DNA from: Natrinema thermotolerans DSM 11552
GTDB lineage: Archaea > Halobacteriota > Halobacteria > Halobacteriales > Natrialbaceae
DNA: 43,269 nucleotides
Direction: 5' to 3'
Assembly (NCBI GenBank): GCA_000337115.1
Contig: AOIR01000023.1
Span: forward strand, 18,795-62,063
Shown: positions 1-43,269 of the stretch, piece after piece
Position numbering within the stretch: position 1 is the first letter of the stretch
How the letters are laid out: every line of letters begins with the position of its first letter
Notes under the pieces: generated by a model
The model's database searches: none
What the model was told of the DNA's origin: nothing
What the model saw: the letters and a program-made list of their open reading frames with translations, nothing else
Program-made: the position numbers and the translations under genes

Positions 1-60
1 GTTGTGGGACTACCCGCGCCCGAAAGGACTGGTAGTCCGGTGACTGGACTGCAGACCTGA
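1..60 (+). CDS. Possible 3' tail of an IS200/IS605-type tnpB gene (partial)
   Basis: The frame opening at base 1 stays open for 19 codons and stops with TGA at 58-60, reading a short Gly/Pro/Thr-rich tail. It is followed at once by an imperfect hairpin like the right end of haloarchaeal IS200/IS605 (IS1341-type) elements, so the body of a TnpB-like gene may lie just left of the window. Only the tail is visible and it carries no catalytic motif. The assignment rests on recalled resemblance and context and could easily be wrong. Confidence 0.25.
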   Translation, partial: VVGLPAPERTGSPVTGLQT

Positions 61-112
61 AACTCCCACCGCTCGGGATTCCTCCGCGTTCACGCAGAGG
101 AGGATGTCAATG
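61..112. mobile_element. Candidate right end of an IS200/IS605-type element
   Basis: Bases 78-106 form an imperfect hairpin (left arm around TTCCTCCGCG, right arm around CGCAGAGGAGGA), followed by ATGTCAA. Subterminal hairpins without terminal inverted repeats are typical of IS200/IS605 ends, and this motif resembles the 3' end of haloarchaeal IS1341-like elements. A separate 8-bp stem (GGACTACC 7-14 with GGTAGTCC 31-38) lies just upstream. The hairpins are seen directly; the element identity is inference. Confidence 0.3.
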
Positions 113-268
113 CTGAAAATGCGATTCAGTCTGTGGTGACTCTTCCTGGCTTCCGAGGAGCCAGTAAAGCGCCAACCCCAGTACAGCTTCGAGCGGCCCA
201 ATGAAAACTGCACCAAGAAGAAACAGAAAATACGCCGAGAGACCATGGTTGGAACGGCTGGTATCCAT
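107..268 (-). CDS. Possible small membrane protein
   Basis: From an ATG at 268 this frame encodes 53 residues containing one or two hydrophobic stretches (about residues 12-39, around FLFLLGAVFIGP and LGLALYWLLG), followed by a polar tail. The same frame can extend upstream to 409 (100 residues), but the added N-terminus is less protein-like. No family is recognised. It faces the HalOD1 gene divergently across about 250 bases. It could be a chance frame in GC-rich DNA; the clear hydrophobic segment is the only reason to keep it. Confidence 0.3.
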   Translation of the reverse strand: MDTSRSNHGLSAYFLFLLGAVFIGPLEAVLGLALYWLLGSQEESPQTESHFQH

Positions 269-520
269 CTCGGTCTCGTATTCCGTTGATTCCACAAAAA
301 GTTCTGCGCTCAGTTCGAAGACGGAGGTACCGAAAGGACGAGATCCGAGAATTGGACCAGAGTCGGACAGGAGCGCGTGAATCAGCGGTAAGTACAGGGA
401 ATACACCAATCACATCATACAGGATGAAAGCGAATTCACTCGGTTTCTTACAACAGCTATAATCCCATACAGAGCTAGTAGCCTACATAGTGAATTATTC
501 AGAGTCGATCCAGAATCAGT

Positions 521-751
521 ATGACTGGTCGAATACCACCGAGTCAAGCAATTGTGGAGGCTATCGCAGCCATAGAAAACGTTGATCCAATCGCTCTCTC
601 GGTAGAAAAGGGCTGGACCCTGCACGATACTGTCGATCCGGAAGCGCTTGATACACTCCTGAATGAGGGGAGTCTCGTCTCGGTTTCATTCACCATTGGT
701 TCCTATAAGATCCAAATCGAGGGAAAGACCTTACAAATCTGCTTTAACTGA
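521..751 (+). CDS. HalOD1 output-domain protein
   Basis: This 76-residue protein is essentially a lone halobacterial output domain 1 (HalOD1). It has the characteristic pattern of PSQAIVEAIAAIENVDP at the N-terminus, followed by a segment around LHDTVDPEALDTLLNEG and a closing beta-rich piece (VSFTIGSYKIQIEG). HalOD1 domains are small haloarchaeal modules predicted to act as output domains in signalling, either alone or fused to receiver domains; their biochemical role is not settled. The ATG at 521 gives the usual single-domain length. There is no visible operon partner: the next gene starts about 220 bases downstream. Confidence 0.75.
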   Translation: MTGRIPPSQAIVEAIAAIENVDPIALSVEKGWTLHDTVDPEALDTLLNEGSLVSVSFTIGSYKIQIEGKTLQICFN

Positions 752-972
752 GATTTCCGGCACTAGCTTCACAATCAGTTCGCAGCCCTACGTAACGGCT
801 ATTTCATCGAGAACAGTGCCTAATAAATGGGTTTCAGCAGAGCCGAACGCTTGCGACCGCGCACGAGGAACGACGGTGACGGCAGACAGCATCGCTGGGA
901 CAGAAACGGAACTGTTTCGGAGCGAGAGACACCGCAACTGGGTTCTTGCTTCCGTGGCCACAGGGACTGTCC

Positions 973-1557
973 ATGGAGGCGTCGAACTACGATATCGAGG
1001 GACTCGACCTCTCGGCCGACCAGTACACCGTCGAACAGAACCTGATACGGAACGAGTACAGGGCCCTTGACGACCGCGGTAACACGGTCCTCGAGGGGAA
1101 GCAAAAGACGTTCAAACTCAAAGAGGAGTTCCCGTTCGTCGATGCGGACGGCGACGACGTGTTCACCGTGACGGCACAGCAGATCCGGGACTACGAGGGT
1201 CAGTACGTTCTCACGGACGCTCGAAGCGACGAGGACGTCGTCGTTCTCGACCACGAGTACTCGCTCCTCGAGCAGATCACGGGAGCGACCTGGACGATCC
1301 GTGACCCCGAAACCGACGCCGAGCTGGCGGCGATCACGTCTCGGAAGTTCGTCGGTCTGTTCCGGACAGGGCTCTTGGGGAACCTGATCCCACACCACTA
1401 CGAAATCACCGACGCCGACGGCGGCCACGTGGGTTCGATCTCGGGGCAGCTCTCGATGAAAGATCGGTACGACATCGAGATCGACGACGCCAGTTCCGTG
1501 CCGCGGGTCCCAGTCGTGGCCGCCGCGATGGTCATCGACGCGATCGAGGGGCACTGA
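973..1557 (+). CDS. LURP-one-related / scramblase-like protein
   Basis: The 194-residue product resembles the LURP-one-related (DUF567) family, which shares the Tubby/phospholipid-scramblase beta-barrel fold. Recognisable features are the N-terminal YDIEGLDLSADQYTVEQ segment, a central beta-rich region and a C-terminal segment VGSISGQLSMKDRYDIEID followed by a short hydrophobic helix (PVVAAAMVIDAI). Haloarchaea carry several paralogues of unknown function. I chose the ATG at 973 because the nine extra residues of the longer frame are unlike the family. The lipoprotein gene begins 9 bases after the stop, so the two are probably co-transcribed. Confidence 0.7.
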   Translation: MEASNYDIEGLDLSADQYTVEQNLIRNEYRALDDRGNTVLEGKQKTFKLKEEFPFVDADGDDVFTVTAQQIRDYEGQYVLTDARSDEDVVVLDHEYSLLEQITGATWTIRDPETDAELAAITSRKFVGLFRTGLLGNLIPHHYEITDADGGHVGSISGQLSMKDRYDIEIDDASSVPRVPVVAAAMVIDAIEGH

Positions 1558-1566
1558 GTTCGAACC

Positions 1567-2073
1567 ATGGAACGGAACGACGCCTCGAGTGACGGCACCC
1601 ACACCAGACGGGCGGCTCTCGCTGCGAGCGCAACGGCGCTACTGACGGCGGTAGCCGGCTGTACGACCGCAATGGACTTCATCGGAGACCGGTTGCTCGA
1701 ACAGGTCAACGTGTTCAACGAAACCGACCGACGAGTCGCCGGTTCCATCGCCGTCGGCGACCCCGCCGGTGAAACAGCTCTCGACGAGACGTTCGACCTC
1801 GCTCCGTCGGAGTCGGGGAACGACAACGAAGGGTCGGCCTCCGGAGACGACGAACAGTCCGTCGCAGTGTACGACGACGTGTGGGGCGATGCCGGCTCGT
1901 ACGAAGTGACCGTCGAACTGATTGACACCGAAATAGACGGACGATCGCGGGCGAGCGAAACGGTGACGATTAGCGATCCAGACGAGCAGTTACTCGGTGT
2001 CGCACTCGGTTCCGAGGAGGTCGGCGAACCGATCGGCTTCCGCGTCGGCGAGAGCCTCTCCGATCTGGCGTAA
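1567..2073 (+). CDS. Tat-dependent lipoprotein, haloarchaeal hypothetical
   Basis: This 168-residue protein begins with a twin-arginine signal (RR at residues 14-15, hydrophobic ALAASATALLTAVA) ending in a lipobox with Cys32, so it should be exported folded through Tat and lipid-anchored outside the cell. The mature part is acidic and probably beta-rich: it mentions no catalytic motif but has NVFNETDRRVAGSIAV and SYEVTVELIDTEI segments typical of immunoglobulin-like haloarchaeal surface proteins. It lies 9 bases after the LURP-one-like gene and ends just before an IS6-type element at 2114. The ligand or partner is unknown. Confidence 0.7.
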   Translation: MERNDASSDGTHTRRAALAASATALLTAVAGCTTAMDFIGDRLLEQVNVFNETDRRVAGSIAVGDPAGETALDETFDLAPSESGNDNEGSASGDDEQSVAVYDDVWGDAGSYEVTVELIDTEIDGRSRASETVTISDPDEQLLGVALGSEEVGEPIGFRVGESLSDLA

Positions 2074-2113
2074 CGCGAACCGCTATATAACAGCATTCCT
2101 AGACTTACGGCTC

Positions 2114-2799
2114 GTGTTTAGTTTGTAGCATTCTTCCAGACGGCGAAGGCTTGAAGCCACGATTCTGCGGTTGATGGGTTAGCGTGGCTAAAATAGTTTG
2201 AGAACGAAGAGGTTCGGTGTTTTATCTCCCTAAATAGACGTTCGACAGCATTCCGATTTCCGTGCTTTTCGTATCGAAATCGGAGTCCGTGTCGACGGAG
2301 TGCTGTCTGGAGATGCTGGGCGCCATCGACGAGAAACACGGCGTCTTCGACATCGTGTTTCTCCGTGAGTTCTTGCAAAAATCGTTCAGTCAACGCGGTC
2401 GTAGTCGTCGAGAACGGCCGCATATGGAGAATTCTGTTCGTTTCAGGATCGACTGCAGCGTACAGCCAATACCGATGATCATCGATTTGAATCACGGTCT
2501 CGTCGAGCGCAACGTGATTCGGAGTCGCGTCAGCTCTGGCTGTAGATCGGCTTTCTGCACCCACTCATGAACGGCCTTTCGCGATCGTTCGACCCGGATC
2601 TTTCGATTTCTTGAATTGTATTTGAAAGCGACAATCAAGCAAGGTGAAGTCGAATACCGAGTTCCAGTAGTTGACGCGGTGTCCGTTCTCGCTCCACAAA
2701 ACTCAAATCGATCCAGTCCCTACACCCGCTGAGCCGGTCGATTTTTGGCATAGGCACCAGAAAATCGTGCCGCATCACTTTTCACGCTTAACGAAACAC
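2114..2799 (-). mobile_element. IS6-family element, copy A (decayed)
   Basis: A 686-bp element is bounded by near-matching terminal inverted repeats: GTGTTTAGTT at 2114-2123 and AACGAAACAC at 2790-2799 (9 of 10 pairing). On the minus strand it has the same layout as the copy at 29554-30242, including the post-terminal AAGCGTGAAAAGTGA sequence. The transposase gene inside is broken. The 8 bases flanking each side (TACGGCTC and GGCCACTA) do not match, so no target duplication remains, which suggests an old insertion or a recombined one. Confidence 0.85.
2118..2751 (-). pseudogene. IS6-family DDE transposase, inactivated
   Basis: The gene would start with ATG at 2751 (MPKIDRLSGC...) and reads an N-terminal helix-turn-helix region (LSFVERERTPRQLLELGIRLH) before an in-frame TGA at 2637-2635. 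Reading then needs frame changes, at least one of them near 2540, where a base is missing relative to the intact copy at 29603. The remainder (2118-2564) preserves the catalytic domain: ALDETVIQI for the first Asp, DAVFLVDGA for the second and RLFREIKHRT for the Glu. This is a DDE transposase remnant that cannot make a full protein without recoding. Confidence 0.85.
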
Positions 2800-3043
2800 G
2801 GCCACTATCGCCGCGATTGAGCATTTCGCCTCTCGAGTAGCGACTTTCAGCAGCCAACGGAAGCGGAAGAGTGTTCCGTCCGTTGGGGACGGAATTTCTG
2901 AGCGGGTGGTCGACCGCACTACGCGGCCCAAACAAGGAGTTGTGCAACAGGGTGTGGGTTCGATAACTCCCGGGAGAGGAGACGAAATACATTACCCTTC
3001 CAAGCGACTAGCTCGGCCGATATCACAGTCCGAACTGATCGAC

Positions 3044-3313
3044 ATGTACCAGGTTCCACGCTTTGGCAGTGCCGTGGCGTTGTTTCTCGCGGGAGTGTAC
3101 TGTATCGGAACGTACATCTCGCGTGCCGTGATCGATGCCAGTGATGGCAGTCGGTGCCGGCGAGTACACCGATTACGTGGAGTCGCGGTCGTCGCGCTCG
3201 AGGACGTCCTGCTGGCGCACGAGGTGAGAAGACCGCGGATGCGACACTCGAAACGATCGTTCTACGGAGGAATCGACACACAACAAATCGCGGCAACGGC
3301 TACTAGTGACTAA
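3044..3313 (+). CDS. Hypothetical small protein with one membrane segment
   Basis: The frame from ATG 3044 encodes 89 residues: a hydrophobic helix near the start (around SAVALFLAGVYCIGTYI) followed by a basic, Arg-rich stretch that looks unlike normal haloarchaeal protein. It stops three bases before the copper ATPase ATG, so it could be a small membrane partner whose second half has been frameshifted, or a chance frame. Bases 2800-3043 between the IS copy and this frame show no other gene; they hold the likely promoter of the ATPase. Confidence 0.25.
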   Translation: MYQVPRFGSAVALFLAGVYCIGTYISRAVIDASDGSRCRRVHRLRGVAVVALEDVLLAHEVRRPRMRHSKRSFYGGIDTQQIAATATSD

Positions 3314-3316
3314 CGA

Positions 3317-5755
3317 ATGTCCGACACCTCTCCGTCAGAACCCAGCTGTACACTCTGTGACCTCCCCGTCAGTGGGAGTGACATCGTAGCGGACGGCAAT
3401 CGGTTCTGCTGTACTGGCTGTCGAGATGTCTACGTCACCCTCGGGGACGTCGACGACATCGACGCCGACGACGTCCGCCGCGCTCGAGACGATTCACAGT
3501 CCGATCGCGAGGTCCCGTCGGATCACGACGCGACGTTTCTAGAAGTCGACGGGATGCACTGTGCGACCTGCGAGGCGTTTATCGAATCGGCTGCGACGAC
3601 GATCGACGGCGTCAGTGACGCCAGCTCGAGTTACGTGACCGACACGGTTCGAATCGATCACGATCCGGACCGCGTCTCGGCAGCCGACCTCCAAGCGGAG
3701 ATCAGCGGACTCGGCTATAGCGCCTACGCCCGTGACGATACGTTCAGCCGTCGGAGAGCGAATAACTGGGAGATGGGGCGAATCGCAGTCGGTGTCCTCA
3801 TGGGAATGTCCGTCATGTTGCAGTACCTCGTCATCATCTACCCGACGTACTTCGGCGGCCTGTTTTACGGCGATCGGGTCACGGAGTTTTTCGAAAGCGC
3901 GCTCGCGAGTTCCGTCGCCACGCCATTCTACGTCGTCATCGCGGCACTCACGACGATCATCCTGGGCGTGACTGGCAAGCCGATCCTCCAGGGGGCGTAC
4001 GTCAGCGTGAAAACGCGGTCGCCGAACATGGATCTCCTCGTCGCGATCGCGGCCGTGAGCGCGTACCTCTACAGTACGCTCTCGATCGTGTTCGGTGGCG
4101 AACACATCTACTACGACGTGACCGTCGCGATAATCGTTATCGTCACGGTCGGCAACTATTACGAATCGTCGATCAAGCAGGAGGCGACCGAGCGCCTCTC
4201 CGACCTGACCTCCATCCAGGTCAACGAAGCCCGTCGCGTTCGCGAAGACGGTGAGGCAGAAGCGGTCGCAGTCGAGGACCTCGAGGTCGATGATCGCGTG
4301 TTGGTCCGGTCCGGGGAACGAGTCCCCATCGACGGGACGGTCGTCGACGGTGACGCAGCCGTCGACGAGGCGGTCGTCACCGGTGAGTCCCTTCCCGCTC
4401 GGAAGACCGCGGGCGATACCGTCGTCGGCGGCTCGATGGTGACGGACGGCGCGGTGACCGTCCGCGTCGGAGCGGAGGCGACGAGTAGCCTCGATCGGAT
4501 CACCGAACTCGTCTGGGACCTGCAAAGCGGCTCTCATGGGATTCAGAAACTCGCGGACAAACTGGCGACGATCTTCGTGCCGGTCGTTCTCGCTCTCGCA
4601 GTCGTCGTTACGGGCGTGAACCTCCTTCTCGGGAACGGCGTTTCCGCCCTTCTCGTCGGGCTCACGGTGTTGATCGTTTCCTGTCCCTGCGCGCTCGGGC
4701 TGGCGACGCCGCTCGCAGTCGCCGCAGGGGTCCGCGACGCGTTGGAACGCTCGATCGTCGTCTTCGACGATAGCATCTTCGAGCGAATCCGCGACGCGGA
4801 GACCGTCATCTTCGACAAGACCGGCACACTGACGACGGGTGAAATGACCGTCACCGAGACCGACCTCGAGACGGCGTTGCTCAAGAAAGCGGCACTTCTC
4901 GAGCAGCGCTCGTCACATCCGGTCGGTGAGGCCATCGCCACCGAGCGACCGGTGCCCGACGGTGGATCGGTCGAGTCCGGGTCGGACGCCGATTCACCGG
5001 CCGATCGCGTCGATTCCTTCGAGAGCTATCGGAACGGCGTCGCGGGTATCGTCGACGGGGACGAGATCGTCGTCGGCCATCCGGACCTGTTTCGCGAGCA
5101 GGGCTGGGACGTTCCCGCGAACATCACCGATCGAATTGCGAACAACCGTGAAACCGGACGAGTTCCGGTCGCTGTCGGTCGCAACGGGACTGCTGAAGGC
5201 GTAATCGTCGTCGGTGACAAACTGCGGGAGAACTGGGACGAGACGGTGGCATCTATTTCCGACGATGGGAAAGATGTGGTCGTCCTCACCGGCGACGATG
5301 CCCGGGCGGCACAGCAGTTTCGGGATCACGCTGCCGTCGACGACGTGTTTGCGGGCGTTCCGCCGGAAGGAAAGGCCGAGACCGTCACGCGATTCAACGA
5401 GACGGGACGGACGGTGATGGTCGGCGATGGAACCAACGACGCACCGGCGCTGGCCGCGGCCGATCTCGGCATTGCTCTAGGCGGTGGGACTGCGATGGCC
5501 GCTGACGCCGCGGACGTCGCCCTCGTCGATGACGACCTCGCGTCCGTCGGGACGGTTTTCGACCTCGCTCGAGCGACGAATCGCCGTGTGAAAGGCAATA
5601 TCGCGTGGGCGTTTTGCTACAACGCCATCGCGATCCCGCTTGCCGTACTCGGTCTGTTGAACCCGCTCTTTGCAGCGCTTGCGATGGGCGGGAGCAGTCT
5701 GCTGGTCGTCGTGAATTCGACTCGTCCACTACTGTCCGACGAGGATACCGCCTGA
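3317..5755 (+). CDS. copA: P1B-type heavy-metal (copper) translocating ATPase
   Basis: The 812-residue protein has the full CPx ATPase layout. The N-terminus holds a Cys-rich ATPase metal-binding module (C11, C14, C31, C32, C35), then a heavy-metal-associated domain with GMHCATC (C82, C85). Membrane helices follow, with the actuator TGES at 355-358, the ion-binding CPC at 456-458, the phosphorylation site DKTGT at 500-504, the HP motif at 534-535 and GDGTND at 703-708. CPC plus these domains is typical of Cu(I)/Ag(I) efflux pumps, and the double N-terminal metal module is like the CcoI/CtpA subgroup that can feed copper to oxidases. The substrate is therefore inferred as copper; its direction is export. 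The ATG at 3317 keeps the Cys-rich start. No copper regulator is visible beside it. Confidence 0.9.
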   Translation: MSDTSPSEPSCTLCDLPVSGSDIVADGNRFCCTGCRDVYVTLGDVDDIDADDVRRARDDSQSDREVPSDHDATFLEVDGMHCATCEAFIESAATTIDGVSDASSSYVTDTVRIDHDPDRVSAADLQAEISGLGYSAYARDDTFSRRRANNWEMGRIAVGVLMGMSVMLQYLVIIYPTYFGGLFYGDRVTEFFESALASSVATPFYVVIAALTTIILGVTGKPILQGAYVSVKTRSPNMDLLVAIAAVSAYLYSTLSIVFGGEHIYYDVTVAIIVIVTVGNYYESSIKQEATERLSDLTSIQVNEARRVREDGEAEAVAVEDLEVDDRVLVRSGERVPIDGTVVDGDAAVDEAVVTGESLPARKTAGDTVVGGSMVTDGAVTVRVGAEATSSLDRITELVWDLQSGSHGIQKLADKLATIFVPVVLALAVVVTGVNLLLGNGVSALLVGLTVLIVSCPCALGLATPLAVAAGVRDALERSIVVFDDSIFERIRDAETVIFDKTGTLTTGEMTVTETDLETALLKKAALLEQRSSHPVGEAIATERPVPDGGSVESGSDADSPADRVDSFESYRNGVAGIVDGDEIVVGHPDLFREQGWDVPANITDRIANNRETGRVPVAVGRNGTAEGVIVVGDKLRENWDETVASISDDGKDVVVLTGDDARAAQQFRDHAAVDDVFAGVPPEGKAETVTRFNETGRTVMVGDGTNDAPALAAADLGIALGGGTAMAADAADVALVDDDLASVGTVFDLARATNRRVKGNIAWAFCYNAIAIPLAVLGLLNPLFAALAMGGSSLLVVVNSTRPLLSDEDTA

Positions 5756-5781
5756 GTTCCGGACTACTCCCGTGTTACCGT

Positions 5782-6426
5782 TTAGTTATGGTCGCTGTAG
5801 CGGTCGTCCGGAACGTCCGCAACGGGGACTTCGATCTCGTTCGTTCGCATAAACGGCGGCGTCCACGGATCGTTGTACTGGAGCAACGCCGGCTCGCCGT
5901 CCGTCTCGAGATCTCGTCGTGTGAGTTCCTCACGGAGCCGCTCCCGTTCTCGACGGACGCGCTCGTCCGTCGCGTACCACGAGAACCGGCGGACTGCGAC
6001 CGTCCGTGGCGGTTCGACGACGAGTCGAACGTCGGCATCGGTCGGCGTCGGCGCGGTTTCGGACGTGTACGTCTGCGGGAGGTAGAACGCCATCATCACG
6101 TCACCACTGTCGGACCCCGTTCGCACGGGCGCGGTCATCGGAATCGCAGTACCGCGGACCGCCACCGGCGCGGTCATCGACAACTCCTCGCGGCGCGCGT
6201 TCGCGCCCGAGATGTAGCGAAAGAGACGTCCAAACGCCGTCCGCGCATCCCCTGCCGTCGTTTCGGCGACAATCGTCCTGGGATAGCGACGGATCTCAAC
6301 GCCGTCGAAGCGGCCCAGCGTTTCCGACGGGACGCGTTCGGTCGTTCGATCGACGTACACGCCCCACCCGATCCACAAGACGAGCAGGCCGCCGATACCG
6401 ACTAGTATCTTTCGTGCCGATCGCAT
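5782..6426 (-). CDS. SOUL-family heme-binding protein, membrane-anchored
   Basis: This 214-residue protein belongs to the SOUL/HBP family. It has an N-terminal membrane helix (about residues 7-24, VGIGGLLVLWIGWGVYV), then the family hallmarks VEIRRYPRTIVAET, AFGRLFRYISGAN and the repeated SMTAPV/PMTAPV segments, and ends with a C-terminal strand region around WTPPFMRTNEIEV. SOUL proteins bind heme or tetrapyrroles in eukaryotes; the archaeal role is unproven. It converges with the copper ATPase, 26 bases apart end to end, and stands alone transcriptionally. The start at 6426 is set by the anchor helix. Confidence 0.85.
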   Translation of the reverse strand: MRSARKILVGIGGLLVLWIGWGVYVDRTTERVPSETLGRFDGVEIRRYPRTIVAETTAGDARTAFGRLFRYISGANARREELSMTAPVAVRGTAIPMTAPVRTGSDSGDVMMAFYLPQTYTSETAPTPTDADVRLVVEPPRTVAVRRFSWYATDERVRRERERLREELTRRDLETDGEPALLQYNDPWTPPFMRTNEIEVPVADVPDDRYSDHN

Positions 6427-6689
6427 AGGATCCGTACACCGTACTGGTCAATAGTCCCACGGGGTAGCTTCGAGGTATTTCACATCGGTCGTCGATCGCG
6501 CCGACCGTCTCGACGTGACGCCGTGTAACCGATGCTGGACGACGACGGTTCGCTCGGATATACAACCCTCGAGACGACATCGACGACGGGTACACCCCGC
6601 GTGCCGGCACCGTTCAAAAGGCTCCATCCGGATCTACCGGGCAGTAGTCCGCCGTCGTCCGTGCGCGTCAGCGTTCCGTGTGCTGTCGC
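6427..6689. other. Intergenic region without a recognised gene
   Basis: Upstream of the SOUL gene. Short frames here have unnatural Arg/Ser-rich composition. I see no gene; it should contain the SOUL promoter. Confidence 0.5.
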
Positions 6690-6912
6690 TCGGTGAACTG
6701 CCTCGGGGTCAAGCCCCGAGGCTTCCCGTGGGTTAATCAGACACTCCTATCCGACCATCGGCCTGATAGCCTCGAACGGTCGGATGGGTCACGGCCGGAG
6801 TGTCCACGACCCCCGATGCTTTCCGTCTCAAAGTCACTCTGTGACTTTGCGGGCTGCACAAGAGCTTTGCTCTTGTGAACGTCGCACCTTCCGCACCTGC
6901 GGGAGGCTGTAG
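6690..6912. other. Highly structured intergenic region (candidate RNA or IS605-type relic)
   Basis: Five stems occur in about 220 bases. They are a 9-bp perfect hairpin GCCTCGGGG/CCCCGAGGC (6700-6722), a long two-part stem (ACACTCC 6741-6747 and ATCCGACC 6749-6756 pairing with GGTCGGAT 6778-6785 and GGAGTGT 6797-6803), and three tandem hairpins: CAAAGTCAC/GTGACTTTG (6829-6849), CACAAGAG/CTCTTGTG (6857-6877) and CCTTCCGC/GCGGGAGG (6887-6906, one G-T pair). There is no protein-like frame. The first hairpin resembles sequences around haloarchaeal IS200/IS605 elements, so this may be an element end with a guide-like RNA, or an independent structured RNA. The pairings are seen; the function is inference. 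Confidence 0.4.
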
Positions 6913-6933
6913 ACGGACGGTCTCCGTCGCGGT

Positions 6934-7263
6934 CTAGATCTCTTCCTCCGGGTTCACCGGGCCTTTGTACTTCGATGTCACCGTATCGCCGTCCCGCCAC
7001 TGCCAGTAATAGTACCGGTTGTCGTTGATTTCCTTGATCGTGACCGTCGCCTTCGCGGGGACGTCGTCCGGGAGATCGTCGGGTTGGTCCTCCACCCCGT
7101 CGTCGCCTGCCTCTTCCTCGAGACGAGCCTCGCGGTCCTTGTGTTCGGCTAGCGCCTCGGCGTACGCAGCAACGTCCCGCAGCCGCTCCGGAGCGGACTC
7201 GTTGAGCGCGTCGACGACCTCTGGTGGGAGGTTCGCCGGTGGAGCCGGTGGTTCGTAGGACAT
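6934..7263 (-). CDS. Conserved haloarchaeal protein of unknown function
   Basis: The 109-residue product starts MSYEPPAPPANLPPEVVDALN, continues with a charged helix (RLRDVAAYAEALAEHKDREARLEEE) and an acidic linker, and ends in a beta-like module TVTIKEINDNRYYYWQWRDG with a final KYKGPV. The YYYWQWR module resembles short DUF6788-like domains common in haloarchaea, whose function is unknown. The gene starts 15 bases from a 42-nt inverted repeat (7278-7319), on whose other side lies a helix-turn-helix relic, so this looks like one arm of a divergent regulatory pair. No catalytic residues are evident. Confidence 0.75.
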   Translation of the reverse strand: MSYEPPAPPANLPPEVVDALNESAPERLRDVAAYAEALAEHKDREARLEEEAGDDGVEDQPDDLPDDVPAKATVTIKEINDNRYYYWQWRDGDTVTSKYKGPVNPEEEI

Positions 7264-7277
7264 CGGCGACTCTCGTG

Positions 7278-7319
7278 TTAACCAACACGGAACGCTAATC
7301 GCATAGTTCTGTTGGTTAA
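7278..7319. promoter_or_regulatory. 42-nt inverted repeat, site 1 (candidate operator)
   Basis: TTAACCAACA at 7278-7287 is perfectly inverted as TGTTGGTTAA at 7310-7319, with 22 bases between the arms. It lies between the start of the minus-strand gene ending at 7263 and a plus-strand helix-turn-helix remnant. The same arms at the same spacing recur at 31210-31251 with an unrelated centre. Placement fits a dimeric or paired regulator site; the regulator is unknown. Confidence 0.5.
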
Positions 7320-7385
7320 GGCAGTGGCGACGATTCCCGTGCTGCTGACTGTCACCCTACTCGAAACGTCCTAGATACTAGTTCC

Positions 7386-7560
7386 GTACTGTGCCACGTC
7401 GTACTCCGGCACATCGAACTCGAGGTCATCGCCACCGTCGACCGCGGCGACACGCTCTCCGAACTCGCGACGACGCTCGACCACAGCGAGAGTTCCCTCT
7501 CACGGATTCTCCGGGAAGTTCACGACGGAACTCTCGCAGATCGAGACGGACACACGGCGG
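7386..7560 (+). pseudogene. Helix-turn-helix (MarR-like) regulator, N-terminal remnant
   Basis: In the frame containing base 7401 the DNA reads HVVLRHIELEVIATVDRG, then DTLSELATTLDHSESSLSRI, which is a recognisable winged-helix DNA-binding start seen in haloarchaeal MarR/ArsR-like regulators. No start codon lies in this frame, and after about residue 55 the reading becomes Arg/Ser-rich and runs antisense into the NicO gene. I therefore read it as the surviving front of a decayed regulator whose C-terminus was lost. Its position beside the inverted repeat suggests it once read from that promoter. Confidence 0.5.
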
Positions 7561-7637
7561 CGTCGACGAGGGCCGCCTCTCCGGAGGCGCGAAAGTCCCC
7601 ACGGAAGAGCGAGACGCGGAGGACGGGATGGGTCAGT

Positions 7638-8489
7638 TCAGAAGAGGCCAACGATGAAGCCGAGTCCCATGACGACGAGGACGGTCGCCGAGAACAGCGG
7701 CAGGTACGGCGTGTACGTCTCGACCGTTTCCTCGTACTCCTGATAGCCGGCGATGAGAAGCATCGTCAATCCCACAATACCGACGATGACCGTCAGCGCG
7801 TACGCGGTCATCAGCTCCAGACAGTACGTCGAGCCGGCACAGAGCCCGATGATTTCGAACTCCTCCTCGTGGGCGAATCCGAGGACGAACGCGAACCAGG
7901 CGATTCCGAACAGTCCGCGGTCGGCGTCATCGGCCGTTTCAGTCCCGTGCCCGTGAGAATGGCCCCCGCTGTCTCCAAGCCGAGTTTTCACCCATTCAAG
8001 GAGCCCATCTGAAGAGCGGTCCCCCGCATGCTCGTCGTGGTTGTGATCATGGTGAGCGGACTGGTCCCCTGCATGCTCGTCGTGGTTGTGATCATGGTGA
8101 GCGGACTGGTCCCCCGCATGCTCGTCGTAGTCGTGACCGTGAGAGTGGCCGTGTGTGTACTCTCGAACGCCGAGGCCGATGAGTAATACCCCTGCAACGA
8201 TACTCACCGGACCGCCGATGGAGACGCCGCCGAGGATAGAGATCGGCTCGTTCACCTGGGTCAGTTGGAAGTAGGATTTCGCGTAGAAGAACACGCCGAC
8301 CATCGCCAGACTGCTGACGAGGTGGCCGACACCGATGAGGAAGCCGGCAGCGAACCCGTAGCGCCACTTGTTGGACCGCTCGAGCGCGTAACTCGCAGCG
8401 ACCGGCCATCCGTGCCCGGGTTCAATGCCGTGTACGAACCCGAGCGAAACCGCGCCGACTAGTAGTGGAAACGCCTCGCCGTAGAGCAT
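7638..8489 (-). CDS. NicO-family nickel/cobalt transporter
   Basis: The 283-residue protein has about six membrane segments and the NicO/RcnA signatures: GFVHGIEPGHGWPVAASYAL at the N-terminus, a His/Asp-rich cytoplasmic or external loop (about residues 113-185), and a second conserved block FVLGFAHEEEFEI. The loop contains two full and one partial copy of a 15-residue unit with DEHAGDQSAHHDHNH, ideal for binding Ni or Co. NicO proteins transport nickel or cobalt, in either direction in different members. The nikR gene is divergent, 103 bases away, which fits nickel-responsive control. The import or export direction cannot be told from sequence alone. Confidence 0.85.
   Translation of the reverse strand: MLYGEAFPLLVGAVSLGFVHGIEPGHGWPVAASYALERSNKWRYGFAAGFLIGVGHLVSSLAMVGVFFYAKSYFQLTQVNEPISILGGVSIGGPVSIVAGVLLIGLGVREYTHGHSHGHDYDEHAGDQSAHHDHNHDEHAGDQSAHHDHNHDEHAGDRSSDGLLEWVKTRLGDSGGHSHGHGTETADDADRGLFGIAWFAFVLGFAHEEEFEIIGLCAGSTYCLELMTAYALTVIVGIVGLTMLLIAGYQEYEETVETYTPYLPLFSATVLVVMGLGFIVGLF
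8026..8130. repeat. 45-bp in-frame tandem repeat coding for His-rich units
   Basis: GCATGCTCGTCGT begins at 8026, 8071 and 8116, giving an exact 45-bp period, with two nearly identical units and a diverged third. It codes 15-residue His/Asp units in the NicO metal-binding loop. Such a repeat can grow or shrink by slippage without breaking the frame. Confidence 0.9.
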
Positions 8490-8592
8490 TCACGTACACT
8501 TTCATCACCGCGTTGTATAGCGATTGTTAAGACTAGAACGCGGTTTCCGTAATAATCGAGTACTCAAGACAGCGGGGGCCCAACTGGGAAGT

Positions 8593-9000
8593 ATGCGAAC
8601 GAGTTTGAACGTATCCGCGGACGTCCTCGACGAGTTCGACGAGACGTGGCAGGCCGAGGGCTTGGACTCTCGCTCGCGAGCAGTTCGTGAAGCGATGCAG
8701 GAATACATCGAGGGGCATTCACAACTCGAGGAGGTATCGGGTGAGGTCGTCGCCGTTCTTGCCTTCGATTACCGGCATCACGAGGTGATTCACGATCTCC
8801 ATTCCGTCCAGCACCAGTTTCAAGACGTCATCGAGACGATGAGCCATACCCACCAGGGCGAGTGGTGTTTAGAGACGGTTTTCTGTCACGGCGATTCGGA
8901 ACGGGTTCGCGAACTCGTGTATCGGCTCCGCGATTTCGATGGGGTTGGTCGCGTAAAGACGATGCTCCTCCGGGATGCTACGCCGGGCGACGCTCCGTGA
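8593..9000 (+). CDS. nikR: Nickel-responsive regulator NikR
   Basis: The 135-residue protein matches NikR. It has an N-terminal ribbon-helix-helix DNA-binding domain (residues 1-45, MRTSLNVSADVLDEFDE and SRSRAVREAMQEYIE) and a C-terminal ACT-like metal-sensing domain. The high-affinity nickel ligands are preserved: His74 (VQHQF), His85 and His87 (SHTHQ) and Cys92 (WCLE). I chose the ATG at 8593; the longer frame from 8524 adds 23 residues that would spoil the RHH strand at the N-terminus. Nickel binding should let it bind operators and repress. The obvious target is the divergent NicO gene and perhaps itself, across 8490-8592. Confidence 0.92.
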   Translation: MRTSLNVSADVLDEFDETWQAEGLDSRSRAVREAMQEYIEGHSQLEEVSGEVVAVLAFDYRHHEVIHDLHSVQHQFQDVIETMSHTHQGEWCLETVFCHGDSERVRELVYRLRDFDGVGRVKTMLLRDATPGDAP

Positions 9001-9183
9001 GGTCGTACTCGAGACAGGGGACTCCCTTGGACGTATCGTACCAGGGTGTTGGAATGAAGGGATGGTGACCGCAACGTGAGCGACAGCAGGCGGTTCGATG
9101 ATCTCGGACGCTGTTTCGGGAGTAGTGGTCCGCAAGTTTCGACATACCCGCTCTCGGCATTCCTCCCTGTCAGTGTCGTTCGG

Positions 9184-10044
9184 CTACGAGTCGGCTCGAA
9201 ACTCGGCTGCGTAATCTTCGATAAACGCCCGCATCGTTCGCGGCGTCCGTCCGAGGAGCCGGCGGCTGTCTTCGGTCACGCGAGCAGCCAACCCGAACCG
9301 CGCGGTGGTGTAGATGCCACACATCAGTGTGATAAATCCGAGAGCGTTTCCGCGTCGACGCATTCGCTGTGCGAACGCCAACAGCGACGGGTTTGGATAC
9401 GTGATCGGTCGATCCAAGACATCACTAAAGGTGGTGGCAACCGTTCCGTAGTCCAGCGCCTCGGGCCCGGTGAGGTCGTACGCTCGATTGGCGTGACCGG
9501 ATTCAGTTAACACGACTGCCGCTGCTTCGCCAATATCTCGTGCATCGATGAAGCTCGTTTCGCCACGCCCGGCCGGGACGAATATCTCGTTGCGTTCGAC
9601 GATATCCGGCCGGTGGACCTCGAGAAGATTTTGCATAAAGAACGACGCTCGCAGTAGCGTATACTGGATGTCCGCCCCCATAATGTGTTTCTCGATCCGG
9701 TGGTGAGGAATGAGGACATTCTTTTCCGCACCGAGAGTCGAAAGGTAGGCGACGTGGTCGACACCGACGCGGGCCGCTGCGTCGACGAACGAGTTGATAT
9801 CCGCTTCGCTCACGGCTGGAGGGCGCACGAGAAAGACGCCGTCGACATCGACCAGTGCGTCTCCCCATGTCTCGGGCTTCGTGAAGTCGAACGCGACCAC
9901 AGTTCCGGTGTCCGTGATTTCGGTCGATACAGTTTTCGGGTTGCGGACCCCACTCCTGACGGCAACATCACGGTCTGCAAGCGCAGCAACCGCATGCTGA
10001 CCGACAGTCCCGGTCGCCCCGGTAACGAGTAGAACTTCCGTCAT
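9184..10044 (-). CDS. NmrA-like NAD(P)-binding oxidoreductase
   Basis: The product (286 residues from ATG 10044) is an atypical short-chain dehydrogenase of the NmrA/QOR2 kind. Its N-terminus has the dinucleotide-binding motif VTGATGTVGQHAV, followed by VVAFDFTKPETW, GVFLVRPPAV and HVAYLSTLGAEKN in the Rossmann fold; the catalytic Tyr-x3-Lys of classical SDRs is absent. Such proteins sense redox state or reduce small quinones; the substrate here is unknown. The start is fixed by an ATGA overlap with a small upstream frame (10041-10268). It converges on nikR, with 183 bases between. Confidence 0.8.
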   Translation of the reverse strand: MTEVLLVTGATGTVGQHAVAALADRDVAVRSGVRNPKTVSTEITDTGTVVAFDFTKPETWGDALVDVDGVFLVRPPAVSEADINSFVDAAARVGVDHVAYLSTLGAEKNVLIPHHRIEKHIMGADIQYTLLRASFFMQNLLEVHRPDIVERNEIFVPAGRGETSFIDARDIGEAAAVVLTESGHANRAYDLTGPEALDYGTVATTFSDVLDRPITYPNPSLLAFAQRMRRRGNALGFITLMCGIYTTARFGLAARVTEDSRRLLGRTPRTMRAFIEDYAAEFRADS

Positions 10045-10268
10045 GGTTTGGCCCACCAGTACACGAGTAGCCAAACGACCATGCTGGCAACCATGGTGGA
10101 CAGCATCATGAGGGCAACGATGGCAAGCATCGTCGCAACCGGATCAGTGGGCAAGCAAGGCGATATCCCGGATGAAGAAGAGGCAAATCCCAGAAATACT
10201 ACCGTATTGGTCCGATTCCATACCGTGTGTGTACTCGTGACCTGACTATCAAAGAGCGAGGGAACCAC
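10041..10268 (-). CDS. Possible small membrane protein overlapping the NmrA gene
   Basis: The frame ends in a strongly hydrophobic helix (MLSTMVASMVVWLLVYWW) then AKP, and its TGA overlaps the ATG of the NmrA-like gene as ATGA, the arrangement of translationally coupled pairs. The full frame is 75 residues; a start at 10130 (MLAIVALMM...) would give 29 residues, all membrane helix. No family is recognised. The overlap and composition are the evidence; it may still be fortuitous. Confidence 0.4.
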   Translation of the reverse strand: MVPSLFDSQVTSTHTVWNRTNTVVFLGFASSSSGISPCLPTDPVATMLAIVALMMLSTMVASMVVWLLVYWWAKP

Positions 10269-10270
10269 TG

Positions 10271-10677
10271 CTACTCCAGTTCCGAAATCATGTCGAAACT
10301 GTGATTAGATTGGTAATCGACTGGCCGAGATCGGTGTTCGTCCCACACAGTCGATTTTTCTCTGCATTCTCGTTGGTCCGGGAACTGTTCTTCCGCTGGT
10401 AGATCTGCTATTGCATGCGATGGATGGTGGGGAACCCCGTTCGTCGACTTTTTCCTCAGTGAATCCACCAGTAACCTCATAGGAGCTAATTTAAATTTAG
10501 TTGATGATAGGAGATTTCATTGCCGCTCATTCGTACCGATCCGCATGTCTAGATAATGATTACCAAGGGGGAGACAGTCATTGAGTCGTGTTATCTCTCT
10601 CCCCGCAAATCGTTTAGTTGAGCCGCTTATAGAGACTACATCGACTTTGAAGCAATGACATACTATGCAATGATAAC
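10271..10677. other. Intergenic region without a recognised gene
   Basis: About 400 bases separate the small membrane frame from the EamA gene. An AT-rich patch at 10488-10515 (around TTTAAATTTAG) may belong to a promoter. I see no RNA gene, repeat or convincing reading frame. Confidence 0.5.
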
Positions 10678-11685
10678 ATGACAAAGACAGAAGACGTGCT
10701 GTTGTTCGGTGTGCTTGCACTCGTCTGGGGAACGGCGTTCACAGCGATCGAGGTCGGACTCGAAACGCTCCCACCGCTTCTCTTCGCAGCGGCCCGACTA
10801 GATATCGCTGCGGTCATTTTTGTCGGCGCGGTGCTACTCGGCCGGCTTCGGTGGCGTCCCCGGACGAAAGCCGACCTCGCTCTTATCCTCTCGAACGGCA
10901 TCCTCGTCATCGGAGCGCACTTCGCGTTCTCGTTCATCGGCCAGAGCTACGTCACGAGCGGTGTCGCTGCGATCGTCCTCAGTTTCACACCGATTATCAC
11001 GCCGATCATCGCCATTCGAGTCCTCTCGACGGAACGGATTTACGTCACGGATGTCGTCGGGCTCTGTGCTGGACTCGCCGGCGTAATCGCGATTGCAATT
11101 GCCGGTGGGTCCGTTGATGGACAGCTCCTCGGCATCGGGCTTCTCTTGGCGTCCGCAGTCGTCTTCGCGCTCGGCTCCGTCCTGACCGAACGCTGGTCGG
11201 CAGACCTCCCAACGATGGCACTCCATGCGTGGGCGATGGGTACCGGTGCAGTGTTCCTCCACGTGACGGCGTACGCTTATTCTGGAGCAACGCTCCGAAA
11301 CGTAACGTGGACGCCGTCGGCAGCCGCTGCGCTCACATACCTCGGGGTCTTCGCGACAGCGGGCGGCTTCCTCCTGTATTTCACGTTGCTAGAGAGAACC
11401 GGCGCAACGAACATTAGCCTCATCAACTACGCAACACCGATCGTCGCGACGGTCTTCGGCGCAGCCCTGCTCGGGGAGGGAATCACGATGGCGACCGTCG
11501 CCGGATTCGCGCTCATCGTCGTCGGATTCGCGCTTTGTAACATCCGGCCGCTCTGGCGGCTGACCCGGGCCACTTCGAACACGGCTGACCACGATCGGTT
11601 GCTCGAACGCGATGAAGTCCGTATCCAGGGGAACGTGTACAAGACGGAAACCGACTCCCAGACCTCACTGCAACCAGGCGATTGA
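10678..11685 (+). CDS. EamA/DMT-family permease
   Basis: This 335-residue membrane protein has the ten-helix, two-halves organisation of EamA (drug/metabolite transporter) permeases. The first repeat starts LLFGVLALVWGTAFTAIEVGL and the second lies around residues 150-290, ending LGEGITMATVAGFALIVVGF. A hydrophilic acidic tail of about 40 residues follows. Family members move amino acids, nucleobases or other small metabolites; the substrate cannot be told here. The ATG at 10678 starts directly before the first helix. It is monocistronic as far as visible, with about 120 bases to the next gene. Confidence 0.85.
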   Translation: MTKTEDVLLFGVLALVWGTAFTAIEVGLETLPPLLFAAARLDIAAVIFVGAVLLGRLRWRPRTKADLALILSNGILVIGAHFAFSFIGQSYVTSGVAAIVLSFTPIITPIIAIRVLSTERIYVTDVVGLCAGLAGVIAIAIAGGSVDGQLLGIGLLLASAVVFALGSVLTERWSADLPTMALHAWAMGTGAVFLHVTAYAYSGATLRNVTWTPSAAAALTYLGVFATAGGFLLYFTLLERTGATNISLINYATPIVATVFGAALLGEGITMATVAGFALIVVGFALCNIRPLWRLTRATSNTADHDRLLERDEVRIQGNVYKTETDSQTSLQPGD

Positions 11686-11762
11686 CTGCCGCTCGGTCGT
11701 CCGCTCGAGACACGCTGCACTCACGAAATAGATAAAAAGCAGCACTCGGGGCCGGCGTCAGG

Positions 11763-11778
11763 ACATATATATATATAG
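11763..11778 (+). promoter_or_regulatory. Candidate TATA element of the phosphate permease gene
   Basis: A run of alternating TA bases (11765-11777) lies about 30-40 bases before the ATG at 11806, at the right distance for an archaeal TATA box with a short leader. It is the most AT-rich patch in the interval. Confidence 0.4.
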
Positions 11779-11805
11779 CAGTCGGATAATGTTGACTCAG
11801 ATACG

Positions 11806-13050
11806 ATGGTTATGCTGCTAACTGTCGTCGGTATCGGTGTCGCGATATTCGTCGGGTTCAACATCGGAGGGTCATCAACGGGCGTGGCGTTCGGTCCGGC
11901 AGTGGGCTCGCGCTTGGTCCGAAAGACGACCGCTGGCGCGTTGTTCGTCGCCTTCGGCTTTATCGGTGCGTGGACCGTCGGTCGGAACGTCATCGCGACG
12001 ATGAGTAGCAGTATCGTGCCGGCAACCCAGTTCACGCCCGCTGCAAGCGTCGCCGTCCTGTTTTTCACGGGCGCGTCGTTGTTCGTGTCCAATCTCTATG
12101 GGGTTCCAGCTTCGACCTCGATGACGGCTGTCGGGGCGATCGTCGGATTGGGTCTCGCATCTGACACTCTCAATCGGGCGCTGATGTTCGTTATCGTCTC
12201 GGCGTGGATCGTCGCACCCCTGTCGTGTTTCCTCATCGGGGCCGTAGTCGGACGCTACATCTACCCGTATCTCGACCGTTACATCGCGTTTACGAAATTC
12301 GATCTCCATTTCGTCCAGCTTGACCGGTCGGGGACAGTTCCACGTCCGTATTTAAATAAGAACGCATCACCACAGGACATCGTCGGGTCACTCTCGGTGG
12401 TCGTCATCGCCTGTTATATGGCGTTCTCGGCGGGGGCGTCGAACGCGGCGAACGCAGTGGCTCCTCTCGTCGGTTCGGGGGGATCGCTCACTGTCAATCA
12501 GGGCGTCCTGCTTGCGGTGGCAGCCTTCGGGTTGGGCAGTTTTACTATCGCCCGTCGCACGCTGGAGACGGTCGGGGACGATATTACGGAACTACCGATC
12601 CTCGCATCACTGATCGTTTCCGTCGTCGGTGGGACAGTGATCACGATTCTCTCCTATTTCGGGATCCCCGCGAGTCTCGCGGTGAGTACGACATCGACGA
12701 TTATTGGGCTCGGATGGGGTCGAGCGAGTCGGGCGGCAACACTGGTGGAGTTGGCAATCCCAACACCCGAGCGGCCGGAAGTAGACGTCGCAACAGGGGC
12801 ATTGGTCACCTCCCGCGCCGAGGAGGCTCCTGCTGGCCCGACCATCGGGGACATCGCTCGCCAGGAGAAGCCGGCAGAGAAACCAGCGGACGTCCCAGAC
12901 GTACCGGATGTCGGCGCGGAAGGACCGGCTGATCTCGACGAGCGGAGCCTCTTCGATCCGAGCGCGGCCAAGCGCATCGTCACGATGTGGGTGTTGACGC
13001 CGGCACTGGCGATTGCCACCTCGTACCCGGTGTTCGTGTTCCTGCTGTGA
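11806..13050 (+). CDS. PiT-family inorganic phosphate permease
   Basis: The 414-residue membrane protein carries both inverted PiT signature blocks: FVGFNIGGSSTGVAFGPAVG near the N-terminus and AFSAGASNAANAVAPLVG in the second half. It has about ten to eleven membrane helices. A hydrophilic acidic/proline-rich loop (about residues 315-390) precedes a last membrane helix. PiT proteins import phosphate (or metal-phosphate) using Na+ or H+. No phoU-like gene lies beside it, so pairing with a regulator is not visible. The start at ATG 11806 follows a plausible TATA box; an ATG two codons later is possible. Confidence 0.88.
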   Translation: MVMLLTVVGIGVAIFVGFNIGGSSTGVAFGPAVGSRLVRKTTAGALFVAFGFIGAWTVGRNVIATMSSSIVPATQFTPAASVAVLFFTGASLFVSNLYGVPASTSMTAVGAIVGLGLASDTLNRALMFVIVSAWIVAPLSCFLIGAVVGRYIYPYLDRYIAFTKFDLHFVQLDRSGTVPRPYLNKNASPQDIVGSLSVVVIACYMAFSAGASNAANAVAPLVGSGGSLTVNQGVLLAVAAFGLGSFTIARRTLETVGDDITELPILASLIVSVVGGTVITILSYFGIPASLAVSTTSTIIGLGWGRASRAATLVELAIPTPERPEVDVATGALVTSRAEEAPAGPTIGDIARQEKPAEKPADVPDVPDVGAEGPADLDERSLFDPSAAKRIVTMWVLTPALAIATSYPVFVFLL

Positions 13051-13421
13051 GTGGCACTCACCGAGACACCGTCCTCCACATGCAACGGAGCCGGTTCCAG
13101 TGGGGGTGTCGAACGAGTAGGCACTCGGACTCTAGGTCAGTTCGTCGCTAGCCGCAACGGGGATTTCACCGGCACGGCCCAGTGCCTTCGACCGTCCCGT
13201 CGCTTGCGATGTCAGCTGCCGTTACGTTAGCCCCAGTTCGGTCCTCAGTCGAATCGGCTCTCCTTGAGGATACGTCCTACAGTCCTCGGAGACTGACCGG
13301 GCCGCCGACGTCATCGTCCCTAGTTGAATTGAGGCGCTGTATTCCCTCCCTGCTCGCACCTCCCGTTCGGTCGGCGCTCGCTGAGGAAGGAGGCTTAGCG
13401 CCTCAATTCAGCTAAAGTCGT
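13051..13421. other. Intergenic region between phosphate permease and CRISPR trailer
   Basis: No convincing gene. The only sizeable frame (13182-13415, +) has Ser/Pro/Arg-rich composition and no family features. The right end holds an inverted repeat described separately. Confidence 0.5.
13322..13413. repeat. 17-bp inverted repeat abutting the CRISPR trailer end
   Basis: AGTTGAATTGAGGCGCT at 13322-13338 pairs with AGCGCCTCAATTCAGCT at 13397-13413 (16 of 17 positions), enclosing 58 bases. The element ends 9 bases before the first CRISPR repeat. It could be a MITE-like or IS-end relic, or a hairpin that stops array transcription, since the array is read towards it. No transposase is attached. 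Confidence 0.7.
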
Positions 13422-13422
13422 C

Positions 13423-16400
13423 GCTTCGACCCCACAAGGGTCCGTCTGAAACGGACTTCCCGAACGATCTGGGCGAGGAGGTCCAAGTCGCTTCGACCCC
13501 ACAAGGGTTCGTCTGAAACCTTTGCACGGATATTTGTCAGGTGGCCGCCGCACTTGCTTCGACCCCACAAGGGTCCGTCTGAAACAAGCGTATAGGTATG
13601 GTTCTGCATCTCACCGGGCTTCGACCCCACAAGGGTCCGTCTGAAACGCTTCCCCAACGCGCCCGAGACGGCGACGCTTCGGTTGCTTCGACCCCACAAG
13701 GGTCCGTCTGAAACCGTGGTCTCGGTAAACTCGAGGCGGTAGGCGTCGGCGCTTCGACCCCACAAGGGTCCGTCTGAAACCGTCGACGACGCTTTTCGAC
13801 GGCGCGACCGACAGGAGCTTCGACCCCACAAGGGTCCGTCTGAAACTGTTCGCCGTCGCCGTCGGCGTAGTATTCGTCGATGCTTCGACCCCACAAGGGT
13901 CCGTCTGAAACTCACCGAGGCCTGGACGACGATCGTCGGCATGGTCGCTTCGACCCCACAAGGGTCCGTCTGAAACTAGCTGGTAATTGTGAAGCCGGTT
14001 CCCTGCATCGTGCTTCGACCCCACAAGGGTCCGTCTGAAACAGGCCGGCGCCGACCAGGCCGGCGGCTCCCCGCTCGAGCTTCGACCCCACAAGGGTCCG
14101 TCTGAAACCCCGCCGCCTCTCGCGCCAATCTGAGCGCTTCCTGCTTCGACCCCACAAGGGTCCGTCTGAAACCAGCATCACAATCTGGGAGATCGGAGCG
14201 AAACCCATGCTTCGACCCCACAAGGGTCCGTCTGAAACCTTGCAGCGGAGTTAGACACGGACGAAGTGAACGGGCTTCGACCCCACAAGGGTCCGTCTGA
14301 AACGCGGCCATTGCAGGCAGCTTGCTAAGCAGCAGGTCCGGCTTCGACCCCACAAGGGTCCGTCTGAAACTCGACCCAGTCGGGAGATCGCCAGAGAATT
14401 GGGGTTGCTTCGACCCCACAAGGGTCCGTCTGAAACTCGGTCACGACGACGACGGCGACTGGGGCGAGTGGAAGCTTCGACCCCACAAGGGTCCGTCTGA
14501 AACGTGAGCCCCGCATTCGGGACAGTAGGGCGGGAGCGGCTTCGACCCCACAAGGGTCCGTCTGAAACCCGGTAATCTCGACCCCAACGATCTCCGTGGT
14601 GCCGCTTCGACCCCACAAGGGTCCGTCTGAAACCGCTCGGTTCAGCGAACGACTCCGGATCAACCGGAGCTTCGACCCCACAAGGGTCCGTCTGAAACAA
14701 GGCGCACGTCGAGATCAGTAGCGTCCGAGCCAACAGCTTCGACCCCACAAGGGTCCGTCTGAAACTCCGTCGGATCACCTGAGCCGCCTCGTCTGGGGCA
14801 AGCTTCGACCCCACAAGGGTCCGTCTGAAACTCGAGGAAGACGCGGAGCAAGTCCGCGTCGGGCGGCTTCGACCCCACAAGGGTCCGTCTGAAACCGCAA
14901 CGATCGCCGCTCGAGTCGGATCGGTTCTGCTTCGACCCCACAAGGGTCCGTCTGAAACTCGCTCGAGGCCGCCGCCGGATCGGTCGCGCGCCCAGCTGGG
15001 CGCTTCGACCCCACAAGGGTCCGTCTGAAACACGCCGACATAATCTCGCCGCCGTCCGCGACGGTGCTTCGACCCCACAAGGGTCCGTCTGAAACCTTGC
15101 CGATCGCGTTCCACCAGCCCCCGCTACTGCCGCTTCGACCCCACAAGGGTCCGTCTGAAACGCGACGTCCGCGGGGTTCCCCATCAGTCAGTCTCCCGGC
15201 TTCGACCCCACAAGGGTCCGTCTGAAACTCCCGTCTCAGGAGATCGCGCGACGCACGAACTCTCGGCTTCGACCCCACAAGGGTCCGTCTGAAACCGGGG
15301 TCGCGCCGCGGGAGGCCCCATCCGAGAGATCGCTTCGACCCCACAAGGGTCCGTCTGAAACACTCGAGGTCGTGGTTGCGGGCGACGGCCGTTTCGCTTC
15401 GACCCCACAAGGGTCCGTCTGAAACACGTCGAAAACCTCGGGGGCGGCGTCTACGAGTTCCGCTTCGACCCCACAAGGGTCCGTCTGAAACTCGTCCCAG
15501 CGGTACTCGAGTGCGTCGTCGGCGTCGCTTCGACCCCACAAGGGTCCGTCTGAAACCCCGTGACCTGCGCGTCTCGATTCGCTGGTTCGACGCTTCGACC
15601 CCACAAGGGTCCGTCTGAAACCAGCCTCTTTCGCGACCTTCCACATTTCGTTAGCGCTTCGACCCCACAAGGGTCCGTCTGAAACAAGTCCGGCCGCCGG
15701 ACGAAATTCCCCGCGCCCTCGGCTTCGACCCCACAAGGGTCCGTCTGAAACGAGACTGTGCCGGAGCCGACGCTGGTCGCGACGTGGGCTTCGACCCCAC
15801 AAGGGTCCGTCTGAAACGAGTGTATAACATCGCGTCGGAAAAGATCCGCACAGCTTCGACCCCACAAGGGTCCGTCTGAAACCCGAGGACCTCGTTGACC
15901 CGATCACGGCGGCGACGGCTTCGACCCCACAAGGGTCCGTCTGAAACGGGATCGGGTTCCCGCACGTCTCGCGTTCCGAGCCGCTTCGACCCCACAAGGG
16001 TCCGTCTGAAACTCGATCGACGAGTACCGGAAGGTGTCGCTGCTGGGGGCTTCGACCCCACAAGGGTCCGTCTGAAACACCTCGTGAAAGAGAAACTGTC
16101 CGTCGAAGCCGACGCTTCGACCCCACAAGGGTCCGTCTGAAACCATGTCGGTCGAGTCGTGTTCGGGCCGATCCCAACTGCTTCGACCCCACAAGGGTCC
16201 GTCTGAAACCCACGCTGCTGAGGCGGTAGTCGGTAACATCGACGGCTTCGACCCCACAAGGGTCCGTCTGAAACCGGCGATGCGCTAAAGCGGTACGTCC
16301 GGTACAAGCTTCGACCCCACAAGGGTCCGTCTGAAACGATACGTGGCCCACCAGGCATGGCGGTCCGCTTCCTCTGCTTCGACCCCACAAGGGTCCGTCT

Positions 16401-19400
16401 GAAACTCGCTGTCGTCGACGAGCCGTGAGACTTCGGTCAGGCTTCGACCCCACAAGGGTCCGTCTGAAACCAGCAGCGGGTTGACGGGGCCGGTCAGTCC
16501 GGTGATGCTTCGACCCCACAAGGGTCCGTCTGAAACCACTGGTCGGTCTTTTCGTGCGTGTCGATCGAGACGCTTCGACCCCACAAGGGTCCGTCTGAAA
16601 CGAACGTAACCGGGTCCTCGGGCGACTCGAGGATCGTGCTTCGACCCCACAAGGGTCCGTCTGAAACCGGAGGTACTACCTATGACACGACGCACCCGAC
16701 GAGCTTCGACCCCACAAGGGTCCGTCTGAAACTCGAGCAGGGCGACGGCGAGATCGTCTCGATCGCGCTTCGACCCCACAAGGGTCCGTCTGAAACAAGT
16801 GCCATACCCGAGAGACATTCTTCGGAGACTAGCTTCGACCCCACAAGGGTCCGTCTGAAACCAGCCGACCTCATACCCCACAAATCGGGCGATATTGAGC
16901 TTCGACCCCACAAGGGTCCGTCTGAAACGCGCCGGATCGATGGTCACGACACTCAGACGATTGCTTCGACCCCACAAGGGTCCGTCTGAAACGAACTGGT
17001 CATCTGGCACGACACGGCCACGGTCGCTTCGACCCCACAAGGGTCCGTCTGAAACTTTGGTAGGCCGGTCGGCAGGACGGATGTAGATCACGCTTCGACC
17101 CCACAAGGGTCCGTCTGAAACACAGTGCGCTGACCGACACGACGTACCTCGTCACGCTTCGACCCCACAAGGGTCCGTCTGAAACGTTATCGTGTTTCCA
17201 CGTCAAGAAGGGGGCGGGACGCTTCGACCCCACAAGGGTCCGTCTGAAACGCGGCTTCTCGGCGGCGACCGGCCTCGTCTACTCGCTTCGACCCCACAAG
17301 GGTCCGTCTGAAACCCGTCGAAGAATGGGCAACCGAGTCAGGGATTCGTGCTTCGACCCCACAAGGGTCCGTCTGAAACCGCCGTATTTTTCTTTGGCCT
17401 GGAGGAGTTTTCGCTTCGACCCCACAAGGGTCCGTCTGAAACGATCGGTAGGGTCGTGATTGAGGGCTGCTACGCTAATGCTTCGACCCCACAAGGGTCC
17501 GTCTGAAACTACTCTCTCGCGTTCGAGGGAGTCCCGATCGCGGAGGCTTCGACCCCACAAGGGTCCGTCTGAAACGCCGTCACCCGTTAAACCAGCAGCT
17601 TGCATCGAGTGCTTCGACCCCACAAGGGTCCGTCTGAAACCGATTCCCGACCGACGAGCCCCTGCCTCGAGGCAAGCTTCGACCCCACAAGGGTCCGTCT
17701 GAAACTACCAGTCCGAACCCATCACGGTCGACGTAACTCAGGCTTCGACCCCACAAGGGTCCGTCTGAAACCGGATCGGGCGCGGCTTGCGCGCGGATGC
17801 GATCGCGCTTCGACCCCACAAGGGTCCGTCTGAAACTGACGGATTCTCGAGGGATCGGCAGACTATATAAAGCTTCGACCCCACAAGGGTCCGTCTGAAA
17901 CGAATACGGAAACCGTGCATACATCGCGACGACTGCTTCGACCCCACAAGGGTCCGTCTGAAACCCGGCGTCGACGGTGACCTCGAGGGCCATGTCTGAG
18001 CTTCGACCCCACAAGGGTCCGTCTGAAACCGAACCATCGGGGCGTTCCGCAAACGCACGTTCCTCGGCTTCGACCCCACAAGGGTCCGTCTGAAACGTGA
18101 TGCGTATTGGACGGCCACTGACGCTGCGTTCACGCTTCGACCCCACAAGGGTCCGTCTGAAACGGTTTAGCTGACAGCAACGCCGCCGGTGACGTTGCTT
18201 CGACCCCACAAGGGTCCGTCTGAAACCGTCAGCGTCACGTCGACAGCACCGTCCTCTACCTCGCTTCGACCCCACAAGGGTCCGTCTGAAACGCCTCGTC
18301 GAGGGCGGGTTCCGGGCCCGAGATCGAGCTTCGACCCCACAAGGGTCCGTCTGAAACCGGGAATCCGCCGAACGTTCCGGTTTACTTGATTCGCTTCGAC
18401 CCCACAAGGGTCCGTCTGAAACCCGAAACAGGCTCGTCGAGTGGCGTTGTCTCCCGGTGGCTTCGACCCCACAAGGGTCCGTCTGAAACGTCCGCGTCGC
18501 CAGCGTCGACGACGTCGCCGTTGTCGCTTCGACCCCACAAGGGTCCGTCTGAAACTTCGACGTCCAGGTCCACTTCAACAACGAGTCGTGGCTTCGACCC
18601 CACAAGGGTCCGTCTGAAACTGTCCCACTTCGAGCCGCCGCGCGACCACTGTTTGCTTCGACCCCACAAGGGTCCGTCTGAAACGCGTGCCGTCGGCGAG
18701 GTCACAAACGAGTCCACTGAGCTTCGACCCCACAAGGGTCCGTCTGAAACGGCTGAACCGGCGCTCAACGAGCGGACTGACTTCGTCGCTTCGACCCCAC
18801 AAGGGTCCGTCTGAAACCTGATGAAATGGTCTATAACCACCGTGAGCTTGTTGAGCTTCGACCCCACAAGGGTCCGTCTGAAACACGGCGGCTACGTCTA
18901 CCCGCTGGCTCCGTTTCTCGCTTCGACCCCACAAGGGTCCGTCTGAAACCTGGGTGTTTGCTCGGCTGAGTACCATGAGCCGGTGGCTTCGACCCCACAA
19001 GGGTCCGTCTGAAACCGGGCTCTCGATCGACTGGTGAGTATCACTGGTTTGCTTCGACCCCACAAGGGTCCGTCTGAAACGGGAGACCAAACCGCCAGCC
19101 CTTGGGCGATCGTGGATGCTTCGACCCCACAAGGGTCCGTCTGAAACGTTTAAGACAAACTGGAGTTGGGAGAGCATTGACTGGGCTTCGACCCCACAAG
19201 GGTCCGTCTGAAACGTGGCCGAAACTCTCCGAGAGGTTGCCGACGACTTGGCTTCGACCCCACAAGGGTCCGTCTGAAACCTCTGCAACGGGCGATTTTG
19301 CCCGTGTGCGGTCGCCGCTTCGACCCCACAAGGGTCCGTCTGAAACTCACCGTCTCGGACGCGCTGGCCGGGGTAGAGGAGGCTTCGACCCCACAAGGGT

Positions 19401-20002
19401 CCGTCTGAAACGGGGATGAAGGCGATTCAGGAGGTAGACAAGATCCTCGCTTCGACCCCACAAGGGTCCGTCTGAAACCGGTCCCTCCCGCAGTTGCGTG
19501 TCCTCGCCGAAATTGCTTCGACCCCACAAGGGTCCGTCTGAAACGTGCGGCCTTGATCGCCTCGAGGGCATCTTCGCGGAGGCTTCGACCCCACAAGGGT
19601 CCGTCTGAAACCAGCAGCGTCCGCCGTTCCTCCATCAGCCGGGAGCGGCTTCGACCCCACAAGGGTCCGTCTGAAACAGGCGACTTTCATTTGCGAGACC
19701 TTGGATGCCCAAGCTTCGACCCCACAAGGGTCCGTCTGAAACTGACTCTGATACCGACAATCTGTCGGTGTTCGTGCTTCGACCCCACAAGGGTCCGTCT
19801 GAAACCCGTCTTCGTTCAGCCGCTTGGCCTCCACAATCTCGCTTCGACCCCACAAGGGTCCGTCTGAAACGCGTGATCCGGCGGTGGGCGACCGAGTGCG
19901 AGCCCTGGCTTCGACCCCACAAGGGTCCGTCTGAAACTATCTATCTGATATCATTCTGGTGTCGGCTCCTCCGCTTCGACCCCACAAGGGTCCGTCTGAA
20001 AC
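13423..20002 (-). CRISPR. Type I-B CRISPR array, 101 repeats and 100 spacers
   Basis: A 30-bp repeat runs with almost no variation: on the plus strand it starts GCTTCGACCCCAC and ends GTCCGTCTGAAAC. The first copy is at 13423-13452 and the last at 19973-20002. Listing each repeat start by hand gives 101 repeats and 100 spacers, mean unit 65.5 bases. Spacers are mostly 33-37 nt, with extremes of 32 (13586-13617) and 43 (14959-15001). On the minus strand the repeat reads GTTTCAGACGG...GTCGAAGC, the orientation known for haloarchaeal I-B repeats, whose last 8 bases become the crRNA 5' handle. Transcription is therefore inferred right to left, newest spacers being next to cas2. Only the second repeat from the trailer end (13490-13519) was noticed to carry a base change. 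Open frames across the array are artefacts of the repeat. Confidence 0.98.
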
Positions 20003-20114
20003 CATGGTCAATTAGACCACGTAAACAGCTCTATTGGCCGTTCACACTTCATCGTTTCCGTCGACCCTCGATAACCTCTGAACCCCCCGGGGTCGATGGA
20101 ACAACCAGGGATGG
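20003..20114 (-). promoter_or_regulatory. CRISPR leader
   Basis: The 112 bases between the leader-end repeat and the cas2 stop form the leader on the minus strand. A small inverted repeat (TGGTC 20005-20009, GACCA 20015-20019) sits two bases from the first repeat and could mark the integration edge. No strong TATA box is evident. The leader is short, so its upstream part may lie inside cas2. Confidence 0.75.
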
Positions 20115-20378
20115 TTAGAGGAACTGATCGTCGGCGGCAGGATCGTCACCGAAGACGGTTCTCTCAACCATCTTCTCAGAGGAGACGCGGTAGATGATCG
20201 TCGATTCACCGGGTTTGAGCATTTCGTCGACGCCGGATCGGATCTTTTCGAGGTCGCCCTCAGTCACGTCCCCCTCGAGTACAGAGTTTTGAACGTGTGT
20301 GAGATATCTCCGAAGGAACTTCAGCATCTTGTGAGTACGGTCGGCTTCCATGTCGTAGACCACGACGACATAGACCAT
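20115..20378 (-). CDS. cas2: CRISPR-associated endonuclease Cas2
   Basis: The 87-residue protein has the Cas2 ferredoxin-like fold signature: first strand MVYVVVVYDM with the conserved Asp9, then RTHKMLKFLRRYLTHVQNSV, and a later strand STIIYRV. Cas2 dimers bridge two Cas1 dimers in the spacer-integration complex. The ATG at 20378 follows the cas1 stop by two bases, which decides against the longer frame from 20390. It is the last gene of the operon, ending 112 bases from the array. Confidence 0.95.
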   Translation of the reverse strand: MVYVVVVYDMEADRTHKMLKFLRRYLTHVQNSVLEGDVTEGDLEKIRSGVDEMLKPGESTIIYRVSSEKMVERTVFGDDPAADDQFL

Positions 20379-20380
20379 AC

Positions 20381-21373
20381 TCACCACCACCGTCGGAACG
20401 GGACATACTCCTCGCCGGTCAGGAGGTGTTTTTTCAGTTTGTACGCTTCAACACGGAGGAGATACTGGTAGCTCACCTTCTTTCCTAAATCTGGGTGATC
20501 GATCGTCTCGTCGAGAGTTTCCTCGTATGCTTTCGAGTAGGTTTTTCGGCCACCTTCGTTCAGGAGACAGGAATTCATGTCGGCTTCAAAGTCGTCGGTG
20601 GTTAGCTGGCCGCGGTTGACGAGTCTGAAGATGACTCGATCGGCGAGCAGCGGCTTGAACAGGTCGGCGATGTCCAGGGCCAGTGAGTATCGTCGTTCAC
20701 CGGGTTCATGGAGGTAACTGACCGTCGGATCCAGTGCAGTCGCACGGATCGCCGAGACGACGTTCGCATAGACCAGCGAGTTGCCGAAGGAGATCAGGCT
20801 GTTGACCTCGTTATTCGGAGGGTTGTACTGCCTGCCACCGAAGACAAATCCCTCGGGAAGGATCTCGTCGAAAGTCGAATAGTACGCTTTCCTGGCGCGC
20901 GCTTCAACGCCCATCGTCTCGTCGATCGTTCCCATCCCGTTGAGCGACGCCCGTGCATCCTCCAGTTCCTCCAGCACATGCTCGAAGTCGTATCCACGCC
21001 CGTCGTAGTAGGTGACGTTCGAGCGCATGTTGTGGATGCTGCCGTCGACGAACGCCTTCGCAAGTTCAAGGCGGTGGCTCGGGTCGTCGTAGGCCCGGAC
21101 CTGGTCGACGATCGTCTGGCCGGAGGTCTGGCCCCGCTTTGGCATGATTGAGCCGGCATAGTGGTCGTGCCAGCCGAAGACGTGGACTGCGACGCCTTCC
21201 TGATTGAGGAAGGAGACGAAACGAGTGTTGTACTCGATCTGTCCGTGGAGGAAGATCGCCTCGGCGTTCTCGACTGGGAGGTACTTCTTCTCGCCGTCGT
21301 CGGTGACGACACGCACCGTATCGTCCTGGCGTTCGATCCGTCCGTCGGAAAACACGTGGTAGTTGTCGTTCAT
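20381..21373 (-). CDS. cas1: CRISPR-associated integrase Cas1
   Basis: The 330-residue Cas1 has an N-terminal beta domain (EAIFLHGQIEYNTRFVSFL) and the all-alpha catalytic domain. The metal-binding residues appear intact: Glu157 (GVEARARKAYY), His222 (SYLHEPG) and Asp237 with Asp234 (LALDIADLFKP). It joins new spacers into the leader-proximal repeat together with Cas2. The start at 21373 lies two bases after the cas4 stop; upstream residues in the open frame are unlike Cas1. Its C-terminus ends RRWW just before cas2. Confidence 0.97.
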   Translation of the reverse strand: MNDNYHVFSDGRIERQDDTVRVVTDDGEKKYLPVENAEAIFLHGQIEYNTRFVSFLNQEGVAVHVFGWHDHYAGSIMPKRGQTSGQTIVDQVRAYDDPSHRLELAKAFVDGSIHNMRSNVTYYDGRGYDFEHVLEELEDARASLNGMGTIDETMGVEARARKAYYSTFDEILPEGFVFGGRQYNPPNNEVNSLISFGNSLVYANVVSAIRATALDPTVSYLHEPGERRYSLALDIADLFKPLLADRVIFRLVNRGQLTTDDFEADMNSCLLNEGGRKTYSKAYEETLDETIDHPDLGKKVSYQYLLRVEAYKLKKHLLTGEEYVPFRRWW

Positions 21374-21375
21374 GG

Positions 21376-21936
21376 TCAACAGCTCCAGCAGAAATCGTGA
21401 TAGGCACACGAGTCACAGACCGGCTTCTCCTCGGCCGGTGGCGGCGATTCTGCGGTGACGACCTCACGGATCCCACGGATAGCCGATTCGACTTCGGCGC
21501 TGGTTTCCGGGGTCAGTTCGATCGTCTCGCGTCGTTTCTCTGTCGGATGTGCCAGGACACCAGTCTTCTCAACGCCGGTGACCCGATCGAGATACCAGAG
21601 GTAGAACAGCAGCTGCAGCCGCGCTGGTTCGGTCATCGACGACGAGGGTTTGACCTCCAGGATCTCGCCGCTGTCCAGTACGTCGATCGCGATGATCCCA
21701 TCGACGCGCACGTCTCGGCGCTTGTCCGAGTAAGCCGCGTCGTCAACGTCGCTGCCGCGAACGATCGATGGCGTGTCGCGGTCGATCTCTACGTCACGGC
21801 TGAGGAACCAGAGTTCTCGCTCACAGACGACGTAGTACTGGAACATAACGCCGGTCAGCCGGAAGGGGAGTTCGGCGGTCTCGTCTCTAGCAGCGTCGAG
21901 AAACCGGTCGACAGGGTCAGTCGGTGAATCGGTCAT
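21376..21936 (-). CDS. cas4: CRISPR-associated exonuclease Cas4
   Basis: This 186-residue RecB-like nuclease has the Cas4 four-cysteine iron-sulfur cluster: Cys38 (VVCERELWF) and a C-terminal CDSCAYHDFCWSC (C174, C177, C183, with C186 extra). The nuclease core shows Asp79 and the E94-V95-K96 motif in ILEVKPSSS. Cas4 trims prespacers and selects the PAM end during adaptation. The ATG overlaps the cas3 stop by four bases (ATGA), indicating translational coupling in the operon. Confidence 0.93.
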   Translation of the reverse strand: MTDSPTDPVDRFLDAARDETAELPFRLTGVMFQYYVVCERELWFLSRDVEIDRDTPSIVRGSDVDDAAYSDKRRDVRVDGIIAIDVLDSGEILEVKPSSSMTEPARLQLLFYLWYLDRVTGVEKTGVLAHPTEKRRETIELTPETSAEVESAIRGIREVVTAESPPPAEEKPVCDSCAYHDFCWSC

Positions 21937-24512
21937 AGGAACCGGTCGTCGACGCTCGGCTCATCCACAGCGAGCCCCTTCGTTGTGTCGAAGTACGAGG
22001 TCCCCTGTGGCCGCCTGAGTACACAGAGGTCAGTATCACCGAGCGGTTCAAGGTGTCGAGCTGTCTCGGCCTCGGTCGAGTCTTGGCTGTAGATCGGGAG
22101 CGAAACAGTGATCTCCTTGGCTTCGTCGCGCCGGTCGTCGAACGCGTCGTAGTCGAATTCTCTCACGGCCAATTCCATCGCATCGACCAAATCACGGTCG
22201 GCGTCCGTTCGGCAGACGACCACGTCAACGCTCTCTCGTTGGCCGATCAGCGAGAGTGTGCCGAGCTTCGCTCCCTTCGCCTCATCGACCCACTCGACGT
22301 ACTGTGGGGATCCCGGATTGCGACCGGCGACGAGACCGTAGTAGTGCTGAACGGCCTCGCGGGTCATCGTCCGTTCGGCGACGGTTCCGTCGTTCGCACC
22401 GATCGCGTCGAGTGTTTTGGAAGTCAGTGAAATCGTACTCACTCCCTCAGAGTCGTAGACGGCCTGTGCTGGGGTCTTGGTCGTGCCCGCTGGTGGAGCA
22501 AGCCACCAGAGCGTCACCGCTCCGAGATCACTCTCGAACGACCGGTTACACCGACCCGCCGCCTGAACGGCGCTATCGATCGGTGCGATGTCGCGGTACA
22601 CTCGATCGAAGCTGATGTCTACCCCAGCCTCGATGAGCTGCGTCGACACCGCCACGATCGGAACGTCGTACTCGGTGAGTTGCTTCGTGGCTTCGATGAG
22701 CGCAAGCCGGTCCCGCGGACGAAGGCGAGTTGAGAGGTGGACGAGTGCTCGTTCGTTCGAACCGAGCGTCGCCTCGACCCGTTTGACGAGAGCGTCCACG
22801 TCAGCTCCGTCATCGTCGAGTTCCAACTCGAGACACCGACCAACGTCGACGACCGCTTCGCGTTCCTCGATCGAATCCGTGAGTTCGGTGGCGCTGTCGA
22901 TGGTGTTACAGATCGCGAGTACCGACTCGGTCTCGCCGGTCTCGTTGAGGATCGTCCGGCCAGCGGTCTCGTAGTCTACTGTTGCGTCAGTGTCGTCGAA
23001 CGCGAGTACAGAATCATGAATGTCGTACTCGACTCGTTCGAAGTGATCGAAGTATCTATCCACGTCGTTGACCAGTTCGAACGCGTCGTCGAACAGGGCT
23101 TGAGACGCCGCATCCTCGTCGTTTGTCGCCGGCTGGGTCGCAGTCATAGCGATGATCGTCGCGTTGTACTCTTCTGTGAGGATCGTCGTGATTCGGCGGA
23201 CGAGCTTCCACCACTCCATTGGCAATGCCTGGGGCTCGTCCAGCACGATCACGGAATCGTACAGCGCCGGCAGTTTCATCGACTGGGTGTTACTCGGGCC
23301 AACGAGGCTCTCGAAGAGTTGGACGAACGTCGTGAGCGTCATCCCGGAGCGCCAGCTCTCGGCGACCATCTCCGCGAGTCGGGCATGCTCGTCGGGATCG
23401 TCATCTGGATCACCGAGTTTCGTCACCGTCTCGGCCAGATGGTGGTGGATCGTCAACAGGTCGTCTCGAGCGTCGGTATCGAACACGTCCGTGAGTTCGT
23501 CGGCGACCTGATCGATGACGGAGGTAAAAGGCAATGCGTAGACGACCCGTTCACTCTCGTTTCGGAGTGCGAGAGCAGCATTGAGACCGGTCAGCGTCTT
23601 GCCCATCCCGGTTGGTAGTGTCAGCGTTGCGATCGACGTATCCGAGTCGCGGAATTGCTCGACACCGTCGAGTACGTCGTCTCTCGCCTCGTCACGGAGC
23701 GTATCGAGAGCGTCTTCCTGACTGTCTCCGTCGGTATCTCCTCCTAGGTCGGCGATGTACTCCGAGAGGGTACGAGTATCCGGCTCGGATGCGTCGATAT
23801 CACCGTCCTCGACACCGGCAGCCACCGTTTTGTCGGCGAGAATCAGCCCACTCCAAAGCTGGAGGAGCAGTTCGTAGAACTCGTCGGAAGGTGCCGAGCG
23901 GTCGCTGCCGAAACCGAACATGGAGACGTGATCGTAGACGGTATCGAACAGGGAGTCGTCCGCATCGTTGATCTTCTCGGCGAACTCCTCCCACGACCCG
24001 TTACCGTCGGTAGCGTCAGAGACGAACGATCGCGCGAACGTCCGGCGATGGTCATTGACATTCTCGACCTGTTCGATCACGACTCGTTGGCGCTCGTTGC
24101 TTGCCTCGCTCTTGTTGTCGAAGCGCGAAACTCCTTCGACGTATTCCTCCGTATCGGGGAGACGACCGTGGTGTTTCGCGAGAGCGACGAAGGCCGCGAG
24201 ACAGTCCTCGCTGTCGTAGCCCAACCGATCGAGGACGTAGTACCCGAGATAGGCCCCGAACAGGGAGTGGTTCGTCCGCTTGCTTGTGTCTCGCTCATCA
24301 ACCACGTACTCCTGGAACCACGTCGTCGCCTTCCCGAAGTCGTGACATCGTGCCACTGTCGCCACCATCTCGGTGAGCGGGTCGTCGCCGATCGTCGTTG
24401 CGTCCGTGGAGACGACGGACTCGGCCCGCTTGGCCACCTCGTTTAGGTGATCGAGGAGCAATGTCGCATCGTCACCGTCCTCGGCGGGATGAGAGATCGG
24501 CGTATCCACCAT
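21933..24512 (-). CDS. cas3: CRISPR-associated nuclease/helicase Cas3
   Basis: The 859-residue Cas3 has an N-terminal HD nuclease domain (His57-Asp58 in ARCHDFGKA, then the ALAKHHGRLP His pair) followed by an SF2 helicase. Visible helicase motifs are TLPTGMGKT with Lys305, the DEPQ box at 425-428 (VIVLDEPQALP), MTATQP, and the C-terminal block around QAAGRCNRS. Cas3 is recruited by Cascade to an R-loop and degrades the non-target strand. HD and helicase are fused in one chain, as usual in I-B. The start codon overlaps the cas5 stop by one base (TGATG). Confidence 0.96.
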   Translation of the reverse strand: MVDTPISHPAEDGDDATLLLDHLNEVAKRAESVVSTDATTIGDDPLTEMVATVARCHDFGKATTWFQEYVVDERDTSKRTNHSLFGAYLGYYVLDRLGYDSEDCLAAFVALAKHHGRLPDTEEYVEGVSRFDNKSEASNERQRVVIEQVENVNDHRRTFARSFVSDATDGNGSWEEFAEKINDADDSLFDTVYDHVSMFGFGSDRSAPSDEFYELLLQLWSGLILADKTVAAGVEDGDIDASEPDTRTLSEYIADLGGDTDGDSQEDALDTLRDEARDDVLDGVEQFRDSDTSIATLTLPTGMGKTLTGLNAALALRNESERVVYALPFTSVIDQVADELTDVFDTDARDDLLTIHHHLAETVTKLGDPDDDPDEHARLAEMVAESWRSGMTLTTFVQLFESLVGPSNTQSMKLPALYDSVIVLDEPQALPMEWWKLVRRITTILTEEYNATIIAMTATQPATNDEDAASQALFDDAFELVNDVDRYFDHFERVEYDIHDSVLAFDDTDATVDYETAGRTILNETGETESVLAICNTIDSATELTDSIEEREAVVDVGRCLELELDDDGADVDALVKRVEATLGSNERALVHLSTRLRPRDRLALIEATKQLTEYDVPIVAVSTQLIEAGVDISFDRVYRDIAPIDSAVQAAGRCNRSFESDLGAVTLWWLAPPAGTTKTPAQAVYDSEGVSTISLTSKTLDAIGANDGTVAERTMTREAVQHYYGLVAGRNPGSPQYVEWVDEAKGAKLGTLSLIGQRESVDVVVCRTDADRDLVDAMELAVREFDYDAFDDRRDEAKEITVSLPIYSQDSTEAETARHLEPLGDTDLCVLRRPQGTSYFDTTKGLAVDEPSVDDRFL

Positions 24513-25300
24513 CAGGTGAACACCACGGTCCGATCATCCACTGAGTACGTTGCCACGTCAGTGAACGTGAGCGAGCCACCGTCCGGGTTGTAGGCGTAGG
24601 AGACGAACGCGCTCGTCGTCCGGCCACCGTCGTCACGTTCCATGAACGCGGGCGTCTGCTCGATCTGGTAGCGTGTCTCCGGATCGGGAACGATCGAGTC
24701 GACGGCCTCGGGGACGGTCGAGTCGATAGCTACCGTGTCACCGCCGGGTCCCTGCTCGATCGGGAACTCACCGTGGTAATCGACTGTCGCCAAGTACTCA
24801 GAGAGACCGAGGCTCGGAACGTAGTACGATTCACCCGATTCGAGCAGCGAGCGGAGTTGGTCGTACCGCTCGTCGTCATCGAGCCACACGTCGATCCGAT
24901 AGGCAGGATCGACGAGGACCTCGTAGTTGTGCTGCTGTCGGGGCTTGGACGGATCGGGGAGCTTGATGGAAAGTTTTCCGCGAGGGTTTAGCGACGCCAT
25001 GTGTTCGTCGGCGGTCGAGAGCGTGTTCATCGGTAGCTTCATCGTCCGCAGTTCGCTCGTTGGTTCGATTGCAACCAGCGACTCACCCGGGGCGAAAAGA
25101 TCGTAGTAGCCGTCACGTTCGATGCCCAGCATCGCCGCGATCAAGCCGGCGACAGTGGTCCGCGGGATGACGCGGTACGTCTGTTTCACGATGTTACCCT
25201 CGATACGCCGGAAGTGTCCCCAGGGTCCGCTGACCGTGAACGACAGGCACGTCTCAGCGCTATCGGGGAGCCCCGATCCGGCCGGTGCGTACTCGGTCAC
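24512..25300 (-). CDS. cas5: Cascade subunit Cas5b
   Basis: The 262-residue protein shows the Cas5 N-terminal block LSFTVSGPWGHFRRIEG followed by YRVIPRTTVAGLIAAMLGI, typical of Cas5 of subtype I-B (Cas5h). It is a RAMP protein that holds the crRNA 5' handle and caps Cascade next to Cas8b. It lies between cas7 and cas3, three bases from the cas7 stop and one base overlapping cas3. Nothing looks truncated. Confidence 0.93.
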   Translation of the reverse strand: MTEYAPAGSGLPDSAETCLSFTVSGPWGHFRRIEGNIVKQTYRVIPRTTVAGLIAAMLGIERDGYYDLFAPGESLVAIEPTSELRTMKLPMNTLSTADEHMASLNPRGKLSIKLPDPSKPRQQHNYEVLVDPAYRIDVWLDDDERYDQLRSLLESGESYYVPSLGLSEYLATVDYHGEFPIEQGPGGDTVAIDSTVPEAVDSIVPDPETRYQIEQTPAFMERDDGGRTTSAFVSYAYNPDGGSLTFTDVATYSVDDRTVVFT

Positions 25301-25303
25301 AGG

Positions 25304-26356
25304 TCACTCCTCCGGCGCGGTCGCTTTCGCATCTTCGTACACATCGATCACCCGGACGGATTCACTACCGACTGCTGATTCGAGGGCATCGTAGAGGAAC
25401 TCGTGGCCGCCCGTCTCACCGTCGACGGAGACTTCGAGGACATCGCTGGCGACGACGTGGACGGTGTCGATTCGATCGGACGCACCGTCGAGTCGCTTGA
25501 GCAGTGCCGACACGTCGACACAGATGTCGCGGACATTTCGGAGTTCCTCGACGGGTTCGGATTCTGCACTGTCGAGTTCGAGGTCCTGATCGAGCCCGCC
25601 GAGATGGAAGCTCTCGTCGGCGTACTCGACTCTGAGGTAGAGCCGGGGCTCCTGTCCGACCTTGCTCCGGCTGATCGTCTGATTCTTCAGCGCACGCCAG
25701 CACAGCGTGTCCAGCCGCCGCACGTCCCGATCCGATAGGAGCGTGTCTTCGGCCCCGTGTTCGTCGACGAGTCCGTGGAACCCGATGAAGGCATACTGGA
25801 TCCGGTGGTCGTCGAGGTCGAACCCGCCCTGTGCCTTATCGTCGCCGGTCGCGATGACGCTGGTGAGGCTGTTGTACTCCTCGTTCTCCATGACTCGGTG
25901 GAGCGACTTGCCGGGTGAGAACTGAACGGGACCAGTGAAGTGATCCGGAAGGTGGTCGACTTTCTCGTCATCCATGTCGACGCTCATAGTCGCGCCGAAG
26001 TAGCGGATGTCGGCGCTGTTTTCGAGGAACTGACTGAAGACGGCGTTCTCGATGTCATCCTCGTCGACATCGTCGAGGTCGATGTCCTTGAGCCGGGCCT
26101 CGAGGAGATCCTCGCGAGTTGCCTGATCGCCGTCTTCCTTGACGTTGCGGATGTAGACGCCGTGGCCGTCGTCCTGTAGCTGATCCCGCAGGTAGCGCTT
26201 GAGGCGAACGTCGGTGACGATTGCTTGATCCGTATGGGGGTCGATCCGCGGTCGGTTCGCACCGCTGAGGGGGTTGCCGTTGGGGTTCGCGTCGACTGCG
26301 TCGTACGCGAAGACGATCTCGGATCTGTTCGAGACAGTGGGGTAGTGTTCACTCAT
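25304..26356 (-). CDS. cas7: Cascade backbone subunit Cas7b (Csh2)
   Basis: The 350-residue RAMP protein matches Csh2/Cas7 of type I-B. It has the N-terminal VFAYDAVDANPNGNPLSG block, then DVRLKRYLRDQL and SADIRYFGATMSVDM with TGPVQFSPGKSLH. Multiple copies line the spacer part of the crRNA. Its ATG overlaps the cas8b end by eight bases, so the two are coupled. The length is usual for haloarchaeal Cas7. Confidence 0.95.
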   Translation of the reverse strand: MSEHYPTVSNRSEIVFAYDAVDANPNGNPLSGANRPRIDPHTDQAIVTDVRLKRYLRDQLQDDGHGVYIRNVKEDGDQATREDLLEARLKDIDLDDVDEDDIENAVFSQFLENSADIRYFGATMSVDMDDEKVDHLPDHFTGPVQFSPGKSLHRVMENEEYNSLTSVIATGDDKAQGGFDLDDHRIQYAFIGFHGLVDEHGAEDTLLSDRDVRRLDTLCWRALKNQTISRSKVGQEPRLYLRVEYADESFHLGGLDQDLELDSAESEPVEELRNVRDICVDVSALLKRLDGASDRIDTVHVVASDVLEVSVDGETGGHEFLYDALESAVGSESVRVIDVYEDAKATAPEE

Positions 26357-28469
26357 TGGTATCGGGGGATTCGTCGGTGGTTTCGTCGTCGGTCGTTGCG
26401 TCGTCCTCGTTCGTCGATCGGTCGTTCATACCGTAGGTCAGGCCGAGGGCGTAGTAGAAGCGCAGATCGTCGGTGCTGATTTCCCAGCCCGATGGATCGT
26501 TTCCGGCCATGGTTTCGACGATGGCGTTCGTGACTTCCTTATACATCGTCGAGTTGATGTTCGATCCTTTCTTGGCCATTTCCCGAGAGTAAACGACGTC
26601 TTTGTCGATTACCTCCTGGGTGATACGCTTGATCTTGGTTTTGGTCATCGACTTGATCGGGTACTGGTCGATGACGGTCGTCGACAGGTCGTGGTAGCCC
26701 TGCTGGTAGGTGCCGACTTGGCCGACGAGCGTACCGAGCAGGAACGCACCCTTCCGTTCGGGGTCGTCCAGACCGTCCGTCTGTTCGATGAACGATTCGA
26801 GCTTCTCGGTGCGATCAAGGGCGGCCGTGCCGCCGTCGGTTCGCGCGTGTTCTGGTTCCATGGTGTCGTAATCGGGACCGTCGATCAGTGGCGATTCGGT
26901 ATCGCCGGTGTCCGTCGTCACGAGATCGGCGTTTTCGAGCGCGCACAACTGTGCGAACTGGGAGGCGATCAGGAGTTCCGGCACGTCGTCGCCGTCCCGA
27001 TCGAGCAGTCGCTCGACGTAGGCGCTGACGAGCTGGGTCCGTGGTACGGGGTCGCCGGCAAGTATCGAGACGTGGACATCGATTCGCTCGTCGTCGACCG
27101 TCGCATCGGTGTCCTCGTCGGTGAAGGGGAACGTCCGGTAAAGATAGGCTCCCGATCCGACCATCTCTCGGAAATCCTGATACGTGGTGAGCGACCACTC
27201 CTCGTGGGAGGGCATCGGTGGTGTTCGATCTCTGTTCCTGTCGTCGTTCTCGTCGAAGACCCAACTTCCCGTGATCTGTTCGTGTCTCTCCCCGACTTCG
27301 GTGGGGTAGTGGATCCGGCCGTTCAGCGTCTCGCCGTATACGTCGAAGCGAGACATCTGGTGTTTCATGACCGCTGCGACGTAAAATCGCAGTCGACCCT
27401 CGGAATTCGCTTCGTGATCACCCAACTCGTCGTAGAGCGTCTGGACCGGACCCATGTCGTCGGCCTGTGTGACGCTGTGAAGCGCCGCGTACAGGTTGTA
27501 GGTCTCCGCAGGTGTCGGCCGACCGAGGAAGTACGGGAGGTAATACACATCGGCGTTAAACGTCCGGTAGGAACAGGCGTCGACGAACTCCTCGGCATTC
27601 ATCAGCGTGACTGCCCCGTCTTCGGAGATCGGATGACTCCGCCACGCTTCGTCCGGATCTAATCCCGGGAACTTCTCCATCTGCTTGCCGAGGAAGTAGT
27701 TGAGAGGGTCCTCCGCAGTGCCGACGGTTCGGGTGCGCTCACCGCTGATCAGATCGGTGGCTAGACCAGCGGAGTTCGTCGCCTGCCCCTTCGAGACCAG
27801 TTTCGAGAGCTTTCGTGTACGCATCGCCTCGTTGAACACTGGTACGTCGCCGGGCCACTCGTAGTCCGCACTCGCTTCTCGTCGGACCTGTACGGTTAGG
27901 AGTGCCGTAGTCGAACCGCCGAGTTCGGCCTTGACTGCGGACCGGATTCGATCGAGGTTCGATTCCTCTTCGCCGACGGTTGCCAGCCCGCGAATGACCT
28001 CTCCATCCGGGTGTTCGTCGGCAACATCCTGGACGACATCGTCAGTCGCCCACTTGGTCAGGCGCTCGCAGGCGTAGCGGGCCAACTTCTCAGGATCGCT
28101 GTTGCGTCCCGAGCGGTGAGTAACGCTGTGATCAATCCCGCGCGCGGCGTTGTACTTACAGTGGGCGACTTTCTGGATGAGATCGGCGGCGTACTGGGTA
28201 ATCTTGACGGGCTCATCTGCGTCGAGTGCGGGTCGGTCACCGGAGAGATCGACCCGGACGACAATCAGGCTCTCTTCCGCTCCGATCAGGTCGTTGGCCT
28301 GGTCGGGTGTCAGATACGCTGCGTAGTCGCCACCACCGGCCGTCGCCAGCGTGTACAGGCGACCGTAGAGATGCTGGATATCCCGGAGCGACGAGATCGG
28401 TCGCTCCGGGAGTTCGTCTTCCAGTCGCTCGGGTGGGTACTCGTCGTAGAACTCGTCAGGATCAAGCAT
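26349..28469 (-). CDS. cas8b: Cascade large subunit Cas8b (Csh1)
   Basis: This 706-residue acidic protein lies where haloarchaeal Cas8b is always found, between cas6 and cas7, and has its usual size of about 700 residues. Recognisable pieces include PISSLRDIQHLYGRLYTLA at the N-terminus and a C-terminal helical region FLLGTLVGQVGTYQQGYHDL plus TKTKIKRITQEVIDKDVVYS. Cas8b recognises the PAM and, with internal translation in some systems, may also supply a small subunit. I chose ATG 28469 because it overlaps cas6 by eight bases; the extended frame to 28553 is antisense-like and Ser/Arg-rich. The identity is based on context as well as sequence, since Cas8 proteins diverge fast. Confidence 0.93.
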   Translation of the reverse strand: MLDPDEFYDEYPPERLEDELPERPISSLRDIQHLYGRLYTLATAGGGDYAAYLTPDQANDLIGAEESLIVVRVDLSGDRPALDADEPVKITQYAADLIQKVAHCKYNAARGIDHSVTHRSGRNSDPEKLARYACERLTKWATDDVVQDVADEHPDGEVIRGLATVGEEESNLDRIRSAVKAELGGSTTALLTVQVRREASADYEWPGDVPVFNEAMRTRKLSKLVSKGQATNSAGLATDLISGERTRTVGTAEDPLNYFLGKQMEKFPGLDPDEAWRSHPISEDGAVTLMNAEEFVDACSYRTFNADVYYLPYFLGRPTPAETYNLYAALHSVTQADDMGPVQTLYDELGDHEANSEGRLRFYVAAVMKHQMSRFDVYGETLNGRIHYPTEVGERHEQITGSWVFDENDDRNRDRTPPMPSHEEWSLTTYQDFREMVGSGAYLYRTFPFTDEDTDATVDDERIDVHVSILAGDPVPRTQLVSAYVERLLDRDGDDVPELLIASQFAQLCALENADLVTTDTGDTESPLIDGPDYDTMEPEHARTDGGTAALDRTEKLESFIEQTDGLDDPERKGAFLLGTLVGQVGTYQQGYHDLSTTVIDQYPIKSMTKTKIKRITQEVIDKDVVYSREMAKKGSNINSTMYKEVTNAIVETMAGNDPSGWEISTDDLRFYYALGLTYGMNDRSTNEDDATTDDETTDESPDTNE

Positions 28470-29268
28470 CGACGCGTTCCCTCTGGCCCGATCGCTGGTT
28501 CTCTTTCTCGGTGATGTTGACGAACCCGAATCCGAGCGAATTCCGCTCGCCAATACCGGTGTCGAGCGCGAGATTCAGATGGCGTCGGTGGTGGTCGTCG
28601 CGGACGGTATAGTCGAACCGCCATTTGCTCAACACCCACGTCTCGCGTTGACCCTGTGTCACGGTCACCGGAATCGAGAACGTCTTGATCAGGTCTGCGC
28701 CGTCGAACAGATCGTCGCTAGTTTCCGACGGCCCGGGCAAGTAGTCGGGACAAAACAGGTCGTGTTTCTTATCGAGATTGTTCTCGACCTGATTGCGGAA
28801 TGGCTCCACCGTATGTTGGGGTCGCCAGAATTCCGCCTCATCGTGGTCGGTGTCGATGCCGTACTCCTCGAAGCGCCACGGCGGGATCCGAACTAACACG
28901 CCCGTCCCTGTCTCGATCGTGCCCGACGTACCCGGTTCGCCTACGTCAGTCGCCAGTCCGTTGACCGAATCGACATGGAAGGGCATCTCGCCGATATTTA
29001 ACTCTCGGTTGTCTTTGAGATCGGCCGCAACGTTGGCGAGCAGTTCTTCATGTGGCGACGCTACGAGTAACGTCCGCTCGTCGCCCTCTCGCATATCTCT
29101 CGGCGGAAACGGATTACTGTACGTGAACCCCTTCGGACGATCCTTGTCGTGTATTTCGTCGTATTCGGTCCCATCAAGCGCGTTCCAGATCCGGCCTCGA
29201 AGCTTGTGATGGTACGTATTATCGTAGGCCGTATCCGCGCGCGCTCGCAGGTGTGCTATTACTCGCAT
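28462..29268 (-). CDS. cas6: crRNA-processing endoribonuclease Cas6
   Basis: The 268-residue protein is a Cas6 RAMP with the C-terminal glycine-rich loop GIGERNSLGFGFVNI that marks the family. The N-terminal ferredoxin fold begins MRVIAHLRARADTAYDN and contains a His pair (residues 20-21) that may supply the catalytic His. Cas6 cuts within each repeat, leaving the 8-base 5' handle. As first gene of the operon it is preceded by an AT-rich promoter region at 29269-29553. The eight-base overlap with cas8b indicates coupling. Confidence 0.94.
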   Translation of the reverse strand: MRVIAHLRARADTAYDNTYHHKLRGRIWNALDGTEYDEIHDKDRPKGFTYSNPFPPRDMREGDERTLLVASPHEELLANVAADLKDNRELNIGEMPFHVDSVNGLATDVGEPGTSGTIETGTGVLVRIPPWRFEEYGIDTDHDEAEFWRPQHTVEPFRNQVENNLDKKHDLFCPDYLPGPSETSDDLFDGADLIKTFSIPVTVTQGQRETWVLSKWRFDYTVRDDHHRRHLNLALDTGIGERNSLGFGFVNITEKENQRSGQRERVDA

Positions 29269-29553
29269 TCGTGCATCTCCCTATTCCGTGTCATTATGTC
29301 ATTGTGGTACACTAACCAATCGTGTCATTATAAATGTGGTTGTACTAGTGTGGAATTATAATTCTATTAGATCTATGTGAAACTATCTTTGACCTGCAGC
29401 AACATCCGGGATATTATTACGCCATCTCTCCCCGTATTCATAGACAAACGAGTTCCCCTGTCTGCGTTTTCTGTCAAATAGTTATTCGATAGTTTCTCTC
29501 TCCTCTCCGAAGGTGTAGCGGTTGGTTTGGCTCCTTCGCCTTAGCCCACGGTG
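29269..29553 (-). promoter_or_regulatory. cas operon promoter region with a direct repeat
   Basis: This AT-rich stretch upstream of cas6 contains the direct repeat CGTGTCATTAT at 29287-29297 and 29321-29331. The second copy overlaps a TATA-like TTTATAAT (minus strand, 29327-29334) about 60 bases before the cas6 ATG. A third TGTCATT lies at 29298-29304. The copies, 34 bases apart, are candidates for a regulator site. No gene is seen here, and an IS6 copy begins at 29554. Confidence 0.5.
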
Positions 29554-30242
29554 GTGTTTAGTTAAGCGTGAAAAGTGAGGTGTGCTGATTTCCAGCTGGT
29601 TCATGGCAGAAATCGCGCGCTTCAGCGGTAGTAGCGGCTGGATTGATTTGGATTTTGTGGAGCGTGAGCGGACACCGCGTCAACTGATGGAGTTGGGTAT
29701 TCGGCTCCATCTGTCCGAATTATCGGTTTCGAATACAGTTCGAAAATTAGATAAGTTTGGTGTCAAGCGATCGCGAAAGGCCGTTCAAGATTGGATACAC
29801 AAGTGTGATCTACAGTCCGCCACTGATGCGTCACCGAATCACGTTGTGCTCGACGAGACGGTGATTCGAATCGACAATCAACAGTACTGGCTGTATGCTT
29901 CTGTCGGTCCCAAATCGAACGAATTGCCCCATATACGGCTGTTTTCGACAACTACGACCGCTCTTACAGAGCTGTTTTTACAGGAACTGACCGAGAAACA
30001 CGACGTCGAGAACGCCGTGTTTCTCGTCGATGGAGCAAAACATCTCCAGGCTGCACTCCGTCGATCTGGGCTCCGATTTCGATACGAAAAACATGGAAAT
30101 CGGCACGCTTCTGAACGTGTCTTTCGCGATATAAAGCGACGTACCTCTTCGTTCTCAAACTGTTTCAGTCACGCAAAACCGTCAACAGCTGAATTCTGGC
30201 TCCAAGCCTTTGCGGTCTGGCACAATGCTACAAACTAAACAC
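29554..30242 (+). mobile_element. IS6-family element, copy B (apparently intact)
   Basis: The 689-bp element is bounded by perfect 10-bp inverted repeats, GTGTTTAGTT at 29554-29563 and AACTAAACAC at 30233-30242, and contains one uninterrupted transposase gene. The 8 flanking bases (CCACGGTG left, GACCGACC right) do not match, so no target duplication is visible. It lies just upstream of the cas promoter and points away from it. Confidence 0.9.
29603..30238 (+). CDS. IS6-family DDE transposase
   Basis: The 211-residue protein (ATG 29603; a GTG at 29582 would add 7 residues) has an N-terminal helix-turn-helix segment (LDFVERERTPRQLMELGIRLH) and the DDE core: VVLDETVIRID (first Asp), NAVFLVDGAKHL (second Asp) and SERVFRDIKRRTSSF, in which the expected Glu is in ERVF. 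It ends FAVWHNATN. It catalyses replicative transposition and cointegrate formation in this family. The gene is about 210 codons, as usual for haloarchaeal IS6-type elements, and looks functional. It is related to, but clearly diverged from, the broken copy at 2118-2751. Confidence 0.9.
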   Translation: MAEIARFSGSSGWIDLDFVERERTPRQLMELGIRLHLSELSVSNTVRKLDKFGVKRSRKAVQDWIHKCDLQSATDASPNHVVLDETVIRIDNQQYWLYASVGPKSNELPHIRLFSTTTTALTELFLQELTEKHDVENAVFLVDGAKHLQAALRRSGLRFRYEKHGNRHASERVFRDIKRRTSSFSNCFSHAKPSTAEFWLQAFAVWHNATN

Positions 30243-30348
30243 GACCGACCAAGTAAAAGAAAGGCAAAAATAGTTCTTTTCGGCTGGTTACACTGTCTTC
30301 TTTGAGTAAGTGGCAAAATTTTACATTTGATGTAACCGTAGTGTTCGT

Positions 30349-30459
30349 ATGAGCAAAACGTTCGAGTTCATAGGGAACTACGAGGAATTAGATTTGGCAT
30401 ATGATTCTGTTGTTGGAGATATGTGGCTCAGAAGAGACGGGGAAATATTGGTTATATAA
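30349..30459 (+). CDS. Short frame, probable N-terminal part of a frameshifted hypothetical
   Basis: ATG 30349 opens a 36-residue frame (MSKTFEFIGNYEELDLAYDS...) with protein-like composition that stops at TAA 30457-30459. The frame that follows (30423-30851) has no good start and continues in a different phase, so a single-base indel near 30445 could have split one gene. Base composition is AT-richer than the flanking core genes. No family is recognised. Confidence 0.35.
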   Translation: MSKTFEFIGNYEELDLAYDSVVGDMWLRRDGEILVI

Positions 30460-30851
30460 CATACTCACCTCACTTTCTCCCAGAAGACGGTCGCTATCTC
30501 TTTGCGCGGCACCACGTAGAACTGACGTTGTCCACTGAACCACTGGGAACGAAAACATTGGTTGATGCGACTGTTTCGACCAGAGAATTCAACGGACAAA
30601 TCGTTCAGGTCGGGTTCGACGCCCCTACCTTTGACCTATTCTCCCTCAAGACTGAGGACCCGGTAGCCCAAATCAAACTACCACTGGAATATCCACCTGA
30701 CGGAGTAGATGAAGAAGGCGATAGTTGTTACATCTCTATCCGCTTAGAATATGATCACGAAGGTATGCTGGATTATTACGATGAGAGCGAAATTGAAGAT
30801 TACAGGGAACAGTTTCCTGATAAGGTCAAAGAGATGGAAGAGCATCTCTAA
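30423..30851 (+). CDS. Hypothetical protein (possibly frameshifted C-terminal part)
   Basis: The 142-residue frame starts with GTG 30423 and looks genuinely coding: YLFARHHVELTLSTEPLGTK, then REFNGQIVQVGFDAPTFDLFS, then an acidic C-terminus DYREQFPDKVKEMEEHL. It is probably a soluble beta-rich protein; I recognise no family. It overlaps the end of the preceding 36-residue frame in another phase, and the first residues (AQKRRGNIG) look unlike the rest, which fits a frameshift from the upstream ATG. The region is AT-rich for this genome and next to an insertion sequence, consistent with acquired DNA. Confidence 0.5.
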   Translation: MAQKRRGNIGYITYSPHFLPEDGRYLFARHHVELTLSTEPLGTKTLVDATVSTREFNGQIVQVGFDAPTFDLFSLKTEDPVAQIKLPLEYPPDGVDEEGDSCYISIRLEYDHEGMLDYYDESEIEDYREQFPDKVKEMEEHL

Positions 30852-30917
30852 TTTGTTACGGAATAGCTGTGAATTCCAATACTATTCTTTGAAGGTTATC
30901 CACCAGAATATTTCACA

Positions 30918-31127
30918 ATGATCGTCACACTCGACCTGGAGATCATCGTCGACGATCTGCATGAAACACTCCTCGAGGCCGAACAGGCGCTGAGAGAAAT
31001 CGACGAACAACTTCCCGAACCATTGATGCTCGACAGGTCACTCACCGAACTGCACGCTACTGCAGACGCGTATGCTCGGCTCGATTCTGAGCATCACACC
31101 GGTGGGGACCTAAGTCACCGTACGTAG
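30918..31127 (+). CDS. Small hypothetical acidic protein
   Basis: Sixty-nine residues: MIVTLDLEIIVDDLHETLLE, then an amphipathic helix (AEQALREIDEQLPEPLM) and LHATADAYARLDSEHHTGG. Composition and codon use fit haloarchaeal coding DNA, but no family is known to me. It ends 83 bases before the 42-nt inverted repeat that precedes the Doc cassette, so it may be a cargo or antitoxin-sized gene; that role is a guess. Confidence 0.45.
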   Translation: MIVTLDLEIIVDDLHETLLEAEQALREIDEQLPEPLMLDRSLTELHATADAYARLDSEHHTGGDLSHRT

Positions 31128-31209
31128 CGTAACCCCTTGTCAGGGGTAGATCCCTGTCTCCTCGGGGAGTTTGTATCCTCTTCGATAGTTCTACAGAAGA
31201 ACGACTGAG

Positions 31210-31251
31210 TTAACCAACACTTCGTACCGTTTTCCACGCAGTGTTGGTTAA
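31210..31251. promoter_or_regulatory. 42-nt inverted repeat, site 2 (candidate operator)
   Basis: TTAACCAACAC at 31210-31220 is perfectly inverted as GTGTTGGTTAA at 31241-31251. The total span of 42 bases and the outer ten bases of each arm equal those of the site at 7278-7319, whereas the centres differ. It lies upstream of the Doc/Fic toxin gene. Confidence 0.5.
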
Positions 31252-31310
31252 GTCTGTGCTGACTGAATTCCTTCCCTCGACCCCTGCCTGCTGCCCAGTC
31301 CCTCGAGTCA

Positions 31311-31961
31311 GTGTGCGTTGCCGGTCAGACGTTACAAACACTGGTCGTGACGGGTTCATCGGCTCCGTGGGGCGCGCATTCACGTACTCGGAACGGTTCA
31401 CCATGGTTGATCTCAATCCTCGCAACGACACAAGTTCCGGCTACGAACAATTCGAAAGCGCTTCTCGCCCAAGACCGTGACGCCGCCGGCGTTGTGACGG
31501 CGGACATCGACGACGCGACGGCCCGCAATCTGGTCAGTGATCTCGCCGACGAGGACATCGTCACACCCGTTCCTGAGGGTCGAGTCCTCGTCCACGAGCC
31601 GAGCGGGACCGCCTTCGACTCACCACTCAACTGGCCGTCTTCCATCGCGCCTGGACGGCTGCTCGCGACGATTTCCTCCGCGTTGCAGTACATCTCGGAG
31701 GGGTTCTTCGGGGAGGTGCCCGAGACGATCCATGAAAAAGCGGTCCATCTGATGCGGTTGCTCGTTGCGGATCATCCGTTTGTCGACGGGAACAAGCGAA
31801 CGGCGCTCCGAACGGTGGTTGTCTTCTATATGCTGAACGGATACACGTTTGACTACGGCGATGAAATTCGAGCCCTCTTGCACCGCTTCGCAACCGACGA
31901 AGCCACGGTCGATACGGACACTGCAGTCATCTACTTCCGGGCCTGTTCTCGTCGCAACTGA
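31311..31961 (+). CDS. Doc/Fic-family toxin, N-terminus uncertain
   Basis: The C-terminal two-thirds is a death-on-curing (Doc/Fic) domain with the complete motif HPFVDGNKRT (residues 155-164 counted from GTG 31311) and the family context FFGEVPETIHEKAVHLMRLL before it. Doc-type enzymes phosphorylate or AMPylate targets such as EF-Tu. Before it lies a haloarchaeal N-terminal module (AAGVVTADIDDATARNLVSDL). The first 45-50 residues of this frame (SSAPWGAHSRTRNGSPW...) do not look coding, and I find no good start, so the gene is probably N-terminally eroded or frameshifted. A small gene follows 33 bases downstream. Whether it still acts is doubtful. Confidence 0.7.
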   Translation: MCVAGQTLQTLVVTGSSAPWGAHSRTRNGSPWLISILATTQVPATNNSKALLAQDRDAAGVVTADIDDATARNLVSDLADEDIVTPVPEGRVLVHEPSGTAFDSPLNWPSSIAPGRLLATISSALQYISEGFFGEVPETIHEKAVHLMRLLVADHPFVDGNKRTALRTVVVFYMLNGYTFDYGDEIRALLHRFATDEATVDTDTAVIYFRACSRRN

Positions 31962-31994
31962 TAAAGGGACACACAGCGTATGCTCACCAGAACA

Positions 31995-32165
31995 ATGGCG
32001 TCCAGCACCGATTCCTCGACGGCAGTCGACGACGAGGTTCCCCGGCTGTACGAGCGGTATCAGGCAGCCGAGAGCGACGCCGAACGTCACGAAATCGCCC
32101 TCGAGATGGGGAAGCTTGACGGACGCCGCCACGCGGAGATCTACGCAGCGCTTGAAGACGAGTGA
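31995..32165 (+). CDS. Small acidic protein, possible partner of the Doc toxin
   Basis: Fifty-six residues from ATG 31995 (a start at 31980 is possible): an acidic N-terminus, then LYERYQAAESDAERHEIALEM and KLDGRRHAEIYAAL, a helical charged protein. Small helical genes directly beside doc genes are often antitoxins or accessory parts, so this is a candidate, but no antitoxin family is recognised and the usual order places antitoxin first. Confidence 0.5.
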   Translation: MASSTDSSTAVDDEVPRLYERYQAAESDAERHEIALEMGKLDGRRHAEIYAALEDE

Positions 32166-32322
32166 GGATCTTCCTTCTCGCCCTGGTCGGGCTTTAGTGG
32201 GTCGTCTCGATGTCAAGGGTTATAACGCGGTCGTAGCCGGAGTCGTCCCGTTCGTATTGCATACGTTACTGGTTTTTCTCCTCGGACAGCACTTATAGTA
32301 CCGACCGGTCTAATCCTCCTGT

Positions 32323-32853
32323 ATGGGCAACATCGAGGCGAGACCGTTTATCGTCGACGAATTCGAGATCCTCCAGTCGTGGATCGAGTGTCGAATGTAC
32401 GACCCTAGTGACGAGCAGTATCCCAACATCGTACTGATGCACTGTGGGCACCCGTGTCTCCCGTTCGACGCTCGGTATCGATGGTCGTACGTGACGTTTG
32501 ACGTCTCATTCTCTCGTTCCCCGACCGAGACAAGCGTCAACGTCGGTCCGATTCGGTCGGTGGCCGAATTCGAGACGAAGTTCGAAAAATTATCTGACGA
32601 AGCATACAACGTTGCGTGTATGGGAGCCCAGGGGTACGAGTATTATTTTACTGTCGAGAGCGACTGTCTACCAGACTGGATCACCGAGAGCGACGACATC
32701 TATGCGACCGTCGAACTCACCTATGACGAGCAATTGACAAAAGTGGAAGAGGACTTCACCGACGAGGAGATCGAACGCAGGCGCGAGGAGTTTCGGGTGC
32801 TCTTCGACGACTGGAACGTGGAGTATGGCCCGGACGCGACGCCGCGTCCGTGA
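32323..32853 (+). CDS. Hypothetical protein
   Basis: The 176-residue frame begins MGNIEARPFIVDEFEILQSW and contains NIVLMHCGHPCLPFDARYRW, a beta-rich middle (RWSYVTFDVSFSRSPTETSV) and an acidic helical C-terminus (KVEEDFTDEEIERRREEFR). It reads as a soluble acidic haloarchaeal protein; I recognise no family. The two Cys and two His around residues 40-44 may bind a metal, but this is speculative. It lies between the Doc cassette and an integrase relic, an accessory setting. Confidence 0.6.
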   Translation: MGNIEARPFIVDEFEILQSWIECRMYDPSDEQYPNIVLMHCGHPCLPFDARYRWSYVTFDVSFSRSPTETSVNVGPIRSVAEFETKFEKLSDEAYNVACMGAQGYEYYFTVESDCLPDWITESDDIYATVELTYDEQLTKVEEDFTDEEIERRREEFRVLFDDWNVEYGPDATPRP

Positions 32854-32922
32854 CGGATCCTCAATCGTCAAACACCTCTCCAGTCCCGTCCGTGGAGAGC
32901 TTCGATTTCTGATCAGCGTCCG

Positions 32923-33126
32923 GTGGGTGGTGCCGCCGTTGTACTGACCGAGTTCAGCGTCTGCTACGAGCAAGCTGCTCCTGAACTTACAAAAGAAGCG
33001 CGGAAGTTGGCTGCTAATCGTCTCATCAATCACGACGTTGTGCCTGTCGAGACCATCGACGCGCTCGAGGGCCACGTCGATCGGGCACTGTCTAGTTTAG
33101 CACCTCCGTTGGCGTCTGTCCGTTGA
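32923..33126 (+). CDS. Doubtful small hypothetical
   Basis: Sixty-seven residues with a plausible helical middle (CYEQAAPELTKEARKLAANRL, then VETIDALEGHVDRAL). It overlaps the integrase relic on the other strand. The same frame continues after the stop as IDEPELERRIGKAVDDEFDQI and further, so these two parts could be one gene broken by a TGA at 33124-33126. Evidence is weak. Confidence 0.25.
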   Translation: MGGAAVVLTEFSVCYEQAAPELTKEARKLAANRLINHDVVPVETIDALEGHVDRALSSLAPPLASVR

Positions 33127-33349
33127 GTGACTGGTGTAATCGACGAACCCGAACTCGAGCGCCGGATCGGCAAGGCCGTCGACGACGAGTTCGACCAGAT
33201 TCGGCTCGTCGTCGAGGACATTCGTCTCGGAGCCCGCTCAGATGTTCCCGCCGCTGCTCCATCTTTTCCCTCTCAGTCCGTCGGTCGTAGTGCATCTCGA
33301 GCATTCGCTGGCTTACGTTCGTCTGGTCTCCGACGGTGGTTTCCGGCAC
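33092..33349 (-). pseudogene. C-terminal relic of a tyrosine recombinase/integrase
   Basis: On the minus strand the frame reads TTVGDQTNVSQRMLEMHYDRRTEREKMEQRREHL in pieces: the segment MLEMHYDRRTEREKMEQR is typical of the tail of haloarchaeal XerC/D-like integrases, and the Tyr in MHY may be the nucleophile. The frame has no upstream catalytic core and ends in an odd Arg-rich tail, so only the last part survives. Such relics mark former proviral or plasmid integration. The identification rests on this short tail, hence moderate confidence. Confidence 0.45.
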
Positions 33350-33540
33350 GTCGCTATTTTGGGAGAGTAGCGGTGGGAGTAATCGGTCAGCCTGTCGCGT
33401 GGCTATCTGTTCGTGAGTCTTCTTCGCTAGTTAGTCCAAATGGTTCCAACATCAAAAGGAGTCAACTAGTCCACAGTCAGTTATCAAATCTTCTATAATT
33501 AAATAGTTTTATTACTTTTGTGATTATAATTGTGCCTGGC

Positions 33541-34971
33541 ATGACAAACCAAAGCAGGCGGAGGATCCTTCAAACAACGGGCGCAGTGATTAGTACTACG
33601 ATACTCGGGGCCGGAGCGGCCAGCGCACAGAAAGCCGACTCCCGATTCCTGATTGACCTACGAGAGGTCTCACGGGCGCAAGTCCCCGAAGACGTAGAGA
33701 TCATCCACGACCTTTCCGAAATCGATATGCTTGCTGCACAAGGCGATGAGAGCAAGGTTGGCGGGCCGCCCGCGACAACGCCGGATATAAAGGTCGACTG
33801 GAGCGGTGACAAAGGCGGAGCAGTCAAGGAACAGTCGGGTCCCTCCGTTGACGAGCGGAGCAACAGCCATAATCACGATGGTCCGCCAAAGAACACCGAG
33901 TACCAGTGGGACAAACGGGTTCAGGACGTCGGTGACTACACCGACAAGCCCGACGATGGAAAATCCGTCCATGATACGACCACTGGAGAGGGAACTCGCG
34001 TCGCAGTTGTCGACACGGGAGTTTCCCCGAACCATCCGGACCTCGAAGGTGTCGTGAACGAGGAGCTATCAGCCAATTTCACGACCGATGGACTCGGGTT
34101 CGAGCCGAACGGTGCAGGCGACCACGGCACCCACGTCGCTGGTATCATCGCAGCGACGAACTCCAACGACGGTCCTGCGGGGGGTGGCCTCGGGACCGCA
34201 CCGGATACGGAAATCGTTTCACTCCGAGTGTTCTCCCGGAAAGAAAACTATACGAGCGATTCGCTGGCCGCGTTTCTCTACGCCGCAGAGGTCGGCTGCG
34301 ACGCCGCGAACTACAGCGTCGGCTACCCGGAACCGTACGTCGATCCGGAGGAGTACCCGTGGCTCATAGGTATCAGAGACGCATACCGCCGGACGGCGAA
34401 AGCCGTCCGCGAGAAGGGAATGCTCATCGTCAATTCCGCTGGCAACGATGGCCTGAACATGGACACGGAGAACATCCTCAGCCTCCCGACGGAGGTTGAG
34501 GGCATCTTCGGGGTGAGCGCGACCGGTCCGATCGGCGTCGGCTGGGGAGACAAACATAGTGACAACGAGGAGAAGTGGCTGACGGAGAACCGGCTGGAGG
34601 AGCCGACGACCCAGCCAGCTTTCTACACGAACTACGGGAGTGCCGTCGACGTGAGTGCTGCCGGTGGGAACGCAGATGTGGAGGAGCTTTCGGAGAACCC
34701 CGACGCGTACAATGACCTCGTCTATTCGACGGTCATTTCGACGGACGAGCAGGGGAATGTCGTCCCTGGCTACGGGTGGAAGGCAGGTACATCGATGGCG
34801 GCACCGCAGGTGACAGCTGCAGTCGCACTTGTCCGGTCGCTCCGCCCCGATGCAGGTGTCGAAGAGGTTGAGCATCTGATCAAAGACACTGCAACCATGG
34901 CCGAGGAAGGCGAGTTATACCACGGCGATGGGCATCTCGACCTCGAGCGTCTGGTCAAAGCCACGAAGTAA
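33541..34971 (+). CDS. Tat-exported subtilisin-like serine protease (halolysin-type)
   Basis: The 476-residue precursor starts with a twin-arginine signal (SRRRILQTTGAVISTTILG, cleaved after ASA about residue 30), then a prosequence of about 120 residues, then a subtilase (S8) domain. The triad is visible: Asp158 (VAVVDTGVSPNHPDL), His198 (GDHGTHVAGI) and Ser418 (AGTSMAAPQV), with the oxyanion Asn region in IVNSAGNDG. The mature enzyme should act outside the cell. There is no C-terminal PPC domain as in some halolysins. I chose ATG 33541 over the upstream frame start because it directly precedes the RR motif. It is monocistronic, with an AT-rich upstream region. Confidence 0.9.
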   Translation: MTNQSRRRILQTTGAVISTTILGAGAASAQKADSRFLIDLREVSRAQVPEDVEIIHDLSEIDMLAAQGDESKVGGPPATTPDIKVDWSGDKGGAVKEQSGPSVDERSNSHNHDGPPKNTEYQWDKRVQDVGDYTDKPDDGKSVHDTTTGEGTRVAVVDTGVSPNHPDLEGVVNEELSANFTTDGLGFEPNGAGDHGTHVAGIIAATNSNDGPAGGGLGTAPDTEIVSLRVFSRKENYTSDSLAAFLYAAEVGCDAANYSVGYPEPYVDPEEYPWLIGIRDAYRRTAKAVREKGMLIVNSAGNDGLNMDTENILSLPTEVEGIFGVSATGPIGVGWGDKHSDNEEKWLTENRLEEPTTQPAFYTNYGSAVDVSAAGGNADVEELSENPDAYNDLVYSTVISTDEQGNVVPGYGWKAGTSMAAPQVTAAVALVRSLRPDAGVEEVEHLIKDTATMAEEGELYHGDGHLDLERLVKATK

Positions 34972-34978
34972 CGCGAAT

Positions 34979-34991
34979 TAGCCTTTTTTAG
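34979..34991 (+). terminator. T-rich terminator after the subtilase gene
   Basis: The run TAGCCTTTTTTAG begins 8 bases after the stop codon. Archaeal termination often uses such oligo-T tracts. Confidence 0.5.
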
Positions 34992-35258
34992 GTCATCCGT
35001 CGCCAGATGCATGCTGACGTCGGCCTCCAGTTCTGCCTTTGGTCATTCGTTCTCTATCTCGAGTATTATTTTGGCGGCCGAGTAGAAGCAACGATCATGT
35101 GTTTGATTTTCGCGAGTATACTCGAGACGGATCAAATCGAGGGTATTGATTCCTGAACTGCTTCCCAGTCTTGGATTCGTACGTAAAATTGAACCGCTGT
35201 AGACTCCGCACCACGAGTGCGATACGGGAAGTAGTTCTCAGTCTCTGTTCTTACTACC
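34992..35258. other. Intergenic region without a recognised gene
   Basis: No convincing gene. Inverted CTCGAGTA (35057-35064) and TACTCGAG (35117-35124) segments flank an AT-rich stretch, but the pair is short and may be chance. Confidence 0.4.
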
Positions 35259-35625
35259 GTGACCGAGAATGTCTGGTGTCCGACATGTGTCGTGTATGCA
35301 GCACTCCTCGAGGCTGCGACCGACGGCGACACGTCCATTGGCAACGCAGCCGACAGTGCTAACACCTCACACACCGTAGAGGAGACTGCCGAATCGGACG
35401 AGAGTAGCACTGAGGCACCGATCCCCGATTCGGCAGCCGATTCTGACGACCTGCACTCGGACGCGAAGGGCCTCGTGATCGGCGAAGTTCTCGGGTTCGA
35501 TCGGGACGGGACGAACCCGCGACGAGGGCGCACAACGGTCGATCAACAACACCGATCCACAGCCGATCAGCGAGGTCGACGTACAACCGCCGGCGAAGGC
35601 CGCGACGAACGGCGGTGACGAGTAG
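35259..35625 (+). pseudogene. Hypothetical acidic protein with one frameshift
   Basis: The frame from GTG 35259 (MTENVWCPTCVVYAALLEA..., a CPTC pair near the start, then a Ser/Asp/Glu-rich linker and GLVIGEVLGFDRDGTNP) reads well to about 35520. It then turns Arg-rich, while the next phase continues plausibly as DEGAQRSINNTDPQPISEVD to TAG 35623-35625. A one-base change near 35520 would restore one protein of about 120 residues. No family is recognised. Confidence 0.4.
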
Positions 35626-35626
35626 C

Positions 35627-36025
35627 TGTCCGACCGCCTCGCTGACCGTCCATGGCTGTCTGGAACCGACCGGTGACCACCCGGACTACGCAGTCCTGTA
35701 CAGCGACGAACTCGCTCGAGCGGGCGAGGGTGACGGTACGGAAGACCATGTGGTCGCCGAGTGAGAGGTCCTCAACGACGAGAACACACGCATTCTCGTA
35801 TCCTACACCCAAAGCGGCCTCACGGGAGTTTCCGCCTACTCGGCTGACGAGCCTGACGGCGAGACGACCTACGAACCCGCCACCGACCAACCCAAGTGCG
35901 GGACACGGTGGGTTCCTGAGGACGGCGATCGGATCGTCGAACTCACAGACACCTACGACGACGATCCGACGCTGACGGACGGTCTTCGGACGTACGTCGG
36001 GGGCGCTGTTCAGAGTAGCGTTTGA
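35627..36025 (+). pseudogene. Hypothetical protein broken by an in-frame stop
   Basis: Directly after the previous remnant, a frame reads CPTASLTVHGCLEPTGDHPD, then YAVLYSDELARAGEGDG, meets TGA at 35762-35764, and goes on as EVLNDENTRILVSYTQSG and LTDTYDDDPTLTDGLRTYVG to TGA at 36023-36025. Both halves have acidic coding-like composition in one phase, so the stop looks like decay. The protein is unrecognised and has no clear start. Confidence 0.4.
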
Positions 36026-36082
36026 AGAACGAGGCAGTTGGGGTTCGAGGTGTCCATGCCTGAATTCCAACGCCCTAGTGGA

Positions 36083-36170
36083 GCTATAGTAGCCGCTGAA
36101 AGTCATTGCACACCTGATCGAACGACAGCGTTGCGACCTGTGTGTGAATCGTTTCAGCGGCTACTATAGC
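36083..36170. mobile_element. 88-bp palindromic MITE-like element
   Basis: GCTATAGTAGCCGCTGAAA at 36083-36101 is perfectly inverted at 36152-36170, and the 50 bases between them are also partly palindromic (CATTGCACAC against GTGTGTGAAT). It has no coding capacity. Size and perfect 19-bp ends fit a miniature inverted-repeat element mobilised in trans. It lies at the edge of the IS6 relic at 36178. Confidence 0.75.
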
Positions 36171-36177
36171 ATCGGGA

Positions 36178-36767
36178 TCGAATTAGATTTTGTGGGGCGC
36201 GAGCAGACACCACACAATCTGACAGAGTTGAGTATCCAACTTCAGCTGTGTCAATCATCACTTTTGGATACTGTCTATATCTTATATAGTTTCGGTGTCA
36301 AACGGGCACGATCGACCGTCTAGAACTATGCAAAAAGCCGAGCGACAGCCGACATATGGTACCCAACCTGATCACGTCGCTCTCGACGAAACCGTGATCC
36401 AACTCGACGATCAGCGGTACTGGCTGTACGCTGCTGTCGCTTCCGAGACCGATGAACCTCCACGTTAGATTCTTTCCAACGCGAAATCTGGACTCATCAG
36501 CCAATTCCTCGCTGAACTACGCGAGAAAGACGATGTCGAAGACGCTGTGTTTCTCGGCGGTTCAGGCCCCTGGATCCACGCTGCACTCCACCGACACGGA
36601 CTCCGATTTCGAAACGAGACACGTGGAAATTGGAGTACTGTTGAACGTCTCTTTCAAGAGGTAAATAGTTAGACCTACCAGTTTGGATATCTCTTCAAAA
36701 ATGCAGAACTAGCAACCGCCGAACCTGGCTCCAGAGCTACGCGTATTGCTGGAACCAGCCAATCTGA
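36178..36767 (+). pseudogene. IS6-family transposase relic, copy C
   Basis: Translation in shifting frames recovers IELDFVGREQTPHNLTELSIQ, HVALDETVIQLDDQRYWLYA and the final WLQSYAYCWNQPI with TGA at 36765-36767. It carries several stop codons and frame changes, and lacks the inverted repeat ends seen in copies A and B. It is the oldest of the three IS6 remnants. Its 5' end abuts the MITE, which may have inserted into or beside it. Confidence 0.75.
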
Positions 36768-36848
36768 ACATAGCCTGTGGCCACTATCCGAGTGTTTCAA
36801 CCATATCGGTAGATCCCCGCTGTGATCGCGATCGACCGCCATCCGTGG

Positions 36849-37265
36849 TTACCGGTCGGGGACGTTTTTACGGACAAAGTCGATCGTCTCTTCGATCGAC
36901 GTTCCGGGACCGAAGATCGCAGCAGCCCCTGCCGCTTCGAGTTCGTCGCGGTCCTCTTCCGGAATCACGCCGCCGACGAGTACGAGCGTCTCCGCTTTCG
37001 CGCCGTATTCCTCGAGGCCGTCCATGATTTTCGGGACGAGCGTATCGTGCGCCCCGGAGAGAATCGAGATGCCGAGGACGTCGATGTCCTCTTGCACTGC
37101 AGCCTGGACGATGTCGTCGGGTGCTTTGTGGAGTCCGGAGTAGATGACCTCGAAGCCGGCGTCACGGAACGCTCGAGAAATGACGTGTGCGCCACGGTCG
37201 TGGCCGTCGAGACCGACCTTTGCAACCATACATCGAATCGTCCGCTCATCGTTCTCGATACTCAT
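36849..37265 (-). CDS. mcmA2: Methylmalonyl-CoA mutase, small (B12-binding) subunit
   Basis: The 138-residue protein is the cobalamin-binding domain: the base-off motif DGHDRG (Asp20, His22, Gly25, where His22 ligates cobalt) and the later GGVIPEEDRDELEAAG and FGPGTSIEETIDFV blocks. Archaea split the mutase into two chains; the catalytic partner is the upstream gene on the same strand, 131 bases before. The pair interconverts L-methylmalonyl-CoA and succinyl-CoA. I chose ATG 37265; the open frame extends much further but as antisense Arg-rich sequence. Confidence 0.95.
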   Translation of the reverse strand: MSIENDERTIRCMVAKVGLDGHDRGAHVISRAFRDAGFEVIYSGLHKAPDDIVQAAVQEDIDVLGISILSGAHDTLVPKIMDGLEEYGAKAETLVLVGGVIPEEDRDELEAAGAAAIFGPGTSIEETIDFVRKNVPDR

Positions 37266-37396
37266 GGGCCGCGATTCGAAGAGGAAACGTATGATTCTAT
37301 CGGAGTCTGCCAGTTTCGCCCGCCGGAACGGCGCTTCCGACCGGGAAAAGACCGACTCCGGAAGGTGCGGGGAGCGACATCCGATGGGGGACCGGT

Positions 37397-39094
37397 TCAG
37401 ACTGGACTGATCTCCTCTCGATACGCGCCGTGGTGGTCTTCGAAGACCTGCATGATCTCCCCCATCGTTGCGTAGGCCTTGACGGCGTCGACGATGTACG
37501 GCATGACGTTCTCGTCGCGTTCGATCGCGTCCGACAGCGCCTCGAGCGTCGCATCGACGGCCGCATCGTCGCGGTCGGCTTTGACCTGTTCTAAGCGCTC
37601 GAGTTGGCGATCCCGCGTCGTTTCGTCGACGTGTAACAGCTCCGGCGAAGTGTCTTCCTCGATGGTGTACTCGTTGACGCCGACGACGACTTCCTCGCCG
37701 CGTTCGACGCGTTGCTGGTACTCGTAGCTCGCTTCCTGAATCTCGCGGTGATAGTAGCCCTGGTTGATGCCCTCGAGGACGCCGTCGCGGATCGAGCCGT
37801 CGCCCATTGCTTTGATCTCCTCGAGATAGTCCATGATCTCGGCTTCCATCTCGTTTGTGAGTTTCTCGATGGCGAAGGAGCCGCCCATGGGGTCGACGAT
37901 ATCGGCCGCACCGGACTCCTCGGCGATGATCTGCTGGGTCCGCAAGGCGACGCGGACTGCCTTCTCGCTTGGCAGCGCCAGCGCCTCGTCGAAGCTGTTG
38001 GTGTGCAACGACTGGGTCCCGCCGAAGACGCCTGCCAGCGCCTGAATCGTCACCCGGACGATGTTGTTCAGTGGCTGCTGGGCCGTCAGCGATTGGCCCG
38101 CCGTCTGGGTGTGGAACTTCATGCGCTTGGATTCGGGCTCGTCCGCGCCGTACCACTCCTCCATCAGACGGGCATAGACACGGCGTGAGGCCCGGAACTT
38201 CGCAACCTCCTCGAAGATGGAGTTGTGTGAGTTGAAGAAAAACGACAGCAACGGGCCGAACTCGTCGACGTCGAGTCCGCGCTCGAGACAGTCCTCGACG
38301 TAGGCGAAGCCGTCGGCGAGCGTAAAGGCGGCCTCCTGGGCCGCAGTCGAGCCGGCCTCCCGGATGTGATAGCCCGAGATCGAGACCGGGTGGAATTTCG
38401 GCGTCTCCTCGACGGCGAACTCGATCGTGTCAGTGACGATTTCGAGGGAGGGCTCCGGCGGGATGACCCACTCTTTCTGCGCGATGAACTCCTTCAGCAT
38501 GTCGTTCTGGAGGGTCCCCCGGACTTCGTCACGGGGGACGCCCTGCTGGTCGGCCAGCGCGATGTACATCGCGTAGATGACCGCTGCCGACGGGTTGATC
38601 GTAAACGAGGTCGACACGTCATCGATGTCGATGCCGTCGAACAGGATTTCCATGTCCCGGAGCGTGTCGACGGCGACACCCTCCTTACCGACCTCGCCTT
38701 CGCTCATTGGATGATCCGAGTCGATCCCCATCAGCGACGGCATGTCGAACGCCGTCGAGAGCCCGGTCTGGCCCTCGTCGATCAAGTAATGAAAGCGTTC
38801 GTTGGTTTCCTCTGCGGTCCCGAACCCGGCGAACTGGCGCATCGTCCACGTGCGCCCGCGGTACATCGTCGGGTACGGCCCCCGCGTGTACGGTGGCTCA
38901 CCGGGGAACCCGAGGTCCTCGTCGAACTCGAGGTCGGCGATGTCTTCGGGCGTGTAGAGGCGATCGACCTCGTGGTTCGAGACCGTCGCGAATCGCTCTT
39001 TGCGCTCGCCGCGTTCTAACGACGGATCGAGCGTCTCCGCTTCCCACGACTCCCGTTGTTGGGAAATCTCCGCCAGTTCTTGCTCGTCGAACAT
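37397..39094 (-). CDS. mcmA1: Methylmalonyl-CoA mutase, large catalytic subunit
   Basis: The 565-residue protein is the substrate-binding TIM-barrel chain of methylmalonyl-CoA mutase. Landmarks are YTRGPYPTMYRGRTWTMRQF, with the tyrosine region that contacts the CoA ester, then GLSTAFDMPSLMG, SISGYHIREAGSTAAQE and HTQTAGQSLTAQQPLNNI. It joins mcmA2 to form the B12-dependent enzyme used to feed propionyl-CoA carbon into the citric acid cycle, or to run the reverse. The length is normal for the split archaeal form. The acyl-CoA synthetase gene is divergent on the other strand, 187 bases away. Confidence 0.95.
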   Translation of the reverse strand: MFDEQELAEISQQRESWEAETLDPSLERGERKERFATVSNHEVDRLYTPEDIADLEFDEDLGFPGEPPYTRGPYPTMYRGRTWTMRQFAGFGTAEETNERFHYLIDEGQTGLSTAFDMPSLMGIDSDHPMSEGEVGKEGVAVDTLRDMEILFDGIDIDDVSTSFTINPSAAVIYAMYIALADQQGVPRDEVRGTLQNDMLKEFIAQKEWVIPPEPSLEIVTDTIEFAVEETPKFHPVSISGYHIREAGSTAAQEAAFTLADGFAYVEDCLERGLDVDEFGPLLSFFFNSHNSIFEEVAKFRASRRVYARLMEEWYGADEPESKRMKFHTQTAGQSLTAQQPLNNIVRVTIQALAGVFGGTQSLHTNSFDEALALPSEKAVRVALRTQQIIAEESGAADIVDPMGGSFAIEKLTNEMEAEIMDYLEEIKAMGDGSIRDGVLEGINQGYYHREIQEASYEYQQRVERGEEVVVGVNEYTIEEDTSPELLHVDETTRDRQLERLEQVKADRDDAAVDATLEALSDAIERDENVMPYIVDAVKAYATMGEIMQVFEDHHGAYREEISPV

Positions 39095-39281
39095 TGTCTA
39101 GCGTATAGATGCAACTCTTCTAAAATGTTGTGCCGCTCGAGGCGACTCTCCGACGGGAGTGACGATCGACGGCCGGAGTCGGCGGCCGACACCGGGGATG
39201 CGATGGATATTGAATATATAGATGATACAAATTACCAATTGTAACAAAAGATTCAAGATTGCGCGTTCTGATTGGCAGCGT

Positions 39282-40919
39282 ATGGGTGTTAATTACACTA
39301 CAGAAGCAGACAGCTTCGAGTGGGATATCCCGGATTCGTATGCGATCACGTCGGTCGTCACGGACCACGCCGACTCGGCCGGCGATCGCGTCGCCGTCCG
39401 GTTCTTGGACGACGAGGGGGCCCGTGAGGAACGGACCTACGCCGATATCCGGGACGACATGAACCGCTTTGCCAACGGCCTCGAGTCCCTCGGCGTCACC
39501 GAGGGCGACCGGGTGATGCACCTGTTCCCGCGCCATCCCGACGCGTTCGCTATCCAACTCGGTGCGCTGGCGACCGGCTCGCTGCTGGTCCCCTGTTCGT
39601 CGATGCTGCGCTCGAAAGACATCGCGTTCCGTGCCGACGACTGTTCCGCGACGAGTATCGTCGTCCACGAATCGCTGACCGACATGGTCGAACCGGTACT
39701 CGAGGAGACCCCACTCGAGCGGGTCATCGTCCTCGACGGTTCCGAAGACGACCTGCAGGGCGAGGGATGGACGACGGTCGCGGACGTCATGGCCGAGGAG
39801 TCGACTGACTACGACGGCCCCGAGTTGGCTGCCGAGGATCCGATGACGATCAATTACACCAGCGGAACGACCGGCCAGCCCAAACCGGTGTTGCATAAAC
39901 ACCGCTGGCAGTACTGTTTCAACCGGATCAACGCCCCCTACTGGTGGGGTGTCGACGAGGACACCGACCTCGAGGACGAACTGCTGTGGGCCACCACGGG
40001 GACCGGCTGGGCGAAGTGGTTCTGGAGCCCGGTCGGCGTCGGCCTGACGACGGGCGCGACCCAACTCATCTACGACGGCGAGTTCGAGCCCGACACGTTC
40101 CTCGAGATCATGGAAGCGGAAGGGGTCACCAAGCTCTGTGCCGTCCCGACCCAGTACCGGATGTTCGCCAACGCCGACCTCGAGGACTACGATGTCACCC
40201 TCAACGACGCGCTTTCGGCGGGCGAGCCACTCAACCGTGAGCCGATCGAGCGCATTCAGGACGCCTGGGGCGTGACCCCGCGTGACGGCTACGGCCAGAC
40301 TGAGACCGTTGCCTTGGTGACGAACTACCCCGGAATCGACGTCAAACCCGGCAGCATGGGCAAGCCGACGCCCGGTGTCGGCGCGACGATCATCGACGTC
40401 GACGACGAGGAAACGGTCGAGCCCGGCGAGATCGGTGAGATCGCCGTGCCGGTCGACTCGCCGGCGATCTTCGACGGCTACTACGAGAAACCGAACCTCG
40501 ACGAGCAGAAACTCTCCGGCGACTACTACCGCACGGGCGACCTCGCCTCCCGCGATGAGGACGGCTACTTCTTTTTCGAAGGCCGGGCCGACGATATCAT
40601 CATCTCGTCGGGCTATCGCATCGGTCCCTTCGAGGTCGAGGACGCCCTCGTCACCCACGATGCCGTCGCCGAGGCCGCCGTCGTCGACAGTCCACACGAA
40701 GAACGCGGCAGCGTCGTCAAGGCCTACGTGATCCTCGCCGAGGGCCACGAGGGCACCGACGAACTGAAAGACGACTTACAGTCGTTCATGAAAGAAGAGA
40801 CGGCACCCTACAAGTACCCCCGCCGGATCGAGTTCACCGACGAACTCCCCAAAACCTCGAGCGGGAAGATCCGCCGCGTCGAACTCCGCAAAGAAGAGCA
40901 GCAGAAACACGGCCTGTAG
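39282..40919 (+). CDS. Acyl-CoA synthetase (AMP-forming)
   Basis: The 545-residue enzyme belongs to the ANL adenylating superfamily. The nucleotide loop YTSGTTGQPKPVLHKHR starts at residue 192, the adenylate-binding DGYGQTE at 335-341, the hinge around GYRIGPFEVE and the catalytic C-terminal Lys529 in KTSSGKIRR. It ligates a carboxylic acid to CoA using ATP. The subgroup looks like haloarchaeal short/medium-chain enzymes; propionate or a fatty acid is suggested by the neighbouring mutase and thiolase. I chose ATG 39282 because upstream residues do not match the family. A TATA-like AATATATAGATG lies at 39214-39225. Confidence 0.92.
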   Translation: MGVNYTTEADSFEWDIPDSYAITSVVTDHADSAGDRVAVRFLDDEGAREERTYADIRDDMNRFANGLESLGVTEGDRVMHLFPRHPDAFAIQLGALATGSLLVPCSSMLRSKDIAFRADDCSATSIVVHESLTDMVEPVLEETPLERVIVLDGSEDDLQGEGWTTVADVMAEESTDYDGPELAAEDPMTINYTSGTTGQPKPVLHKHRWQYCFNRINAPYWWGVDEDTDLEDELLWATTGTGWAKWFWSPVGVGLTTGATQLIYDGEFEPDTFLEIMEAEGVTKLCAVPTQYRMFANADLEDYDVTLNDALSAGEPLNREPIERIQDAWGVTPRDGYGQTETVALVTNYPGIDVKPGSMGKPTPGVGATIIDVDDEETVEPGEIGEIAVPVDSPAIFDGYYEKPNLDEQKLSGDYYRTGDLASRDEDGYFFFEGRADDIIISSGYRIGPFEVEDALVTHDAVAEAAVVDSPHEERGSVVKAYVILAEGHEGTDELKDDLQSFMKEETAPYKYPRRIEFTDELPKTSSGKIRRVELRKEEQQKHGL

Positions 40920-40967
40920 CCGGGTCGACGCCCGCTCGAGTGGGGTTCGTAGCGCGAATTCGGCCCG

Positions 40968-41354
40968 TTATTCTGCCGGACGGAAAACGATCGTCCGCTC
41001 GCCGTCAGTCTCGTTGGATTCGACGGTCGCGGTGACGCGGTCACCGATTTCGACGGCCGTTTGATCGATGCCTCGCACGACTCCTGTAAGTCGGACGCCG
41101 CCGAAGTCGACGACGGCGGTGACGTAGGGGGCGTCGTCTTCGAACTGCGGCGTCGGGACGGACACGGTCGTGTGCGTGACGATCTCGCCGGCCGACGGGA
41201 GGTCCCGCTCCGTGAGATTGCGATCGCCACAGTGCGGGCAGGCACGCCGTGGTGGCAGCAGGCCGTGCCCGTTCTCGCAGCTGCGGTAGTAGCCCTCGCC
41301 CGCTGCAAGCGCCTCGAGGAACGCGTCGTACTCGCCGTTGGTCACGTCCGTCAT
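40968..41354 (-). CDS. DUF35 Zn-ribbon/OB-fold acyl-CoA-associated protein
   Basis: The 128-residue protein has an N-terminal rubredoxin-like zinc ribbon (Cys26, His30, Cys39, Cys42 in SCENGHGLLPPRRACPHC) followed by an OB-fold (PYVTAVVDFGGVRLTGVV). DUF35 proteins act as partners of thiolases and bridge them to HMG-CoA synthase in archaea by channelling acyl-CoA. The ATG at 41354 overlaps the thiolase stop by one base (a GTG one codon earlier is possible), so the two are translationally coupled. Confidence 0.93.
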   Translation of the reverse strand: MTDVTNGEYDAFLEALAAGEGYYRSCENGHGLLPPRRACPHCGDRNLTERDLPSAGEIVTHTTVSVPTPQFEDDAPYVTAVVDFGGVRLTGVVRGIDQTAVEIGDRVTATVESNETDGERTIVFRPAE

Positions 41355-42520
41355 CACTCCATCACCTCCAGAACGTGAACGGTCGCACTGGCGACGGTCC
41401 CACCAGCGTTCTGGGCGACGCCGACCGTGGCGTCGTCGACGGCGTCGGCCCGCGGATGGGTGCCGTCGAGCAGCGTCGCGATGGCAGCCACCTGGGCGGC
41501 CCCGGTTGCGCCGACCGGATGGCCCTTCGCTTTCAGGCCGCCGGAGAGGTTCACCGGCAACTCGCCGTCACGGCGCGTCTCGCCGCGGCGGGCTGCCCCG
41601 ATCGCCTCGCCGTGACTGTAGAGGCCGAGCCCCTCGAGGGCGAGGACTTCGGCGATCGTAAAGCAGTCGTGAACCTCCGCGACGGAGATATCGCTGGGTT
41701 CGATGCCGGCGTCGTCGTAGGCGTCCACTGCCGCGTCGCGGGTTGCAGGCGTCTTCGAGAGCGACTGGCGATCGTGCAGCGCCATCGTATCGCCGCCGTG
41801 GCCGGCACCCGTGATCGCCACGTCGGCCTCGAGGTCGTGTTCCGCGGCGTATTCGGGGGTGGTCAAGACGATCGCGGCCGCCCCGTCGCTGATCGGACAG
41901 GCGTCGTACAGGGTAAACGGGGACGCGATCTCGGGTGCATCGAGTGCGTCCGCGACCGTGATTTCCTGCTGGAGATGAGCGTGGTCGTTGGCAAGTGCGT
42001 TGTCGTGGTTTTTGACCGCGATATGGGCCAGATCCTCGTGGGTGCCGCCGTACTCGTCGAAGTAGGCCCGAGCCATCAGCGCGTACGCGCCGGGGAAGGT
42101 GACACCCGACCGGACTTCATAGAGATCGTCGGCCGCACTGGCCAGCCCTTTCGTCGCCCCGGCCGTGCCCATGTTCGTCATCCGCTCCATACCACCAGCA
42201 ACGACGACATCGGACTCGCCGCTTCGGATCGCACGCACGGCGTCGTGGACCGCGAGCCCGCTCGAGGCACAGGCGCTTTCGATCCGTCGCGATGGGACGG
42301 TCGTGCCGAGTGCCTCCGCCATGAGCGGCCCCTGATGACCCTGCCCTTCCGAGAGGGTGCCGACGAAGTTGCCGTAGAAGAGTTCGTCGACGTCCCCAGC
42401 CGGGACGCCGGCGTCCTCGAGAGCGGCGAGCCCGGCGTCTGCGAACATGTCCCTGCCCGTCCGATCGGGGTGGGAGCCAAACGTCGTCATGCCTGTGCCG
42501 GCGAGTTGCACCTGTGTCAT
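41354..42520 (-). CDS. Thiolase-family acetyl-CoA C-acyltransferase
   Basis: The 388-residue thiolase has the nucleophilic Cys84 in ESACASSGLAVHDAV, then VVVAGGMERMT, the EVHDCF region and the C-terminal GGLKAKGHPVGATGAAQ, which carries the catalytic His. Archaeal members of this SCP2-like group work with a DUF35 protein, as found here. Reaction: condensation or cleavage of acetyl-CoA units. The opposite-strand gene is a 3-hydroxyacyl-CoA dehydrogenase, 127 bases away, consistent with beta-oxidation or hydroxybutyrate metabolism. Confidence 0.93.
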   Translation of the reverse strand: MTQVQLAGTGMTTFGSHPDRTGRDMFADAGLAALEDAGVPAGDVDELFYGNFVGTLSEGQGHQGPLMAEALGTTVPSRRIESACASSGLAVHDAVRAIRSGESDVVVAGGMERMTNMGTAGATKGLASAADDLYEVRSGVTFPGAYALMARAYFDEYGGTHEDLAHIAVKNHDNALANDHAHLQQEITVADALDAPEIASPFTLYDACPISDGAAAIVLTTPEYAAEHDLEADVAITGAGHGGDTMALHDRQSLSKTPATRDAAVDAYDDAGIEPSDISVAEVHDCFTIAEVLALEGLGLYSHGEAIGAARRGETRRDGELPVNLSGGLKAKGHPVGATGAAQVAAIATLLDGTHPRADAVDDATVGVAQNAGGTVASATVHVLEVME

Positions 42521-42647
42521 TAGTTATCACCGTCACATATCAGTTCGTGCGGTATAGCTGTGTCGGACGACGGCCGGTGGTTGTGACCGGCGGTTCCGCC
42601 ACTGACGAGAGTCGGGACATTTACTACGACAGTCCGACCACCACGAA

Positions 42648-43269
42648 ATGATGGTTGCAGACGTAGAGACGATCGACCGTGTCGGCGTCGTCGGCGCTGG
42701 CACGATGGGCAGTGGTATCGCACAGGTCGCCGCAACGGCAGGCTACGACGTCGTCATGCGCGACGTCGAACAGGAGTTCGTCGACAGTGGTTTCGAGACG
42801 ATCGACGACAGTCTCGGTCGACTCGTCAGCAGAGACGCTCTGACCGAGGACGAAGCCGACGCGGCCCGCGACCGGATCACCGGCACGACCGACCTCGAGG
42901 ACCTCGCGGACTGCGATGTCGTCGTCGAGGCTGCCGTCGAGAACCTCGAGATCAAACGCGACATCTTCGCCGATCTCGATGAAACCTGTCGCGACGACGC
43001 CGTCCTCGCGACGAACACGAGTACGCTTTCGATTACCTCGATCGCGAGCGCGACCGAGCGACCGGCGGCCGTCGTCGGGCTGCACTTCATGAATCCCGTC
43101 CCGGTGATGGAGGGCGTCGAGATCGTCGTCGGCGAGAAGACCGACGACGACGTCACCGCGCTGGCACACGAATTCGCCGAGGACCTCGGGAAGACGACCT
43201 GGGAGGCCGACGACAAGCCCGGCTTCGTCACCAACCGGATCCTGATGCCCTGGATCAACGAGGGGATCC
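42648..43269 (+). CDS. 3-hydroxyacyl-CoA dehydrogenase, partial
   Basis: The gene runs off the right edge after 207 codons. The N-terminus has the NAD-binding VGVVGAGTMGSGIAQVAA, followed by DCDVVVEAAVENLEIKRDI, ATNTSTLSITSIA and VVGLHFMNPVPVMEGVEIV, where His and Asn are catalytic. It oxidises 3-hydroxyacyl-CoA to 3-ketoacyl-CoA. Start is ATG 42648, or 42651 directly after it. It is divergent from the thiolase. The terminal FVTNRILMPWINEG is the beginning of the C-terminal domain. Confidence 0.93.
   Translation, partial: MMVADVETIDRVGVVGAGTMGSGIAQVAATAGYDVVMRDVEQEFVDSGFETIDDSLGRLVSRDALTEDEADAARDRITGTTDLEDLADCDVVVEAAVENLEIKRDIFADLDETCRDDAVLATNTSTLSITSIASATERPAAVVGLHFMNPVPVMEGVEIVVGEKTDDDVTALAHEFAEDLGKTTWEADDKPGFVTNRILMPWINEGI

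Follow-up and report, generated by a model that had tools for sequence, protein, structure and literature searches.

Haloarchaeal type I-B CRISPR-Cas systems, of the kind found in Haloarcula hispanica and Haloferax, have an eight-gene cas set adjoining a leader and an array, 30-bp repeats that match an Rfam CRISPR family, and TTC beside their protospacers. The locus studied here shares all these features. It lies in a stretch of 43,269 nucleotides from Natrinema thermotolerans DSM 11552, referred to below as the window. Its machinery shows no visible difference from that of the known systems, whereas only two of the 12 other arrays compared are larger than its own, which ends without a degenerate unit. 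A second point of comparison is the natural "collapse and repopulate" of the Legionella pneumophila array, as told in a review (PMC8047081). According to section 7 of this review, a trailer repeat without polymorphism exposes the whole array to loss; the same section poses as open questions whether degenerate terminal repeats protect against collapse and whether collapsed arrays are refilled in nature. The Legionella case resembles the present one in that the leader and terminal junction are conserved and the spacers completely renewed. It differs in being of type I-F, while here the system is an archaeal type I-B one, the renewal is deduced from two genomes and not from experiments, and the terminal repeat is canonical. 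We propose, with somewhat better than even confidence, that the 100-spacer array of this locus is young and not ancient: its old trailer end would have been lost, and the array would later have collapsed by recombination between repeats and then regrown.

The eight cas genes are all open frames on the minus strand, to the right of the array, and all score above the curated NCBIfam cut-offs (Table 1). They comprise the I-B signature set cas8b/Csh1, cas7/Csh2 and cas5b (TIGR02591, TIGR02590 and TIGR02592), a cas3 carrying its HD and helicase domains in a single open frame (TIGR01596 and TIGR01587, at the domain level, by profile match), the adaptation genes cas1, cas2 and cas4, and the processing gene cas6. 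The assignment to type I-B, already made in the original prediction, is borne out by the three signature models. The machinery is that of an ordinary type I-B CRISPR-Cas system, and the locus is complete and probably active. Sequence comparison places the host in Natrinema, in the sense of the GTDB genus, with N. thermotolerans A29 very close to it. Other genomes of this GTDB genus that carry the locus include those of Natrinema gari, Natrinema hispanicum and Haloterrigena sp. H1, and alignments with these three cross the leader up to the first repeat.

Table 1. Features of the CRISPR-Cas locus in the window (positions counted from the first letter of the window).
Feature	Position	Strand	Evidence
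Hairpin element similar to an IS200/IS605-type element end, separated from the terminal repeat by 8 bases	13321..13414		Fold, plasmid matches
CRISPR array, 101 repeats of 30 bp and 100 unique spacers	13423..20002	- (crRNA strand; transcription right to left)	Script count, Rfam CRISPR-DR24, genome repeat count
Terminal (trailer) repeat, exact consensus, no degenerate unit beyond	13423..13452	-	Repeat comparison
Sole variant repeat (1 mismatch), no. 100 of 101 from the leader, second from the trailer end	13490..13519	-	Script
Leader, cas2 to first repeat, 112 bp	20003..20114	-	111 bases aligned with N. thermotolerans A29: 0 substitutions, 1 indel
cas2	20115..20390	-	TIGR01573, 39.3 bits (cut-off 24.5)
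cas1b	20381..21409	-	TIGR03641, 425.8 bits (cut-off 304.1)
cas4	21376..21936	-	TIGR00372, 68.4 bits (cut-off 65)
cas3 (HD nuclease and helicase)	21933..24512	-	TIGR01587, 112.7 bits (cut-off 102.45); TIGR01596, 84.2 bits (cut-off 43.45)
cas5b	24512..25300	-	TIGR02592, 243.1 bits (cut-off 97)
cas7 (Csh2)	25304..26356	-	TIGR02590, 369.6 bits (cut-off 171.55)
cas8b (Csh1)	26349..28553	-	TIGR02591, 212.3 bits (cut-off 104.05)
cas6	28462..29268	-	TIGR01877, 87.7 bits (cut-off 58.65)

A script counted 101 copies of GCTTCGACCCCACAAGGGTCCGTCTGAAAC (as read on the plus strand) in the array, 100 of them exact and one with a single mismatch. Allowing as many as 10 mismatches revealed no extra copy on either strand of the whole window. 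At up to 3 mismatches the genome (3,895,275 bases in 68 contigs) holds 101 copies, all accounted for by this array, and thus no second array with this repeat in its 3.895 Mb; a single Cas1 match was found in it. The 100 spacers are all distinct and measure 32-43 nt, with 34, 26 and 20 of them being 35, 36 and 37 nt long, respectively. As the leader is at the right end, the most recent acquisition is expected to be S001 (19938-19972) and the earliest S100 (13453-13489). The locus thus has what is expected of a type I-B array: a leader followed by identical repeats that enclose unique spacers. On this anatomy the original prediction was exact: it had given 100 spacers between the same two boundaries, repeats nearly uniform as far as the trailer end and one leader at the right end, where cas2 indeed adjoins, and the repeat count, which it had left to be checked by software, is also the one returned by Rfam (101 CRISPR-DR24 matches, minus strand). 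Repeat units collapsed or expanded during assembly could in principle distort such a picture, as the genome is a 68-contig draft and exact 30-bp repeats can mislead assemblers. The 100 distinct spacers of normal length, the position of the array inside a single 74.4-kb contig and the same organization in strain A29, whose record is described as a complete sequence, make this explanation very improbable.

We then placed the size of the array among those of its relatives. In the 13 arrays with both ends seen, the numbers of repeats are 131 (congener G066), about 118 (N. gari, locus L054, approximate as this array holds N gaps), 101 (the window), 85, 69, 60, 59 (A29), 54, 50, 46, 37, 27 and 13. 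The 11 comparison arrays of this set, the window and A29 being counted apart, come from Cas1-related loci and exclude L056, where the array runs to the contig end, and L059, L062 and L065, where no repeat was found at up to 8 mismatches; L097-L099 are second copies of L054-L056 and were dropped before counting. The review (PMC8047081) mentions arrays that exceed 100 spacers, that of Haliangium having 587. An array of 100 spacers is therefore large but unexceptional, and its description as lying at the large end for haloarchaea holds insofar as it ranks third of 13, with the reservation that two congeners have bigger ones.

The comparison that bears most directly on the age of the array is with N. 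thermotolerans A29, whose 987-kb replicon (CP031304) carries the same locus in the same position, with the same repeat. The two strains show 124 differences over 9,153 aligned bases from cas2 to cas6 (98.65% identity) and 28 over 3,388 in the 3.4-kb flank on the trailer side (99.17%). The aligned leader differs by its one indel only, BLAST identity over 20003-24512 is 99.4%, and the last 128 bp left of the array are identical in both strains, as is the junction with the terminal repeat. In contrast, the A29 array has 59 repeats instead of 101, all of them exact, and none of its 58 spacers is among the 100 of the window, the longest match listed at E <= 0.01 being 17 nt. Two close relatives thus have a conserved leader and trailer junction around wholly different spacers. 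More broadly, no spacer of at least 26 nt is shared between the window and any compared array. One A29 spacer is present twice in succession, and we therefore see in it a trace of rearrangement between repeats. A29 was the sole other strain with this trailer junction among the search matches, the genome collections searched having one genome per species.

This pair of strains is compatible with a change in either array, and with collapse as well as with exchange with a third strain. Indeed, the main rival to collapse and regrowth is that the array of one strain was swapped with that of another by homologous recombination in the flanks, i.e., in the leader/cas region and in the trailer flank. 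The sequences free of substitutions on both sides, 128 bp on the left and the leader on the right, could have served as crossover sites, and the density of SNPs along the locus is patchy. Half of the trailer-flank differences (14 of 28) fall within the intergenic segment 13057-13294, 128-366 bp left of the array, so that the 382 bp at 13041-13422 carry as many differences as the 3 kb before them, 14 each; dense stretches are also seen in cas8b. The intergenic cluster could be a recombination edge, but it could equally be a stretch that simply evolves faster. Moreover, none of the arrays compared has a spacer in common that would point to it as the donor, and a swap alone would explain neither the canonical terminal repeat nor the uniform repeats in both strains. 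We therefore consider a replacement of this kind unlikely, although a serious candidate.

The trailer ends tell the two strains apart from their relatives. The trailer end is degenerate in 11 out of 11 comparison arrays and canonical in the window and in A29, where the terminal repeat is an exact consensus without any protective polymorphism and nothing repeat-like lies beyond it (best candidate, 8 mismatches of 15). The last repeat is changed in L054, L055, L057, L058, L061, L063, L064 and L096. A half-repeat remnant follows an exact last repeat in L100, this remnant being the sole ground for calling that array degenerate, and L060 and L101 show both a changed repeat and a half-repeat. These half-repeats, located 34-38 nt past the last repeat, were sought after the sequences had been inspected and were then tested on all 13 arrays. 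The congeners compared, whose terminal repeats are degenerate, likewise have no spacers in common with one another, and full turnover is therefore not shown to need a canonical terminal repeat. The controls with degenerate terminal repeats were all pairs from different species.

The sequence beyond the array differs as well. N. gari and the congener G066 have a common trailer sequence (89% over 47 nt and 88% over 166 nt) that was not seen in the window or A29; if this trailer is ancestral, the present lineage lost it before the window and A29 split. The first 242 of the 475 bases of the G066 trailer match nowhere in this genome at E <= 0.001, and its only two matches (46 and 28 nt) both lie in part 243-397, a portion that G066 also has at three other places. 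In the window, the array is bordered by a hairpin: the segment 13318-13422 folds at -51.0 kcal/mol, with an outer stem of 19 bp. A search with 13041-13422 matched 64 plasmid records and, among the 20 matches listed, A29 aligned throughout and the 19 others only over about 281-380 of the query, which corresponds to the hairpin. We tentatively assign it to the end of an IS200/IS605-like element. In Halomicrobium katesii, an insertion (L061 11293-13203) parts cas2 from the leader and its 54-repeat array; 81 bp related to the hairpin are found at the end of this insertion, in which tnpA/tnpB-like frames were read by eye.

The repeats themselves provide an estimate of age. Taken together, those of the window and A29 amount to 4,800 nt and contain one substitution. 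At the rate of the trailer flank, 19.8 substitutions would be expected if the repeats dated from the split of the strains and 9.9 if their mean age were half of that (P of at most one, 5e-8 and 5e-4); the cas rate gives 32.5 and 16.3. With 1 difference, the 331 bp upstream of cas6 are the slowest flank and predict 7.3 and 3.6 (P 0.006, and 0.12 at half age), and the leader, free of substitutions, yields no clock estimate. Young repeats are favoured by these clocks, short of proof as the slowest flank leaves room, and their youth may be mimicked by purifying selection or gene conversion acting on the repeats.

These data also bear on the opposite reading, put forward in the original prediction, in which the uniform repeats denote a maintained array with a long infection history. 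The array would then be an old archive in which selection or gene conversion preserves the uniformity of the repeats, the loss of spacers being confined to A29. The 101 near-identical repeats and the intact adaptation genes agree with this, two congeners also hold more than 100 units, and the slowest flank clock is compatible with it. However, a strain with 98.65% identical cas genes and no substitution in the leader has not one spacer in common; the A29 repeats are likewise all identical and end with a canonical copy; the relatives do gather repeat variants and degenerate terminal units, which makes the canonical end the exception; and one substitution falls below the prediction of both long flanks (about 10 to 33). 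The old archive is in our view improbable.

The collapse and regrowth that we favour can be described in three steps. First, a common ancestor of this strain and A29 would have lost the old trailer with its degenerate terminal repeat; the IS200/IS605-like hairpin would have replaced them, leaving a canonical repeat at the end. All repeats being then identical, recombination between them could have deleted the whole spacer content, with only the leader and one repeat remaining. This loss, later than that of the trailer, would have affected at least one of the two strains, or their common ancestor. Finally, Cas1, Cas2 and Cas4 would have refilled the array at the leader, and the repeats would be nearly identical right to the trailer because each new one is copied from the leader-proximal repeat. 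A broader reading, which we put forward with some reserve, is that of a natural reset of archaeal CRISPR memory: the loss of the degenerate repeat and the arrival of the hairpin trailer would have removed the safeguard against loss of the entire array, and the lineage would go through cycles of collapse and rapid regrowth, up to 100 spacers within about 1% of strain divergence.

The pair formed by the window and A29 bears on both questions posed in section 7 of the review (PMC8047081). We found no recognizable description of this pair in the open-access literature on haloarchaeal CRISPR, spacer loss, N. thermotolerans, or array size, turnover and collapse. It also calls for caution, since a long uniform array need not be an old record: here, 100 spacers and uniform repeats go along with a complete spacer difference between strains whose cas genes are about 1.35% apart. 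If collapse and regrowth did take place, repeat uniformity signals youth and not maintenance.

To identify the targets of the array, we searched the 100 spacers against 50,697 phage records. S006 perfectly matches Natrinema versiforme icosahedral virus 1 and S062 perfectly matches SNJ1, while S038 matches Haloferax phage LSV-48N and S021 Halorubrum virus CGphi46 (30 nt); the match of S070 to Microbacterium phage Kozie (E 0.6) is probably due to chance. On plasmids, matches were found for S006 in pNVE19, for S070 in an 86-kb plasmid of N. thermotolerans A29 and for S063 in an 8.3-kb Halobaculum plasmid. Spacer matches, own array included, occur in at least 18 of 125 genomes of the family (E <= 0.001) and at least 8 of 392 of the order (E <= 0.0001), both counts being lower bounds as at most two candidates were scored per genome. 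As a decoy, the 100 reversed spacers gave no match at E <= 0.001 on 27 target loci and one 16-nt match on L104, L105, L109 and L110, a weak control as it was run only on loci chosen beforehand for matching.

In the loci examined, nine spacers have full-length targets with up to 4 mismatches: S006, S021, S028, S038, S050, S062, S063, S070 and S096. These targets include haloviruses and plasmids as well as provirus-like genes. TTC lies 5' of at least one target for five of them (S006, S028, S062, S063 and S096), including both perfect matches. The other 5' neighbours are TTT (S021), ATT (S050), TGC (S070) and CTC, the last one seen with S038 and with a further target of S063; the count leaves out full-spacer matches with 5 or more mismatches (S009, S023, S032, S052, S065, and S038 in L044). 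A figure legend in PMC9458426 names 5'-TTC-3' as the PAM for haloarchaeal I-B systems, and the array thus has protospacers in mobile elements next to this motif. The PAM that the original prediction had hoped to obtain from spacer matches could therefore be recovered, in contrast to the clustering of recent spacers on a single virus group that it had suggested, as S006 is the only one of the 20 leader-proximal spacers with a full-length match at up to 4 mismatches. The genus Yingchengvirus is the target of both S006 and S062, which lie 56 positions from each other in the array.

The genes targeted by S006, S062 and S021 encode replication proteins or a primase, that of S028 a minor tail or tail-tube protein and those of S038 integrases; S096 targets a polymerase-clamp-like gene and S063 a virus-found family of unknown function, whereas the match of S050, in an alcohol dehydrogenase gene, is probably fortuitous. 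Over its last 29 nt, S021 (18621-18654) perfectly matches CGphi46 (L015), but there are mismatches at 4 of its first 5 bases and TTT lies next to the target, a pattern that might be expected of a seed/PAM escape variant. There is no convincing self-target among the spacers: against the own genome, the 25 matches beyond the array were all partial (at most 37.4 bits; 40 of 161 first-look candidates scored). The A29 spacers gave two matches to this genome, at most 41 bits (40 of 185 candidates scored), and the A29 array gave none to phages at E <= 0.1. In viral contigs, no relative of the CGphi46 primase was found, nor any exact piece of S001 (22 nt) or S003 (21 nt). The SNJ1 RepA led to two contigs, L109, where no spacer match exceeds 19 nt, and L110, where RepA is identical to that of SNJ1 and the S062 target is perfect.

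Some further observations concern the surroundings of the cas operon. A 1-nt indel separates the window (26364) from A29 near the cas8b/cas7 junction, and A29 has at this site one annotated cas7b gene of 3,165 nt (L068 29501-32665), perhaps a fusion or a sequencing error. An IS6-family transposase lies at 29582-30238, about 310 bp upstream of cas6, and window positions 2112-2799 contain related DNA with about 79% identity to the IS6 region of A29. The similarity of the leader-cas block to its counterparts in other Natrinema extends to about 29350-29400, and the block is on a 3.47-Mb contig in G066 and on a 987-kb plasmid record in A29; the cassette may therefore have moved. In a search for an empty site in G065, no right flank was found within the two 10-kb stretches, where left-flank homology ends at 13317 and 13276. 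Degenerate repeats were also seen upstream of cas6. In the aligned position, the window has at most a remnant (29354-29383, minus strand, 16 mismatches, not above background), and G066 has a weaker copy (L096 1363-1392, 11 mismatches). In N. gari (L054), two such repeats (1959-1988 and 2018-2047, with 11 and 7 mismatches) lie 59 nt apart, and this pair resembles the mini-CRISPR of a creA/CreTA-type guide.
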